Source: Aidingimonas lacisalsi (lineage in GTDB: Bacteria; Pseudomonadota; Gammaproteobacteria; Pseudomonadales; Halomonadaceae). From it: DNA of 64,000 nt. The DNA is taken from assembly GCF_008079445.1 (NCBI RefSeq), contig NZ_VRYH01000001.1, forward strand, positions 567,196 to 631,195. The letters run 5' to 3'. The notes under the pieces are model-generated. The model made no database searches. It was not told the origin of the DNA and saw only the letters and a program-made list of their open reading frames with translations. Both the position numbers and the translations under genes were made by a program. Below are positions 1 through 64,000 of this stretch, piece after piece (positions within the stretch are counted from its first letter, which is position 1; the number at the start of each line of letters is the position of its first letter).

Positions 1-215
1 AGGGCGATCTGGCACCGACCCTGGAGAGGCACCAGTCGCGCATCGCCCACATCCAGATTGCCGATACGCCCGGGCGCCATGAGCCGGGGACGGGGGAAAT
101 CAATTACCCGTTCCTGTTTACCCATCTCGATCGTCTCGGCTACGACGGCTGGGTGGGGTGCGAGTACAAGCCGATGACGACAACGCGTGAAGGGCTCGGC
201 TGGCTGGATCGGTGA
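1..215 (+). CDS. hyi: Hydroxypyruvate isomerase, C-terminal part (cut by window edge)
   Basis: Only the last 70 codons are present; the frame is open from base 3 and stops at TGA 213-215. Hydroxypyruvate isomerase is a cytoplasmic TIM-barrel enzyme interconverting hydroxypyruvate and tartronate semialdehyde. Seen: the family hallmark [17 protein letters not shown] followed by GCEYKP, which carries the Glu used in catalysis in this family. The next gene on the same strand is tartronate semialdehyde reductase, the usual partner in glyoxylate/glycolate or allantoin breakdown; a glyoxylate carboligase gene would be expected just left of the window (inference). Confidence 0.85.
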
Positions 216-397
216 AACGCTGTTGCGCTCGGCATCTCGGCCGCCGGCGGTGTCGAGGCGTCGAACCGTCGCAATCCTCATTGAGCACCCAGACAACTCT
301 GGTTGCTGCGCGCCGGCGGCGGCCGACCTGCCCTCGCTCACGACGCGTTTCAGAAGTTTGCCAACGATCATAAAGACAAGCGGAAAGGAGAATCATC

Positions 398-1285
398 ATG
401 AGTAAGATCGGGTTCATTGGATTGGGCATCATGGGACGCCCCATGGCAGGGCACTTGCTGGATGCCGGCCACGAAGTCACGACCGTTGAGCGCCGCAAGC
501 CCCTTTCCCAGGAACTGGCCGACAAGGGGGCCAGGGTGGTGGCAAGCCCCAAGGCAGTGGCCGAGGTATCCGATATCGTCATTACCATAGTGCCGGATAC
601 ACCGGATGTGGAAGCGGTCCTGTTCGGTGAGAACGGTGTCGTCGAGGGGCTCAAACCGGGCACGTTGGTGATCGACATGAGTTCCATCGCACCACTTGCG
701 ACTCAGGAGTTTGCCAAGCGCATTCAGGATGCCGGCGGTGAATACGTCGATGCACCGGTATCCGGTGGTGAAGGTGGAGCGATCAATGCAGCGTTGACCA
801 TCATGGTCGGTGGAACCAAGGAGGGCTTCGAGCGTGCCCTGCCCTTGTTCGAGCTCATGGGCAAGACCATTACGCATATCGGCGGTCATGGCGACGGCCA
901 GACCTGCAAGGTGGCCAATCAGATCGTCGTGGCCTTGACCATCGAGGCCGTTTCCGAGGGGCTGCTGTTTGCCTCCAAGGCGGGAGCCGACGTGTCCAAG
1001 GTACGTGAGTCGCTGCTCGGCGGGTTGGCGCAGTCGAAGATTCTCGAGGTACACGGTGAGCGCATGATCAACCGTACCTTCGACCCCGGTTTCAAGGTGC
1101 AGCTACACCAGAAGGATCTCAATCTGGCCCTGGAGGGCGCACGCAGTCTCGACCTGTCCTTGCCCGGTACCGCCAATGCGCAGCAACTGTTCCAAGCCTG
1201 TGCGGCTCATGGGGGTGAAGAGTGGGATCACTCCGGCATGTTGAAAGCGTTGGAGGCTCTCGCCAATCACGAGGTCAGCCGCTGA
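398..1285 (+). CDS. glxR: Tartronate semialdehyde reductase (2-hydroxy-3-oxopropionate reductase)
   Basis: A 295-residue cytoplasmic NAD(P)H dehydrogenase of the beta-hydroxyacid family that reduces tartronate semialdehyde to D-glycerate. The N-terminal Rossmann motif GFIGLGIMGRPMAGHL covers residues 5-20, the substrate-binding segment DAPVSGGEGG residues 118-127, and the catalytic Lys is K171 in GQTCKVANQ. Full family length. An AAAGGAGAA Shine-Dalgarno stretch sits just before ATG 398, fixing the start. It follows hyi by 182 bp and is closed by a hairpin terminator at 1310-1347, so it is probably the last gene of a glyoxylate or glycolate catabolic operon. The close paralogue GarR cannot be excluded; the hyi neighbour favours GlxR. 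Confidence 0.9.
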   Translation: MSKIGFIGLGIMGRPMAGHLLDAGHEVTTVERRKPLSQELADKGARVVASPKAVAEVSDIVITIVPDTPDVEAVLFGENGVVEGLKPGTLVIDMSSIAPLATQEFAKRIQDAGGEYVDAPVSGGEGGAINAALTIMVGGTKEGFERALPLFELMGKTITHIGGHGDGQTCKVANQIVVALTIEAVSEGLLFASKAGADVSKVRESLLGGLAQSKILEVHGERMINRTFDPGFKVQLHQKDLNLALEGARSLDLSLPGTANAQQLFQACAAHGGEEWDHSGMLKALEALANHEVSR

Positions 1286-1587
1286 ACCGAGGCGGTTGCA
1301 GCCCCCCTCGCCGGTGATGGGAAGCGTTGACCATCACCGGCGTTTTCGTGGTGATAGCCTTTGCTTGTTGCGTACGCACGCCATTGAACCTCGATCTCGG
1401 TGTCCGGCATCGGCAGTGATAAAATGCCTTGCTGGCTGACATGGATCTCACCAGGCAGCACAATGAGTGAGTCTGTTGGTGGGAGAGCGTAGGCATGCAC
1501 ATGCAGAGAGTGGCGCACATCGACAAGGGCCGGTGCGAGATCGGCGAAGCCAATATGGCAATCATTGCCGCTCTTGACGTTCGACAA
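1267..1587 (-). CDS. Doubtful ORF, unknown function
   Basis: An open frame of 106 codons from ATG 1587. I recognise no family. The first ~80 residues (for example SLIVLPGEIHVSQQGI) look more protein-like than a random frame, but the C-terminal part runs through the glxR terminator hairpin and into the antisense of the glxR 3' end, and no convincing ribosome-binding site precedes the ATG. It may be a decayed gene fragment or chance. If it is rejected, 1348-1673 holds nothing recognisable apart from the upstream terminator. Confidence 0.25.
   Translation of the reverse strand: MSNVKSGNDCHIGFADLAPALVDVRHSLHVHAYALPPTDSLIVLPGEIHVSQQGILSLPMPDTEIEVQWRAYATSKGYHHENAGDGQRFPSPARGAATASVQRLTS
1310..1347 (+). 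terminator. Rho-independent terminator after glxR
   Basis: Perfect 11-bp stem GCCGGTGATGG / CCATCACCGGC (1310-1320 and 1331-1341) with a 10-nt loop, followed by GTTTTCG. It lies 25 bp past the glxR stop codon. Confidence 0.8.
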
Positions 1588-1673
1588 GTGGCGTCATGTT
1601 TGCCTGGTCGATCAACAGTTGAATATGATTGAGGAGATGGCAACCTACTTTTGACGTTGCCATCACTGTGACG

Positions 1674-1901
1674 TTACCAGGCGATACCATTGTCCTTGAG
1701 CTGTTTGGCCAGTTGATTCGCGATATGGTTGAGTTGCGTATCGTCGACGCCTGGCAATAGTTTGCGGGCTTCCGCCAGCAGCGGCTCGGCATGAGTATGC
1801 CGTCCCGAATAGATCAATAACACCAGCATGCCCTCGATGTCCTTGTCACTATAGATTTTCTCAGGCTTCGGAGAGCGCTGTCGGCTTCGCGAAATGCGCA
1901 C
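1674..1901 (-). CDS. Small hypothetical protein (75 aa)
   Basis: A 75-residue frame from GTG 1901 to TAA. It is helical in character: PEKIYSDKDIEGMLVLL, then AEPLLAEARKLLPG and HIANQLAKQLKDNG. Codon use resembles the neighbours (many CTG, GCC, GAG and GTC codons), which is why I keep it. No known domain, signal peptide or membrane segment was recognised, and the start is uncertain because no clear Shine-Dalgarno precedes the GTG. It lies alone between glxR and trhO; 1902-2028 contains nothing obvious. Confidence 0.45.
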   Translation of the reverse strand: MRISRSRQRSPKPEKIYSDKDIEGMLVLLIYSGRHTHAEPLLAEARKLLPGVDDTQLNHIANQLAKQLKDNGIAW

Positions 1902-2028
1902 GGTATCAGTTCTCCAGGATAGCTAGTCGATAATGGGATAGGGATATGGGATGTCGACAATATTATCGGCCAGCCCGACGAAAACTTGAGGGGCATGTGC
2001 ATGCATTGCTGCGCCTATCAGCTCCCGA

Positions 2029-2985
2029 TCAGGCCTCCGATCTCTCCTTGCGGGGGTCATGACCGATCGGATGCGGTTCGCCCCGGGCCCTGGCCAGTTC
2101 GATCTGACGTTGACGTTCACGGGCGGCGGCACGCGTTTTCTCGGGTAATGAATCGTAGCAGTGGGGACAGCTGACCCCAGGTTCGTAAAATTCGGAACGC
2201 TGGTCCTCGGCAGAGATCGGCATACGGCAGGCGTGGCATTGGTCATATTCCCCTTCGCTGAGGTCGTGACGCACCGTGACACGATTATCGAACACGAAAC
2301 ATTGACCGCGCCAAAGCGATTCATTTTCGGGGACATGCTTCAGATAATTGAGGATGCCTCCCTTGAGGTGATAAACCTCCTCGAATCCCTGCTCCTGCAT
2401 GAAGCTGGAGGCTTTCTCGCAGCGGATTCCGCCTGTGCAGAACATGGCGACCTTCTTGTGCCGGGATGGGTCGTAGCGCTGTTTGACGTAATCCGGAAAT
2501 TCGCGGAAAGACTTGGTTCTGGGATCGATGGCGCCTTCGAAGGAGCCGATGGCGACTTCATAGTCATTGCGTGTGTCGATCACCAGTACTTCCGGGTCGG
2601 CGATCACGTCGTTCCAATCTTCCGGCTCGACATAGGTGCCGGCTTGCTCGTTGGGATCGATACCTTCCACGCCCATGGTCACGATCTCGCGTTTGAGCTT
2701 GACCTTGCTGCGGTGGAATGGCGGCTCCTCACAATAGGATTCCTTGCAATCGATGTCGGCAAGACGTGAATCGGCGTGCAACCATGTGAGCAACGTATCG
2801 ATCGCGTCACGTGTACCGGCCACGGTGCCGTTGATGCCCTCACGGGCAAGCAACAACGTGCCTTTGACGCCATGGTCGAGCATGACTTGCCGAAGCGGCT
2901 CGCGCAGGGCCTCATAATCTTCGAGTGTGACGAATTTGTACAACGCCACGACGACGATTCGCGGAGAATCGCTGGAATGATTCAT
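2029..2985 (-). CDS. trhO: tRNA uridine(34) hydroxylase TrhO (rhodanese domain)
   Basis: 318 residues; formerly YceA/UPF0176. TrhO hydroxylates the wobble uridine of tRNAs as the first step to 5-(carboxy)methoxyuridine, using oxygen. An N-terminal acylphosphatase-like region (residues ~8-100) is followed by a rhodanese domain (~120-220) with active-site loop [11 protein letters not shown], the reactive Cys being C183, then a Cys-rich tail with CHACRMPI and CPHC. I chose ATG 2985 because AGGAGA lies 6 nt upstream and the product then starts at the expected place; the open frame continues upstream without family similarity. It stands alone on the minus strand. Confidence 0.9.
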
Positions 2986-3142
2986 GCCTTGTCTCCTGGT
3001 TGTCGTCCTCGCAAAGGGCGGACCGGGATAATGTGATGGTGTCGCTAAAAGCGGGTATTTTACGCAATGCCTCACGGTGATGCACCTGCGTCATGATGCC
3101 GCCCCACCTGCTGGATAGGGCGGCCAGGGACTAACGGGAAGC

Positions 3143-4636
3143 TCAGGTCGCTGAATCGGCCTGAGGTGTCAGTGCAGGGTTGATATCGCTTTCCATGCGT
3201 TGGCGTTCCTCGTTGATACGTTGCAGGGCTTGTTCTGGCGACACCTTGGAGGCGGGTGTGATCAGGCTGACCACAACGCCCACGACGAGTGCGACCAGAA
3301 CGGCAGGGATGCTCGGGTTGCCCCAGAAAGTGCTCCAACTGTCGACGTTGATCACGGTGAGTGAGGTGGCCGAGGCGGAGACTAGGGTAGCAACGGCGCC
3401 CTGCCAGTTGTAATGAGGCCAGAAACGCCCCAGCAAGCCACACACGAACATGCCGGCCATGACCGTGGCGATCATGCTGGTGATGTAATCGATGACATTG
3501 TCGGAGATCAGCGCGAACAACAGCGCCAAGCCGATGGTGGCGACCAGAGCCAGGCGCGAGAGGATGACTACCTTGTGCCCAGCGGGCGTGTGTCCGGTGA
3601 ATAGCACGTAGACATCGCGCAGCAGGATCGAGACGCCGGCGATGGCATCCGAACTGGCGCTCGACATAGTCGCCGAGAGTCCGGCAACGAGTAACAGCAG
3701 GCCGAGCCATAGCGGCAGGATTTCGGTCGCCAGGAACGGGAAGGCGAAGTTGCTGTTGTCGAGGTCGGGGTTCAGCGCATGGGTCGCCATGCCGATGATT
3801 GCCGGAATGATCGAGAAGAACAGGTAGAGAATACCGGTGATCACGAACGACCTGCGTACGGAATGAACCGAGTTGCCAGAGTAGATGCGCTGTCGGTAGG
3901 AGGGCGTTGCCAGCACGCCGACGGCGATGACCGCTGCCAGAGACAACGCTGGCACCACGCCGATCTTGTCGATGCCGAGGAAGCTGGTGGTTGCGACATC
4001 CATGTTAGCGCCCAGGCCTGAGAATCCGCCGACCTCGAACAATGCGATGATGGCCATCACGATGAAGCCGACAAACAGCACTACTGCCTGGATGGTGTCA
4101 ATCCATACCACGGCCATATAGCCGCCGATCACGCAGTAGACGCCGAAGCCCAGCGCCACCAGGATGCGCGCGGTAGTCAGGTCGATGTCGGCCATCCATG
4201 ACAGATAGAGCCCACCACCGAGGATGTGCGCGCCGAGCCAGCCGATACAGGCGATGTAGATCAGCACAGCGACGATGTTGCGCACCAGGCGACTGGCGCC
4301 AACGTAGTAGGAAAGCTCCTCGCTCATGGTCATGAAACGCAGCTTGCGTACCGGTGCGAACCACGCTGCCAGCAGCAGCACACCGATGGAGCCGCCGATA
4401 CCGTAGAGGGCCCCGGCCCAGCCGTTGGCGTAACCGAAGCCAACCGCGCCCATGCTGGAGCCGGTGCCGACCATGGTGGCGACGGTGGTGCCGATTGTCA
4501 GGAAGATCGGAATACTGCGGCCGCCCAACAGGAAATCGTCGCCGCTGCTGCGGCTATGGCGGGATACCCACCAGCCGAATGCGATCATGGCGACCACATA
4601 AGCGATGAATGACCCGAGGAAAACGTGACTGTTCAT
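3143..4636 (-). CDS. Sodium:solute symporter (SSS family)
   Basis: 497 residues, about 13 hydrophobic helices, inner membrane. The N-terminal half has the SSS layout, including GTTVATMVGTGSSMGAVGFG (about residues 50-69), and SASSDAIAGVSILLRD corresponds to the conserved helix lining the sodium site. AGAGG precedes ATG 4636. It is the last gene of a minus-strand run RpiR - D-aminoacylase - RidA - symporter, so a D-amino acid, N-acyl-D-amino acid or short peptide substrate is inferred from context; the sequence alone does not fix substrate. The tail after the last helix is hydrophilic and acidic. Confidence 0.85.
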   Translation of the reverse strand: MNSHVFLGSFIAYVVAMIAFGWWVSRHSRSSGDDFLLGGRSIPIFLTIGTTVATMVGTGSSMGAVGFGYANGWAGALYGIGGSIGVLLLAAWFAPVRKLRFMTMSEELSYYVGASRLVRNIVAVLIYIACIGWLGAHILGGGLYLSWMADIDLTTARILVALGFGVYCVIGGYMAVVWIDTIQAVVLFVGFIVMAIIALFEVGGFSGLGANMDVATTSFLGIDKIGVVPALSLAAVIAVGVLATPSYRQRIYSGNSVHSVRRSFVITGILYLFFSIIPAIIGMATHALNPDLDNSNFAFPFLATEILPLWLGLLLLVAGLSATMSSASSDAIAGVSILLRDVYVLFTGHTPAGHKVVILSRLALVATIGLALLFALISDNVIDYITSMIATVMAGMFVCGLLGRFWPHYNWQGAVATLVSASATSLTVINVDSWSTFWGNPSIPAVLVALVVGVVVSLITPASKVSPEQALQRINEERQRMESDINPALTPQADSAT

Positions 4637-4658
4637 AATAACCTCTTATAATTGTTGT

Positions 4659-4746
4659 CCCGGCCGTTGCCGCGGCCGGGGCAGTGTGGAATGTCATAGC
4701 CAATGGGGTTTTACGCTGTCGGTCGCGCCCTTGCCGGGGCGCGACC
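4659..4746 (-). other. Two GC-rich intercistronic hairpins between ridA and the symporter gene
   Basis: Hairpin one pairs 4659-4666 with 4673-4680 (CCCGGCCG/CGGCCGGG); hairpin two pairs 4721-4730 with 4737-4746 (GGTCGCGCCC/GGGCGCGACC). Neither is followed by a T tract on the minus strand, so they look more like mRNA-stabilising or attenuating structures than simple terminators. Confidence 0.5.
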
Positions 4747-4791
4747 TCCTTCTCTTGCCCGAACGGCACCATGCGCCTTATCGGTGTGGGT

Positions 4792-5184
4792 TCAGGCCTT
4801 GTCCGCGCGATAGCACTTCACATCGACCTCCACCTTGCAGTCGACCACCAGGTCCTGAACGCTGCAGATGCGCGCCGGGGGATGCTCGCCGAACACCTCC
4901 TTGAATACCTTGTTGAATGAGCTGAAGTAGCGTGCGTCGGTCAGCACTGCAGTGACATGCACGACGTGCTCCACGCCATAGCCGGCGTCTTCCATGATCT
5001 TCAGGCAGTTGGCGAAGGCCAGTCGGGATTGTTCGACGATGCTGCCTTCGACGACTTCACCGTCCGTCATGGGGGTCTGCCCCGAGACGAACAGCCAGCC
5101 GCCCGCTTCGGTGGCGCGAGCGAAAGGGAGTTTCTGGCCGCCGGTGCCGATGCCCCCTTCGACGCCATAACGTTTGATGCTCAT
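4792..5184 (-). CDS. RidA family enamine/imine deaminase
   Basis: 130 residues, a YjgF/YER057c/UK114 protein. These trimeric cytosolic enzymes hydrolyse reactive 2-aminoacrylate and other enamines or imines released by PLP enzymes to 2-keto acids and ammonia. The C-terminal signature PARICSVQDLVVDCKVEV contains the conserved Arg that contacts the substrate carboxylate. AGGAGGG lies 7 nt before ATG 5184. Its place between a D-aminoacylase and a symporter, with a PLP-dependent D-amino-acid deaminase divergent to the cluster, fits removal of enamine intermediates of D-amino-acid deamination. Cluster-specific RidA subfamilies differ from housekeeping RidA, so I give no symbol. Confidence 0.85.
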   Translation of the reverse strand: MSIKRYGVEGGIGTGGQKLPFARATEAGGWLFVSGQTPMTDGEVVEGSIVEQSRLAFANCLKIMEDAGYGVEHVVHVTAVLTDARYFSSFNKVFKEVFGEHPPARICSVQDLVVDCKVEVDVKCYRADKA

Positions 5185-5229
5185 GATTTGCCCTCCTGTA
5201 TTGCTGGTTGCTGACTTTTCGGATGCGAC

Positions 5230-6729
5230 TTAGTGGGATAAGGCGTTGTCACGCCCGTTGGAAATGTCCGCGGAGGCCGGGGCTGGAGAAAGCCGGACGT
5301 CACGGCGCAATAGCCGTCCGGCTCGCATTCCACTTGGCTCGCCGTGGCGATAACTGATCATGCCGTTGACGACGACCAGCTCAATGCCGCTGGCGAGTGA
5401 AACCGGGACGCTGTAGGTGGCGGTATCCTGAAGTCGTGCAAGCCCGAACAGCACCAGATCGGCGAAGGCGCCGACGCGGATGACGCCACGGTCCGTGAGC
5501 CCGAAGTTGGTCGCCGAGAGTCCGGTCATCTTGCGCACGGCCGCGCTCAGCGACAGCAGCTTCAGGTCGCGGCTGTAGTGGGCGAGCACGCGCGGGAAGG
5601 TGCCCCACAGACGGGGATGCGGATGCGGGTCGTTGGGCAGGCCATCGGAGCCGACCATCGACAGAGGATGCGATAGCACCAGGCGCATGTCCGCCTCGCT
5701 CATGTTGTGATAGACCGCGCCGGCTGGTTGCAGGCGTTTGGCGGCGTCCATCAGCGATAGATCCCAGGCCTCGGCAATCGCCTGCAGCGGCTGGCGAGCC
5801 ATCTCCGGGTGCGGGTCGGACCAGGTGATGAAGATGTCTATCTCGTCGGTGACCTGGCCCAGATCCAGCGTCGAGGAGCCAGCGGTATACGGGTAGCAGT
5901 CGCAATGCACACCATGGGAGCGTGCGGCATCGTCGAGCTTTACTAACGCCTTGGGCGCGTTGCCCCAGTTGCCGGCGCCGGCGCACTTGAGATGCGAGAT
6001 CACCAAGGGCGCCTGACCGTGCCGCGCGGTGGCGACGGCTTCGTCCATGGCCTCGATCAGCCCGGCGAATTCGTCGCGCAGATGTGTGGTATAGACGCCG
6101 CCGGCGCGGCCTACTGCCTCGACCAGAGCGTTCATCTCGGTGGTTGGTGCATGGAAGGCATTGCGGTAGGCCAAGCCCGAACTCATGCCCACGGCGCCCT
6201 CACCCAATGCTGTTTCCAGCTGCTCGCGCATGGCGGCGATCTCGTCGTCGCTGGCGGGGCGGTCGAAGCGATCCATCACCTGGCTACGAAGACTCGTGTG
6301 CCCGATCAGGGCCGCCACGTTGACACTGGGCACCGCCGCGTCGATTGCCTGGGCGTACGCGGCAAAGGTGGGGTAACGAAAGTCTTCCGCGCGGCCGAGC
6401 AAATTCATGGGATCGGGTACGTCGTCTGTGAGCGTGACCGGGCTGGCGCTGATGCCACAGTTGCCGACCACCACCGTGGTCACGCCCTGAGAGAGCTTGG
6501 GCAGCATCTCCGGGGTGCGGATGACGTTGGTATCGTCGTGGGTATGCACGTCGATGAAGCCTGGGGTGAGTATCAGGCCCTTGGCTTCGATCACGTCGTG
6601 GGCACTGGTGTTTTCCAGTTCGCCCATGGCGACGATTCGTTCCCCCTGGATGGCGACATCGGCGGTGAAGGCATCACGCCCGCTGCCGTCGATGATTGTG
6701 GCGTGCTGTATCAGTAAATCGACGTACAT
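5230..6729 (-). CDS. N-acyl-D-amino-acid deacylase (D-aminoacylase)
   Basis: 499 residues of the amidohydrolase superfamily. It hydrolyses N-acyl-D-amino acids to the D-amino acid and a carboxylate. The metal motif VHTHDD (H62, H64) and the bridging Cys in VVVGNCGIS (C91) match characterised D-aminoacylases; ISHLKCAG and the late Asp in MVGSDGLPNDPHPHP complete the zinc site. Start chosen at ATG 6729, with AAGGAG 5 nt upstream, instead of the earlier in-frame codon. It is 23 bp from the RpiR gene and 45 bp from ridA, indicating an operon. The protein is probably cytoplasmic, as no signal peptide is seen. Confidence 0.88.
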   Translation of the reverse strand: MYVDLLIQHATIIDGSGRDAFTADVAIQGERIVAMGELENTSAHDVIEAKGLILTPGFIDVHTHDDTNVIRTPEMLPKLSQGVTTVVVGNCGISASPVTLTDDVPDPMNLLGRAEDFRYPTFAAYAQAIDAAVPSVNVAALIGHTSLRSQVMDRFDRPASDDEIAAMREQLETALGEGAVGMSSGLAYRNAFHAPTTEMNALVEAVGRAGGVYTTHLRDEFAGLIEAMDEAVATARHGQAPLVISHLKCAGAGNWGNAPKALVKLDDAARSHGVHCDCYPYTAGSSTLDLGQVTDEIDIFITWSDPHPEMARQPLQAIAEAWDLSLMDAAKRLQPAGAVYHNMSEADMRLVLSHPLSMVGSDGLPNDPHPHPRLWGTFPRVLAHYSRDLKLLSLSAAVRKMTGLSATNFGLTDRGVIRVGAFADLVLFGLARLQDTATYSVPVSLASGIELVVVNGMISYRHGEPSGMRAGRLLRRDVRLSPAPASADISNGRDNALSH

Positions 6730-6752
6730 GTCGACTCCTTGCGCAATATGGT

Positions 6753-7616
6753 TCAATCGCCCAGCGGCTGGCGATTATCGCCGCCGCGATGGGCATCGAG
6801 GGTAATCTTGAGTCGTCGCAGCTTGTCGCGGGTACGGTCGCGGTGCCGCAGCGCCAGGCCCAGCGCCAGCATGTCAATGGCGGCCATCATGGCGTAGCGC
6901 GATGATGACGGGAAATAGATGTAGTCGGTCTCGCGGGCCGCCAGCGGCAGCGTGATATGGGCGACCTTGGCCAGTGGCGAACCGGTGGCGGTAATCGCCA
7001 GTACGCGCGCGCCGTACTGGCGCGCCAGCTCGGCCGCTTCGACGATCTCCGGGGTGTAGCCGGTGACCGAGAGCGCGACGACGACATCGTCAGGCTCCAG
7101 GGTCGAGGCGACCATGCGAGGCAGGAGTGCTTGCGGATAGGCACTGATGGCGTAACCGAGCCGCACGAGCCGGAATTGCATCTCCTGTGCCATTACCGTG
7201 GAGCCACCGCCGGCACCGAAGACCAGGATCTGGCGGGCATCGTCGAGCATCGCCACCGCTCCCTCGACGTCGGCCTGTTCCATCAGTTCGCGGTTGAGCG
7301 AGAGCGTCTGCGCGGCGGTATCGTAGATGACGCTGAGGCCGTCTTCTTCGCTGGCCTCATGAATGAAACGGCGGCCGGCAGCCAGAGCCCGTGTGAGGCG
7401 CGTTTTCAAGTCGCGTACATTGCGGCAGCCCACCGCTCGCGCGAAACGCGTCACTGTGGCGTCACTTACCTCGGCGCGTTTAGCGATCTCGCCGATGCTT
7501 GCCTCGGTGACGAAGTCGATGTCGTCATGAATCAGCGTGGCAACCTTTTTTTCCGACTCGCGAAGGCTCGGCAAGCAGGCGGTGATATGTGACAGGATGT
7601 CGAATTCTTGACTCAC
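6753..7616 (-). CDS. MurR/RpiR family transcriptional regulator
   Basis: 287 residues: an N-terminal RpiR helix-turn-helix (residues ~1-80, including IAKRAEVSDATVTRFARAVG) and a C-terminal SIS sugar-phosphate-type domain (~120-260, with VFGAGGGSTVMAQEMQ). The start is GTG 7616, preceded by only a weak ribosome site. It heads the D-aminoacylase-ridA-symporter operon and is divergent to the D-amino-acid deaminase gene, so it very likely controls both; the 103-bp gap between them holds direct repeats that could be its operators. The effector is not evident from sequence. Confidence 0.85.
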   Translation of the reverse strand: MSQEFDILSHITACLPSLRESEKKVATLIHDDIDFVTEASIGEIAKRAEVSDATVTRFARAVGCRNVRDLKTRLTRALAAGRRFIHEASEEDGLSVIYDTAAQTLSLNRELMEQADVEGAVAMLDDARQILVFGAGGGSTVMAQEMQFRLVRLGYAISAYPQALLPRMVASTLEPDDVVVALSVTGYTPEIVEAAELARQYGARVLAITATGSPLAKVAHITLPLAARETDYIYFPSSSRYAMMAAIDMLALGLALRHRDRTRDKLRRLKITLDAHRGGDNRQPLGD

Positions 7617-7644
7617 GAGAGGTCCGTATCCGATGGCTGATGTG

Positions 7645-7688
7645 TGTGTTAATAACTAACATATTTTTATTTTATGTGTTAGTAAATA
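7645..7688. promoter_or_regulatory. Direct repeat, candidate RpiR operator
   Basis: TGTGTTAATAACTA (7645-7658) and TGTGTTAGTAAATA (7675-7688) agree at 12 of 14 bases and start exactly 30 bp apart, about three helical turns. They lie in the AT-rich divergent gap between the RpiR gene and the deaminase gene. The first copy contains the dyad GTTAATAAC. Confidence 0.45.
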
Positions 7689-7719
7689 CACTAGAAGTAG
7701 AAAACGTGAGGAAAATACG

Positions 7720-8934
7720 ATGTCCGAACCCGCTCAATGGGAAATCGAAAAAGGTGTGCCGATCGTGCAGCCGGCGCATCTGCTGCATGACGTTCCGCTG
7801 CCGGCGGCGGCGATCTTCGAGGCACCGCTGGCCTATAACCTGGCCTGGATGCAGCGTTTCGCGGACGCTCACGGCGCCAAGTTGGCCCCGCATGGCAAGA
7901 CCACCATGGCACCGGCTCTGTTCAAGCGGCAGATCGAGGCGGGGGCCTGGGGCATAACGTTGGCGACGGCGGTGCAGAGTGTGGCGGCGCATGCTCACGG
8001 CATCGCGCGCGTGTTGATGGCCAATCAGTTGGTCGGGCGCCCCAACATGACGCTGGTAGCGGATGCCATCGAGCGCGGGCTCGAGTATTACTGCGTGGTG
8101 GATGACGTCGATAACGTGCGCGATCTAGGGGGGTACTTCGCCGAACGCGGCCTGACGCTCAATGTGCTGATCGAGCTGGGCATCGACGGCGGTCGTTGCG
8201 GGTGTCGCAATGTCGAGCAGGTCGAGATGCTGGTCGCGGCGATCAGAGAAGAGCCCGCCCTGGCGCTGGCGGGCATCGAAGGGTACGAGGGCATGATCGC
8301 CGGCAGCAATGAAGTGGCTGCTGTGCGTGCCTACGGCGAACGGCTGGTTGAGACCGTGCGCACTTTGCATGCCAGTGGTGTGCTCAAGCGGGAGACGCCG
8401 ATCGTCACCGCGTCAGGCTCCAAATGGTTCGATCTGATCGCCGAGGCATTCGACAAGGCGGAATTGCGTGAACACTACACCCCGGTGTTGCGGCCGGGCT
8501 GCTACGTGGTCCACGATCACAAGCTCTATGCCGGGGCGATGAGCGATGTGAAGGCGCGCCACCCTCGACTCGAGGGTGAATTGCAGCCGGCGCTCGAGGT
8601 CTTCGCGCATGTGCAGTCACTACCCGAGCCAGGTTTGGCCATCGTCGCACTGGGTAAGCGCGATATCGGTCATGAGCCGGATCTCCCGCTCCCGCTGCGC
8701 CGTTATCCGCGGAGTGCGGAAAGATCGGTGTCGGTCGACGTCAGTGGCTGGCGGACGACGCATATCATGGACCAGCATACGTTCCTAGCGATCCCTCATA
8801 ACGCTGATATCGCCGTGGGAGATGTGTTGGCCTTTGGGACGTCTCACCCCTGCCTGACCTTCGACAAGTGGCGCCGCATGTTGTGCGTCGATGAGACGCT
8901 GGAAGTGACGGAGGTGATGACGACGCACTTTTGA
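7720..8934 (+). CDS. PLP-dependent D-amino-acid deaminase (D-serine dehydratase-like)
   Basis: 404 residues. An N-terminal alanine-racemase-like barrel carries the PLP lysine in KLAPHGKTTMAP (K60); the C-terminal D-serine-dehydratase-like domain ends with SHPCLTFDKW (H376, C378), the zinc ligands known from eukaryotic-type D-serine dehydratases. Such proteins deaminate D-serine, D-threonine or related amino acids to 2-oxo acids. GAGGAAAATACG positions ATG 7720. It is divergent to the RpiR-aminoacylase-ridA-symporter operon, which would supply D-amino acids and clear enamines. Substrate preference, and D-threonine aldolase activity as the alternative, cannot be settled by reading. Confidence 0.85.
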   Translation: MSEPAQWEIEKGVPIVQPAHLLHDVPLPAAAIFEAPLAYNLAWMQRFADAHGAKLAPHGKTTMAPALFKRQIEAGAWGITLATAVQSVAAHAHGIARVLMANQLVGRPNMTLVADAIERGLEYYCVVDDVDNVRDLGGYFAERGLTLNVLIELGIDGGRCGCRNVEQVEMLVAAIREEPALALAGIEGYEGMIAGSNEVAAVRAYGERLVETVRTLHASGVLKRETPIVTASGSKWFDLIAEAFDKAELREHYTPVLRPGCYVVHDHKLYAGAMSDVKARHPRLEGELQPALEVFAHVQSLPEPGLAIVALGKRDIGHEPDLPLPLRRYPRSAERSVSVDVSGWRTTHIMDQHTFLAIPHNADIAVGDVLAFGTSHPCLTFDKWRRMLCVDETLEVTEVMTTHF

Positions 8935-9035
8935 GTGGCGCAAGGCATGCGGCACGCAAAACGACGCGATGTCTTGAGGTCGCGACCCCTCGTATGAGGG
9001 GCCGTGCTATATCAGGGGGTCATTGCGCCGTGGTG

Positions 9036-10286
9036 TTACGCATTGAAGTTGCTTTCCGAGTAAAGCACGCGCAGCCGCAGGGTGTGATTGACCTGCTTGA
9101 GGGCTTCCAGTGCCTTGGGACCATAGGCCTTGTCGACATCGACAACCACGTAACCGACCTTCTCGTTGGTTTGCAGATATTGGCCGGAGATGTTGATGCC
9201 ATTTTCCGAGAGAACGCGGTTGATTTCGGAAAGTACGCCGGGCACGTTGTCGTGGATATGCAGCAGGCGGTGCTTGTCCGGATGGGCCGGCAGTGCGACC
9301 TCGGGGAAGTTGACCGAGGTAATGGTGGTGCCGTTGTCCGAATAGGTGATGAGTTTTTCGGACACTTCGACACCGATGTTTTCCTGAGCTTCCAGAGTCG
9401 AGCCGCCGACATGGGGCGTCAGAATGACATTCTCGAGTCCACGCAGAGGGCTGACGAACTCCTCGCCATTGCTCTTGGGCTCGACAGGGAAGACATCGAT
9501 GGCTGCACCAAGCAGTTTGCCTTCCCTGAGGGCCCCGGCCAGTGCCTCGATATCGACGACGGTGCCTCGCGAGGCGTTGATCAGGATACCGCCCTGCTTC
9601 ATCAAGGCGATCTGCTCCTCGCCGATCATCCACTGAGTGGACGGTAGTTCAGGTACATGCAGACTGACGACATCGGCGCGTGCCAGCAACTCCTCCATAC
9701 TACCGACCTGACGGGCATTGCCCATGCCGAGTTTGGTGACGACATCGTAATACAGGACATCGAAGCCCATGGACTCGGCCAGGACCGATAACTGTGCCCC
9801 GATATTGCCGTAGCCGATGATGCCTAGTGTCTTGCCGCGCGCCTCGTGAGAATTCTTGGCGGATTTCAGCCATCCCCCCTGATGGGACTGCGCGCTTTTC
9901 TCCGGGATGCCTCTTAGCAGCATCACGGCTTCAGCCAGTACGAGTTCGGCAACCGAGCGAGTATTGGAGTAGGGGGCGTTGAAGACCGGAATGCCGCGAG
10001 TCAGCGCGGCAGTGAGGTCGACCTGGTTGGTGCCGATGCAGAAACAGCCCACGGCGGTCAGCTTCTCGGCGGCTTGAAAGACGCGCTCGGTGAGCTGAGT
10101 GCGCGAACGGACTCCCACGAAGTGAACGTCACGAATTTTCTCGATCAGCGTTTCTTCATCCAGGGACGTGGAAAGATGCTCGATATTGGTGTAACCGGCA
10201 TTCAGGAAATTATCCACTGCGCTCTGGTGGATGCCCTCGAGTAACAGGATCTTGATCTTGCTCTTGTCCAGGGACGTTTTGGCCAT
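9036..10286 (-). CDS. serA: D-3-phosphoglycerate dehydrogenase SerA
   Basis: 416 residues. First enzyme of phosphorylated serine biosynthesis, oxidising 3-phosphoglycerate with NAD in the cytoplasm. The nucleotide motif GYGNIGAQLSVLAESMG sits near residue 150; active-site segments NASRGTVVD and LTPHVGGST follow; a C-terminal ACT domain (RLLHIHDNVPGVLSEIN onward) is the serine-feedback site of the E. coli type enzyme. Start placed at ATG 10286 (MAKTSLDKSKIKILLLEG) as in relatives; the ribosome site, GAGAGG, is a little distant. Convergent with the deaminase gene; a small CCCCTC/GAGGGG hairpin at 8986-9001 lies between the two. Confidence 0.93.
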   Translation of the reverse strand: MAKTSLDKSKIKILLLEGIHQSAVDNFLNAGYTNIEHLSTSLDEETLIEKIRDVHFVGVRSRTQLTERVFQAAEKLTAVGCFCIGTNQVDLTAALTRGIPVFNAPYSNTRSVAELVLAEAVMLLRGIPEKSAQSHQGGWLKSAKNSHEARGKTLGIIGYGNIGAQLSVLAESMGFDVLYYDVVTKLGMGNARQVGSMEELLARADVVSLHVPELPSTQWMIGEEQIALMKQGGILINASRGTVVDIEALAGALREGKLLGAAIDVFPVEPKSNGEEFVSPLRGLENVILTPHVGGSTLEAQENIGVEVSEKLITYSDNGTTITSVNFPEVALPAHPDKHRLLHIHDNVPGVLSEINRVLSENGINISGQYLQTNEKVGYVVVDVDKAYGPKALEALKQVNHTLRLRVLYSESNFNA

Positions 10287-10592
10287 CGTTGCGTCAACCC
10301 TCTCGCGGCCCACCGCCGCGTTGATCTAAATCGGTATATGTTGTCCATACCCGTGCCACCTTCGTAGACACCGCTATGGGCATCCCTGAGGCACGGGAGG
10401 CTCAGCCGGGACATATCCTAGCACATGTGGTTGACTTCCCGGGGTGCCCGTGGATGAAAAAGCCGCGGAACCACTATGAAAAGGGTGCATGATTCTGAGC
10501 GGGGGAAGACGTCCCCTGGGGGATTGCGTGTATACTGACGCTGCGTATGTCGACGATACATGCGTTTGACGACAGAACGGATGAGATGCGCT
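10287..10592. other. Intergenic gap between serA and xseB
   Basis: 306 bp between divergent genes with no ORF I can support. It must hold both promoters. TATACT at 10530-10535 is a plausible -10 element for xseB, but no good -35 is seen 16-18 bp before it. Confidence 0.4.
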
Positions 10593-10862
10593 ATGGCTGA
10601 TCAGGATGCTGCACCGGATGATTCCACCGCCCCGCCGGACTTTGCGTCGACACTCGAACGACTCGAGAGCATCGTCGATCGGCTTGAATCTGGCGAACTG
10701 TCATTGGAGGAATCGTTGTCCGCTTTCGAACAGGGCGTCCGGTTGACGCGGGATGCTCAGCAGCGGCTCGATGAAGCCGAACTCAAGGTGAGAACCTTGG
10801 TCGAACAACCGGATGGAAACCTTGGTGAAGCGGCCGATCAAGATCTTGAGGGTGGTAACTGA
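10593..10862 (+). CDS. xseB: Exodeoxyribonuclease VII small subunit
   Basis: 89 residues. Small helical subunit that packs on XseA to form the ssDNA exonuclease. The signature is [20 protein letters not shown] (residues ~13-32) followed by [15 protein letters not shown]. Start set at ATG 10593 (MADQDAAP), which gives normal family length; the open frame starts 11 codons earlier. It stops one base before the GTG of ispA, the usual xseB-ispA-dxs isoprenoid arrangement. The C-terminal tail is acidic. Confidence 0.9.
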
Positions 10863-10863
10863 C

Positions 10864-11742
10864 GTGGCATTGTTGCAAGATCGCCTGGCTGCTGATCGTA
10901 TACGTATCGAACAGGTTCTGGAGGGCCTGTTCGGCGGCCGGACGCCGGTTGCCCCGCGTTTGGAATCGGCGATGCAGCATGGGCTGCTGGGGGGAGGCAA
11001 GCGGTTGCGCCCCATCCTGGTCTATGCAGCGGGCAGGGCATTGGGGGCCGAAACCGATGCTCTCGATTCGCCTGCCGCCGCCGTCGAGTTGATACATGCT
11101 TATTCATTGGTGCATGACGACCTGCCTTCCATGGATGACGATGACCTGCGTCGTGGTCGCCCAACGGTCCACAAGGCATTCGATGAAGCCACGGCGATTC
11201 TGGCTGGCGATGCATTGCAGACGCTGGCGTTCGATATGCTGGCAAGGCACGAACATCCCCGTACGGGGGCGATGATCCGTGTCCTGGCTGAGGCGTCTGG
11301 CCGCGACGGAATGGCAGCGGGACAGGCCCTGGACCTGGGGGCGGTGGGTGGCCAGCCGAATGTCGAGTCCTTGGTCGATATGCATCGACACAAGACCGGG
11401 GCTCTGATTCGTGCGGCTGTTCGGTTGGGTGCCCTGATGGCCGTGCCCGAGACGGATGCGCGCATGGCCGCTCTCGATCGTTATGCTGCCGCCATCGGCC
11501 TGGCGTTTCAGATTCATGACGATGTTCTCGATGTCACTGGGGATACCGCAACGCTGGGGAAAACGTCCGGTGCGGATGCAGCACGCGAAAAACCCACGTA
11601 TCCTGCCCTGCTGGGTCTTGAGGCATCGCGCGACAAAGCGTCGGGACTCTTGAACGAGGCGCTGGATGCACTTGCTCCGTTGGGCGAGAATGGCCCACCC
11701 TTGGCCGAGTTGGCCCGGTACATGATCGAACGCGACCATTAA
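10864..11742 (+). CDS. ispA: Farnesyl diphosphate synthase (geranyltranstransferase)
   Basis: 292 residues. Condenses IPP with DMAPP/GPP to farnesyl diphosphate. The first Asp-rich motif is DDLPSMDDDD (from D85), with GGGKRLRP at ~43-50, and the second is DDVLDVTGD near residue 220; short-chain-type residues precede the first motif. GTG 10864, one base after the xseB stop, gives the usual N-terminus (VALLQDRLAADRIRI); GAGGGTGGT just upstream is the likely ribosome site. An inverted-repeat element begins 2 bp after its stop codon and separates it from dxs. Confidence 0.92.
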   Translation: MALLQDRLAADRIRIEQVLEGLFGGRTPVAPRLESAMQHGLLGGGKRLRPILVYAAGRALGAETDALDSPAAAVELIHAYSLVHDDLPSMDDDDLRRGRPTVHKAFDEATAILAGDALQTLAFDMLARHEHPRTGAMIRVLAEASGRDGMAAGQALDLGAVGGQPNVESLVDMHRHKTGALIRAAVRLGALMAVPETDARMAALDRYAAAIGLAFQIHDDVLDVTGDTATLGKTSGADAAREKPTYPALLGLEASRDKASGLLNEALDALAPLGENGPPLAELARYMIERDH

Positions 11743-11743
11743 G

Positions 11744-11882
11744 GAAGCACTGAATCAATGACTGCACGACGGATTCTCTGCGTTACGCGGTGTATGAATG
11801 CCTCGTCCATACCGATAGATTTCGGTGTCAGTGCTAAGCACTCGTTGTGCTGCACGCTATTCGGCCATTGATTCAGTGCTTC
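11744..11882. repeat. 139-bp element with perfect 17-bp terminal inverted repeats (MITE-like)
   Basis: GAAGCACTGAATCAATG at 11744-11760 and its exact reverse complement CATTGATTCAGTGCTTC at 11866-11882 bound a 105-bp core without a coding frame. The core contains a small dyad AGTGCTAAGCACT. The element exactly fills the ispA-dxs gap, starting 2 bp after the ispA stop and ending 21 bp before the dxs ATG. No target duplication is evident. The size and ends fit a miniature inverted-repeat transposable element; a structured mRNA spacer is the alternative. Confidence 0.6.
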
Positions 11883-11903
11883 ACCTGACGAATAGATGAA
11901 CTC

Positions 11904-13835
11904 ATGAAGCTGTTCGACGAAATTCCCGCCGAGCGTCCGGCAACGCCTTTGCTGGATACGCTCGATACACCGGCCGGGTTGCGTTCCATGACCCAGGCCC
12001 AGTTATCGCAAGTCACCGACGAGTTGCGTGCCTACCTGCTCTATAGCGTGGGCTGTAGTGGCGGCCATTTTGGTGCCGGGCTGGGTGTGGTCGAATTGAC
12101 CGTGGCACTGCACCATGCGCTCGACACGCCATATGACCGTCTGGTGTGGGATGTAGGGCATCAGGCCTATCCGCACAAGATCCTCACCGGTCGCCGCGAG
12201 GCGATGTTGAACATCCGGCAGTATGGTGGCCTGGCGGCTTTCCCCCGCCGGGCCGAATCCGAATACGACACCTTTGGCGTCGGCCACTCCAGTACGTCCG
12301 TATCGGCCGCTTTGGGCATGGCATTGGCAGCGCGGACGCGTAACGAAAAACGTCGCGTCTGTGCCGTGATCGGTGATGGCGCCATGTCGGCCGGCATGGC
12401 GTTCGAGGCTCTGGCGCATGCCGGCCATGTCGATGCCAACTTGCTGGTCGTGCTCAACGACAATGAGATGTCGATTTCGGAAAACGTGGGCGGCATGGCG
12501 AGCTATCTAGCCCGCATCCTGACCAGCAAGCCATATACCTTGATGCGTGAGAACAGTAAACGAGTACTGTCGCATCTGCCGGGCGCCCTGGAGTTTGCCA
12601 AGCGCACCGAAGAGCACATGAAAGGGATGGTGAGTCCGGCAACGCTGTTCGAAGAGATGGGGTTCAATTATATCGGCCCTATCGATGGTCATGATTTGCC
12701 TGCACTACTGCAGACATTGCGTAATATGCGTGATCTGGAGGGGCCGCAATTCCTGCATATCAAGACCTGTAAAGGGCGTGGATTTCAGCCTGCGGAGTCG
12801 GACCCGATCGGTTATCACGCCATTACCAAGCTAGAGAAGCCCGCGCCGGCGCCCCCGCCCAAGGTCGAGCCCAAGGCACCTGATGAGGCACGGCCCGAGC
12901 CGGCTGTCAAACCCAGGAAGTACTGCAATGTGTTCGGCGACTGGCTCTGCGACATGGCCGCCGAGGACGATCGCCTGATCGGAATCACGCCGGCGATGCG
13001 TGAAGGGTCGGATCTGGTGCGCTTTTCCAAGGAGTATCCCGAGCGCTACTACGATGTTGCCATTGCCGAACAACATGCCGTGACCTTGGCGGCTGGATTG
13101 GCCTGTGAAGCGATGAAACCGGTCGTTGCCATCTATTCGACCTTCTTGCAGCGGGGATACGACCAGTTGATCCACGACGTGGCGGTTCAGGGGCTTGATG
13201 TCACCTTTGCGCTCGACCGTGCCGGACTGGTGGGAGAGGACGGTCCCACTCACCATGGGGCACTGGATCTATCATTCGTCCGTTGCATCCCGGGCCTGAT
13301 CGTGATGGCACCGTCCGATGAGGCCGAGTGCCGAGCCATGCTCAGTGCCGCCTATCACCATCCGGGACCGGCGGCAGTTCGTTATCCTCGAGGTACCGGG
13401 CCGGGGGTCGCCATCCCAAGTCATCTCGATGCCATTGATATCGGCAAGGCGCAAACGCGTCGCCAAGGGCGCCGGATCGCACTGCTTGCTTTCGGCAGCC
13501 TGAATACGGCCGCTGCGGACGTTGCCGATCGTCTCGACGCTACCCACATCAACATGCGCACGATCAAGCCGTTGGACCGTGAGGCCGTCGTGGCCGCTGC
13601 ACATGAGCATGATCTGTTGGTCACGCTAGAGGAAAACGTGGTTGCCGGCGGTGCGGGCAGTGGCGTCAATGAATTGCTGGCGGCCGACAATCTGGCGTGT
13701 GCCATCCTCAATCTGGGATTGCCTGATGCGTTCGTCGAGCATGGCAAACCGGCTGAACTCATTCACGAATGTGGGCTCGATGCCGCAGGCATCGAGACAT
13801 CGATTCGCCAGCGTCTCGACGCTCTGCAAGCATAG
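11904..13835 (+). CDS. dxs: 1-deoxy-D-xylulose-5-phosphate synthase
   Basis: 643 residues, full length. Thiamine-diphosphate enzyme joining pyruvate and glyceraldehyde 3-phosphate, the entry step of the MEP isoprenoid pathway. The TPP/Mg motif is [13 protein letters not shown] with [12 protein letters not shown] ~35 residues on (near 155-195); the catalytic Glu region is [16 protein letters not shown]; the transketolase C-domain follows. A Pro/Ala/Glu-rich linker (residues ~310-335, [15 protein letters not shown]) joins the domains. It is downstream of xseB-ispA as in many gammaproteobacteria, here separated by the inverted-repeat element. The ribosome site before ATG 11904 is weak. Confidence 0.95.
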
Positions 13836-13844
13836 GTATCCGTC

Positions 13845-14618
13845 ATGTTGATCGCGATTCTGATCGGAGCAGTCTTGGGTTATATGATCGGCCGTCTACC
13901 GGGGCTGTTGATTGGTGCCGCTCTTGGGTTCTGGGTCGCTCGGCGTTTCGTGCGGGGCATCGTAGTCAAGCGGTTGGCTCACATGCAGACGCAGTTTCTC
14001 GATTCGACCTTTGCGGTCATGGGGTGTCTCTGCAAGGCCGATGGCCAGGTCACCGACGATGAGTTGCAGGTTGCCGAGACGCTTTTCCAGCGTCTTAGAT
14101 TGAGCGCAGAACAGCGGGATAGAGCCAGGGCAGCGTTCGAGCGAGGCAGAGCGGATGACTTCGACCTGGATGCGGAGTTGGCTTCTGTACGCCGAGTGGC
14201 GGGAAGCCAACGTGCCTTGTTGCAGGTCTTTCTGCAAGTGCAGCTGTCAGCCATCGCGGCAGATGGCGTCCTGCATCCTGCTGAGCATGACATGCTGATG
14301 CGTGTCGCTCGCGGTCTGGGGTGCTCGGAAGCGGAAATCGAACAGATTGAGGCCATGCTGCGCGGGAGCAGCGGTGGAGGCCGTGAAGCAGCTTCCGGTC
14401 AGTCGCTTCAGGATGCCTATCGCGTGTTGGGTGTTGAAGCGGATGCCAGTGATGCCGAGATCAAGCGTGCATATCGTCGGTTGATGAGTGAAAACCATCC
14501 CGACAAGTTAGCAGGCAAGGGATTACCTGAGAGTATGCGAGACATGGCGGAGGCACGGACCAGCGAGATAAGTCATGCCTATGACGTGATCAAGGAGGCG
14601 AGGGCCAGCAGCGCCTGA
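13845..14618 (+). CDS. djlA: DjlA-type membrane-anchored J-domain co-chaperone
   Basis: 257 residues. An N-terminal membrane anchor (residues ~2-33, Gly-rich with GAVLGYMIGRLPG), a central TerB-like helical domain (~45-165), and a C-terminal J domain (YRVLGVEADASDAEIKRAY, with HPD in SENHPDKL) near residues 190-257. DjlA stimulates DnaK ATPase at the cytoplasmic face of the inner membrane. It starts 9 bp after the dxs stop and is probably cotranscribed with it. The Gly-rich transmembrane segment is the type that dimerises DjlA in E. coli. Confidence 0.9.
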   Translation: MLIAILIGAVLGYMIGRLPGLLIGAALGFWVARRFVRGIVVKRLAHMQTQFLDSTFAVMGCLCKADGQVTDDELQVAETLFQRLRLSAEQRDRARAAFERGRADDFDLDAELASVRRVAGSQRALLQVFLQVQLSAIAADGVLHPAEHDMLMRVARGLGCSEAEIEQIEAMLRGSSGGGREAASGQSLQDAYRVLGVEADASDAEIKRAYRRLMSENHPDKLAGKGLPESMRDMAEARTSEISHAYDVIKEARASSA

Positions 14619-14653
14619 GTCCGCGCCACTGTTGGGCTGGTCGTCGGCACGTC

Positions 14654-15289
14654 TCATCGCTTGCGCTCGATATCCACGTCACTGGCCTGGGTGAAATCAT
14701 CCAACGCCATCATGTGGCCGAGTTTGCCTGCTTTGGTGGTCAGGTACTGTTCGTTATGGGCATTGAGGCCGGTCGTGATGGGCAAACGTTGAGTAATGGC
14801 GACACCGTCGCGGGCGAGTGCTTCGACTTTGCGCGGATTGTTGGTCATCAACTTCAGAGAGGCAACACCCAAGTGTTCGAGCATAGGCACGCATAGATCA
14901 TAACGCCGCATATCGGCATCGAAGCCTAGCCGCTCGTTGGCTTCGACCGTATCCGCGCCTTCATCCTGAAGATGGTAGGCGCGGATCTTGTTGAGTAGGC
15001 CGATACCCCGTCCTTCCTGACGCAGATAGAGCAGCACTCCCCGTCCTTCATCGGCAATTCGCTTGAGGGCTTCCTGGAGTTGGTAGCCGCAATCGCAACG
15101 CATCGAAAACAGTGCATCACCGGTCAAGCACTCCGAGTGCACACGGCCGAGCACGGGCTCGCCGTCGGCGATGTCCCCCAATGTCAGGGCGATGTGATCC
15201 TTGCCGGTGGCTTCGTCTTCGAAGCCGTGCATGGTGAAGGTGGCCCAGGGAGTGGGCAGCCGGGAAGCAGCGATGAATCGAATCGTCAC
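14654..15289 (-). CDS. ribA: GTP cyclohydrolase II
   Basis: 211 residues; stand-alone RibA opening GTP to a pyrimidine for riboflavin synthesis. Zinc ligands are the three Cys in [32 protein letters not shown] and [11 protein letters not shown] are the GTP-binding segments; the end carries [12 protein letters not shown]. Full length and not fused to RibB. Convergent with djlA and divergent to hemE. No FMN riboswitch is visible in the 149 bp upstream. Confidence 0.94.
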
Positions 15290-15438
15290 GTATTGACCTC
15301 AGCATTGCATGACCGGAGTGTAGCGCCGGTGGATCGGGATCAACCATTCTAGCAGGATCACGAAGTCGGCTCACGACCCGCGCCGACGTCGATACGATTG
15401 GGTACAATGCGGACACATTCGTCAATCGAGAGCGCGCA

Positions 15439-16500
15439 ATGGAACTCCGAAACGACAGATTATTGAGAGCGCTAGCTCGTCAGCCGGTGGATAGAACGCC
15501 TGTATGGATGATGCGTCAGGCGGGACGCTACTTGCCAGAATATCGCACCACGCGTGAGCGAGCCGGTAGTTTCATGGACTTGTGTCGCAATGCCGAGCTG
15601 GCATGCGAGGTCACCTTGCAGCCTCTGGAACGCTACCCGCTTGATGGAGCCATTCTGTTCTCGGACATTCTCACCATTCCGGATGCCATGGGCCTGGGGC
15701 TGTATTTCGAAACTGGCGAGGGGCCGAAATTCCGTAAGCCGGTACGCACGGCCGACGCGGTTGCGGCGTTGTCACTACCGGATGCCGAACGCGATCTGGA
15801 CTATGTGATGAACGCCTTGCGCACGATCCGTGGCGAATTGAACGGGCGTGTGCCCTTGATCGGATTCTCAGGTAGCCCCTGGACACTGGCCACGTACATG
15901 GTGGAGGGGGAATCGAGCAAGGATTTCAGACACGTGAAATCGATGCTGTATGGCAATCCGGACACCATGCATCAATTGCTCGATTTGCTGGCCCAGGCGG
16001 TTACGGACTATCTCAATGCTCAAATCCGGTCCGGGGCGCAGGTCGTGCAGATCTTCGACACCTGGGGAGGTTCGTTATCGACGCCGGCCTATCTGGAGTT
16101 TTCGCTTCGCTATATGGAACAGATCGTCGCCGGTTTGATCCGGGAGCATGAGGGGCGGCGAGTGCCGGTCATCCTGTTCACCAAGAACGGTGGCCAGTGG
16201 CTGGAGCACATTGCCGATAGTGGTGCCGATGCAGTGGGATTGGATTGGACGACAGAAATGTCCGATGCTCGCCGACGTGTTGGCCATCGGGTTGCTCTGC
16301 AGGGCAATCTCGATCCGAACGTACTTTTCGCATCACCAGCAGCGATTCGCGCCGAAGTGGCACGGATTCTCGATAGTTTCGGAGAAGGTGAGGGACATGT
16401 CTTCAACTTAGGGCATGGTATCAGCCAGTTCACCGAGCCTGAACAAGTGACTGCCTTCATGGACGCCCTCCATGACATCAGTCCGTCCTATCATCGATGA
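15439..16500 (+). CDS. hemE: Uroporphyrinogen decarboxylase
   Basis: 353 residues. Removes four acetate carboxyls of uroporphyrinogen III to give coproporphyrinogen III in heme synthesis; cytoplasmic. The N-terminal signature [13 protein letters not shown] occupies residues 24-36, and [16 protein letters not shown] marks the second conserved block. The active-site Asp after ILFSD and the C-terminal FNLGHGI are present. The TGA stop overlaps the ATG of the VanZ-like gene (ATGA), so the two are translationally coupled. Confidence 0.95.
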
Positions 16501-16865
16501 AGCGCTGGTTGGCACACTGGCATGCGCAGCGGCGACTGTGGACCGCGCTGGCGGTCGCCGCCGCTATCGTGATTGCCTGGGGTAGTCTGACGCCGGGGGC
16601 CGAGATGCCCGAGCGGTTACCCTGGGACAAGCTCAATCACTTTGTTGGTTATGGCGGCCTGGCCGGTTTGCTGGGTCTGGCGGGCTGGCGGTTATCGCGC
16701 GCCTTTGTTGTCGCCAGCCTCTACGGCATTGCCATCGAATGCGCACAGTTACCGGTACCCGGTCGTCTGGGTGGCGATGTCCTCGATATTGTCGCCAATG
16801 TGTTGGGAGCGGCAAGTGCGACCTGCTTGCTGTGTGGCTTGCGCTGGCTTGCTCGTCATGACTAG
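16497..16865 (+). CDS. VanZ-like small membrane protein
   Basis: 122 residues, overlapping the end of hemE by 4 bp. Four hydrophobic segments (around residues 16-32, 44-60, 65-82, 93-112) and the VanZ-type core [19 protein letters not shown], then [15 protein letters not shown] where family members have a conserved Glu-rich turn. VanZ-like proteins are inner-membrane proteins of mostly unknown function; the link to teicoplanin resistance applies only to VanZ itself. The hemE coupling is likely positional rather than functional. Confidence 0.75.
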
Positions 16866-16990
16866 GCGATGTTTTGCACCCGCTCGGCAATAGATGTCGG
16901 CTCCTTCTTCGTGACGGTCCAGGCAACGCCACTCGCTCGATATCTCGCCTTCCAGGCTCGGCGTATCCCGTCGATGGCATAAGCGGGATA

Positions 16991-17479
16991 TCACAGGTGT
17001 GGCTCATTCCGTGTCGACGGCGGGATGTCCTGCCCGGCTGCGAAATCCAGCGTAGGCTCACCTCGATGCTTGCGCGAGGATGTGGCCGCGGGTCTGGCGC
17101 TACCGATGACCGCATCGTCGTTGTCCATCGGTCGCGCAGCACTGGTCCATGCCTTGTCTTCATCGTGAATGGCCGGCCGGCGCTCGAAAGAGCGCGTGAC
17201 GATGGCATTGGGAGAAAAGCCGGCGCGTAGCGCAGCCAGATGATGGGGAAGCAGCCAGAGCTCGGCTAGCAATCTGACGCCGAGCATGGCCAGGAGCAGT
17301 AGGCCGCCGCCTTGTGCCAGGGTCGGCCAGGCCGCAGTCCAGCCAGTGCCGTTCATCCAGGGAGTGTGAGGAAGAAGCCAGATGGTGCCGGCAGTCACCA
17401 GGCCAAGCTGGATGACCAGGTGACAACCCAACAAGGTGCGCCGAGCCAGTGGACGACGTGGGAAAAGAAACTGACGCAT
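16991..17479 (-). CDS. Hypothetical two-helix membrane protein
   Basis: 162 residues from ATG 17479, chosen because GGGAGG lies 7 nt upstream. Two transmembrane segments (about residues 16-36 and 52-74, LLLLAMLGVRLLAELWLLP) are followed by a hydrophilic, probably disordered tail with many Arg, Ser, Pro and Asp (residues ~95-162). The N-terminal half resembles DUF4282-type proteins only in size and layout, and I do not assign a family. It stands alone between the VanZ-like gene and the host-attachment gene. Confidence 0.6.
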   Translation of the reverse strand: MRQFLFPRRPLARRTLLGCHLVIQLGLVTAGTIWLLPHTPWMNGTGWTAAWPTLAQGGGLLLLAMLGVRLLAELWLLPHHLAALRAGFSPNAIVTRSFERRPAIHDEDKAWTSAARPMDNDDAVIGSARPAATSSRKHRGEPTLDFAAGQDIPPSTRNEPHL

Positions 17480-17713
17480 GGTGTAACCTCCCGGTAGAGC
17501 GATATCGACGGCGATGGTCGGTTGCTCCGGCATCCGTGCCGGTCAACGCATGCTACCCCAGAATGGCGCTCGCTGCAGGTGTCGATATCTGCCGACAGTC
17601 AACCTCGGCTGGACATGCTGTGTTTGACCAGCGTGATTGTGCTTGCCAATCTCCAGATGAGGAACATGTTTTGATGCCTCATGGCATCAGTACACGTCAT
17701 GGAGAACTCGCAA

Positions 17714-18142
17714 ATGACGACCTACATTGTGGTAGCAGATGCCGCTCGGGCACGTATCTTCACGCGTGACGGGATACGATTGACGGAACAGGAGAGTCTG
17801 GTGCATGCCGAGGGGCGCCTGCATGAAGGCGATCTGATTACCGATGGTCGTGGTGACATTCACGAATCGACGGCCACCTCAACTCGTTCTTCCGGGGGAG
17901 AAGACGTGGCTCTTCACCATCATGCTGAACTCTTTGCCAAGCAAGTGGCGGAACGTCTGTACCGCGCCCGCATCGAAAACCGCATGGCCAAGCTGATACT
18001 GGTGGCACCTCCGCAATTCCTTGGCCTGATGCGGGATAAGCTCGACGATGTCACGGGCAAACTGATTCTGCATTCATTGTCGAAAGATCTCTCCAAGGCA
18101 GCGCTGGAGACCATTCAGAACGCTGTCAGAGAACTACGCTGA
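17714..18142 (+). CDS. Host attachment family protein (Host_attach)
   Basis: 142 residues from ATG 17714 with GGAGAA 8 nt upstream. The family signature TTYIVVADAARARIFTRD opens the protein; LYRARIENRMAKLILVAPP and FLGLMRDKLDD mark the core. The family is named after a plant-associated protein needed for host attachment and is related in fold to the eRF1-domain/baeRF group; in free-living halophiles its role is unknown. No signal peptide, so cytoplasmic. A short gap then leads to the chemoreceptor genes, with no sign of cotranscription. Confidence 0.75.
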   Translation: MTTYIVVADAARARIFTRDGIRLTEQESLVHAEGRLHEGDLITDGRGDIHESTATSTRSSGGEDVALHHHAELFAKQVAERLYRARIENRMAKLILVAPPQFLGLMRDKLDDVTGKLILHSLSKDLSKAALETIQNAVRELR

Positions 18143-18249
18143 CTCGTTTCATTTGACCCTCAAGCCTGGGCTACCTCGGCCGATAGAAAGGGCACATCCG
18201 TTTGGTATCTACGCGGAAAACCCCCTTTCCTGTCAACGAGTGTGGCCCA

Positions 18250-20139
18250 ATGTTGTCTTCTCTGAAGAACCGAATCCTGACTACCTGTGTGGTGATCATC
18301 GCGCTGGCATTGGCGATAAGCGGTCTGGCCAGCTATCTCACCGTCAAATCGCATAACGATGAGCAAGTGGCGGGCAATCTGAACGCCATCGCTCAAGGCA
18401 ATGCTCAGGCGCTAAATCAGTGGTTTACCTCCAATGCCACCATGCTGACATCAGTCGAAGAGGCTGTGCAGGATGACGACCCGATGGCGTCGTTGAAGCA
18501 ACTAGCTCGGGCTGGCGACTTCATGTTGGCGTATGTCGGCTATCCGGAAGACGGTAGCACCGTGTTTTCGGATGAGTGGGAACCGCCGGAGGATTATGAT
18601 CCGCGCGAACGCCCCTGGTATCAGCAGGCTGTCGATGCCGGAGAAGCGATTGTCACGAAACCCTACACGGATGCGAATACCGGACAACTCGTGGTGTCGT
18701 TCGCCCATCCTGTGTATGACGGTGATGAATTGGCTGCCGTGGTGGGGGCGGATGTCGTCATCGATGACATTGTCGCTGACATAGCCGAAATCGAACCGAC
18801 GCCTTCGAGCTTTGCATTTCTTGTTGCTGATGACGGTACGCTGGTCGCTCATCCTGATGTGGATCTGAACCTGGAAAGCGCCACGGAACTGTCCGAGTCA
18901 TTGGACGCGCCGTATCTGGCGGCCATGAGGCAGGCCGAGTCTCCGCGCAAGCTGTCTCTGCAAGGTACGGACAAGCTACTACGCAGTGCGCCAGTTCATG
19001 GTACTGACTGGCAGTTGGTGGTGGCGCTGGATGAAAAAGAGGCGACGGCCGGACTCCGAGCCATGCTGGGGACCTCGACTATCACGTTTGTCCTGGTGGC
19101 CTTAGGGGCGGCGCTGGTACTGGGCATCGTGCTCAAGATGGCGTTTCGTCGTCTGCAGAATGTACGCGATGCCATGATCGACATTTCCAGTGGCGACGGG
19201 GATCTCACCCAGCGTCTGCCTGAAGATGGCAAGGACGAGGTGTCTCAGATCGCTGCCGCTTTCAACCGTTTCGTCGCCAAGATGGAAGAGGTGTTGATGG
19301 GTATCCGTGACAGCAGCGAATCGGTCCGTGTGGCGGCGACCGAGATTGCCAGTGGCGGCCAGGATCTGTCACGGCGCACCGACGATGCGGCATCGAGCCT
19401 GCAGGAGACCTCGGCGTCCATGGAAGAGATCACCAGCACGGTGGAGAACACCGCAAGCTCGTCGCGTGAAGCCAATGACCTATCGCAGTCGGCTTCGGAT
19501 GTCGCAGCGCGTGGTGGCGAAGTAGTCTCCCGGGCGGTAGAGACCATGGATGAGGTTACGGCCTCGTCGCGGCAGATCGCCGACATCATCCAGACCATGG
19601 ACAACATCGCCTTCCAGACCAATCTGCTGGCACTGAATGCCTCGGTGGAGGCGGCGCGTGCCGGTGAGCAGGGGCGCGGCTTCGCCGTGGTCGCCGGTGA
19701 GGTGCGTCAGCTGGCCAACCGCAGTGCCGAGGCGGCCAGCGAGATTCGCGGCTTGATCGACACCTCGGTGTCACGTACCGAAGAAGGGGCGAAACTGGTG
19801 CGTTCGGCCGGTGAGACGATGAAGGAGATCGTCGAGAGCATCAGTCGGGTGACCGGTGTGCTGGGCGAGATTTCCTCGGCGGCGGGTGAACAGAGCGACG
19901 GTATCGGCCAGGTCAACGTGGCGGTGGCGGAGCTGGATCGGATGACCCAGCAGAATGCGGCGCTGGTCGAGGAATCGACCACGGCGGGCGAGCAACTCAA
20001 GGCGCAAGCGGATCGTCTGGCTGAGGCAGTGGGTGCCTTTACCTTGTCGGCGTCATCTTCAGGAACACCTCGTCGCACCAACACGCTGCCTTCAACCCAG
20101 CAAACCACCCATCAAGAGTCGAGTGAACATGCAATTTAA
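18250..20139 (+). CDS. Methyl-accepting chemotaxis protein with periplasmic Cache domain
   Basis: 629 residues. A membrane helix (~10-32), a periplasmic dCache-type sensor (~35-270, with [16 protein letters not shown], the pattern of amino-acid or carboxylate-sensing Cache domains), a second helix (~278-300), HAMP (~300-355), and a signalling hairpin whose tip contains [23 protein letters not shown] 18250 gives a proper positively charged start and membrane helix; an earlier in-frame TTG adds 16 unconvincing residues. Ligand unknown. The next chemoreceptor starts inside its last codons. Confidence 0.9.
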
Positions 20140-22260
20140 ATCCCTGCGCGGGTTTGTCGTGGTCATGGCGGGTGCTTGCCTGCTATTAGTGGCAACGACC
20201 TTGGTGGTGTATGCCGTGTTCGTCACCGATCGTACCCAGCATACGGTGGCGTCACACACCGAGGAGCTCCTTGAAGGAGTCATCGATGAGCGTTTGACAG
20301 CATTGGTCTCGAATCAGGCCGGGCGTATTCAGCGTGAGTTGGAACAGGCACTGTTCTGGCTGAACAATTGGCCGATACCAATGCCCTGATGGGGGATAGG
20401 GACCGGGATGGCGAGTCTCAGTTCTCGTTGAGTCGTGGCGAGCTCTCCTACTTGGTGCGCAACACCGTGGAACAGAACCCCTCTTTGCTGGATGCCTTCA
20501 TTGGTTGGGAACCGAACGCGTTCGGTGACGATGAGGCCTTCGAAGGGAGAGAGGCGCAGGGCTATGATGACTCTGGCCGCTTCATGCCCTGGTGGTACCG
20601 TGACGAGAACGGCGATATCGACGTGCTGCCATTGGGCGAGACCATGGAGAGTGAAGAGGTCCAACCCGGTGGCATGCGAGAAGGTGAATACTATCTCTGC
20701 CCACGGGAAACCAAGGCTCCCTGTGTCATTGACCCGGCTCCATACGACTACGGCGGTGAGACGTTGTTGGTGACTTCCTTCAATGTCCCGGTCATGGTCA
20801 ATGATGAGTTCAAGGGTGTCGCTGGCGTCGATCTGTCACTCGACTTCATTCAGGAGCGGCTGGCGGCGGCGAACCAGGAGTTGTACGACGGTGCCGGCGA
20901 AATGGCCCTGGTCGCCTCGGAGGGCGGCCTTGTTGCCCACACAGGGAATGACAAGGCTCTGGGTGCGTCTGCTGATGAGGTGCTGGATGCATCGTCGTTG
21001 AGCCGTCTCCAAGAGGCTCGACAGAGTGATGAGCCGGTCAGTATCAACGAAGCGGGTGTGCTCGAACGTTACCACGCTTTCTCGATAGGCGATACTCAGC
21101 AGCGTTGGGTGCTGATGGTAACGCTACCGGAGCAGGCCGCACTGGCGGAGCTGGCCACGTTGCGGACACGACTCGATGAACAGCGCCGCACGGATATTCT
21201 CGGCATGATTGGTGTCGGCTTGCTGGTGACGATAGTGGGATTGATCGCCATCTGGGGGGGTGGTTCGCATATCGCCAAGCCTTTGCGCCTACTGGCGGGT
21301 CGCATGAGGGGCATCGCCAGTGGCGATGGTGACTTGACGCAGCGCCTGCCTGTCAGAGGACGTGATGAAACGGCCGAGCTGGCGACTCAGTTCAATGCCT
21401 TCGCCGACAAGATCAATGACGTGCTGCTGGATGTCCGTGACAGCAGCGGATCGGTACGTGCGGCGGCGACCGAAATCGCCAGTGGCGGCCAGGATCTGTC
21501 TCGGCGTACTGATGAGGCGGCTTCCAGCCTGCAGGAGACATCGGCGTCGATGGAAGAGATCACCAGCACGGTCGAAAACACGGCCAGCTCGTCGCGTGAG
21601 GCCAATGAGCTGTCGCAGTCAGCATCCCGTGTGGCAGCACGCGGCGGTGAGGTGGTTTCCCAGGCAGTGAAGACAATGGAGGACGTGACGGCGTCGTCGC
21701 AGCAGATCGCCGACATCATCAAGACCATGGACAGCATCGCTTTCCAGACCAATTTGTTGGCGCTCAATGCGTCGGTCGAAGCGGCTCGTGCCGGTGAGCA
21801 GGGGCGTGGTTTTGCGGTGGTCGCCGGCGAAGTTCGCCAGTTGGCGAGCCGTAGCGCCGAAGCGGCGGGCGAGATACGTCAGCTGATCGATACTTCGGTA
21901 GCGCGGACCGAAGAAGGTGCCAGACTGGTGCGCACGGCCGGGGAGACGATGGATGACATTGTCGATAGCGTCAGCCGGGTGACCGAGGTTCTGGGCGAGA
22001 TCTCGTCGGCAGCCGGTGAGCAGAGCGAGGGTATCGGTCAGGTCAATGTAGCGGTGGCCGAACTGGATCGCATGACGCAACAGAATGCGGCGCTGGTCGA
22101 GGAGTCGACGACGGCGGCGGAACAACTCAAGGAGCAGTCGGATCGTCTGGCGACCATCATCAGCGGTTTCACTCTGGCTGATCGACAGGCAAGTAACGAG
22201 CGAGGGTCGATGGCATTGCCAGCGTCGCGACAGCACGACACAAGTGTGATCGGAAGCTAG
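20129..22260 (+). pseudogene. Second methyl-accepting chemotaxis protein, broken by a one-base frameshift
   Basis: Starts at ATG 20129, overlapping the previous gene by 11 bp, and encodes [19 protein letters not shown] (membrane helix) up to ELEQAL, after which the frame runs to a stop at 20387-20389. From about 20356 the continuation lies in another frame (LAEQLADTNALMGDR...) and stays open to 22260: Cache domain with PWWYRDENG and YDYGGETLLV, HAMP, and signalling tip [15 protein letters not shown]. Adding one C at about 20355-20357 would restore FLAEQLADTNAL. The rest is uncorrupted, so this is a recent inactivation or a sequencing error. The signalling half closely matches the upstream gene. 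Confidence 0.85.
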
Positions 22261-22287
22261 TCGCTCAAGCGAGACAGATTGAGGGAA

Positions 22288-23214
22288 TCAGGGCAAATAG
22301 GGCAGATCAATCTGGTCGCTGCGCTCGATTCCCTCGGTCATCTGACGACATAAGCGCAGGAACTCACGCATGCCTGTAGTCAGGTATTTGTGGCGGTGCC
22401 AGATGAAGCTGAACTGACGCCGTAGATCGAGCTCTGGTGTGTCGATCGGGACCAGGCTGCCGCGCCGGAAGGCATCACGCAACGCCAGACGCGATACGCA
22501 CCCTATGCCGATACCGGACTCCACGGCACGCTTGATTCCTTCGGTATGCTCCAGTTCCAGCAAGATGTTGAAGCGGCCTCGGCGATGGCGCATGGCATGT
22601 TCCAATGTCAGGCGTGTCCCCGACCCCTGCTCCCGCATGATCCAGTTTTCCCGCAGCAGGCGGTCCATTTCCAGTTTTCCCGCTTTGGCGACGGGATGAT
22701 CGGGCGAGCAGAAGACCACCAGCTCATCTTCGACCCAAGGTTGCAATACCACATCGTCGTCCTGGCAATCGCCCTCGATCAAACCGACATCCAGCTCATG
22801 CTGTATGACACGTTCGATGACCACTCGGGTATTGCGTACCTGGAGTTGCACGCGGCTTTCCGGATAGCGTTGCAGAAAATCGCTGATCAGCAAGGTGGCC
22901 AGGTAGTTGCCGATGGTCAGTGTCGCTCCGACATCCAGTGAGCCGATACCTCGCTGACCGCGCAACAACTCCTCGATCTCTTCGCCGCGGTCGAGAAGCG
23001 CAACGGCCTTGGGAAGGATCTGAAATCCCAGTGCATTGAGTTTCAGACGCTTGCCGATGCGGTCGAGCAACTGACAGTCGAACTGCCGCTCCAGCTCGGC
23101 CAACGCCGTACTGGCAGCCGATTGTGACAAGGCCAGGGCGCGGGCTGCACGGGAGACACTTTCGTACTGGGCGACAGCGACGAAGACCTCGAGTTGGCGA
23201 AGTGTATAGCGCAT
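22288..23214 (-). CDS. finR: LysR family regulator, FinR-like
   Basis: 308 residues. The N-terminal winged helix is MRYTLRQLEVFVAVAQYESV followed by SRAARALALSQSAASTALAEL; the C-terminal effector domain follows. Start ATG 23214 with AGGAG 7 nt upstream; the longer open frame adds non-coding promoter codons. It is divergent to fpr, the same pairing as FinR-fpr in pseudomonads, where FinR activates fpr under superoxide or sulfite stress (established for Pseudomonas; inferred here). A perfect dyad sits 24 bp upstream of its start. Confidence 0.8.
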   Translation of the reverse strand: MRYTLRQLEVFVAVAQYESVSRAARALALSQSAASTALAELERQFDCQLLDRIGKRLKLNALGFQILPKAVALLDRGEEIEELLRGQRGIGSLDVGATLTIGNYLATLLISDFLQRYPESRVQLQVRNTRVVIERVIQHELDVGLIEGDCQDDDVVLQPWVEDELVVFCSPDHPVAKAGKLEMDRLLRENWIMREQGSGTRLTLEHAMRHRRGRFNILLELEHTEGIKRAVESGIGIGCVSRLALRDAFRRGSLVPIDTPELDLRRQFSFIWHRHKYLTTGMREFLRLCRQMTEGIERSDQIDLPYLP

Positions 23215-23237
23215 CCATAAACTCCTGAAGAAAGGTA

Positions 23238-23254
23238 TATCTATAGCATAGATA
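23238..23254. promoter_or_regulatory. Dyad in the finR-fpr gap, candidate FinR site
   Basis: TATCTAT-AGC-ATAGATA, perfect 7-bp arms with a 3-nt centre, containing a T-N11-A LysR-type core (T23240 to A23252). It sits where an autoregulated LysR gene usually has its operator. Confidence 0.45.
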
Positions 23255-23360
23255 AGTGTTATCCATATAATCCATTTAACAGATATTCTGGCGGCACTTA
23301 GAATGACTAACAAGATGAAGCTGCAGATTTTATTCGCTTCTGGAATATGAGGAGTCCCTT

Positions 23361-24137
23361 GTGAGCAAGTTCGCCTTGGAAGACGTACTGAGTGTCCATC
23401 ATTGGAATGACACTCTGTTCAGCTTTCGGACAACCCGTGAACGTAGCCTGCGCTTCAAGAATGGGCAGTTCGTCATGATTGGCCTCGAGGTCGAGGGCAA
23501 GCCCTTGATGCGCGCTTACTCCATCGCAAGTCCCAACTACGAGGATCACCTCGAGTTCTTCAGCATCAAGGTTCCCGATGGCCCGCTGACATCGCGATTG
23601 CAGCACTTGCAGGTCGGTGACCAGATCATGGTGAGTCGCAAGCCCACCGGTACCTTGGTGACCGACGACCTGTTGCCCGGACGTAATCTGTTTCTGCTGT
23701 CTACCGGGACGGGGCTGGCACCTTTCATGAGTTTGATTCAGGATCCCGAGGTGTATGAGCGTTTCGAAAAAATCGTGCTGATTCACGGGGTTCGGACCGT
23801 CAGCGAACTGGCGTATGCCGACTTCATCCAAGGCGATCTGCCCGCTCACGAGTATCTGGGAGAGGAAATCAGCGAAAAGTTGATCTATTACCCCACCGTG
23901 ACCCGGGAAGATTTTCATACCCAGGGGCGTCTGACGGATCATATCCGTTCCGGCAAATTGTTCGAGGACACCGGAGTGCCGGCGCTGGATCCCAAGCAGG
24001 ATCGTGCAATGATCTGTGGCAGTCCGGCCATGCTCGATGAATCCAGTGCCTTGCTCGACGATATTGGCTTCAATATTTCACCACGCATGGGTGAGCCAGG
24101 CGACTATGTGATCGAGCGCGCCTTCGTCGAGAAGTAA
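23361..24137 (+). CDS. fpr: Ferredoxin--NADP+ reductase
   Basis: 258 residues of the bacterial FNR family. FAD-binding motif RAYSIAS (residues ~54-60), NADP-binding GTGLAPF (~116-122), C-terminal YVIERAFVEK as in the Azotobacter/Pseudomonas subclass. Exchanges electrons between NADPH and ferredoxin or flavodoxin and supports iron-sulfur and oxidative-stress repair. The start is GTG 23361 with AGGAG 7 nt upstream. It is divergent to finR and closed by a strong terminator. Confidence 0.93.
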   Translation: MSKFALEDVLSVHHWNDTLFSFRTTRERSLRFKNGQFVMIGLEVEGKPLMRAYSIASPNYEDHLEFFSIKVPDGPLTSRLQHLQVGDQIMVSRKPTGTLVTDDLLPGRNLFLLSTGTGLAPFMSLIQDPEVYERFEKIVLIHGVRTVSELAYADFIQGDLPAHEYLGEEISEKLIYYPTVTREDFHTQGRLTDHIRSGKLFEDTGVPALDPKQDRAMICGSPAMLDESSALLDDIGFNISPRMGEPGDYVIERAFVEK

Positions 24138-24170
24138 CTGCCTTCCTGACGGTTTCACTTGATGTCATGA

Positions 24171-24207
24171 CGCCCTCGCCGGAACCCAGCGGCGAGGGCG
24201 TTTTTTG
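24171..24207 (+). terminator. Rho-independent terminator after fpr
   Basis: Perfect 10-bp stem CGCCCTCGCC / GGCGAGGGCG (24171-24180 and 24191-24200), 10-nt loop, then TTTTTT. Confidence 0.92.
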
Positions 24208-24235
24208 AGGCATCGGTCGCTACCGAAACATGCAT

Positions 24236-24265
24236 TAGACATTGGTCTACTAGACTATAGTCTAG
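24236..24265. promoter_or_regulatory. Tandem dyads TAGAC-N4-GTCTA, unknown operator
   Basis: TAGAC-ATTG-GTCTA (24236-24249) and TAGAC-TATA-GTCTA (24251-24264) are two copies of the same inverted repeat 15 bp apart; the second lies within a perfect 16-bp palindrome, 24250-24265. They sit between the fpr terminator and the TRAP operon. The pattern does not match GntR of the gluconate type, so a second regulator is inferred. Confidence 0.5.
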
Positions 24266-24324
24266 GTGTTGTCAATATGATTTTCATTGACGCCAGACTC
24301 TGCCAAACCTAACCTTTCCATGGC

Positions 24325-24338
24325 TGTTACCGGTAACA
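24325..24338. promoter_or_regulatory. GntR-type operator (gluconate regulon)
   Basis: TGTTACC-GGTAACA is a perfect 14-bp palindrome and matches the E. coli GntR operator consensus ATGTTACCSGTAACAT at 15 of 16 positions when the flanks are included. It lies 90 bp before the TRAP binding-protein start, and a LacI-type GntR homologue is encoded at the end of the same cluster. A weak promoter TTGACG (24287-24292), 17 bp, TAACCT precedes it. Confidence 0.8.
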
Positions 24339-24428
24339 TTGGTAGCACTCCAAAAGAGATCCAGCAACGTATAAGCAACCCAAACAGTTGCCATCGACAA
24401 TGAACAACGATCACGGGAGATAATCGCC

Positions 24429-25508
24429 ATGTCAGCAATCTGGCGGACTTCACTCACACTCGCTGGTGCCGCTACGCTTACCGTAGGTATGGCTCAGGCG
24501 CAGGAACCCGACCTTTCCGATCCCCCCGAGATCGACGGTGAAGTCATCACCGAAGACTTGGGCAGCCATACACTGCGGCTCGGTATCGGCTTGGCCGAGA
24601 GCTCACCACAGTACCTTTCCAGCCAATACTTTGCCGATATCCTGGATGAGCGGACCGAAGGACGCATTTCCGTCGAAGTCTTCCCCAACAGTCAGTTGGG
24701 TGACGATGTCCAAATGATGGAAATGCTGCAGACCGGCTCGCTGGATATGTCGTATCCATCCACATCGCCCGCCACGACATACGTGCCGGAACTGGCGGTA
24801 TTCGACCTGCCATTCCTGTTGCCTACGCGTGAAGCGGCAACCGAGGTCATGAAGAGCGATGTTGCACAAGAGATGCTGGATTCCTTTGAAGGAACAGGCA
24901 TCAAGGCGTTGGCCTTCTCGGAAAATGGTTATCGTCAATTGACGAATAGCGTGCGTCCGGTGGATTCGCCGGAGGATGTCGCTGGTATCGATGTCGGTGG
25001 TTTGACCATCCGCACGATGGAGAACGACGTACAGCTGTCGATCTGGGAAGCGTTGGGCGCTAACCCGACACCGATGGCCTTCGGCGAGGTTTTCTCGGCG
25101 ATGGAACAGGGGGTCATCGATGGTCAGGAAAACCCCTGGAGTACCATCCTGACGTCCAACTTTCATGAAGTGCAGGACTATGGCTCTGAGACTCGCCACG
25201 TCTATACACCGTTCATCCTGATGATGTCCGAGCGGACCTGGGACAATCTCGATCCGCAGTATCAGGACCTGGTACAGGAAGCGGCGCGCAAGTCCGCAGA
25301 CTACGAGATCCAGTTGGCTGCCGAGTATGACGACTGGTCACGCGAACAGCTCGAAGAGCGTGGCATGGAAATCACGCGTCTGGACGACGAGCAAGTCGCT
25401 GAATTTCAGGAAGCCGTAGAAGGTGTCTACGACGAATGGGCGCCGGAAATTGGCGAGGACGTGGTTGAAGACGTTCAAAGTATCGTGGAAGACGTACAGA
25501 GCGAGTAA
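24429..25508 (+). CDS. TRAP transporter substrate-binding protein (DctP family), gluconate cluster
   Basis: 359 residues with a signal peptide (residues 1-24, ending AQAQ). Periplasmic DctP-type solute receptor: the family Arg region GLTIRTMENDVQLSIWEALG (about 195-214), then PTPMAFGEVFSAMEQGVIDGQENP. An acidic insert follows the signal peptide, and the C-terminus is very acidic (EIGEDVVEDVQ), as in halophile secreted proteins. GGGAGA precedes ATG 24429. It is first in a run with DctQ, DctM, gluconokinase and GntR, with a GntR operator upstream, so gluconate or a related sugar acid is the inferred ligand. Confidence 0.88.
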   Translation: MSAIWRTSLTLAGAATLTVGMAQAQEPDLSDPPEIDGEVITEDLGSHTLRLGIGLAESSPQYLSSQYFADILDERTEGRISVEVFPNSQLGDDVQMMEMLQTGSLDMSYPSTSPATTYVPELAVFDLPFLLPTREAATEVMKSDVAQEMLDSFEGTGIKALAFSENGYRQLTNSVRPVDSPEDVAGIDVGGLTIRTMENDVQLSIWEALGANPTPMAFGEVFSAMEQGVIDGQENPWSTILTSNFHEVQDYGSETRHVYTPFILMMSERTWDNLDPQYQDLVQEAARKSADYEIQLAAEYDDWSREQLEERGMEITRLDDEQVAEFQEAVEGVYDEWAPEIGEDVVEDVQSIVEDVQSE

Positions 25509-25588
25509 GCGCTCGAGTCAAGCCACGTTGTAACCACCTTGTCCGGGCAAGGGGACTGCTCCCTTGCCCGTGATTGAATGGAGCGTCT

Positions 25589-26152
25589 ATGGACTCACGC
25601 GATAAGCCGATCGCTGATGCGGCATCGATCGACGACCCCAATCGTCGCCCTCTGGAACTGGATATCGAGGCCAAGAAAGGTCCGGCGCCATTCCGTTATC
25701 TGACAGTGATCATGGAGCACGTGATCGCTGTCCTGTTGGTCGCACTGATCGTGTCCGTTTCCAGTAATGTCATCGCGCGGTCGCTGCTGAACAATTCATT
25801 GCCGTGGGCCGATGAGTTGGCTCGAATGCTCTTCATTTGGTTGATTTTCCTAGGTGCCGCCGCCGCATTCGCTCGTTACGAACACGTGGCTGTCGATTAC
25901 GTCGTGCAAAAGCTCCCGACTCGCTTTGCGTACGCCATGTACTTCATTCAACACCTGATCATCACCGTTTTGATGGGCATCGTTCTGTATGGAGGTAGCC
26001 TGATTCTGGGGCGCTCTACCGGGCGGACGGCTATTCTCGGTGTGCCTTGGAACTTGATCAATATCTCGATGCTCGTGTGTGCCCTGTTCATCGCCGCTTT
26101 GGCAATCTGGCGTGCTTGGCAGAGCCTGACCTTGATGCGCAGGAGGACCTAG
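25589..26152 (+). CDS. TRAP transporter small permease (DctQ family)
   Basis: 187 residues, four membrane helices after a ~35-residue hydrophilic N-terminus; conserved SNVIARSLLNNSLPWADELA and HVAVDYVVQKLP are the DctQ hallmarks. Start ATG 25589 (MDSRDKPIADAAS) with GGAG 6 nt upstream. It lies between the binding protein and DctM (4-bp gap) and works with DctM in the inner membrane. Confidence 0.88.
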   Translation: MDSRDKPIADAASIDDPNRRPLELDIEAKKGPAPFRYLTVIMEHVIAVLLVALIVSVSSNVIARSLLNNSLPWADELARMLFIWLIFLGAAAAFARYEHVAVDYVVQKLPTRFAYAMYFIQHLIITVLMGIVLYGGSLILGRSTGRTAILGVPWNLINISMLVCALFIAALAIWRAWQSLTLMRRRT

Positions 26153-26156
26153 CGAC

Positions 26157-27440
26157 ATGTTGTGGATTTTTCTTGGTATTCTTCTGGCGTCCATCATCCT
26201 GGGTTTGCCAATCGCATTCGGTCTTGGTGTGGCCGCGGTGGTCATGGCAGTCCTTTCGGACATTCCGCTATCCATTCTAGTCGAGCAATCGATTCGCGGG
26301 GTCAATAGTTTCCCGTTGTTGGCGATTCCCTTCTTTATCCTGGTCGGCGAGGTCATGAGTGCAGGCGGTATCGCACGTCGCTTGATGGACCTTGCCGGTG
26401 CCTTGGTGGGCTTTATTCGCGGTGGCCTGGGTCAAGTGGCGATCACGGGCTCGATGTTCTTCGGTGGTATCAGCGGCTCAGCGGTTGCCGATACAGCCGC
26501 GACGGGGTCCATGATGATCCCGTCGATGAAACAGCAGGGCTACTCGGCGCCACATGCGACGGCGATAAATACGGTATCCTCCGTGATCGGCATTATCATT
26601 CCGCCGTCGATCCCGTTGATTCTTTACGGCATCGTGACCGAAACGTCGATCAGTCGCCTGTTTATTGCAGGTATCGTCCCCGGCCTGATGATCGGTTTCG
26701 CGTTGATGGTAACGACCTTCATCATGTCCAGCCTTGAACATAGCGGCAAGACCCGTCGCTTCCGCTGGGATCTGCTATGGCAGACATTCCGTTCCGCGTC
26801 ATTGGCACTGATACTGCCGATCATCGTCATTGGCGGCATTATCACCGGTATGTTTACTGCAACGGAAGCGGCCGTTGCTGCGCTGTTATACTCCTTGTTC
26901 ATCTCCGTGGTGATCTATCGCGAGATTCATCCGCGTGAGTTGTGGGGCATGTGCATTCGCACGGCTCGTCTCACCGGTATGGTGCTGCTGTTATTGGCAT
27001 TCGCCACGGTGATCGCTTGGTTCCTGACGATCAACATGGTACCTCAGACACTGGTGACTCAGGTGCAGGCCCTGACTCAGGATCCGTTCACCTTGTTGTT
27101 GATCGTCTCGGCATTGTTACTGGTGGTTGGGCTGGTGATGGACCTGACACCGGCGATGGTGATCATGGCACCGATGCTGACGCCGATCGTTGAAGCCGTT
27201 GGTATTGACCCGGTGTATTTCGGGGTGCTGATGGCCTTCATTCTGGGTGTTGGTTTGCTGACGCCACCGGTTGGCACCTGCTTATATGTAGGTTGTGGCG
27301 TCGGTCGCGTCACGATGGAAGCCTTGGTGCGAGCCATGTTGCCCTATTATGTTGCATTGCTGGTGGTATTGTTCTTGCTCATCATGTTTCCGGGCGTCGT
27401 GACCTGGTTGCCCAACCTGACACAGGTCAGTGGCAGCTGA
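26157..27440 (+). CDS. TRAP transporter large permease (DctM family)
   Basis: 427 residues, about 12 hydrophobic helices; sodium-coupled transport subunit in the inner membrane. DctM signature segments: NSFPLLAIPFFILVGEVMS, ITGSMFFGGISGSAVADTAA and GFGLGVGLLTPPVGTCLYV-like MAFILGVGLLTPPVGTCLY near the end. Starts 4 bp after dctQ, and its stop is 1 bp before the ATG used for the gluconokinase, indicating one transcript. Confidence 0.9.
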   Translation: MLWIFLGILLASIILGLPIAFGLGVAAVVMAVLSDIPLSILVEQSIRGVNSFPLLAIPFFILVGEVMSAGGIARRLMDLAGALVGFIRGGLGQVAITGSMFFGGISGSAVADTAATGSMMIPSMKQQGYSAPHATAINTVSSVIGIIIPPSIPLILYGIVTETSISRLFIAGIVPGLMIGFALMVTTFIMSSLEHSGKTRRFRWDLLWQTFRSASLALILPIIVIGGIITGMFTATEAAVAALLYSLFISVVIYREIHPRELWGMCIRTARLTGMVLLLLAFATVIAWFLTINMVPQTLVTQVQALTQDPFTLLLIVSALLLVVGLVMDLTPAMVIMAPMLTPIVEAVGIDPVYFGVLMAFILGVGLLTPPVGTCLYVGCGVGRVTMEALVRAMLPYYVALLVVLFLLIMFPGVVTWLPNLTQVSGS

Positions 27441-27441
27441 C

Positions 27442-27978
27442 ATGGGAGGGCATTTGCACACGGTCACGCATCGTATTCTGGTCATGGGGGTTTCCGGCTG
27501 TGGCAAGACCCATATCGGGCAACACCTTGCCGCTCAGTTGGAGGCTGACTTCATCGACGGTGACGATTACCACTCGCCATCGAGCATTGCCAAGATGGCG
27601 AACGGCCAGCCACTCAATGATGATGATCGTCATGAGTGGTTGCAGACATTGGCCGGCCTTTTCGAGAGCTATCGCCAGCGTGATGCGTCGGTGGTAATCG
27701 GATGTTCGGCGCTGAAACGGCGCTATCGGGAAACGTTGCGATGTGGTGACCCCGGCCTGGCCATTCTTTATCTGAAGGGCAGCCGCGAATTATTGCTGGA
27801 TCGTCTGGCGCAGCGTTCCGATCACTTCTTCAAAGGGAGTGGCATGCTGGATAGCCAGCTCAATGACCTGGAACCGCCGGATGAGGTCAAGGCGCTTGGC
27901 CTGGATATCGCCTTGCCACCTCAACGGATCGTCTCCGACTTCCTCCAGTGGCTGACTATTCAACGGCCGATAGACTAG
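27442..27978 (+). CDS. gntK: Gluconokinase (GntK type)
   Basis: 178 residues. P-loop kinase phosphorylating D-gluconate to 6-phosphogluconate. Walker A GVSGCGKT, then FIDGDDYHSPSSIAKMANGQ (the gluconate-binding segment), CSALKRRYRETLR and RSDHFFKGSGMLDSQLNDLE, all typical of GntK. The start is uncertain: ATG 27442 just after the dctM stop, GTG 27430 overlapping it, or TTG 27454 behind GGGAGGG are possible. It identifies the TRAP system as probably a gluconate importer, feeding the Entner-Doudoroff or pentose phosphate routes. Confidence 0.92.
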   Translation: MGGHLHTVTHRILVMGVSGCGKTHIGQHLAAQLEADFIDGDDYHSPSSIAKMANGQPLNDDDRHEWLQTLAGLFESYRQRDASVVIGCSALKRRYRETLRCGDPGLAILYLKGSRELLLDRLAQRSDHFFKGSGMLDSQLNDLEPPDEVKALGLDIALPPQRIVSDFLQWLTIQRPID

Positions 27979-28043
27979 CGTGACCCGGCGAAACGCCCTG
28001 ATACTATGATTTTCCGCTCATATTGCACCGTGATTTCATCGTC

Positions 28044-29039
28044 GTGAAAAAGAAACGTCCGACATTACAGGATATTGCCGATCGGGTTGGCGCGACGAAA
28101 ATGACGGTCAGCCGTTGTCTGCGTGACCCGACAACGGTATCGGAAGGACTGCGAGAACGGATATTCGCAGCGGCAGAACAAGTCGGCTATATCCCCAATC
28201 GTGCGCCCGATCTCCTATCCAAGGCAACGAGCCGCTCGATAGGGGTGTTGGTTCCTTCACTCACGAATCAAGTGTTTGCGGATGTCATTGTCGGTATCGA
28301 AATGGTGACCGAGCCTGGCGGCTACCATCTCATGCTGTCCCATTATGGATATAGTGAACAGTTGGAGGAACGCAGTCTGGCGTCACTGCTCTCCTATAAC
28401 GTCGACGGAGTCATCCTTTCCGACAGCCGGCATACGCAGAGAACTCGTCGTATGCTCGAAACGGCAGGTATACCTGCCATCGAGATCATGGACACATGCC
28501 TTCCTCCCCTATATCAGGCCGTCGGATTCGACAATGTGCAGGCCTCTCACGATATGGTCTCTGAAATGATCCGGCGAGGACGTCGGCATATCCTGTATCT
28601 GGCAGTTCGGCTGGATGAGCGAACCCGACAGCGTGAAAAAGGCTATCGGTCAGCCATGGAGGCACATGGCCTTACCCCCATCACGCTACAGAGTACGCGC
28701 CGCTCATCCTATAGTGTCGGAGCGGAACTGATGGCTCAGATATTGACGGACTATCCTGATGCCGATGGGATCTTTTGTACCAATGACGACGTGGCCGTCG
28801 GGGCCTATTTCGAATGCTTGCGTCGTCATGTACCGGTACCTCGGCAGATGGCGATTGCCGGGTTCCACGGTCATGATGTCGGGCAGGTGATGGCACCACG
28901 ACTGGCGAGCGTCGTGACGCCACGAGAAGCGGTCGGCTCTCGGGCCGCGAATGAGTTACTGTCGCGGATTCGAGGTGAGCCCGTCAAGGAGACGACGATC
29001 GACTTGGCCTATCGCATCGAAGTGGGGGGGACGCTTTAA
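28044..29039 (+). CDS. gntR: Gluconate repressor GntR (LacI family)
   Basis: 331 residues. LacI-type DNA-binding head KKKRPTLQDIADRVGATKMT (residues 2-21), hinge, and periplasmic-binding-like effector domain. Large stretches such as YIPNRAP, SLTNQVFA, GFDN, CTNDD and AIAGFHGHDVGQVM agree with E. coli GntR as I recall it. Start taken as GTG 28044 (VKKKRP); TTG 28023 is the alternative, and neither has a strong ribosome site. It lies 65 bp after gntK. The palindrome at 24325-24338 is its expected operator; gluconate should release it. Confidence 0.88.
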   Translation: MKKKRPTLQDIADRVGATKMTVSRCLRDPTTVSEGLRERIFAAAEQVGYIPNRAPDLLSKATSRSIGVLVPSLTNQVFADVIVGIEMVTEPGGYHLMLSHYGYSEQLEERSLASLLSYNVDGVILSDSRHTQRTRRMLETAGIPAIEIMDTCLPPLYQAVGFDNVQASHDMVSEMIRRGRRHILYLAVRLDERTRQREKGYRSAMEAHGLTPITLQSTRRSSYSVGAELMAQILTDYPDADGIFCTNDDVAVGAYFECLRRHVPVPRQMAIAGFHGHDVGQVMAPRLASVVTPREAVGSRAANELLSRIRGEPVKETTIDLAYRIEVGGTL

Positions 29040-29103
29040 CCACGTCCCCGATGATGGACAGGGCTACGTAAAAGGAATGGTCTGAGAGGGCAGGCCGTCT
29101 GCG

Positions 29104-29493
<390 letters not shown>

Positions 29494-29575
29494 CTAGTGT
29501 CACGCCCGACATTATGTAACATCCAGCATGATGATGGGATAGCGGTTTACCAGCATACACCGGTTGGGAGAGGGA

Positions 29576-29601
29576 ATAAAAAAGGCCCCCAAACGGGGGC
29601 C
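29576..29601 (-). terminator. Rho-independent terminator after amtB
   Basis: On the minus strand GGCCCCC-GTTT-GGGGGCC (29601 to 29584) is followed by TTTTTT. It ends the glnK-amtB transcript 34 bp after the amtB stop. Confidence 0.92.
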
Positions 29602-29635
29602 AGGGGAGCACGCCAGCTCACTCGGTATATCGCCG

Positions 29636-30889
29636 TTATTTCTTGGTGGCGATGTTGAATTCGGGATAGGCTTCCAAGCCGCATTCGGCCAGATCGACCC
29701 CTTCGTACTCTTCTTCTTCGGTAACTCGGACACCCATGATGGCCTTGATGATCAACCAGACGACCAGGCTGGCCAGGAAAACCCAGGCGAAGATACCGAT
29801 GATACCGATGATTTGTGCACCGAAGGAGGCGCCACCATTCGACATGGGGACGACCAGCACTCCCCATATGCCGACGACACCGTGAACCGAAATGGCACCG
29901 ACCGGGTCATCGAGCTTCAGCTTATCCAACGCCACGATCGAGGCGACGACGATCAGACCGCCTATGACACCGATGATGGCTGAGCCCAGTGCGGAAGGTG
30001 CCAGCGGCTCGGCGGTGATGGCCACGAGGCCGGCAAGGGCACCGTTCAAAGCCATGGTCAGGTCGGCTTTGCGGAACCACAATTTCGCGAGGATCAGGGC
30101 GGCGATCACGCCTCCAGCGGCAGCGGCATTGGTGTTCACGAACACTTGTGCCACGTTGTTGGCCGATGCGCCGTCAGAGAGTTTGAGCTCCGAACCGCCG
30201 TTGAAACCGAACCAGCCCATCCACAGGATGAAGGTGCCCAGCGTAGCCAATGGCATGTTGGAACCAGGAATGGCATAGATGCTGCCATCCTTGCCGTATT
30301 TCCCCTTGCGAGGACCAAGTACCAGCACACCGGCGAGTGCGGCGGCTGCACCAGCCATGTGGACGATACCGGAACCGGCATAATCTGAATAGCCGATCTC
30401 GGCCAACCAGCCTCCGCCCCAGGTCCAGTAACCCGAAGTGGGGTAGATGATGCCGGTCATGACGACGGCGAAAGCGAGGAATGCCCACAGCTTCATGCGT
30501 TCTGCCACGGCACCGGATACGATCGACATGGCGGTAGCCACGAAGACGACCTGGAAGAAGAAGTCGGAGCGCAGTGAATAATACGGAGCATCATCATTGC
30601 CACTCGTGATCGCATCGACAGTATTTTCGGCACCGATCAGGAAGCCCAGGTTGGGAATGAAGCCCCCACCACTGCTGGAATACATCAGGTAGTAACCGAG
30701 CAGCAGATACATGGTGCAGGCAATGGCGAACAAGGCAATGTTCTTGGTCAGTATCTCGGCGGTGTTCTTGGCGCGGACCATGCCTGCTTCGAGCATGGCG
30801 AAACCGGCAGCCATCCACATGACGAGAACGCCACAAAGTAAGAAGTAGAATGTATCGAGCGCGTATGTCAGCTCTGTCAGTTCGGACAT
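29636..30889 (-). CDS. amtB: Ammonium transporter AmtB
   Basis: 417 residues, 11 transmembrane helices, inner-membrane trimer. DTFYFLLCGVLVMWMAAGFA and MLEAGMVRAKNTAEIL open the protein; GSGIVHMAGAAAALAG carries the first pore His and a second His is in AISVHGVVGIWG. No cleaved signal peptide is apparent. Start ATG 30889 behind AGGAGA. Follows glnK by 111 bp, the conserved glnK-amtB pair in which GlnK blocks the channel when nitrogen is plentiful. Confidence 0.94.
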   Translation of the reverse strand: MSELTELTYALDTFYFLLCGVLVMWMAAGFAMLEAGMVRAKNTAEILTKNIALFAIACTMYLLLGYYLMYSSSGGGFIPNLGFLIGAENTVDAITSGNDDAPYYSLRSDFFFQVVFVATAMSIVSGAVAERMKLWAFLAFAVVMTGIIYPTSGYWTWGGGWLAEIGYSDYAGSGIVHMAGAAAALAGVLVLGPRKGKYGKDGSIYAIPGSNMPLATLGTFILWMGWFGFNGGSELKLSDGASANNVAQVFVNTNAAAAGGVIAALILAKLWFRKADLTMALNGALAGLVAITAEPLAPSALGSAIIGVIGGLIVVASIVALDKLKLDDPVGAISVHGVVGIWGVLVVPMSNGGASFGAQIIGIIGIFAWVFLASLVVWLIIKAIMGVRVTEEEEYEGVDLAECGLEAYPEFNIATKK

Positions 30890-31000
30890 TGAATTTTCTC
30901 CTGAGCCAGCGTCAATTCTCGGTATCCGCTTTGGCGATGGTTTTGCAATCAGTCGTTGCAAACAGTTCCTGCGTCACTTGGGCACGGCAGAATCGCGCGC

Positions 31001-31366
<366 letters not shown>

Positions 31367-31404
31367 TCATGGCGTGCGTAAACGGCTTGCGCCTATGAAG
31401 CGCA

Positions 31405-31422
31405 TTGCGCAAAGCATGCCAG
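31405..31422 (-). promoter_or_regulatory. Sigma-54-like promoter for glnK-amtB
   Basis: On the minus strand CTGGCATGCTTTGCGCAA keeps the GG and GC dinucleotides with the required 10-bp separation and TGGCA of the -24 element; the -12 region is weaker than consensus TTGC. Correct distance and orientation to glnK. Confidence 0.5.
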
Positions 31423-31507
31423 AAGCAATTTTTCCCTTTTTTATCAGTAGATTATGACTGTAAGTTGGGTGCAATGCATCATGATGGATGGGTTGTCCGT
31501 TGGTATA

Positions 31508-31524
31508 TGCACCAATAGTGTGCT
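31508..31524. promoter_or_regulatory. Possible NtrC (GlnG) enhancer site
   Basis: TGCACC-AATAG-TGTGCT matches the NtrC palindrome TGCACY-N5-GGTGCA at 10 of 12 fixed bases and lies about 100 bp upstream of the sigma-54-like element, a usual enhancer distance. The rest of 31340-31643 is AT-rich and non-coding. Confidence 0.4.
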
Positions 31525-31643
31525 TCTCTTGAGTGCTAATGAATCATTTTGGGGCGGGTGAAGAGGTATGCGCTCGATGAGGATATTGCGTATTCTGTGC
31601 GACAGGACGAAACGTCAATGAGATAACTCGAGTGGAGACCATC

Positions 31644-32003
31644 ATGGCCAATAGCGATCCTATCAGCCGTCTGGCGCAACAGATCGGTGAACGGTTGCAG
31701 GGGGCCTCTCATGCTCCCGAGGAGATACAGCGCAGTGTGCAGAGTGTATTGCGCGGTGCCGTCGACCGTCTTGAACTGGTATCGCGCGAGGATTTCGATA
31801 TCCTGATGGATGTCCTGCAGCGTACAAGAACGCGTGTCGAAACGCTGGAGAGGCAAGTCGCGGCACTGGAAGCTCGAATGGGTGGCGAAGCGCTTCCTGA
31901 AGCAGACCCCATCCCCGACCAGGAAGCGGCATCCGACAAGCCGCCCGCAGAGGATGCAGGTGCCGGTGAAGTCTCGGAGAGCGGTGACGACAAGTCGCCT
32001 TGA
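31644..32003 (+). CDS. ubiK: UbiK, ubiquinone biosynthesis accessory factor (BMFP domain)
   Basis: 119 residues. The BMFP/YqiC core EDFDILMDVLQRTRTRVETL and ERQVAALEARM (residues ~50-85) forms a helical coiled coil; the N-terminal helix (PISRLAQQIGERLQG) is amphipathic. UbiK binds UbiJ and assists late aerobic ubiquinone hydroxylations. The C-terminal ~35 residues are acidic and Pro/Ala/Glu-rich, longer than in enteric homologues. ATG 31644 follows GTGGAG. It is 85 bp from comM, the common ubiK-comM pairing. Confidence 0.85.
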   Translation: MANSDPISRLAQQIGERLQGASHAPEEIQRSVQSVLRGAVDRLELVSREDFDILMDVLQRTRTRVETLERQVAALEARMGGEALPEADPIPDQEAASDKPPAEDAGAGEVSESGDDKSP

Positions 32004-32088
32004 TTTTGCCGGGTGAGCACTGTGGTTGACGCTATCGTCACCAAGCCACCGTACAACACAACATAGCCACGCAAGCGAGGGAACGCAG

Positions 32089-33597
32089 ATGACGCTGGCA
32101 ATCGTCAATACTCGGGCCGGCCTGGGGTTGGATGCCCCCGAGGTGCTGGTCGAGGTTCATCTGGCCAACGGTCTGCCGGGCCTGACACTGGTCGGATTGC
32201 CTGAAACCGCCGTCAAGGAGAGTCGCGAACGGGTACGCAGTGCCTTGGTCAATGCCGGCTTCGACTTTCCCAATACTCGCCGTATCACTCTCAATCTGGC
32301 ACCTGCTGACTTGCCCAAAGAGGGGGGACGGTTCGACCTGCCGATTGCACTGGGTATCCTGGTGGCTTCCGGTCAGGTGCCGGCTGAGACAATAGAGCGG
32401 CTGGAATGTATCGGCGAGTTGGCCCTGGATGGCAAGTTGCGTCCCGTTCCTGGAGTGCTGCCTGTTGCCTTGGCTGCCAAACATGCACAGCGGCGGTTGA
32501 TCGTGCCCAGGGCGAACGCCGATGAAGCTGCGCTGGCGGGGGAACTCGAGGTGCTGCCGGCGGACCATCTACTGGAAGTCGTGGCGCATCTATTGGGCCA
32601 GGAGCGCATTGCACCGCATCGGCGAGCGGATCTGGCCGTCGTTCCGGATAACGATAATGACCTGCAGGAGGTGCGTGGTCAGCACCAGGCGCGCCGCGCC
32701 CTGGAGGTAGCTGCCGCTGGTGGCCATAATCTGCTGTTTGCGGGCCCACCGGGAACGGGCAAGACCATGCTGGCGAGCCGGCTTCCGAGTATTTTGCCGC
32801 CCTTGATAGAAGACGAAGCCTTGGAAGTGGCGGCCATTCGTTCGGTGTGCGGTCTTCCCATCGATGAGCATTGGGGTCAACGCCCGTTTCGCACGCCACA
32901 TCACACGGCAAGCGCTGTGGCGCTGGTCGGCGGTGGCTCAAAACCTCGTCCCGGGGAAATCTCATTGGCGCACCAGGGTGTGCTTTTCCTGGATGAGCTG
33001 CCCGAGTTCAGCCGCAGCGTACTCGAAGTGATGCGAGAACCCATGGAATCAGGGTGCATTTCGATTTCCCGAGCCAGTCATCAGCGTCGTTATCCTGCAC
33101 GCTTCCAGCTAGTGGCGGCGATGAATCCGTGCCCTTGCGGTCATCTTGGTGATCCACGGCATCGTTGCCAGTGTACGGCGGCACAGATCCAGCGTTATCA
33201 AGCGCGATTATCGGGGCCGTTGCTGGATCGTATCGACCTGCAAGTGGAAGTGCCCGCACTACCGACGGACCAACTGACGGCACAGCAAACCGGGGAAAGC
33301 TCCGATGTGGTGCGTCAGCGCGTGGTCGAAGCTCGCCAACGCCAGGCCCGGCGTAGCACCTTGAATGCCTACCTCCCGGGTCGAGAGCTTGAGGAGGCTT
33401 GTCGCCTGGGCGCCGATGAACGGACCTGGCTGGCCGAGGTGCTCGATCGCCTGAACCTGTCGGCCCGAGCCTACCATCGCGTGCTCCGCGTTGCTCTCAC
33501 GTTGGCCGATCTGGCGGATGAAGAACGACCCACCAAACCCCATCTGATGGAAGCAATCGGGTTTCGACAACTGGACCGTCTGCTCAAGTCGGGGTGA
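32089..33597 (+). CDS. comM: YifB/ComM family AAA+ ATPase (Mg chelatase-like)
   Basis: 502 residues. N-terminal Lon-protease-like ChlI domain (residues 1-170), AAA+ core with Walker A GPPGTGKT at 219-226, Walker B LFLDELPEF, and C-terminal Mg_chelatase_C domain with a zinc-type CPCGHLGDPRHRCQC cluster. ComM is a hexameric helicase promoting branch migration during natural transformation in Vibrio and Acinetobacter; its presence alone does not show competence. Start ATG 32089 with AGGGAA 6 nt upstream, preferred over the longer frame. Confidence 0.92.
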   Translation: MTLAIVNTRAGLGLDAPEVLVEVHLANGLPGLTLVGLPETAVKESRERVRSALVNAGFDFPNTRRITLNLAPADLPKEGGRFDLPIALGILVASGQVPAETIERLECIGELALDGKLRPVPGVLPVALAAKHAQRRLIVPRANADEAALAGELEVLPADHLLEVVAHLLGQERIAPHRRADLAVVPDNDNDLQEVRGQHQARRALEVAAAGGHNLLFAGPPGTGKTMLASRLPSILPPLIEDEALEVAAIRSVCGLPIDEHWGQRPFRTPHHTASAVALVGGGSKPRPGEISLAHQGVLFLDELPEFSRSVLEVMREPMESGCISISRASHQRRYPARFQLVAAMNPCPCGHLGDPRHRCQCTAAQIQRYQARLSGPLLDRIDLQVEVPALPTDQLTAQQTGESSDVVRQRVVEARQRQARRSTLNAYLPGRELEEACRLGADERTWLAEVLDRLNLSARAYHRVLRVALTLADLADEERPTKPHLMEAIGFRQLDRLLKSG

Positions 33598-33609
33598 TGC
33601 AAGCCCTGG

Positions 33610-34110
33610 TCATAATGCCGTGGCATCGAAGGCCCCACTGAAGTCCCGTGACCAACGCGGCTCGTTGTCACCGGGACGTCGAAGTTCGAGCGTCAGTCGA
33701 TATGGCAATAGCTCGCGGTCGGAAAGCCGTAATATCGGGCCATCGGCCACTAACCGACTTTCCATCAGCCACTGATTGTCAGGCAGGTCGGCATCCGCCA
33801 TGCGGGGCTGCCAGTTGAGTACCTGAGGTCCATCGGAGACGGCGAGAAGTGCGCGCGTCAGTGTCTCACTGAAGCGTTCGGTATCCACGTTCAGGGTACC
33901 GTCGATCTCGGGCGCTGCCAGGAGCAACACCACATCCTCCGTGGGACGCGTCCAGACCGAGGTGGCTAGTACTTCTTCAGCCGCACGTTCACTCAGGCCG
34001 AAGAGAGCCTGTCGTAGGTCGGAAGGCTGATCAGACGTTGTGGCACAAGCACTCATCAATCCACCGGTCAGTAGCCAGACAAGCGTCCAGTGTCGATGAC
34101 GACGAGACAT
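33610..34110 (-). CDS. Putative lipoprotein of unknown function
   Basis: 166 residues with a lipoprotein-type leader: charged MSRRHRHW, hydrophobic LVWLLTGGL, then MSAC (Cys about residue 22). The remainder is soluble, with TEDVVLLLAAPEIDGTLNVD and a beta-strand-rich C-terminal part (MESRLVADGPILRLSDRELL), the pattern of outer-membrane-attached periplasmic proteins; YcfL/penicillin-binding activator-type lipoproteins are possible but I do not claim this. The start overlaps the hydrolase stop (TGATG), so it is translated with it. Convergent to comM. Confidence 0.7.
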   Translation of the reverse strand: MSRRHRHWTLVWLLTGGLMSACATTSDQPSDLRQALFGLSERAAEEVLATSVWTRPTEDVVLLLAAPEIDGTLNVDTERFSETLTRALLAVSDGPQVLNWQPRMADADLPDNQWLMESRLVADGPILRLSDRELLPYRLTLELRRPGDNEPRWSRDFSGAFDATAL

Positions 34111-35117
34111 CAGTTCATGATCCTGATGGCATGAGGATTGGGGGAGGTAGCTGTCTCGAGTTCGGCCAGATAGCACTCAAGCTCGGCAAATAGCTCGCGA
34201 CGAATGGTATCGGCCTCGTTGACCAAATGATGCCGCGCTTCCGGGTGGCAGTGGAAACGGGCATTGGGGAACTTGCGTTGCAGCACGTCGAGATTCCATC
34301 GCCAGTCGACGGTGTTGTCTTGTTTCCCTTGCAGGACCAGAACCGGTAAAGGATGAGCGGGCAGTGCCAGCAGGCGTGGCATCCAACGACGCATGGCGCT
34401 AATCCAGGCGACATCCAAGTGACTAGGCTGGAGCGGATCACTCGTACGCAGAAATTCGGCAAAATCGGCATCGGTGGAGTTGGCGCGAAACTTGCGCGGC
34501 AGAGTCCGTATGAATGGGCTAGCCACCCAGTGCAACCAACTCGACTGCGACCACCCCCAAGGGCGCACCAGCGGTGCCAGCAAAGCCAGTCCGGACCAAC
34601 GGCTCGCATCGCCCTGGCTCAAGGTATCGGTCGCGAGGATGGCGGCTCCGGTGCTCTGGCCGATACCCACCCAAGGGTGCGGAGCTAGCCCCTGCATTTC
34701 GAGATGGGACTGCAATGCAGCCAGACAGTCGCCGTAAACGGCGAAATCCTTGATGGAGGCACGTGGTCCATTGGACAGTCCATGGCCGGGCAGATCCCAT
34801 AGTACGACCTGCCAGCCCCGTGACAGCAGCAATTCCAGCAAATGGCGGTACAACCCCAGATGATCGAAGTAGCCATGTACCACGAACGCCGTGCCACATG
34901 GCGAGGCCGGTTGCCAGACTTGGGTCCAGAGGCGAAAACTCCCGGCATCCACGAAACCGACATGCAGTCCGATTTCCTCTGAAAGCAGTGGTGCCAACCG
35001 ATAGTGCTCAAGGTAACGGTCGAGCGACTGACCGAGGTGGCCAGCGCCGACTTCGGTCTGTTCGAAGGTGGCTGGTGTAATGGCACCGAGCGCTTTCAAA
35101 GCGGCGAAATCGGTCAT
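34110..35117 (-). CDS. Alpha/beta hydrolase, lysophospholipase-like
   Basis: 335 residues. Serine hydrolase fold: oxyanion segment FVVHGYFDHLGLY, nucleophile elbow GIGQSTGA (Ser about residue 157), Asp in VLVLQGKQDNTVD, and His in HPEARHHLVNE. It resembles PldB-type monoacylglycerol lipase/lysophospholipases, giving release of fatty acid from lysophospholipid or monoglyceride as the likely activity. No signal peptide. Its stop overlaps the start of the lipoprotein gene. Confidence 0.8.
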   Translation of the reverse strand: MTDFAALKALGAITPATFEQTEVGAGHLGQSLDRYLEHYRLAPLLSEEIGLHVGFVDAGSFRLWTQVWQPASPCGTAFVVHGYFDHLGLYRHLLELLLSRGWQVVLWDLPGHGLSNGPRASIKDFAVYGDCLAALQSHLEMQGLAPHPWVGIGQSTGAAILATDTLSQGDASRWSGLALLAPLVRPWGWSQSSWLHWVASPFIRTLPRKFRANSTDADFAEFLRTSDPLQPSHLDVAWISAMRRWMPRLLALPAHPLPVLVLQGKQDNTVDWRWNLDVLQRKFPNARFHCHPEARHHLVNEADTIRRELFAELECYLAELETATSPNPHAIRIMN

Positions 35118-35333
35118 TCATGTCTCCTTATGCTTCCATGCTAGCTCTCGGTAACTTGTCAGACCAGATTCTGCCTTCTGGAATTCAACTTTTGGTCGAG
35201 TCTTGAAGACCTGAGTGACAATTTCGGGTAGCATGTGGAAGCGTTTTCCACAAATAGTGTTACCGATAGAAACACCACAAAGATTCATTGGCCGGTCGTT
35301 CGACGGCCGGTGACAGCGCATCAGGAGACTTCC

Positions 35334-37508
35334 ATGACCGACCGTGTCAAACGCCACCGTCTCCAGGTGGCCTCCGAACTGGACCGCTTCATCAGTGACC
35401 AAGCATTGTCGGGAACCGGCATCGACGCCGACGCGTTCTGGGCCGGAGTCGATACCCTTTTCCATGATTTGACGCCGAAAAACCGCGAATTGCTCACCGA
35501 GCGCGAACGTCTCCAGGATGCATTGGATGCCTGGCATCGCGACAATCCCGGTCCGGTCAGCGACATGGCAGCGTATCGCGCCTTCCTGGAACGTATCGGC
35601 TATCTGGTCGAGGCACCGTCACAGGTCAACGCCACAACGACCCATGTCGATCGGGAAATTGCCGTTCAGGCCGGTCCGCAGCTGGTCGTACCGGTCAACA
35701 ACGCGCGCTATGCCTTGAATGCCGCCAATGCCCGCTGGGGGAGTCTCTACGACGCCCTTTACGGTACCGATGTCATCAGCGAAGAAGACGGCGCCGAAAA
35801 GGGTACCAGTTATAACCCCAAGCGTGGTGAAAAAGTCATTGCCTATGCCCGTGGCGTGCTCGATCAGGCAGCGCCGCTTGCGAACGGGTCGCATCACGAC
35901 AGCGTCGGTTATGCGCTACGAGACGGCCAGCTCGTTGTCACGCTGGCGGGTGGTCAGGAGACCGGCCTCAAGACGACTGAGCAACTGGTAGGTTACCAGG
36001 GGAATACTGATAAGCCGACGGCTGTCCTATTGGCCAACCATGGGTTGCATCTGGAAATTCAATTCGATGACGATCACCCGATCGGCAAGACGGATCCAGC
36101 CGGAGTGAAAGATCTCGTTGTCGAAGCGGCCGTGACTACCATCATGGATTGCGAGGATTCCGTGGCCGCAGTGGATGCCGAAGACAAGGTCGGTGTCTAT
36201 CGTAACTGGCTCGGTTTGATGCGTGGTGATCTGGAAGAGCAGGTCGACAAGGGCGGCAAGACCATCACGCGCTGCTTGCATGGCGATCGACAGTATTCCG
36301 CTCCGGATGGAGGACGGGTCACCTTGCCCGGACGTTCGTTGATGTTCGTACGCAACGTGGGTCACCTCATGACGACGCCAGCCGTGCTCGACGCCGATGG
36401 CAATGAGCTGCCGGAAGGGATTCTGGATGCTGTCGTCACATCGCTGATCGCCCTTCATGATCTCGGCAAAGGGGATGGTGAAGCGCGCAATTCACGTACC
36501 GGTTCCATGTACATCGTCAAGCCGAAGATGCACGGGCCCAGGGAAGTCGCGTTCTCCAATGAACTGTTCTCGCGGGTTGAGGATCTACTGGGCATGACCC
36601 GCGACACGCTCAAGATGGGCATCATGGATGAAGAGCGTCGTACTACCGTCAACCTCAAGGCGTGCATCAACGAAGCTGCCTCTCGTGTGGTCTTCATCAA
36701 TACCGGTTTCCTCGATCGTACCGGCGATGAAATGCACAGTGCCATGGAAGCCGGACCGATGATTCGCAAGGGCGACATGAAGAGCGCCAAGTGGATCGGC
36801 GCCTATGAGCGCAACAATGTGCAAATCGGCTTGGCGTGTGGACTGCGTGGTCGTGCCCAGATCGGCAAGGGCATGTGGGCGATGCCGGATCTGATGGCCA
36901 GCATGATCGAGCAGAAGATCGGCCATCCCAAGGCCGGAGCCAATACGGCCTGGGTGCCTTCCCCCACTGCGGCGGCACTCCACGCACTGCATTACCATCA
37001 AGTGGATGTGGACACCGTCCAGCATGATCTGGAGAGTCAAGGTGAACCGGATCTGCTGAATGATCTGCTGACCGTACCGGTGGCCGAGACGCCCAATTGG
37101 AGCGATGACGAGATCCAGCAGGAACTCGATAACAACTGCCAGGGGATTCTCGGCTATGTGGTACGCTGGGTCGAGCATGGCGTGGGTTGCTCCAAAGTGC
37201 CTGACATCCATGATGTCGCCTTGATGGAAGATCGAGCAACGCTGCGAATTGCCAGTCAGTTGCTGGCCAACTGGCTTTACCACGGTATCGTGACTCCCGA
37301 GCGAGTCCGGGAGACGCTGGAACGCATGGCGAAGGTGGTCGATGCCCAGAATTCCCATGATCCCGATTACACGCCGATGAGCGAGGATTACGAGGCATCA
37401 ACGGCCTTCAAGGCAGCCAGTGATCTGATCTTCAAAGGCCGGGTGCAGCCGGCTGGTTATACTGAGCCGTTACTGCACCATTGGCGTGCAGTGCACAAGG
37501 CGAAGTAA
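35334..37508 (+). CDS. glcB: Malate synthase G
   Basis: 724 residues, typical of the monomeric G isoform. Condenses glyoxylate with acetyl-CoA to malate in the cytoplasm. Recognisable segments: [58 protein letters not shown] and [20 protein letters not shown], the last two near the active-site Arg and catalytic Asp regions. ATG 35334 is preceded by AGGAGA; the upstream open frame is leader DNA. Functionally it connects with the glyoxylate-producing genes at the left edge. A terminator follows. Confidence 0.95.
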
Positions 37509-37523
37509 GCTCGAAGACGGGCT

Positions 37524-37560
37524 ACGCCCCTGCCGGGAGTTCGGTGGGGGCGTGTTTCTT
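37524..37560 (+). terminator. Rho-independent terminator after glcB
   Basis: ACGCCCC-TGCCG pairs with CGGTG-GGGGCGT (37524-37553, one mismatch), followed by GTTTCTT. 16 bp past the stop. Confidence 0.7.
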
Positions 37561-37638
37561 TGAGGTGCTGTCGATGATGCCTGGCTTGCGCTATCTTGAG
37601 TCGCAATACCCTTGCCGGAGTCAAGCCAGGAGTCACGA

Positions 37639-38052
37639 ATGACCGTAATGACCGCTGCTGCCATCGAGGAATTCCTCGATGAGGTCTTCCCTCATCGACA
37701 AGGCACCATCGAAGGGGTCGACGATATGCGAGCGACCATGAGTCTGGCGATTGAGGACGAGCATCTGCGCCCCGGTGCTTGTGTCTCCGGCCCGACCTTG
37801 GTGGGATTGGCGGACGTATGCCTGTATGTCGCCATACTGGCTCAGATCGGCCCAGAGCCCATGGCGGTGACGACCGATCTCACTTGCCACTTCCTGCATC
37901 GTGCTCGCGGCGATCGCGATCTGATCGCCAACGCGCGCGTGGTCAAGCTTGGCCAGCATCTGGTCGTGGGTGACGTGGAGTTGTTCTCGGCGGGTGAGGA
38001 GGCGCCAGTCGCCCTCGTGACCGCTACCTATACGCTGCCCGATGCTGACTGA
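37639..38052 (+). CDS. Hotdog-fold thioesterase (PaaI family)
   Basis: 137 residues from ATG 37639 with CAGGAG 8 nt upstream. Hotdog elements: LRPGACVSGPTLVGLADVCL (helix with the usual Gly/Asp positions), then VTTDLTCHFLHRARGDRDL. Family members hydrolyse acyl- or aryl-CoA thioesters; the specific substrate is unknown. Its last 25 bp overlap the end of the convergent DUF423 gene. Confidence 0.8.
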   Translation: MTVMTAAAIEEFLDEVFPHRQGTIEGVDDMRATMSLAIEDEHLRPGACVSGPTLVGLADVCLYVAILAQIGPEPMAVTTDLTCHFLHRARGDRDLIANARVVKLGQHLVVGDVELFSAGEEAPVALVTATYTLPDAD

Positions 38053-38420
38053 TAACGCCAGCCGCTCCATCCCAATGTCAGCCAGCCTGCCATCAGTAAC
38101 ACCCCTCCTAGCGGTGTCATGGACCCCAGCATGGATAGTCCGGTCAGGGTCAGGCCATACAGTGATCCCGAAAATAGCACCATACCCGACGCCCATAGCC
38201 ATAGCGTCAGGCTCTGGCCCTTGACGGCCAGGCTCTGTCGCCAGGCCATGACGCCCAAACAGGCCAGGGTATGCCAGGCTTGGTAGCGTACTGCGGTGTT
38301 GAATGCGTCGAGCATATGCGGCGATAGTTGATCTCCCAACCCGTGGGCGCCGAATGCGCCAGCCGCGACGGTGATGAAGCCGCTCAGGGCAACAGCGATC
38401 CAGGCAATACGAAAGGGCAT
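38028..38420 (-). CDS. DUF423 family small membrane protein
   Basis: 130 residues, four membrane helices. The family opening is ALSGFITVAAGAFGAHGL, followed by RYQAWHTLACLGV and FSGSLYGLTLTG, which match YgdD/UPF0382. Function unknown; inner membrane. ATG 38420 with AGGAGA 8-9 nt upstream. Convergent overlap with the thioesterase. Confidence 0.85.
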   Translation of the reverse strand: MPFRIAWIAVALSGFITVAAGAFGAHGLGDQLSPHMLDAFNTAVRYQAWHTLACLGVMAWRQSLAVKGQSLTLWLWASGMVLFSGSLYGLTLTGLSMLGSMTPLGGVLLMAGWLTLGWSGWRYQSASGSV

Positions 38421-38570
38421 GAATGAGGTCTCCTGACTGTCTATGCTGGGTATAGGTGTCGATCGCAAGGATGCATACGCGTCTCATTGCCGTTACTATG
38501 CCCGGCCATCAACGCGCCGGCTCCAGGCTGTCTTGTTCGCGTATCAAATCAATTCAGGGAGAAAAAAGCC

Positions 38571-38683
38571 ATGGAGACTCTCGTCAGCGACGCGACGGTG
38601 TCTACGAACCGATATTCCACCCTTCTATCCTCAAGCACCCTGAACTGGTCGACACCGATGTCTGGCCACCTAAGGATGCCTGA
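38571..38683 (+). pseudogene. Possible small protein gene with a one-base frameshift
   Basis: GGGAGAAAAAAGCC leads to ATG 38571, which reads METLVSDATV before losing coding character. In another frame from 38594 to TGA 38683 the product is DGVYEPIFHPSILKHPE then LVDTDVWPPKDA, which looks like a genuine small protein but has no start codon. One extra base near 38590 would join them into about 37 residues. I recognise no family. The remaining bases of 38421-38758 hold no other feature; no TPP riboswitch was found before thiS. Confidence 0.4.
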
Positions 38684-38758
38684 TACCCGGTTTTGGCGTT
38701 AAAATGAAGCCCCGCGTGTTGTTCGTGTCAGGCGCGCGGACTGAACTCGGAGGCAGCC

Positions 38759-38959
38759 ATGCAGATTCAGCTCAATGGTGAGATGACCTCGCTTGAGGGC
38801 GATACCACGATTCATGATCTCGTCACGTCTCTGGGGCTGACCCAACGCCGTATTGCCGTTGAGGTCAACGAAGAGATCGTGCCCCGGAGTCAGCACGATG
38901 CCATCTCATTGACCGACGGCGATCGCGTGGAAATCGTCCACGCCATTGGCGGCGGTTGA
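38759..38959 (+). CDS. thiS: Sulfur carrier protein ThiS
   Basis: 66 residues, ubiquitin-like fold, with C-terminal diglycine AIGGG that is thiocarboxylated to donate sulfur for the thiazole ring of thiamine. [15 protein letters not shown] is the family core. GGAGG lies 5 nt before ATG 38759. It is cotranscribed with thiG 17 bp downstream. Confidence 0.93.
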
Positions 38960-38976
38960 TTGTTCAAGGAGCCACC

Positions 38977-39774
38977 ATGTCCTTTCAAGATATCGACCAT
39001 CCTTTGTCGATCGCCGGTCGTACCTTTACCTCGCGCTTGTTGGTGGGGACGGGGAAATACCGGGATTACGATGAGGCGGCAGCAGCGATCACGGCCAGCG
39101 GCGCGGAAATCGTGACGTTCGCCGTACGTCGCACCAACCTGGAGCAGAGCGCCGATGAGCCCGGCCTGCTCGATGTGATTCCCCCCGACCGATACACGCT
39201 GCTTCCCAACACCGCCGGTTGTTATACCGCGAAGGAGGCGGTTCGTACCTGCAATCTGGCACGTGAACTCCTTGATGGCCATAATCTCGTGAAGCTCGAG
39301 GTGCTTGGTGATGCCGAAACGCTGTACCCCAATGTGGTGGAGACGTTGAAGGCGGCTGATGAACTGATCCATCTCGGCTTCGATGTCATGGTCTACACCA
39401 ATGACGACCCTATCGTTGCCAAGGAGCTCGAGCAGCGAGGCTGTGCAGCGGTCATGCCCTTGGGCTCGTTGATCGGGTCCGGACACGGCCTGCAGAATAC
39501 GCACAACCTGCGCTTGATCGCCGAACGTGCCGCGGTGCCGGTGCTCGTGGATGCGGGGATCGGGACCGCCTCGGATGCGGCCATGGCAATGGAACTTGGT
39601 TACGATGCGGTGCTTGTCAATTCGGCGATTGCGCATGCTCGTCAACCCGCGTTGATGGGACAGGCGATGAAGCAAGCCGTACAAGCGGGGCGTGCGGCAT
39701 TCCTGGCTGGACGAATGCCGCGTCGCCAGTCTGCTGAGCCGTCTTCCCCGTTTGCCGGTCGTATCAATGACTGA
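38977..39774 (+). CDS. thiG: Thiazole synthase
   Basis: 265 residues, TIM barrel. Uses DXP (product of dxs), dehydroglycine and ThiS-thiocarboxylate to build thiazole phosphate. Schiff-base Lys is K106 in [10 protein letters not shown]; phosphate-binding glycines lie in [11 protein letters not shown] and [12 protein letters not shown]. Start ATG 38977 with AAGGAG upstream. Located between thiS and trmB, whose open frame begins at the thiG stop. Confidence 0.95.
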
Positions 39775-39809
39775 TGCGGCGCGTTCGACCAACCCGAGAA
39801 GCCAACCAC

Positions 39810-40541
39810 ATGAACGACGTTGACCAGGATAGTTCCGCTTCCCCGACCGCGACACGGCCCCAACGAGGCATCAAGAGCTATGTCTTGCGCGCCGGTCGCA
39901 TGACCTCGGCTCAGACGCGTGGGCTGGAAGACATCTGGCCACGCTGGGGACTGTCGCTCGCGGATGGCCGTCAGGATCTGGAGGCGGTGTTCGGTCGTCG
40001 TTCCAGACGACGCGTCGTCGAAATCGGCTTCGGTATGGGAGGATCGCTGATCGAACAGGCCGAATCCCACCCAGAGATCGACTTCCTCGGGATCGAGGTG
40101 CATGCCCCGGGGGTCGGCAAGTTGCTCGATGAAGCCGACAAACGGGGATTGACCAACTTGCGGGTGTATCGTGAAGACGCTGTCCGAGTCTTGAACGAAT
40201 GTCTCGGACCGGGAACGATCGATACACTGCAGCTGTTTTTTCCCGACCCTTGGCCCAAGAAGAAGCACCACAAACGACGGATCGTTCAGCCGGCGTTCAT
40301 CGACCTGATACGCACGCGCCTCAAGCTCGGCGGGACACTGCACATGGCGACCGACTGGGAACAGTACGCCGAACATATGGTGGAGGTCATGCAGAGGGTG
40401 TCGGGGTATCGCAATGTGGCTGGCGAGGCTGCGTCGCCCTTCGTGGTGCGTCCCGAATTTCGCCCGTTGACCAAGTTTGAGGCGCGTGGCGAGCGTCTTG
40501 GGCACGGGGTTTGGGATCTGATGTACGAGCGTGACGAATAG
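39810..40541 (+). CDS. trmB: tRNA (guanine-N7-)-methyltransferase
   Basis: 243 residues. Methylates G46 in the variable loop of tRNA. SAM-binding [12 protein letters not shown] (~residue 70), [14 protein letters not shown], and the catalytic/tRNA motif [15 protein letters not shown] are all present. Start ATG 39810 (MNDVDQD), since the open frame before it contains thiG-trmB spacer codons; the ribosome site is weak. Its last 155 bp overlap the 3' end of the opposing permease gene. Confidence 0.94.
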
Positions 40542-41427
40542 CCAGGCCCACACCGGCGATCGCGATGCCCATCCCGATAATGCCCAGTGTGCCGGGTGAC
40601 TCTCCGAACAGACTGGCGGCCCATAACAGAGTCACTGGTGGTGTCAGATAAACCAGCGTCGATGTCAGTGTGACTCCCAGGCGTCGCAGGCTGGTGACGA
40701 AAAAGCCGTATCCGCCAAGGCTCGAAAGCACGATCAGCCAAGCGATGGCAGATAGCGTCACTATGTCCAGCGAGGGCATGGGCAGGTGACCGCTTCCCGC
40801 GATGAGGGCCGCCAGGCCGAAAATGAGCGATGTGGCGCCCAACTGGCTGACCAACGTCATGTCGAGGGGGAGCCGTGCAGGTCGCCGGGCCGACAGTAGA
40901 CTGCCCAGCGTGACCGAGACCACCGAGGCAAGTGGCAGAGCATAAGCCCATAATGGTGTGTGAGTGCCATTACCGATGTCATCGGTCACGCAGAGTAGGA
41001 CTCCGACCGTTGCGACCGTCATGCCCAACCAGCCACGCCGGGAGAGCCGTTCTCCCAGCCAGGGGCCCGCCAAGGCAGCGGCCAATAGTGGCTGTAGCGC
41101 TGCAATCAAGGCCGTAATGCCGGCACTGACACCGAACTCGATCGCCAGGGTGACACCCAGCAGATAGCCCCCCATGGTCAAGCTGCCGATGCCGGCTTCA
41201 GCGATGATATCGCTGGCTGATACAGGGTGGTGACGACGGCGCAGATAGCACCATGCGCCCACCAGCAGGAATGCCAGCAAAAAGCGCCAGGCAAACAGGC
41301 TTAACACGGGCATTGGCGACTCCGTTGCCAGACGAGCGCCGACGAACCCGCTGCTCCAGCACACCACGAAGCCTGTGGCGATCAGATATTGACTTGCCGA
41401 CAAGCGACCTGACAGATGATCGATCAT
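40387..41427 (-). CDS. EamA/DMT family transporter
   Basis: 346 residues; ten membrane helices in two EamA repeats (residues ~15-140 and ~155-295), opening [19 protein letters not shown]. Inner-membrane metabolite exporter type; substrate unknown. The C-terminal ~50 residues are hydrophilic, Arg/Pro/Thr-rich and lie wholly antisense to trmB, so the original stop was probably lost and the frame extended by chance. It is divergent to a LysR gene that probably controls it. Confidence 0.85.
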
Positions 41428-41463
41428 GGCCTCGCTCCCTTATTGATGATGGCGAGGCGATTG

Positions 41464-41496
41464 TGAATCGATTATCGTGTTCAATGAATCGATATT
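41464..41496. promoter_or_regulatory. Direct repeat in LysR/EamA divergent gap, candidate operator
   Basis: TGAATCGATTAT (41464-41475) and TGAATCGATATT (41485-41496) begin 21 bp apart, two helical turns, and each holds ATCGAT. The gap is only 89 bp, so binding would affect both promoters. Confidence 0.45.
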
Positions 41497-41516
41497 TATT
41501 GTAGTGAGCATTCAAA

Positions 41517-42425
41517 ATGGTTGAAGTCTCGTCCGCATCGCTGGATATCGAGTTGCTCCGCAGTTTCCAGGCGGTGGCGCAGCAGGGGTCTCTGGCAGGC
41601 GCGGCTACACAACGGCATCGCACCGTGAGTGCGATCAGTATGCAGATCAAGCGACTGGAAAGCGTACTGGATACACGGTTACTGAGTCGTGGGGCTCGCG
41701 GCATGACACTGACCCCGACCGGGGAGTCGTTATTGCGGGAGGTGCGTGAGTTATTGCGCCAACACGATGCACTCATGGCCCGTTTCACTGGGCGAGGACT
41801 GAGTGGCAAGGTGCTTTTCGGCATGCCGGAAGACTATGCCAGTGCCATGGTCGGTGATGTACTGCCGGAGTTCCTGGCCCAGCATCCCGATGTGTTGTTG
41901 GAAACCGTTACGGCACCGAGTGGGGCACTGGCACATCTGGTCGAGACGGGGGAACTGGCGATGGCAGTCATGCTGGATCGGCCGCATCGGTTGCAGGGGG
42001 GCGAGCCGCTATGGACAACCTCGCCTGTCTGGGTGACGGGTCGAGAAGCTCGCACGAACGAGGCCCTCGACCAGGCATTACCGCTCGCTTTGCATACGGA
42101 ACAATGTCCCTACCGCGCACTGGCCTTGGAGGCATTGGAGCGGTGCCACCGTCCCTGGTATCCGGTATTCACCAGTTCCAGTATTCATGCCGTGGAAACG
42201 GCCGTCGCCGCAGGACTGGCTATCAGCGTGCTTGACCGTGAACGTGTGACATCGGCCATGCGGGTATTGGGAGAAGAGGACGGACTACCGGCTCTGTCGG
42301 CATGCGAAGCTAGATTGTATTTTGCAGAGCGTATCCATCGGGATTCCCGCCAGGCGGTCGAGGCGTTGGCAACTATGCTACGAGAACGACTGTTCCAGCG
42401 GGGACCATGGCGTGGTGATCGATAA
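41517..42425 (+). CDS. LysR family transcriptional regulator
   Basis: 302 residues. The helix-turn-helix region is DIELLRSFQAVAQQGSLAGA followed by RHRTVSAISMQIKRLESVLD (residues ~8-50); the effector domain begins near 90 with GKVLFGMPEDYAS. The core resembles LrhA/HexA-like regulators, but I cannot fix its ligand. It is divergent to the EamA permease, the usual exporter-regulator arrangement, with repeats between. It is convergent on the candidate small RNA and its terminator hairpin. Confidence 0.85.
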   Translation: MVEVSSASLDIELLRSFQAVAQQGSLAGAATQRHRTVSAISMQIKRLESVLDTRLLSRGARGMTLTPTGESLLREVRELLRQHDALMARFTGRGLSGKVLFGMPEDYASAMVGDVLPEFLAQHPDVLLETVTAPSGALAHLVETGELAMAVMLDRPHRLQGGEPLWTTSPVWVTGREARTNEALDQALPLALHTEQCPYRALALEALERCHRPWYPVFTSSSIHAVETAVAAGLAISVLDRERVTSAMRVLGEEDGLPALSACEARLYFAERIHRDSRQAVEALATMLRERLFQRGPWRGDR

Positions 42426-42452
42426 AAAAACGGCGACTCATGAGAGTCGCCG
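42424..42452 (-). terminator. Rho-independent terminator (minus strand)
   Basis: Perfect stem CGGCGACTC / GAGTCGCCG (42431-42439 and 42444-42452) with a 4-nt loop; on the minus strand it is followed by TTTTTTT (42430-42424). On the plus strand no T tract follows, so it works chiefly for minus-strand transcripts. Confidence 0.93.
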
Positions 42453-42541
42453 TCAAGACCGTGACTAGCTTGATGAGGAGAAACCATAGCAGGGAACCTG
42501 ACATTCTCTGTATGGCCTGTGGCACTTGGCGAGCGCCACGG
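42424..42541 (-). ncRNA. Candidate Fur-regulated small RNA (about 118 nt)
   Basis: Between convergent LysR and AEC genes. Minus-strand promoter TTGACG-17 bp-TATCTT (42575 to 42547) with a Fur box over the spacer and -10, and an A-tract just upstream, predicts a start near 42541. The transcript would carry a 5' hairpin (42539-42519, GTGGC/GCCAC), an unstructured CU-rich stretch GGTTTCTCCTCATC (42485-42472) that is anti-Shine-Dalgarno in character, and would end at the 42452-42424 terminator. The layout resembles RyhB/PrrF iron-sparing sRNAs. A 43-codon hydrophobic ORF (ATG 42504, stop 42373-42375) also lies here but reads through the terminator, so I favour noncoding RNA. Confidence 0.55.
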
Positions 42542-42546
42542 TTATC

Positions 42547-42575
42547 AAGATAATCATTCTCATTTGATACGTCAA
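42547..42575 (-). promoter_or_regulatory. Sigma-70 promoter with Fur box
   Basis: Minus strand: -35 TTGACG (42575-42570), 17-bp spacer, -10 TATCTT (42552-42547). Within it, TGAGAAT-G-ATTATCT (42562-42548) matches the Fur 7-1-7 consensus TGATAATNATTATCA at 12 of 14 positions. An AAAAAAAA tract lies upstream of the -35 like an UP element. Confidence 0.6.
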
Positions 42576-42622
42576 TCGTAACAAGAATTTTTTTTATCTG
42601 ATGATGCTTCTCGTTTCCTTGG

Positions 42623-42660
42623 CCGCTATCCGCTATCCGCTATCCGCTATCCGCTATCCG
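42623..42660. repeat. Heptanucleotide tandem repeat CCGCTAT, 5 copies plus partial
   Basis: Five exact CCGCTAT units and a final CCG cover 42623-42660. They begin within the stop codon region of the AEC gene: read on the minus strand the TAG stop is in the first GGATAGC unit, so copy-number changes would alter only the 3' untranslated region. Confidence 0.9.
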
Positions 42661-43568
42661 GTCAGCAGCAGCCAAGCGGGTAATGTCACCATGGCCAGCA
42701 AGGTCTGTCCGGTAATCAGGGCCGCCATCAAGTCGGCGTCTCCCCCCAACTGTCGTGCAAGGATGTAGGCTGACGTTGCCGTAGGAAGTGCAGCGAACAG
42801 CAAGACGACGTCACGACTGATGGGATCCAGTTGCAGGAGGAAGGACAAGCACAGCACCATCGCCGGTGTCAGGATCAGTTTGATCAGATTGGCCGCCCAT
42901 ACCCCCCGGTCCAAACGCACTAGCGCGTGAGGTCGCAAGGCGACGCCCACGGCAACCAGCCCCAGAGGCAGAGCGGCCGCACCCAGTAGATGAATGGTCC
43001 GGTTGCTCCAGCCGGGCAGTCCGACATCCGATAGATTGAGCGCGATACCCAAGAGGCAGGCGAGAATCAGTGGATTACGAATCAGGGCCAGTAGGCTGCG
43101 TCCCAGATTGGCGCTTCCCAGCGTTCCCGCTGCAATGAAACTGGCGACACACAGGATATTGACGACAGGCACCATGAGCGCGACGGCAACGGCAGCGACG
43201 GTGGCGCCGCTGCCCCCATGAATGGCAGCGGCGCCTGCCACCCCGACGTAGGTGTTGAAACGTAGTGAGCCCTGGAAAACGGACGTGAACGTGGCGCCAT
43301 CTAGCCCCAGCCACTCTCGTCCCCGCCACAGGAGTATGGCGAAACCGACCATGACGCCGAGTAGAGCGATGGCAACGCGTATGACGGGAACCTCCTCGAC
43401 ATTGGCGGTCGCCAGGGTCGAGACCAGCATGGCAGGAAAGAGGAGATAATAGATGACGCGTTCCAACTGCGGCCAGAAGTCGTTTCCCGGCCAGCGTCGC
43501 CAGCCGAGTACCGCACCCAGCAAAATCAGTAGAAACAGGGGGCCTAGCGCGCTGTCGACGCCGGTCAT
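42654..43568 (-). CDS. AEC family transporter (auxin efflux carrier-like)
   Basis: 304 residues, about ten hydrophobic helices. It begins LGPLFLLILLGAVLGW as family members do, has the paired repeats with AAALPLGLVAVGVALRP and ends FAALPTATSAYILARQLGGD, a strongly conserved AEC motif. Such bacterial proteins export or import carboxylates (for example malonate or malate); the substrate here is unknown. Its TAG stop is the first unit of a 7-bp repeat tract. Confidence 0.85.
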   Translation of the reverse strand: MTGVDSALGPLFLLILLGAVLGWRRWPGNDFWPQLERVIYYLLFPAMLVSTLATANVEEVPVIRVAIALLGVMVGFAILLWRGREWLGLDGATFTSVFQGSLRFNTYVGVAGAAAIHGGSGATVAAVAVALMVPVVNILCVASFIAAGTLGSANLGRSLLALIRNPLILACLLGIALNLSDVGLPGWSNRTIHLLGAAALPLGLVAVGVALRPHALVRLDRGVWAANLIKLILTPAMVLCLSFLLQLDPISRDVVLLFAALPTATSAYILARQLGGDADLMAALITGQTLLAMVTLPAWLLLTG

Positions 43569-43679
43569 GAAACCTCCTTGGTCTGACAGGACGACCGTGA
43601 TGGTAGATCACAGCCGTTGGCGGCAATAGCTGATAAGCTTATCGCTAAATGCTGTTGTATAGGAGGGGGCGTCACCGCC

Positions 43680-44192
43680 ATGCCACATTCTTTGCGTCCC
43701 ACCGATGATGAGGCGCCACGGTCGCCCTTGCTCAACCTGTTGATCGTGGTGACATTGGTGACCGTCGTCGTAGCGGCCTGGTATCTTGTCGATTACTATC
43801 TGCGTGGTAGTAGTGAGCACATGACTTGGTATCCGCCGGAAACGCCATGCGATTTGCATCAGGGCCAATGCCGAGCGGCGTTGGGATTGCATGCCGACAT
43901 GACACTGCGTATCGATGGGCCAATCGATACTTCGAGGTCCCTGCCACTGACAGTGCATCTTGACGGTGTGGACGCAAACGCCGTTACGGTGGAATTCGTG
44001 GGGCGTAGTATGTCGATGGGAGCCAACCGTGTCGAACTGGAAGCGACAGACGATGGCGAATTCCGTGGCGAGGGAGAACTGGGGGTTTGTAGCGAGACTG
44101 TCATGCCCTGGCGTGCCCAGGTAATTGTGGAAACCGATGAGGGGCGCAAAGGGAGTTGGTTCGATTTCGACATAACGAAGGAGGCGGGATGA
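43680..44192 (+). CDS. Membrane-anchored hypothetical protein coupled to SCO
   Basis: 170 residues from ATG 43680 (AGGAGG lies 12 nt upstream). One transmembrane segment (~residues 20-42, LLNLLIVVTLVTVVVAAWYL) and a periplasmic domain with three Cys, two of them in ETPCDLHQGQC. The domain looks beta-rich (LPLTVHLDGVDANAVTVEF). The gene overlaps the SCO gene by 4 bp (ATGA), so the pair is translationally coupled; a FixH-like copper or cytochrome-oxidase assembly role is inferred from this and from the Cys pair, not shown. Confidence 0.75.
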   Translation: MPHSLRPTDDEAPRSPLLNLLIVVTLVTVVVAAWYLVDYYLRGSSEHMTWYPPETPCDLHQGQCRAALGLHADMTLRIDGPIDTSRSLPLTVHLDGVDANAVTVEFVGRSMSMGANRVELEATDDGEFRGEGELGVCSETVMPWRAQVIVETDEGRKGSWFDFDITKEAG

Positions 44193-44788
44193 CACGGCGA
44201 TGGGGCATATGGTTGGGAACGGGGATACTGCTGGTTGCCGTAGCGATTGGCGCCTGGAGTTATCAGCAGTATTTTCGTGGCAGTGACGAGCCGCAAGGAG
44301 GCGACATCACGCTGCCGTCGACCCAGGGGGAATTCTCATTATCCGAGATTGATGATGACGAGATCGGCGTGCTGTTCTTCGGCTTCACCTATTGCCCCGA
44401 TGTCTGTCCGATGACGTTGTCGGTCATTCGACAGGCCTTGCAACGCCTGGAGGATGATAAGGCTGAGCGTATCGTTCCAGTGTTGATCAGTGTGGATCCC
44501 GAACGCGATACGTTGGAACGGCTGGACGAGTACGTCGGCTCGTTCGGTGACGCTTTCATAGGGGTACGGCCGAGTGAAGCGGAGCTGAACGACATTGCCG
44601 AGCGCTATGATGTCTCCTGGCGTAAGGTGGAGGTTCAGGACTCCGAACTGGAGTACACGGTCGACCATACCGCTTCGCTCTTTCTGGTCGACCATGAAGG
44701 TAATATCCTGGAGCGAGTCTTGTACTCTCCCGTTCCCAATAGCCTGATAGCGGCTCTGGAAGCGCAATTCGAGTCGCAGGATCCATGA
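44189..44788 (+). CDS. SCO1/SenC family copper metallochaperone
   Basis: 199 residues: an N-terminal anchor (~8-25) and a thioredoxin-like periplasmic domain. Copper ligands are C69 and C73 in FTYCPDVCPM and the His in YTVDHTASLF (~residue 157). Such proteins deliver copper to the CuA site of cytochrome c oxidase or act as thiol reductases. It overlaps the upstream hypothetical gene by 4 bp. Convergent with the FKBP gene. Confidence 0.92.
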   Translation: MTRRWGIWLGTGILLVAVAIGAWSYQQYFRGSDEPQGGDITLPSTQGEFSLSEIDDDEIGVLFFGFTYCPDVCPMTLSVIRQALQRLEDDKAERIVPVLISVDPERDTLERLDEYVGSFGDAFIGVRPSEAELNDIAERYDVSWRKVEVQDSELEYTVDHTASLFLVDHEGNILERVLYSPVPNSLIAALEAQFESQDP

Positions 44789-44801
44789 CGTCCATGCCCC
44801 A

Positions 44802-45485
44802 CTATTCGATGCCCAGGAGCTCGACCTTGAAAGTCAGGGTTTCGTTCGGTCCGATAGGCCCTTGCCCCTGAGCGCCATAGCCAAGTTCGGCGGGGACATA
44901 GATCATCCAGGTATCGCCGACGCTCATTAGCTGCAAGGCTTCCTGCCACCCTTCGATGACCTGATCGACCCGGAAGCTGACTGGTTCACCACGGTCGTAA
45001 GAGCTGTCGAAGACCTGACCATCGAGTAGTGTGCCTTCGTAATGAACCTCGACACTGGAATTGGCAGTCGGACTCGGGCCGTTGCCTGATTCCAGAATCT
45101 TGTATTGCAGGCCGGAGTCCGTCACGTTCACGTCTTCGTTTTCGGCGTTTTCCGCCAGGAAGCGTCTCCCTTCTTCCTGATTGGACGTGGCTTGCTGGTT
45201 GGCTTGCGCTTGACGCTCCGCCATGGCTTGTTCCTGGAAACGGCTGAGTGTGTCGGCTATCTCCTCTTCACTCATGGCCAACTCATCGTCGGCGTAAACA
45301 TCCTCGATAGCCTGAGTGAAAGTATCGAGGTCGAGGTTGTCGATATCCTGTACCAGGCTTTGCCCCAAGGTGACGCCCAGACTGTAACTGAGCTTCTCTT
45401 CGTCGTTTTGCGGTTCGGCCAGCACGGACAAGGGAACGATACCCAAGAGAGCTGTCAGCATCGCGGCGATCGTTGGTGTTTTCAT
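44802..45485 (-). CDS. FKBP-type peptidyl-prolyl isomerase (FkpA/Mip-like)
   Basis: 227 residues with a signal peptide (1-23, ending LA-EP), an N-terminal helical dimerisation region (about 30-110, including MAERQAQANQQATSNQEEGR) and a C-terminal FKBP domain (125-227) with SSVEVHYEGTLLDGQVFDSS, VIEGWQEAL and WMIYVPAELGYGAQG. Periplasmic prolyl isomerase and chaperone. It is separate from the tea operon: both run leftward, with 76 bp between them. Confidence 0.88.
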   Translation of the reverse strand: MKTPTIAAMLTALLGIVPLSVLAEPQNDEEKLSYSLGVTLGQSLVQDIDNLDLDTFTQAIEDVYADDELAMSEEEIADTLSRFQEQAMAERQAQANQQATSNQEEGRRFLAENAENEDVNVTDSGLQYKILESGNGPSPTANSSVEVHYEGTLLDGQVFDSSYDRGEPVSFRVDQVIEGWQEALQLMSVGDTWMIYVPAELGYGAQGQGPIGPNETLTFKVELLGIE

Positions 45486-45561
45486 TCAAGCCCCTTTTCG
45501 AAAACGTGATAGACGAGATATTGGACTCTATCAGGGCATGAACGTTTGTGCACCGGCGACG

Positions 45562-46002
45562 TTACACCACTAACGTCGGACATTTGGCCATCGTCGCCAC
45601 GCGTTGCGAAACGCTGCCCAACAATGATGCCGCTTTGTCGCCATTGGTGCCTTGAGAGCCGATCACGATCAGATCGACTCCTCGCTTGTTGGCGAAACGA
45701 ACTATCGTGCTCGAAGGACGTCCTCCTTTGACGAACGATCGGACCCGTGGAGCGCCCATGTCGATGGCTCTTGATTTAGCTTGTAGTGCGATCTCGGTGG
45801 CGTAATCCTTGAGCGCGTCGTCGGGGATGTCGAGTTGCTGGGGACGCACCATCGACAGTGACGCTTCGAGCAAGCTGTGGTGCTTGAATACGCACAGGAC
45901 GTAAAGCTCGGCATCGCAGAGCTTCTGTAACTCGACCGCTTTTTCCAGCGCGGCGAGTGCCCCTGTCGAACCGTCCACCGGCACCAGAATCTTGTCGAAC
46001 AT
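45562..46002 (-). CDS. teaD: Universal stress protein TeaD, regulator of the ectoine transporter
   Basis: 146 residues, single UspA domain. ATP-binding motif [20 protein letters not shown] follows LIVI, the type G-2x-G-9x-G(S/T) seen in ATP-binding Usps; N-terminus [19 protein letters not shown]. It follows teaC by 23 bp, exactly as TeaD follows TeaABC in Halomonas elongata, where TeaD lowers ectoine uptake in an ATP-dependent manner (known there, inferred here). An 8-bp hairpin straddles its stop codon. Confidence 0.87.
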
Positions 46003-46025
46003 ATCTCAATCTCCTTGTGCTGGTG

Positions 46026-47312
46026 TCAGTCGGCAAAGGCCAGGTCCCTCAGAAACAAGGCGATCTGGGGGAACATGATCAATAACGCGGCGGCCAGGAT
46101 TAGCATGAATACGAAGGGAGGGGTGCCCTTGATGACGTCGAAATAGGGACGCTTGAAAATGGCGATTGCGGTGAAAATGTCGCAACCGAAGGGAGGGGTT
46201 GCCGAACCGATCGCTACTTGCAAGGTGATCAGGATACCTACCAGCACCGGATCGAGTCCGGCGGCCTCGACAGCGGGTGCAAAAATCGGTGTCAGTACCA
46301 GGATGACCACGATCGGGTCGACGAACATACAGGCAATGAAAAAGGCGACGCAGATAGCGATCAGCACTCCGGTCGGACCGGCTTCCTGTATGCCGATGGC
46401 ACCGAGTATCTGCTGGGGAATCTGGGCGAACGAGATGATCCACGAAAAGCCATTGCCAACGGCCACCAGGATGAAGACGACGGCGGTGATCAAGCCGGTG
46501 GATTTGGCAATGGCATAGATATCGTTCGTCTTCAGCGAGCGGAATACCACGAACTCCAGCAGTACCGCGTAGAGAACGCATACGGCAGCCGCTTCCGTGG
46601 GACTGAATATGCCGCCATAAATGCCGCCGACGATAATGACCGGGAAGCCCAGTGGCCATAATGCCTGCTGAACGGCGGATAATCGTTCCCGCCACGACGA
46701 ACGTGTTTCGGTAGGCACGTCCTTGACGATGGCATAAATGATGCAATACGTGGCGAACATGCACAGAATCAGCAAGCCGGGCCCAATACCGGCGATGAAG
46801 AGTTCACCGATCGACGTACCGGAAATGACCCCGTAGATGATCATGCCGATGCTGGGAGGAATCAGGAACGCGATATCACTGGAGTTGATGATCAAGGCGA
46901 GCGTGAAGGAATCGGAGTAGCCGGCCTTGAGCATCTTGGGGCGCAGCGGCGAACCGACGGCAACGACCGTTGCCTGCGTCGAACCGGATACAGCGCCGAA
47001 CAGCGTGCAGGACGCCGCGGTACTGACGGCCAAGCCCCCTTTGATATGACCGATGAACGCCATGACCATGGCAATCAAGCGGTTGGCCGATTGACCTCGC
47101 GTCATGATGTCGGCGGCCAGGATGAACATGGGAACGGCGATCAGCGAGGCGGGACGAATGCCGGCCATCAATTGCTGGATCAGGGTTTCCATCTGTCCCA
47201 GACCATTGAACATCATGTAGAAGCCGATGACCGCTGCCGTGATCAGCGGAATCATCATCGGGAAGCCCAGCAGTAGCAGGGCTATCATGGTGGTGACCAT
47301 TATCGTTGTCAT
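46026..47312 (-). CDS. teaC: Ectoine TRAP transporter large permease TeaC
   Basis: 428 residues, DctM family, about 12 inner-membrane helices. Signature segments are RPASLIAVPMFILAADIMTR, AASCTLFGAVSGSTQATVVA and VAIGSATPPFGCDIFTAIAI. Sodium-dependent import of ectoine and hydroxyectoine with TeaB and TeaA. It starts 28 bp after teaB. Confidence 0.9.
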   Translation of the reverse strand: MTTIMVTTMIALLLLGFPMMIPLITAAVIGFYMMFNGLGQMETLIQQLMAGIRPASLIAVPMFILAADIMTRGQSANRLIAMVMAFIGHIKGGLAVSTAASCTLFGAVSGSTQATVVAVGSPLRPKMLKAGYSDSFTLALIINSSDIAFLIPPSIGMIIYGVISGTSIGELFIAGIGPGLLILCMFATYCIIYAIVKDVPTETRSSWRERLSAVQQALWPLGFPVIIVGGIYGGIFSPTEAAAVCVLYAVLLEFVVFRSLKTNDIYAIAKSTGLITAVVFILVAVGNGFSWIISFAQIPQQILGAIGIQEAGPTGVLIAICVAFFIACMFVDPIVVILVLTPIFAPAVEAAGLDPVLVGILITLQVAIGSATPPFGCDIFTAIAIFKRPYFDVIKGTPPFVFMLILAAALLIMFPQIALFLRDLAFAD

Positions 47313-47340
47313 TGCAGTTTCCTCCAGGGGCTGCCCCGCA

Positions 47341-47919
47341 TCAGACTTCCGTTTCCGTATCCTTGTAGCCGTCGATCACCGAGGTCGACAAGTAGACGTC
47401 ACGGGTTCTCATGTTCTTGATGGCCGTCAGTAAGTATTGGATGCCGGTGATCAGAAAGCCGATCGGGACCCAGAGATAGATCAAGAAAATGGGGATGCGA
47501 AGGGCAGGCAATACGCGCCCTTTCGAGTACAGATCGATGATATAGACGATCGAGTAATAAAGTAGAAAGAACATGACCAGAGACGTGAAGAGCGCGATGG
47601 TGATCATCAGGATCTTGCGGCCGGTCACGGGCAGGGCATCGTAAATGGCAGACATGCGTATGTGGCGACCGTGCCGGGCAGCGTAGCCGATACCGGCAAA
47701 GGTGATCATGATGATCAGGATACGGTTGATTTCCCCAGAGAAGAAAATGCTCTGACCGAACACGAAGCGGCCGATGACGTTGGCTACGGTATTGCATGCC
47801 ATCAACAGGACGCCAAGTGCCAGGATGACCGATTCGATGCGGCTGATGATGGTGTCGATCGTTCCTAGGAACCCCGGTAGATCGGAGCGATAGTTTGCTT
47901 CTGAGTCGCTATCGGACAT
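47341..47919 (-). CDS. teaB: Ectoine TRAP transporter small permease TeaB
   Basis: 192 residues, DctQ family, four membrane helices with conserved [19 protein letters not shown] and [14 protein letters not shown]. Start taken at ATG 47919 with GGGGGA upstream; ATG 47940 adds seven residues and is possible. A 191-bp gap containing a strong perfect hairpin separates it from teaA, so permease expression may be lower than that of the binding protein. Confidence 0.87.
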
Positions 47920-48052
47920 GGAGCGATTCCCCCTTCGCAATATCCAGGCCAGTGACGCGTGCGCTATATATAGAGGCTAATGGAAACCGTCAGACGCTGT
48001 CAGATGATCGTCAACGCTTGTTGTACGCTCACGCCCTGCGGTTTGCCGATAT

Positions 48053-48087
48053 GAAGAGGGGGCAGTCCATACGACTGCCCCCTCTTC
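48053..48087 (-). other. Perfect 15-bp hairpin between teaA and teaB
   Basis: Arms 48053-48067 and 48073-48087 (GAAGAGGGGGCAGTC and its exact complement), 5-nt loop. It is 24 bp after the teaA stop. No strong T tract follows on the minus strand (TCATAT), so partial termination or 3' end protection of teaA mRNA is more likely than full termination. Confidence 0.7.
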
Positions 48088-48110
48088 TTCATCGCCTATC
48101 GATGCCGTGA

Positions 48111-49127
48111 TCAGTCTTCCGATACGGCCTCAAGGTCCGCTTTGAATTGCTCGAGCAGCTCTTCACCCTTCTCGCCGGTCATCTCGAGGAATTCCTCTTC
48201 GACTTGTGGAGCCCGCTCACGGAAGGCTTGAATCTGCTCTTCATCCAGGCGCGTGACGGTTACCTCGTCGGAGTCTTCCTTGATCTTCTCGAGCGACTCC
48301 TCGGCAAGCCCCTGGATATGCTCGATGGTGTGATCGTAGGCAGCATCGGCGGCTTCCTGAACCAGTGCCTGATCTTCCTCCGGCAGGCCTTCATAGAAGT
48401 CCTGGTTGGCCATCATGGCAGTGGTGAACCAGCCATGACCTGTGAAGGTCAGGTGCGGCGACACTTCGTACAGGCCACCGGACTCGATCCAGAAGATCGG
48501 GTTTTCCTGGCCGTCGATGATGCCGGTTTGCAACCCGCCATAGACCTCACCCCAAGGCAAGGGGGTCGGCGTAGCCCCAAAGGCGTTGTAGGTTTCCGAC
48601 AACAGCGGGTTGGTCATGGTCCGGATCTTCTTGTTCTCGAAGTCTTCGGGGCTGGTAATGGGCTCGTCGGCGGTGACGACCATTTCCCCTTCCGGATACA
48701 TCTTCAACAGTTCGAGGCCCTGCTCCGCATAGAGCTCGGGGAACATTTCGTTGATGGCCTTGCTCTCGTCGAAGAACTCCAGCACCGTTTCTTCGTCGGT
48801 GGGGAGCAGGTAGGGAATGAAGAAAATCTGTGCTTCGGGGATCAGCGAGCCTGTAAAGCCGGGCGACTGATTGACGAACTGGAGAATGCCGTTCTGTGTC
48901 TGCTCCATGATATCGTCTGATTCACCGAGTTCACCGAAACGGTATACGGTGACGGTATGATCGGAGTTCTCCTCGATATGCTCCTTGAAGGCATAGGCGA
49001 AGACGTCCTGGACATCGCCTTCATATTCTTCGTGGGCGTATTTCCAGTCGGCGGCACTGGCCGCAGCGGACAGCCCGCACATCAACGCGCCCACACTAGC
49101 GAAGGTAAGCAGTTTCTGGACTTTCAT
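48111..49127 (-). CDS. teaA: Ectoine/hydroxyectoine-binding protein TeaA
   Basis: 338 residues with signal peptide (1-~25, ending ASA). Mature start DWKYAHEEYEGDVQDVF, then FGELGESDDIMEQTQNGILQ, KIRTMTNPLLSETYNAFGAT and QTGIIDGQENPIFWIESGG agree very closely with Halomonas elongata TeaA as I remember it. Periplasmic receptor giving high-affinity ectoine uptake. Strongly acidic, as expected for a halophile. ATG 49127 follows GGGGAAG. Confidence 0.93.
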   Translation of the reverse strand: MKVQKLLTFASVGALMCGLSAAASAADWKYAHEEYEGDVQDVFAYAFKEHIEENSDHTVTVYRFGELGESDDIMEQTQNGILQFVNQSPGFTGSLIPEAQIFFIPYLLPTDEETVLEFFDESKAINEMFPELYAEQGLELLKMYPEGEMVVTADEPITSPEDFENKKIRTMTNPLLSETYNAFGATPTPLPWGEVYGGLQTGIIDGQENPIFWIESGGLYEVSPHLTFTGHGWFTTAMMANQDFYEGLPEEDQALVQEAADAAYDHTIEHIQGLAEESLEKIKEDSDEVTVTRLDEEQIQAFRERAPQVEEEFLEMTGEKGEELLEQFKADLEAVSED

Positions 49128-49159
49128 TGTTGTCTTCCCCTTAACATTGTTGCGAAACA

Positions 49160-49182
49160 TTCAGCCGCATCCCGCGGCTGAA
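49160..49182 (-). other. 9-bp hairpin upstream of teaA
   Basis: TTCAGCCGC and GCGGCTGAA (49160-49168, 49174-49182), 5-nt loop, 33-55 bp before the teaA start. It could be the 3' terminator of the upstream gene (only a short T run follows) or a 5'-UTR structure. A weak promoter TTGAGT-18-TGTATT is seen just upstream on the minus strand. Confidence 0.4.
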
Positions 49183-49207
49183 ATACAGGAAAATCAGTAC
49201 CCTTTAC

Positions 49208-49759
49208 TCAACTGAGGCTAGCGCGGGATGGGGGTAGGGTCAAGGCGGTGCTGGCCGCCGCCAGTGTCGTCAATGCGTTCATGAACGGTTCGGACAGTGG
49301 TGATTCAACATTAGGGAGAAGGCATTGCAGGCGCGCGGACAGGGGGAGGTCTCGATGATGCAAAGGACGTATGCCGCATCCGTTTTCGGCAAGGGTCTGA
49401 AGGCGAGACAGGGCTTCTTGCTCGGCGAGTCGTTCAGCGTGTTTGAGAGCTTGCCGCAACGAGTCGAGTGATGGAGACGACGGTACCGCTGCCTTGAGCG
49501 TCCGGCGACGGTATCGCAGTGGGCGTGTCATGTCCGTTTGCCATTGTCGAACCGTCTCCAGTATGGCATCGACATCGTCCGTCACGGTCGCGCCGTGTCG
49601 GTCCAGCCAGCACAGCCACAGCAGCTCGCAGACGTCCGCACCTGCGGCGTCCTGCAGAGTCAGGCAGCATGGCTCGATATCGTCGGTGGCATAGAGCGCC
49701 AGCGCAAAGTCCCACAGAGGATGGGTCCGCAGTGACCGGGACAATGAGGTAGAATTCAC
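49208..49759 (-). CDS. TIGR02444 family protein
   Basis: 183 residues, start GTG 49759 with GGGGAGG 6 nt upstream. Opening HPLWDFALALYATD, and QDAAGADVCELLWLCWLDRHGA and RPLRYRRRTLKAAVP, are characteristic of this uncharacterised gammaproteobacterial family. Helical, cytoplasmic. It is divergent to the ABC-F gene yheS (61-bp gap), the arrangement usual in the group. Function unknown. Confidence 0.8.
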   Translation of the reverse strand: MNSTSLSRSLRTHPLWDFALALYATDDIEPCCLTLQDAAGADVCELLWLCWLDRHGATVTDDVDAILETVRQWQTDMTRPLRYRRRTLKAAVPSSPSLDSLRQALKHAERLAEQEALSRLQTLAENGCGIRPLHHRDLPLSARLQCLLPNVESPLSEPFMNALTTLAAASTALTLPPSRASLS

Positions 49760-49820
49760 GGGTTGCCTCCCCGTCGTCGGCTCGACGGCGGCATCACTTT
49801 TCGCTCGAAACGGAGCCTGC

Positions 49821-51749
<1,929 letters not shown>

Positions 51750-51814
51750 GTATCGGACACGACATGTACGGGCCCGTGCAGGCAGGCAACGAGCCCGAGG
51801 CGTTCGTCTGGCGT

Positions 51815-52252
51815 TCATGTTTCCAGCAGGAAAGTCACTGGCCCATCATTGATCAATGATACTTGCATGTCGGCGCCATACTCTCCGCTGGCTACATGTG
51901 TCCAGGCCTCTGTCGCACGCTCTAGCAGGTAAGTGAACATTTGTTTTCCCTGCACGGGGGGAGCTGCCCTGGAAAAACCGGGGCGCAGTCCCTTACGGGT
52001 ATCGGCCGCCAGCGTGAATTGTGAGACCAGCATGAGACCACCTTCCACCTGCTGGAGGTTCAGGTTCATCTTGCCGTCGTCATCACTGAACACGCGATAA
52101 TGCAACAGCTTATGGAGCAGTTTGTCGGCATGTGCTTCGGTATCGTCCTGCTCGATACCGATCAGAGCCAGAAGGCCGTGATCGATGGTGCCAACGGTTT
52201 CACCTCGTACTTCGACACAGGCTCGCCCAACACGTTGAATCAATGCTTTCAC
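51815..52252 (-). CDS. dtd: D-aminoacyl-tRNA deacylase
   Basis: 145 residues. Removes D-amino acids (and Gly) mischarged on tRNA. Family motifs: [20 protein letters not shown] and, at the end, [11 protein letters not shown] containing the cross-subunit Gly-Pro motif; N-terminus [18 protein letters not shown]. Relevant to the D-amino-acid catabolic cluster at 3-9 kb but not adjacent. Convergent with yheS. Confidence 0.94.
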
Positions 52253-52369
52253 GGATCGCCCCTTTTACCACGTCGGAAAAGAGACAGGTTAGCATGCCGT
52301 CCCCGTGCCGATGTTCTGCTTGTGATCGCCAAGCCGGTATGGCAGCGCCGTCACATGGCCGTTACCGTC

Positions 52370-53215
52370 TTACCAGGCACGGCATACCATGATGTCGCAG
52401 TGGGGTTCGGAGAGCAGTTGCTCGGTCAATGGGCTCTGCCTGCCCATCTGGCCCCGACAGCCCAATGCCAGCAGGTCGGGTGGCTGTTGGCGCAGACGCC
52501 CCATCAATACCTCGGGTGGGTCGCCCTGTTCCAGCTTGAGTTCCACGTCGGGTACAGCATCCAGTTCGCTCATCAAGCGTTCGACCTCGCTTTCCAGCTG
52601 TATACGCAGGTGTTCTACCTGTTGGTCGCGCCAGCGGGCATAGTCGCCATCGGAGCCGAGTTCGCGCTCACCGGGGAGCTCCCAGGCGTGTAGCAATGTC
52701 AGATGGGCATCGGGAAAGCGCTTTAGCGTCTCGCGCAAGGTGTGGCGGCAGGTGAGAGAGAAATCGATGGGAACCAGTATCTCGTTCCAGTCCTGAGTGG
52801 CCAGGTGACTGACCGAAAGTATCGGGCAAGGGGCACCCCGCAAGACTCTAGCCAGTGTCGTACCGGCAACCAGGTCGGGCTGACCGCGCTTACGGTGAGC
52901 GCCGAGGACGATCATGTCGGCATTGCGTTCGTGTGCCTCACGGATGATCTCGGCATAGGGCGTACCGGCGACGGTCTGGATCAAGCACGGTGGGGCAGCG
53001 AGTGCATAGTCCTCGCGAATGTCGGTCATCATGGCGGTCATCTCGGTCACTACGGCCTGCTCCAGGTCCCGCAATGCTATCCGAGGCAGGTGTGGGTCCA
53101 GGACATGAATGACATCGAGACGCAGGCCATTCTCGTCTGCCAGTCGTATGGCACGGGCATAGGCAGCACGGTTTTCCGGCGACAAGTCGCAGGCGAATAG
53201 CAGGGTGCGGGTCAT
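52370..53215 (-). CDS. Tandem-domain universal stress protein
   Basis: 281 residues, two UspA domains (~1-143, MTRTLLFACDLSPENRAAYAR and ~148-281, NEILVPIDFSLTCRHTLRE). Domain 2 retains LLALGCRGQMGRQSPLTEQLL but not the complete ATP-binding glycines; domain 1 has MIVLGAHRKRGQPDLVAGTT. Start ATG 53215 with GGGAGGG upstream. Cytoplasmic stress protein of unknown client. Distinct from teaD. Confidence 0.85.
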   Translation of the reverse strand: MTRTLLFACDLSPENRAAYARAIRLADENGLRLDVIHVLDPHLPRIALRDLEQAVVTEMTAMMTDIREDYALAAPPCLIQTVAGTPYAEIIREAHERNADMIVLGAHRKRGQPDLVAGTTLARVLRGAPCPILSVSHLATQDWNEILVPIDFSLTCRHTLRETLKRFPDAHLTLLHAWELPGERELGSDGDYARWRDQQVEHLRIQLESEVERLMSELDAVPDVELKLEQGDPPEVLMGRLRQQPPDLLALGCRGQMGRQSPLTEQLLSEPHCDIMVCRAW

Positions 53216-53315
53216 GACAGTTCCCTCCCTTCGCAATGGAGTCGATGACACCATCAGGCACTCTTCAGCATGGTGCCAGACTGCGGGACCTGCAAGAACG
53301 AACCTGACTTTCCGG

Positions 53316-54128
53316 CTACCACCAGGCGTGAAAGTGGTGGACCGGTCCATGCCCCTTGCCGACATGCAGGCATTCACTCGCTGTCAGCGCATCACTTAGC
53401 CAGCGCTTGGCATCGGCGACGGCATCCGGAAGGAGATGGCCGCGAGCCAGATAAGCCGTGATGGCTGAGGAAAGCGTGCATCCGGTTCCATGTAGATTGT
53501 CGGTCGGGATCCGCGGCAGATCCAGCCATTGCATGGGTGTATCGCCACCCAGTAGGTCGGGGCAACGATCACCTTGCAGATGGCCGCCCTTGAGCAACAC
53601 GTTGGTGGCGCCAAGGTGTGTCAATCGGGGCAGCAACTCTTCCATCGCTGCGCGATCTTGAGGTGTGTCGCTGTTCAGGAGCACGGCGGCTTCGGGCAAG
53701 TTGGGTGTGATCAGGTCGGCTAGAGGAACCAATATCTCGCGAACCGCATGAATACCGGCATCATCGACCAGCACGTCACCGCTCTTGGCAACCATGACCG
53801 GGTCGAGCACGATCCAGCGTGGCCGATGCCGCTCCAGGCATTCACGGATCGTCATGGCGACGTCACGACTGGCAACCATGCCGATTTTGACACCGTCGAG
53901 GTGTACGTCATCCATTAACGTATCGAGTTGAGCGGCGATGAAATCGGTGGGCACGGCGTGCACACCGGTGACACCCGCCGTGCTTTGGGCGGTGAGTGCC
54001 GTGATGACGCTGGTGCCGTAGGTACCCAGCGCGGAAAAGGTCTTGAGGTCGGCCTGGATACCGGCGCCGCCACATGGGTCGGAGCCGGCGATGGTCAGGA
54101 CATTGGCGATAGGGTTCGGGGTATTCAT
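53316..54128 (-). CDS. thiD: Hydroxymethylpyrimidine/phosphomethylpyrimidine kinase
   Basis: 270 residues. Ribokinase-like enzyme phosphorylating HMP and HMP-P in thiamine synthesis. [20 protein letters not shown] is the substrate-binding opening; [15 protein letters not shown] and [19 protein letters not shown] are the anion-hole motifs. Complements thiS-thiG at 38.8 kb; thiE is not in the window. Confidence 0.93.
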
Positions 54129-54169
54129 CTTGGGTCTCGCTCAGAGTGTTGCGTCATGCCTGCCTTAGG

Positions 54170-55573
54170 CTATAGCACCGCCGGTAACCAGGTGGCCAGT
54201 TGCGGGAAACCAGCCAAGGCGACGAGCATGGCAAGTTGTAGCAGAATGAAAGGAACAACGCCGCGGTAAATGGCGGATGTCGGGATGTGATCCGGGGTGA
54301 CGCCGCGGAGATAGAACAGCGCGAAGCCGAAAGGCGGTGTCAGAAAGGATGTCTGCAGGTTGATGGCGATCATGATGCCCAGCCAGACCGGATCCAGGCC
54401 CATGGCGAGTAGCGCTGGTCCGATGATGGGGACGACAACGAAGGTGATCTCGATAAAGTCGAGTATGAAACCAAGCAGAAAGATCACCAACATGGTAATG
54501 AGAGTGGCACCGACCACGCCTCCCGGCATGGCGTCGAACAGTTCGGCGACGAGTTCTTCGCCGCCATAGGCGCGGAATACCAGTGAGAACAGCGTGGCAC
54601 CGATCAGGATGAGGAAAACCATACTGGTGACCCGGGCCGTGCTGTGCAACGCTGAGCTAAGGGTCGGCAAGTCGAGTCGCCGCTTGGCCAACGCCAGAAG
54701 CAGCGCGCCAAACGCCCCGACCGACGACGCTTCGGTGGGGGTTGCGAGTCCGCCGAGTATTGAGCCCAGTACGGCAATGATCAGTGCCACAGGCGGAAGT
54801 AGACCCTTGAGCAGCAATACCCACAAGCTGCCGGTATGTCCCAGGTCGTCCATCAGCGTCTGGCGATCGCTCAGTGGGGCGAGTTCCGGTCGTCGCCATG
54901 CCACTATCAGGATATATCCCGCATAGAGAGCCACCAGGAGCAAACCAGGGATAAGAGCACCCATGAACAGGTCACCGACAGAAACGGTCTTGGGGCTGAA
55001 GATGCCCATGGTCAACTGGGCTTCCTGATAGGCATTGGACAAGACATCACCCAGCAATATCAGTGCGATCGAAGGTGGAATGATCTGGCCCAGCGTGCCT
55101 GTCGCGCAGATGGTGCCCGTCGCCAATGCCGAGGAGTAGCCACGCTTCATCATGGTCGGCAGCGATAGCAACCCCATGGTCACTACCGTGGCTCCGACGA
55201 TACCCGTGGAGGCTGCCATCAGCATGCCCACCAGGGTGACAGCAATGCCTAGCCCACCTCGCAGGTTGCCGAGCAGCAGCGTCATGGCATCGAGCAGCGT
55301 TTCGGCAACACGCGATTTTTCCAGCAGCACACCCATCAGGATGAACAGGGGAACGGCGAGCAGTGTCTGGTTGGTCATGATGCCGTATAAACGGTTGGGC
55401 ATGGCGGCCATCAGGCTCGGGTCGAAGGGGACCGCGACGTTCAAGCTGTCGAGCCCCAGGCCCAGGCCCGCGAATGCCAAGGCCGTGCCGGCTAATGACA
55501 GTGCGACGGGATAGCCGCACATCAATACCGCACAGACGGCAACAAACAGGAATAGAGGCATGAAATCGAGCAC
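54170..55573 (-). CDS. TRAP transporter large permease (DctM family), orphan pair
   Basis: 467 residues, DctM family with about 13 helices. MTNQTLLAVPLFILMGVLLE, GATVVTMGLLSLPTMMKRGY and LQTSFLTPPFGFALFYLRGV are the DctM signatures. GTG 55573 overlaps the stop of the DctQ gene (TAGTG) and has AGGAG 10 nt upstream; ATG 55561 is the alternative. No binding-protein gene is found on either side, so the P subunit must be encoded elsewhere. Confidence 0.87.
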   Translation of the reverse strand: MLDFMPLFLFVAVCAVLMCGYPVALSLAGTALAFAGLGLGLDSLNVAVPFDPSLMAAMPNRLYGIMTNQTLLAVPLFILMGVLLEKSRVAETLLDAMTLLLGNLRGGLGIAVTLVGMLMAASTGIVGATVVTMGLLSLPTMMKRGYSSALATGTICATGTLGQIIPPSIALILLGDVLSNAYQEAQLTMGIFSPKTVSVGDLFMGALIPGLLLVALYAGYILIVAWRRPELAPLSDRQTLMDDLGHTGSLWVLLLKGLLPPVALIIAVLGSILGGLATPTEASSVGAFGALLLALAKRRLDLPTLSSALHSTARVTSMVFLILIGATLFSLVFRAYGGEELVAELFDAMPGGVVGATLITMLVIFLLGFILDFIEITFVVVPIIGPALLAMGLDPVWLGIMIAINLQTSFLTPPFGFALFYLRGVTPDHIPTSAIYRGVVPFILLQLAMLVALAGFPQLATWLPAVL

Positions 55574-56097
55574 TAGCGGGTGTCTCCTGTTCCTGTCTGG
55601 GAACCGCGCAGAATCAGTATCTGGCGAATGACCTGGGCGAGACCTTGCAAGAGCAGCAATGACACCATGACCAGGATCAGACTCTTGAGCAGGAAGACAC
55701 TGGGGAGCCCACTATCAGCGGATCGCTCAACGATGGCCCAACTCTTGGTGACATAACCCAGGCTGCTTGCCGCAATGAAAATCAAGACCGGAAACAGCAG
55801 TAGCAGGGTGCCGAGCAGGTCGATCCAGGCCCGCCCACGTCGGGATAGCCGGCGGTAGAAAATATCTACACGCACATGGCCATCGTGCTTCAGGGTATAC
55901 CCTGCGGCCAACATGAAGACGATGGCATGCAGGAACATGACGGATTCCTGGGCGGCGATGCTATTGATGCTGAAGGCATAGCGCAGGATGACGATTGCGA
56001 ACTGGACCAGCATCATGATCAGCAGTAGCCATGACACGGTGCGCCCTAGTCTCTCAGTCAGAGCGTCGAGTCGGGCCAGCAAGGCGGGAGCATGCAT
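55573..56097 (-). CDS. TRAP transporter small permease (DctQ family), orphan pair
   Basis: 174 residues, four membrane helices; conserved LRYAFSINSIAAQESVMFLH and HDGHVRVDIFYRRLSRRGR. Start ATG 56097 (MHAPALLARL) with AAGGAA upstream; an earlier in-frame ATG lacks a ribosome site. Its TAG stop overlaps the DctM GTG. Long-chain DctQ/M pairs of this type often handle mannitol, alpha-keto acids or aromatics, but the substrate cannot be predicted here. Confidence 0.85.
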   Translation of the reverse strand: MHAPALLARLDALTERLGRTVSWLLLIMMLVQFAIVILRYAFSINSIAAQESVMFLHAIVFMLAAGYTLKHDGHVRVDIFYRRLSRRGRAWIDLLGTLLLLFPVLIFIAASSLGYVTKSWAIVERSADSGLPSVFLLKSLILVMVSLLLLQGLAQVIRQILILRGSQTGTGDTR

Positions 56098-56198
56098 TTC
56101 GCGTTCCTTGACGTGACTCTTTGATGACAACAGGAGGCGCATCATCGCTGATCACACGGCTTACGTCATCCCCTGCTGGTTACCTGCGATGCCGCTAA

Positions 56199-57011
56199 TC
56201 AGGGTTTATGCGCCCTTGGGAGCCAGGTCTGACAGGCTTCAGGCAGCCGGATGTTGATGGCAATCGGCAGATGGTCGGAAAACAGCTGATCCAGGACCTG
56301 GATGTCATCGGCCACTAGTGACTCGGACAGCAGGATATGATCCAGTGCTCGGCGAGGCTGCCAGGACGGATAACTCAGCGCTGGGCGTACCGGATGCAGC
56401 GGTAGGGAGGCGCAAAAGCGTGGATGGGAATGCAACTGCTCCGGCGTGCAATTCAGATCCCCCATGACCACGACATGCTGTAGCGGCTGGATCAATTCAC
56501 TGAGATAATCGAGTTGGCGTACACGACCGCGATGACTGAGCGCCAAGTGGGCCACGAAGAGATGCAAGGCTGCCTCACCATCGCCAAAACGTGCATGAAT
56601 CGCCCCACGTCCTGGCAGCGTGCCGGGTAAGCTATGCTCTTCGATATGTGTTGGTCGGAGTCGGGAGAGCAGCCCGTTGCTATGTTGCGCGACTCGTCCC
56701 AAGTTGCGATTGAGTTGCTGGTAATGGTGCGGGAAACCGGCATGTCTTGCCAGGTATTCCACCTGGTTGACATTGCCTGAGCGGAAGCTGCCGCCATCGA
56801 CTTCCTGAAGTCCAACGATATCGAATGGGGTGAGGACTTCGCTGACCAGATCGAGACGGCCGAGTCGCCTCGGGTGTGGCAACAGGTGTTGCCAGCTGCG
56901 CGTGACATAGTGGTGATAGGCCGAGGTCTGGATGCCGACTTGCAGGTTGAAGGTCAACAGTCGCAGATGATCGCACTGTCGTGTCGACACGGCAGCCTCG
57001 GCCCTGGACAT
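56199..57011 (-). CDS. Endonuclease/exonuclease/phosphatase family hydrolase
   Basis: 270 residues. Metal-dependent phosphohydrolase fold: LLTFNLQVGIQTSAYHHY, catalytic Glu in DIVGLQEVDGG, Asp-Asn in VVMGDLNCTPEQLHS, and terminal SDHLPIAINI with the His. Substrate unknown (DNA, phospholipid or sphingomyelin head groups are known for the superfamily). It starts 2 bp after the dsbA stop and is thus coexpressed with it. Confidence 0.85.
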   Translation of the reverse strand: MSRAEAAVSTRQCDHLRLLTFNLQVGIQTSAYHHYVTRSWQHLLPHPRRLGRLDLVSEVLTPFDIVGLQEVDGGSFRSGNVNQVEYLARHAGFPHHYQQLNRNLGRVAQHSNGLLSRLRPTHIEEHSLPGTLPGRGAIHARFGDGEAALHLFVAHLALSHRGRVRQLDYLSELIQPLQHVVVMGDLNCTPEQLHSHPRFCASLPLHPVRPALSYPSWQPRRALDHILLSESLVADDIQVLDQLFSDHLPIAINIRLPEACQTWLPRAHKP

Positions 57012-57013
57012 GC

Positions 57014-57643
57014 TTATTCGCCCCGCTCCTCACGTACCTTTTCGACTAACGCGCCGGCAATGTCGGGCATGGCGTCCAGTCCGCCGGCACTGGAAGGGGT
57101 GATGACATAACGACCGTCAACGACCAGCGCAGGCACCCCCGTCAACTGATAAGCGCGCATGCGTGCGTGAGCGCGATTGACTTGGCTCTTGACCTCGAAC
57201 GAGCTTAACGCATTGCGTGCTTCCTCTTCGCTTACCCCGTAATCGCTGAAGAAATCCGCGATATCGTCCGCTTCCGTCAGCGAACGATCGTTTTCATGAA
57301 TGGCGGTGAAAAAGTCATCGTGCAGATCGTCCAGGATCCCCAGCTCTTGTGCAGCATAGAAAGCGGCGGCATGCTTGTTCCAGTCACCTCCCATGGTGGC
57401 AGGCGTACGCGTGAACACGACGTCGTCCGGCTGCTCGGCAACCCACTCATTGAGAGGATCTTCCAGGTTGTAGCAGTGCGGGCAGCCATACCAGAAGGCT
57501 TCGGTCACTTCGATTTGGCGATCATCGACCGATGTTTCGACCGCTTCGTCGAGCTCGGTGTAATCCTCCCCTTTGACCAGGTCGGCGGAGGCCATGGACG
57601 AGAGGGTGAACCCCATGAGGGCGACCATCAACGGTTTGAACAT
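57014..57643 (-). CDS. dsbA: Thiol:disulfide interchange protein DsbA
   Basis: 209 residues with signal peptide (1-20, ending ASA). Active-site C54-P-H-C57 in FWYGCPHCYNL and the cis-Pro in TGVPALVVDGRY. Periplasmic oxidase that introduces disulfides into folding proteins. Start ATG 57643 with AAGGAGAG upstream. Acidic composition. The cytochrome c4 gene is upstream on the same strand, a pairing common in Pseudomonas-group bacteria. Confidence 0.92.
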   Translation of the reverse strand: MFKPLMVALMGFTLSSMASADLVKGEDYTELDEAVETSVDDRQIEVTEAFWYGCPHCYNLEDPLNEWVAEQPDDVVFTRTPATMGGDWNKHAAAFYAAQELGILDDLHDDFFTAIHENDRSLTEADDIADFFSDYGVSEEEARNALSSFEVKSQVNRAHARMRAYQLTGVPALVVDGRYVITPSSAGGLDAMPDIAGALVEKVREERGE

Positions 57644-57786
57644 GCAGAAACTCTCCTTGAAGACACGAAACGAGTATCTGCCCAAGATATCACTCGCAAC
57701 CCAGGCAAGCGAAGGCGGGCAGACCTAACGGTCATTGGAGCCGCTAAACCGTCAGGGGTTCCGCTCATCATTCGCAGACCCCGATA

Positions 57787-58398
57787 TCAATGTAGCCCGA
57801 ACACGTAGTTGGCGATGGCTTCCCTGTCTTCATCGCTCATCTTGGAGGCGATGTCTCGCATGACACCGTTGTCGTCGTTACTACGCTCACCCGAAGCGAA
57901 GGCTTCGAGAGTGGCAATCGTATACGCCGGTTGCTGACCGGATAGGGCCGGATAACCGGCGCTTTCGATGCCGGCGCCGGTTGGACCGTGGCATGCGGTG
58001 CAGGCAGGCAGTCCTTTGGAGGCATCGCCGGCACGATACAGTTCTCTGCCACGCGCCAGCAGCTCGGCTTCATCCTTGGCCTCTCCGACATTGGGCTCCA
58101 TGTCGGCATAATAGGCAGCGACATCCCAGGCATCCTGTTCGGAATAATCGTCGACTTGTCCAGCCATCTGAGGCACCTCACGCTCTCCATCGCGGATGTC
58201 GAGAATCTGCTTGGCAAGATAAGAGGCCTTCTGGCCAGCCAGGCTTGGGAAATCACCGGAAGAACTGATGCCGTTCTCGCCATGACAGGCTACACAGCCT
58301 TGAGCGAGTTCCTCGCCTGCGGAAGGGTCACCTTCTTGGGCATGGGCGATGCCCAGAGTGCTCAGGGTAATTGCCAGGCTTGCCAGTAACTGTCTCAT
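57787..58398 (-). CDS. Cytochrome c4 (diheme)
   Basis: 203 residues with signal peptide (1-20, ending AHA). Two CXXCH heme sites, CVACH at 35-39 and CTACH near 133-137, and Met ligands in the two domains. Periplasmic electron carrier to terminal oxidases. It lies upstream of dsbA and divergent to engB, the conserved engB-cytochrome c4-dsbA neighbourhood of pseudomonads. Confidence 0.92.
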   Translation of the reverse strand: MRQLLASLAITLSTLGIAHAQEGDPSAGEELAQGCVACHGENGISSSGDFPSLAGQKASYLAKQILDIRDGEREVPQMAGQVDDYSEQDAWDVAAYYADMEPNVGEAKDEAELLARGRELYRAGDASKGLPACTACHGPTGAGIESAGYPALSGQQPAYTIATLEAFASGERSNDDNGVMRDIASKMSDEDREAIANYVFGLH

Positions 58399-58680
58399 TG
58401 CTAGTCCATTGTGCCGTTAGGTTATTAGAGGTTGTGTGAACTGGTCTCATACAAGACTCAGTTTACCTGCTCGGCTGGTCGCCGCCTTTCTTATCGCGGG
58501 ATTCGTGCCATCGACGACGCGGTGGTACACTGGCGTCCCGCCGATCACTTGTGCACCAACAAGTGGCTTAAGCGGATTCAAATGTTCTGCATTATAACGA
58601 ATCCAGCCGGGAACGCGAAGTCGAGGCCTTGGCTGTACTCGTTCCCTTCCTGTTGGCTTTTCAGGATCTTGAGTTTTCCC

Positions 58681-59316
58681 ATGTCATCGCTCAATTATCA
58701 AACCGCCGATTTTCTCATCAGTGCTCCCACACTGGCGCAATGCCCATCCGATACGGGTGTCGAGGTGGCATTTGCCGGCCGTTCGAATGCGGGCAAATCC
58801 AGTGCCATCAATGCGTTGACAGGCCAGAAGGCGTTGGCTCGTACCTCGAAGACGCCTGGGCGCACTCAGTTGATCAATTTCTTTACTCTGCAAGGGAACC
58901 ATGACAGTCGGTTGGTGGATTTACCCGGATACGGTTATGCCAAAGTCCCCGAAGCGGTCAAGCTGGAGTGGCAGCGCCACCTGGCCGACTATCTGCACCG
59001 TCGCGTATCGCTGCAGGGACTCATGCTCATCATGGACGTTCGCCACCCATTAAGTGAATTCGACCAAATGATGTTGGGGTGGGCCGATGAAAGAGACATG
59101 CCAGTACACATCTTGTTGACCAAAGCGGATAAACTCAAGAGTGGTGCCGCCAAGCAAGGGTTGCAGCAGGTGCGTCATCGCCTTCAAGAATGGGATGACT
59201 TGGTGAGTGTGCAACTGTTCTCGGCACTCAAGCGGGACGGTATCGATCAGGCGCGCAAGCGTCTCGACCAATGGCTATCGACACGTGTGCCCTCCTCGGA
59301 TGAGCTGGGCCAGTAG
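58681..59316 (+). CDS. engB: Ribosome biogenesis GTPase EngB (YihA)
   Basis: 211 residues. P-loop GRSNAGKSS (33-41), switch/G3 [11 protein letters not shown]4 TKADK. GTPase required for large ribosomal subunit assembly. ATG 58681 gives the canonical N-terminus [14 protein letters not shown]; the open frame extends 83 codons upstream into the cytochrome c4 promoter region without family similarity. Its last 42 bp overlap the opposite HAD gene. Confidence 0.93.
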
Positions 59317-60027
59317 CTCAGGCAATTGAGTGACATGAGTCAAGCGCGTCACGCCCACGGGCAAGGGGCGATTGTCGGTTCCGGAGTTGTCGATCCAGGC
59401 GACGTGCATGCCCAGCCGGTGTGCCGGCAGGACATCGTCTTCCCAGGAGTCACCGATGTGCATGGCCGTGGCCGGTGCGCTGCCAAGCCGTTCCAGGGCG
59501 ACGAGGAATGGCTCGGTCGCCGGTTTGGGAATGCGCATTTCCCCGGCGGAGATGATGGCCCCGAAATGATGGTCGAGTGACAGGCGTCTCAGATCGGCAT
59601 TGCCATTCGTGATCGCCCCTAGTCGGTAGTGCCGGTTAAGCGAGGCCAGCAGAGACTCCACGCCATCGAAGAGGGTCAGTTGATGACGCAGTACCAGCAG
59701 TCGTTCGATGGCGCCGTCGCTCCAGTGCCGTGCATCATGGCCTGAGAGACCATAAGTGGTGAGACTGTCGAGCAGCGCGTGTCGCCGAATCCAGGTGAAA
59801 TCGCTACGGCGTGCTGGGTAATGTCGTGCAATAACCTGACGACGTGCTTGATAACGCGCCAGGGGAAAATGGTCTGCGTAACGGCCGCGTGCCGACAGCA
59901 GGTCGGGAAATCGTTCCGCGAGAGACTCGTCCAGCCATGTATAGTGCCCGGCTTCCGCATGCTCCATGACCGGACGGTTATCCCAGAGGGTATCGTCAAG
60001 GTCGAAGGTCAGTGTATCGATGCCCAT
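59275..60027 (-). CDS. yigB: HAD hydrolase, YigB-like (FMN phosphatase type)
   Basis: 250 residues. Catalytic DLDDTLW (9-15), ITNGN motif II, Lys in [10 protein letters not shown], and the acidic [11 protein letters not shown]. YigB dephosphorylates FMN and 5-amino-6-ribitylamino-uracil phosphate in E. coli. Start ATG 60027 (GTG 60030 is adjacent), with GAGG upstream. Last gene of the lptM-lysA-dapF-DUF484-xerC operon, 9 bp after xerC, as in enterics and pseudomonads. Confidence 0.87.
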
Positions 60028-60036
60028 CACGTCGCC

Positions 60037-60960
60037 TCACGAAAACGAATCCTCATCTTGGCGTTGACGCCGGCGTGCTCGAGGGTGAGCCGCATCGTAG
60101 CTGGTTGCCAGGTGTTGCCAGTCGAGGCGGGTGTACACTTGCGTCGTCGACAGGTTGGCATGACCTAACAGCTCCTGGACAGCGCGCAGGTCCTGGCTTG
60201 ATTCCAGCAAATGGCTGGCAAAAGAGTGTCGTAGGCGATGCGGGTGCAGGTGTTCAGCCAGTCCGCGTTCCTTGGCTAGCTTTGCCAGCCGCTGCTGGAT
60301 GGCACGGTGGCTCAGGCGTTGTCCCCGAGCGCTGACGAATAGTGCCGTTTCGCCCTCATCGGCGAGTTGCTTGCGCCCCTTCAACCAGGCGTTTAGTGCT
60401 TCGTGGGCACGACGGCCGACCGGTACCTGACGGGGTTTGCCTCCCTTGCCAATGACCCGCACTCGTTGGGATTGCAGGTGGGCCAGGTCCAGAGCGGCCA
60501 GTTCGGCCAGTCGCAGCCCGCTGGAATACAACAGCTCCATCATGGCCTGGTCGCGCCGCGCCAGCGGTGAATCATCGTGCGGCATGTCCAGGAAGCGTTG
60601 CAGCCGGTCGATGTCGACAGGATGGGGCAAGTGCCGGGGCTGTCGAGGAGCCTGGGTCAGGGTGACCGGGTTGTGACGGAGATGACCCCGCTCTATGAGA
60701 TGGTCGGCTAGGCGAGCGATGGCAGACCGGCGTCTCGCCAGACTGCGAGGCGATAGACCTCGGCTGCGTTCATGGCCGAGGAAACGGCGCAGCAAGTCAG
60801 CATCGAGTCGCGTCCAGTCCGTTACTTCTTGATCGACGAGGAAGTCGACCAGTGCGCCTGTATCCTGACGATAGGCACTGACCGTTGCCGGGCTGGCTTG
60901 CCGGGCCAGGGCAGTGAGAAATGCCTCGATGTCATGAATTAGCGGGTGCTCATCCATCAT
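60037..60960 (-). CDS. xerC: Tyrosine recombinase XerC
   Basis: 307 residues. N-terminal SAM-like DNA-binding domain (1-~95) and catalytic domain: Arg in SSGLRLAELAALD, Lys in VIGKGGKPRQVPVG, HRLRHSFASHLL, LGHANLSTTQVYTRL (nucleophile Tyr). With XerD it resolves chromosome dimers at dif during division. Overlaps DUF484 by 11 bp. Confidence 0.93.
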   Translation of the reverse strand: MMDEHPLIHDIEAFLTALARQASPATVSAYRQDTGALVDFLVDQEVTDWTRLDADLLRRFLGHERSRGLSPRSLARRRSAIARLADHLIERGHLRHNPVTLTQAPRQPRHLPHPVDIDRLQRFLDMPHDDSPLARRDQAMMELLYSSGLRLAELAALDLAHLQSQRVRVIGKGGKPRQVPVGRRAHEALNAWLKGRKQLADEGETALFVSARGQRLSHRAIQQRLAKLAKERGLAEHLHPHRLRHSFASHLLESSQDLRAVQELLGHANLSTTQVYTRLDWQHLATSYDAAHPRARRRQRQDEDSFS

Positions 60961-61675
60961 GTGTCTGTCTACCCAAGCGAACCATCAGCCGGCCCAGGAC
61001 CTCGCCAAGATACTCGGTGAACAGCGTATCCATACTGGCCCGGAAATGCTCAGGATCGGTATTGGCCAGTATCAAGTATCCCGATGATTCACTGAGCGCT
61101 AGCCTCGTGATGACACAGGAGCCGCCTTGCTCGGGGACTGTGGTATGTGGCAACAGACGTTTCCAGTCACTGACCGAAATCCGCGTGCAGCGGCTGGTAC
61201 GGCCATCGAGCAATGCTGCCAGGCGGGGAAGTACCGCGTTATCCAGCACATGGCGTGGTGGCTGGGGAGGATGAGGTTCGTGATCGGTTAGCGTGTCAGG
61301 GCACCAGAGGGCCAGCGAGGGGGTCTGGAAGCGTTCAGCCAGTTGTGTGGACAATGCCTGAGCGAGCGCATCGTTGTCTTCAGCCTCGAGCAGTGCCAGG
61401 ACCAGCTCTCGTGTGCGACGGTACTGGGCCTCATTGTGTCGTGCCGAATCGAGCAGGTGCTCCAGTCGCTCTTCGGCAGTCTCGGCGCGTTGACGAAGAT
61501 CATGGACCAGTCGTTCGAGCAACGACGTGACTCCCTGTGCTTCCGGATGCGGTACCTTGAGTTGCTGCAACAAACCCTCTCGACCGACGAAAAAGTCGGG
61601 ATGACGAGCCAGCCATTGAGCTACCCGGTCAGGATCTAGTGTCTGGCGCGGTTCAGGAGCCTGGGCACGAGGCAT
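60950..61675 (-). CDS. DUF484 family protein (GAF-like)
   Basis: 241 residues. N-terminal DPDRVAQWLARHPDFFVGREG, then a coiled-coil segment (RLVHDLRQRAETAEERLEHL, ~55-75) and a GAF-like domain with RLALSESSGYLILANTDPEH and FRASMDTLFTEYLG. Function unknown, conserved between dapF and xerC. Starts 34 bp after dapF. Confidence 0.87.
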   Translation of the reverse strand: MPRAQAPEPRQTLDPDRVAQWLARHPDFFVGREGLLQQLKVPHPEAQGVTSLLERLVHDLRQRAETAEERLEHLLDSARHNEAQYRRTRELVLALLEAEDNDALAQALSTQLAERFQTPSLALWCPDTLTDHEPHPPQPPRHVLDNAVLPRLAALLDGRTSRCTRISVSDWKRLLPHTTVPEQGGSCVITRLALSESSGYLILANTDPEHFRASMDTLFTEYLGEVLGRLMVRLGRQTHDG

Positions 61676-61709
61676 GAAAAGAGTCCTCCTGTTAGTCAGC
61701 CGGTTGGTA

Positions 61710-62543
61710 TCATGTCAAGTACACACGACCATCGAAAACACGCTCGGCTGGACCTGTCATGAAAAGTCGGGTACCGGGGCCGTCCCACGTGATGGTCAAA
61801 TCGCCCCCCAGCAGATGCACGGTGACGGGACTGACCAGCAATTCTCGACGGATGCCATGTGCCACTGCCGCACAGGCACCGGTACCGCATGCCATCGTTT
61901 CACCCGTACCGCGCTCGAAGACACGGAGGCGGGCCTCATGGGGCGAAAGGCGCTGCAGGAACCCCACATTGACGCGCGCAGGGAATCGTGGGTGTGATTC
62001 GATCGCTGGCCCCAGACTGGCGACCGGTGCCGTTTCGGTATTCTCGACCTGCAGGACGGCATGGGGATTACCGATCGATAGCGCCCCGATCTGCCATCGC
62101 TCATCTTTTACATCCAGTACATGCAAGATATGGTCGCCGTCGGCTTCGAAAGGGATCGCTGCAGGCGTGAAATCCGGTATCCCCATATCGACGGTGATAC
62201 GATCGTCGTTCTCGACGGTCAGCGTTAGCGGGCCACCGCAGGTTTCGACATGAATTTCATTCTTGTGGGTAAGACGCTGATCCCGTACGAAGCGAGCGAA
62301 GCAGCGTGCGCCATTGCCACAGTTTTCGACTTCCCCGCCATCAGCGTTGAAGATGCGGTAACGAAAGTCCATGTCGGGGTTCTGGGGTGGCTCGACAATC
62401 AGCAGTTGATCGAATCCGATGCCGAAATGACGATCGGCGAACCGGCGTACCTGGTCATTGTTCAAGCGTGCGCGCTGCGTGACCAGGTCGACCACCATGA
62501 AGTCGTTACCCAAGCCGTGCATCTTCGTGAAGTGCAGCAACAT
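61710..62543 (-). CDS. dapF: Diaminopimelate epimerase
   Basis: 277 residues. Interconverts LL- and meso-diaminopimelate for lysine and peptidoglycan. Both active-site cysteines are present: [13 protein letters not shown] (~Cys75) and [10 protein letters not shown] (~Cys220). ATG overlaps the lysA stop codon (62543), indicating translational coupling. Cytoplasmic. Confidence 0.95.
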
Positions 62544-63820
62544 CAGCGTGCCCCCGATGCATCTGGCGGTAACAGCGATTCGCCAGCCCAGAGCGATTCG
62601 AGGCTTTCCCGTTGCCTGACCAGATGAACCTGCCTACCGTCGACCATGACTTCGGGGGGGCGAGGGCGGCTGTTGTAATTCGATGCCATCACGAATCCAT
62701 AGGCCCCCGCCGAGCGAACGAGCAGGAGATCGCCATCGGCAATGGCCAGGTGGCGATCCTTGCCGAGGAAGTCGCCGGTTTCGCAAACCGGCCCAACGAT
62801 GTCGTAGGTAGCGGCCTGACGAGCCAAGGTGGTATCCACCGGTAGAATGGCCTGCCATGCCTGATAGAGGGATGGACGAATCAAGTCGTTCATGGCGGCG
62901 TCGACGATCGCGAAGTTACGCGTCTCGCCCGGCTTGAGAAATTCGACCCGCGTCAGCAGTATCCCAGCATTGGCGGCAATCGAGCGGCCGGGCTCGAACA
63001 GCAGCGTCATGCTCTGGCGCCCATGTTCGGCGAGCCGTGTCAGCAGTGCGGTAGCATAGTCAAACGGCGCCGGTGGCCGCTCATCGTGATAAGGCACGCC
63101 AAGCCCGCCACCGAGATCAAGATGATCGATGGTGATGCCCACCGTTTCCAAGCGTTCCAGCAACACCAGCAGCCGGTCCAATGCATCGAGGAAGGGAGCC
63201 AGCTCGGTGAGTTGCGATCCAATATGACAATCCAGACCCACTATCTTCAGGTTCGGTAGGGCCTGAGCTCGTTGATAGGCGGCAAACGCGTCATCGACAG
63301 CGATACCGAATTTGTTGTCCTTGAGCCCCGTCGAGATGTAAGGATGCGTACCGGCATCGACATCCGGGTTGACACGCAACGACACCGGGGCCGTCTGGCC
63401 GCGGCGCTCGGCAACGGCATTCAGGCGTTCGAGTTCGGCCCGGGACTCGACATTGAAGCACTTGATGCCGACATCGAGGGCGCGCGCCATTTCCGCGTCT
63501 CGCTTGGCGACGCCTGAAAACACCACGTTCGCAGGGTCGCCACCGGCTGCCAGGACACGCTCGAGCTCACCTAGGGATACGATGTCGAAGCCCGCGCCGA
63601 GCCTGGCCAGCAGCGCCAGCACCGCCAGGTTGGAGTTTGCCTTGACGGCATAGCAGATCAGGTGCGGATGACGACCCAGGGCATCGGCATAGGCATGGAA
63701 GTGGCGTTCCAGAGTCGCCCTGGAGTAGACATAGCAGGGCGTATCGAAGCGCTCGGCGATCTCGGCCAGCGCTACGTCCTCGGCATACATCACGCCGTCC
63801 CGGTATTCGAAATGATCCAT
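62543..63820 (-). CDS. lysA: Diaminopimelate decarboxylase
   Basis: 425 residues. PLP enzyme converting meso-DAP to L-lysine. PLP Lys is K60 in YAVKANSN; glycine loop [14 protein letters not shown] and CETGD (near residue 345) are intact. ATG 63820 lies 2 bp after the lptM stop. Cytoplasmic dimer. Confidence 0.95.
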
Positions 63821-63822
63821 GC

Positions 63823-63981
63823 TCAGTTCCCGTCTGCGTCGTCCTGGTTGTCGTCGTTACCTTGCGGGTCGTAGCGTTCGGCGGCCTCGTCGTCGTCGGG
63901 CAGGTATAAGGGGCCTTTCTGGCCACAGCCGGCGGTAACAAGCAGTATAGCGATCAGCAGCGATATCCCCAGGCGTGGCAT
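63823..63981 (-). CDS. lptM: LptM (YifL) small lipoprotein
   Basis: 52 residues, missed by longer-ORF searches. Hydrophobic leader LGISLLIAILLVTAGCG with a lipobox (Cys about 18) and the LptM hallmark CGQKGPLYLP. The acidic tail is DDDEAAERYDPQGNDDNQDD. LptM aids maturation of the LptDE lipopolysaccharide translocon. AGGAGG lies 7 nt before ATG 63981. Leads the lysA-dapF-xerC operon. Confidence 0.9.
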   Translation of the reverse strand: MPRLGISLLIAILLVTAGCGQKGPLYLPDDDEAAERYDPQGNDDNQDDADGN

Positions 63982-64000
63982 GTCAGACCTCCTGCCGAGT

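Follow-up and report, generated by a model that had tools for sequence, protein, structure and literature searches.

Tandem chemoreceptor genes and the frame break

The window, a stretch of 64,000 nucleotides that corresponds to positions 567196-631195 of contig 1 in the draft genome of Aidingimonas lacisalsi (3.95 Mb in 27 contigs), carries two chemoreceptor genes in tandem, with the 3' end of the first overlapping the start of the second (20129) by 11 bases. The first gene (hereafter, the partner receptor) is intact, and the second is interrupted by a change of reading frame. The features that describe this arrangement are as follows.

18202..20139, + strand: intact tandem chemoreceptor with dCache_1, HAMP and MCPsignal domains; its start is possibly the ATG at 18250
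20129..20389, + strand: N-terminal piece of the broken receptor, comprising transmembrane helix 1 and the first Cache residues; the frame ends at the TGA of 20387-20389
20353..20358, + strand: location of the one-base frame break, where the sequence forms no homopolymer
20387..20391, + strand: TGATG, in which the stop of frame 1 overlaps an in-frame ATG of frame 2; a restart here is possible, unproven
20338..22260, + strand: remaining receptor frame with the dCache part, transmembrane helix 2, HAMP and the MCP signalling domain

The ATG at 20129 opens frame 1, and a different frame carries the rest of the receptor uninterrupted as far as the stop at 22260, so the first transmembrane helix, the dCache domain, the second transmembrane helix, HAMP and the signalling domain do not lie in a single frame. 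An earlier note on this DNA, made from the letters alone, had proposed that the N-terminal and main parts of a Cache-type chemoreceptor are placed in different frames, that one additional base near 20356 would rejoin them and that the main parts stay open past the break. All three proposals were borne out by the reading frames and by comparison with the one genome that represents the rest of the genus here, that of Aidingimonas halophila DSM 19219, in which contig NZ_FNNI01000003.1 (476,553 bases) was the top match (97%). The 762-aa open reading frame of A. halophila matched the window in two frames, with residues 1-134 at 95% and residues 134-757 at 92%, and the switch between the frames fell at 20353-20356. 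Because both pieces are collinear with one A. halophila gene, the two-frame pattern is not a product of chance. In the DNA alignment, a one-base gap lies at the switch; the next gap, at 20398, comprises 6 bases and is in-frame, no gap of any kind and hence no frame-changing one was found from there to 21879, and compensating pairs of one-base gaps follow only past the tract of high identity described below. No homopolymer occurs at the break site, the sole run of at least four identical bases within 20301-20420 being five G at 20391.

The homologous receptor of A. halophila occupies the same tandem place, downstream of the same partner receptor, and its protein is 98% identical to that of the window over the sensor part; unlike the window copy, it is open throughout, in one frame of 765 codons from stop to stop. 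Does the gene nevertheless begin naturally after the break? As the earlier note had pointed out, homologues with such a late start would speak against a lesion. They were looked for in two sets of relatives. In the first, found in the genome collection with patterns covering the stretch just after the break and including A. halophila itself, the frame runs at least 80 codons upstream of the match in all 80 of the 80 loci among the matches listed, and every one of these loci has a strongly hydrophobic stretch upstream at a near-constant distance. The second, a search of whole genomes of relatives, gave 29 loci, and in each of the 23 checked (the six left out were weak matches) the frame likewise continues upstream with a hydrophobic stretch. 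No split at the position of the window break and no homologue starting after it was found in the 80 listed or the 23 checked loci, and a natural late start was therefore rejected.

The search of the A. lacisalsi genome for a second copy of the broken sensor returned only the tandem partner, as a weak match (E 2.2e-8). Three relatives have frames that end early downstream, at 85 (Halomonas olivaria TYRC17), 251 (Ectothiorhodospira magna) and 328 (a third relative, L008) codons past the start of the match; thus, the receptor family has other copies that are possibly broken or short.

Domains and putative ligand class

Downstream of the break, three regions of the receptor can be delimited.

20389..21180, + strand: ligand-binding part; the closest solved relative is the ligand-binding domain of PctD (7prq, E 5.4e-81)
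21268..21417, + strand: HAMP domain (PF00672), domain profile over the cut-off
21607..22074, + strand: MCPsignal domain (PF00015), over the cut-off and outside the high-identity tract

The sensor part of the broken receptor gave a partial dCache_1 match of 35.3 bits, under the gathering score of 45, and an MCP-like_PDC_1 match of 23.5, under the threshold of 27; in NCBIfam, only below-cut-off matches were obtained for both tandem receptors. In the sequence search against solved structures, the E value of 5.4e-81 for 7prq was followed by 1.1e-27 for the runner-up. According to excerpts of PMC9040839 and PMC10104139, the 7prq structure shows Pseudomonas aeruginosa PctD together with choline. PctD (PA4633; 7prq, 7prr), a choline/acetylcholine chemoreceptor, is thus the best solved relative by sequence of the window ligand-binding part, with the difference that the window frame is broken after the first membrane helix.

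Which PctD residues are retained? Among the 15 PctD positions that were mapped, from a residue list drawn from excerpts of the same two papers (PMC9040839, PMC10104139), eight are identical in the window (R103, F124, W155, Y189, A204, Y206, S217 and D235), five are similar (F188 to Y, M169 to L, M215 to V, D171 to E and S172 to T), and two differ more strongly (D133 to G and A168 to P). The positions associated with amine sensors, namely R103, W155, an aromatic residue at 188, a hydrophobic residue at 215, S217 and D235, are represented in the window by R, W, Y, V, S and D, respectively. The exception is D133, a residue that pairs with R103 in the added helical element and that the excerpts describe as notably conserved in amine sensors (PMC9040839, PMC10104139). 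The window has G here, and we therefore do not claim formal membership of the receptor in dCache_1AM; among the 80 relatives listed, 49 have D at this position, 21 have G, 8 have A and 2 have N. Judging from these residues, the intact form of this PctD-like receptor likely senses amines.

Profile searches of the A. lacisalsi genome found 13 MCP domains over the cut-off, 2 CheW-domain matches and 3 flagellin-N matches, so chemotaxis as such seems to be present in this species.

A high-identity tract shared with A. halophila

The break lies within a segment whose similarity to A. halophila departs sharply from that of its surroundings.

18100..21520, no strand: interspecies recombination tract, ~97.6% identical to A. 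halophila versus a background of 77-80%; edges approximate

One edge lies just before the partner receptor, and the other lies in the signalling half of the broken receptor. The control stretches on the two sides are 77.1% (17050-18049) and 80.1% (22300-29999) identical to A. halophila, and identity per 250 bases is 70-85% over most of the part of the window that can be aligned. Synonymous sites follow the same pattern: dS in the tract is 0.048 for the partner receptor (629 codons), 0.117 for the first piece of the broken receptor (74 codons) and 0.087 for the second piece (385 codons), compared with 1.14 and 1.26 in the nearby dxs and a dctP gene outside it, that is, synonymous divergence is 10-26 times lower in the tract than in these control genes. 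Bounded high identity that includes synonymous sites and is set in a diverged background is the pattern expected of a recombination tract. High identity and low dS against such diverged surroundings record an exchange well after the species split, by homologous recombination between the two Aidingimonas species or from a common donor.

Chemoreceptor signalling domains are generally conserved, and it could be argued on these grounds that strong purifying selection on the receptors produced the identity of the tract in the absence of recombination. We consider this exceedingly improbable, given that synonymous sites are near-identical in the tract and saturated outside it, and that the tract stops before the second signalling domain, with identity of only ~73-88% per 100 bases past the edge. 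This explanation concerns the tract, not the break.

A wider survey, in which 464 kb was compared and 338,835 bases were aligned to A. halophila, revealed 9 runs of at least 1 kb in which every 250-base bin is at least 94% identical. High-identity tracts are therefore not unique to the receptor locus, and some of them may be merely conserved genes. In the window, positions 4001-9000 are 98.7% identical to A. halophila, and positions 2001-4000 are mixed (84-97%). The 4001-9000 segment covers part of an SSF-family sodium:solute symporter gene, an amidohydrolase, an RpiR-type regulator and a D-serine dehydratase-like gene, and it is likely another exchange tract. Outside the window, at 227196-254696 of the same contig 1, six runs with 96-99% identity to A. 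halophila are clustered within 27.5 kb.

The tandem pair also differs between the species in its internal similarity. The two signalling domains of the window are 80% alike, and those of A. halophila are 94% alike; the signalling domain of the second A. halophila receptor is closer to that of its own tandem partner (94%) than to that of the window (85%). This difference in within-pair likeness shows that gene conversion between the tandem receptors has taken place as well, in at least one of the lineages.

Mutation, sequencing error or a working split gene

A key question is whether the missing base reflects a true mutation or was dropped in the course of sequencing or assembly. The earlier note had left both possibilities standing, as a recent lesion or an assembly error, and the data fit this statement: the sister gene is open, the relatives are in frame, and there is no excess of protein-changing differences. 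The dN/dS ratios are 0.10 and 0.13 for the first and second pieces and 0.18 for the intact partner, values that rest on small counts and in which half of the differences should fall on the A. halophila branch. No relaxed selection is visible in these ratios, and their similarity between the broken and the intact receptors implies that the break is either recent or an artefact. Between the two, we lean towards a true recent mutation, as a matter of judgement rather than computation.

To set the break against the rest of the assembly, 464 kb of the same contig was compared with A. halophila using open reading frames of at least 150 aa, at least 60% identity and at least 70% coverage. Three of 259 conserved A. 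halophila genes were flagged as frame-broken in A. lacisalsi, and among these only the receptor is a clear gene in which two parts with strong matches are joined. The second flag, with its first 40 residues at 65% versus 96% for the rest, was taken for non-coding sequence upstream of a gene and the third, at 67% with an internal stop, for a shadow frame, both from the table alone. The comparison in the other direction flagged 4 of 266 genes. Flags for internal stops fell on 24 genes of the A. lacisalsi contig and on 18 the other way, many of them near the assumed start. When open reading frames of at least 80 aa were compared with the sister contig around the window, 13 flags were raised one way (the receptor included) and 9 the other; by identity and position, those other than the receptor were judged to be shadow frames or upstream extensions. 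With three flags in 259 genes, one of them convincing, the notion of an error-ridden assembly was rejected.

A single error, in which the real chromosome is intact and the draft has dropped one base, is the less probable reading. All of the remaining receptor sequence is open, the part after the break shares its low dN/dS with the tandem partner, exactly as would be expected of an artefact, and the break is the sole convincing one among the 259 compared genes, as a lone error would be. However, dropped-base errors cluster in homopolymers, and the break site is not one; furthermore, the surrounding assembly has no excess of frame breaks, and the missing base falls within the sensor domain, away from the signalling part that is common to the neighbouring receptor.

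It is also conceivable that the split gene functions as it stands, with a restart at TGATG or a frame slip yielding a receptor without helix 1 or some full-length product. The in-frame ATG of the TGATG overlap (20387-20391) opens 623 codons, and the excerpts of PMC10104139 describe, in Actinobacteria, an intracellular dCache that stands alone and senses amines. Against a slip, the open stretch shared by both frames (20338-20389) is devoid of an X XXY YYZ slippery heptamer, which was not found in frame in the codons from 20333 to 20387. By the established topology, a Cache domain deprived of helix 1 would presumably not be exported in the usual manner. In addition, the split is absent in A. halophila, the 80 listed loci and the 23 checked loci, and is thus not a conserved device. 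Programmed frameshifting was rejected for want of both a heptamer and conservation in relatives, and a functional split gene of any kind seems very unlikely.

Under the preferred reading of a true mutation, the following history can be proposed. The ~3.4-kb tract came to be shared by both Aidingimonas species through homologous recombination long after their split. The gene for a PctD-like, probably amine-sensing membrane receptor would then, or together with the exchange, have lost one base just after the first transmembrane helix, and so recently that the gene has no other visible sign of decay. Ribosomes that begin at the normal start would stop at 20389 after 86 residues, and no complete receptor would therefore be made. 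In annotation, the PctD-like receptor should not be counted as functional in A. lacisalsi without checking.

The position of a receptor pair in an exchanged tract, with an edge in the second signalling half, suggests a plausible route for the movement of sensor domains between species. A broader and rather speculative extension, which we regard as improbable, is that related halophiles trade sensor modules, the recombination ending in the signalling half of the second receptor and a useless foreign sensor then being lost by a point break. If this were true, exchange through the tandem pair would leave a species with a sensor of foreign origin joined to its own signalling tail.

Pseudogenes with a single frameshift and tracts of homologous recombination are both known in bacterial genomes. 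The present locus resembles the former in that one loss changes the frame of a gene that is whole in other respects, and the latter in its sharply bounded high identity, and it differs from known examples only in the particular gene and in the coincidence of the break with the tract. Taken by itself, it is an ordinary case, either of a gene lost recently or of a slip in sequencing, in a mildly interesting recombination setting. A literature phrase search found no paper naming Aidingimonas lacisalsi, and a further search found none combining chemoreceptor, pseudogene, frameshift and dCache.

A second site in the window, for which the earlier note had assumed the same kind of one-base loss, proved to be of a different nature.

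38571..38683, + strand: relic of a Na:alanine symporter gene, with its head joined to its tail in different frames and a net loss of 1,369 bases

At the same place, A. halophila has a 525-aa sodium:alanine symporter with PF01235 matches in both halves (E 4.1e-72 and 1.1e-76), of which the window retains the first bases and the last ~30 codons. The net deletion of 1,369 bases relative to the A. halophila gene therefore lends no support to a series of one-base losses. A count of 2 in 38 genomes for the small gene at 38571 refers to the frame of the head and not to that of the symporter tail, and it carries no information about conservation. Two other members of the symporter family have open frames in the A. 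lacisalsi genome.
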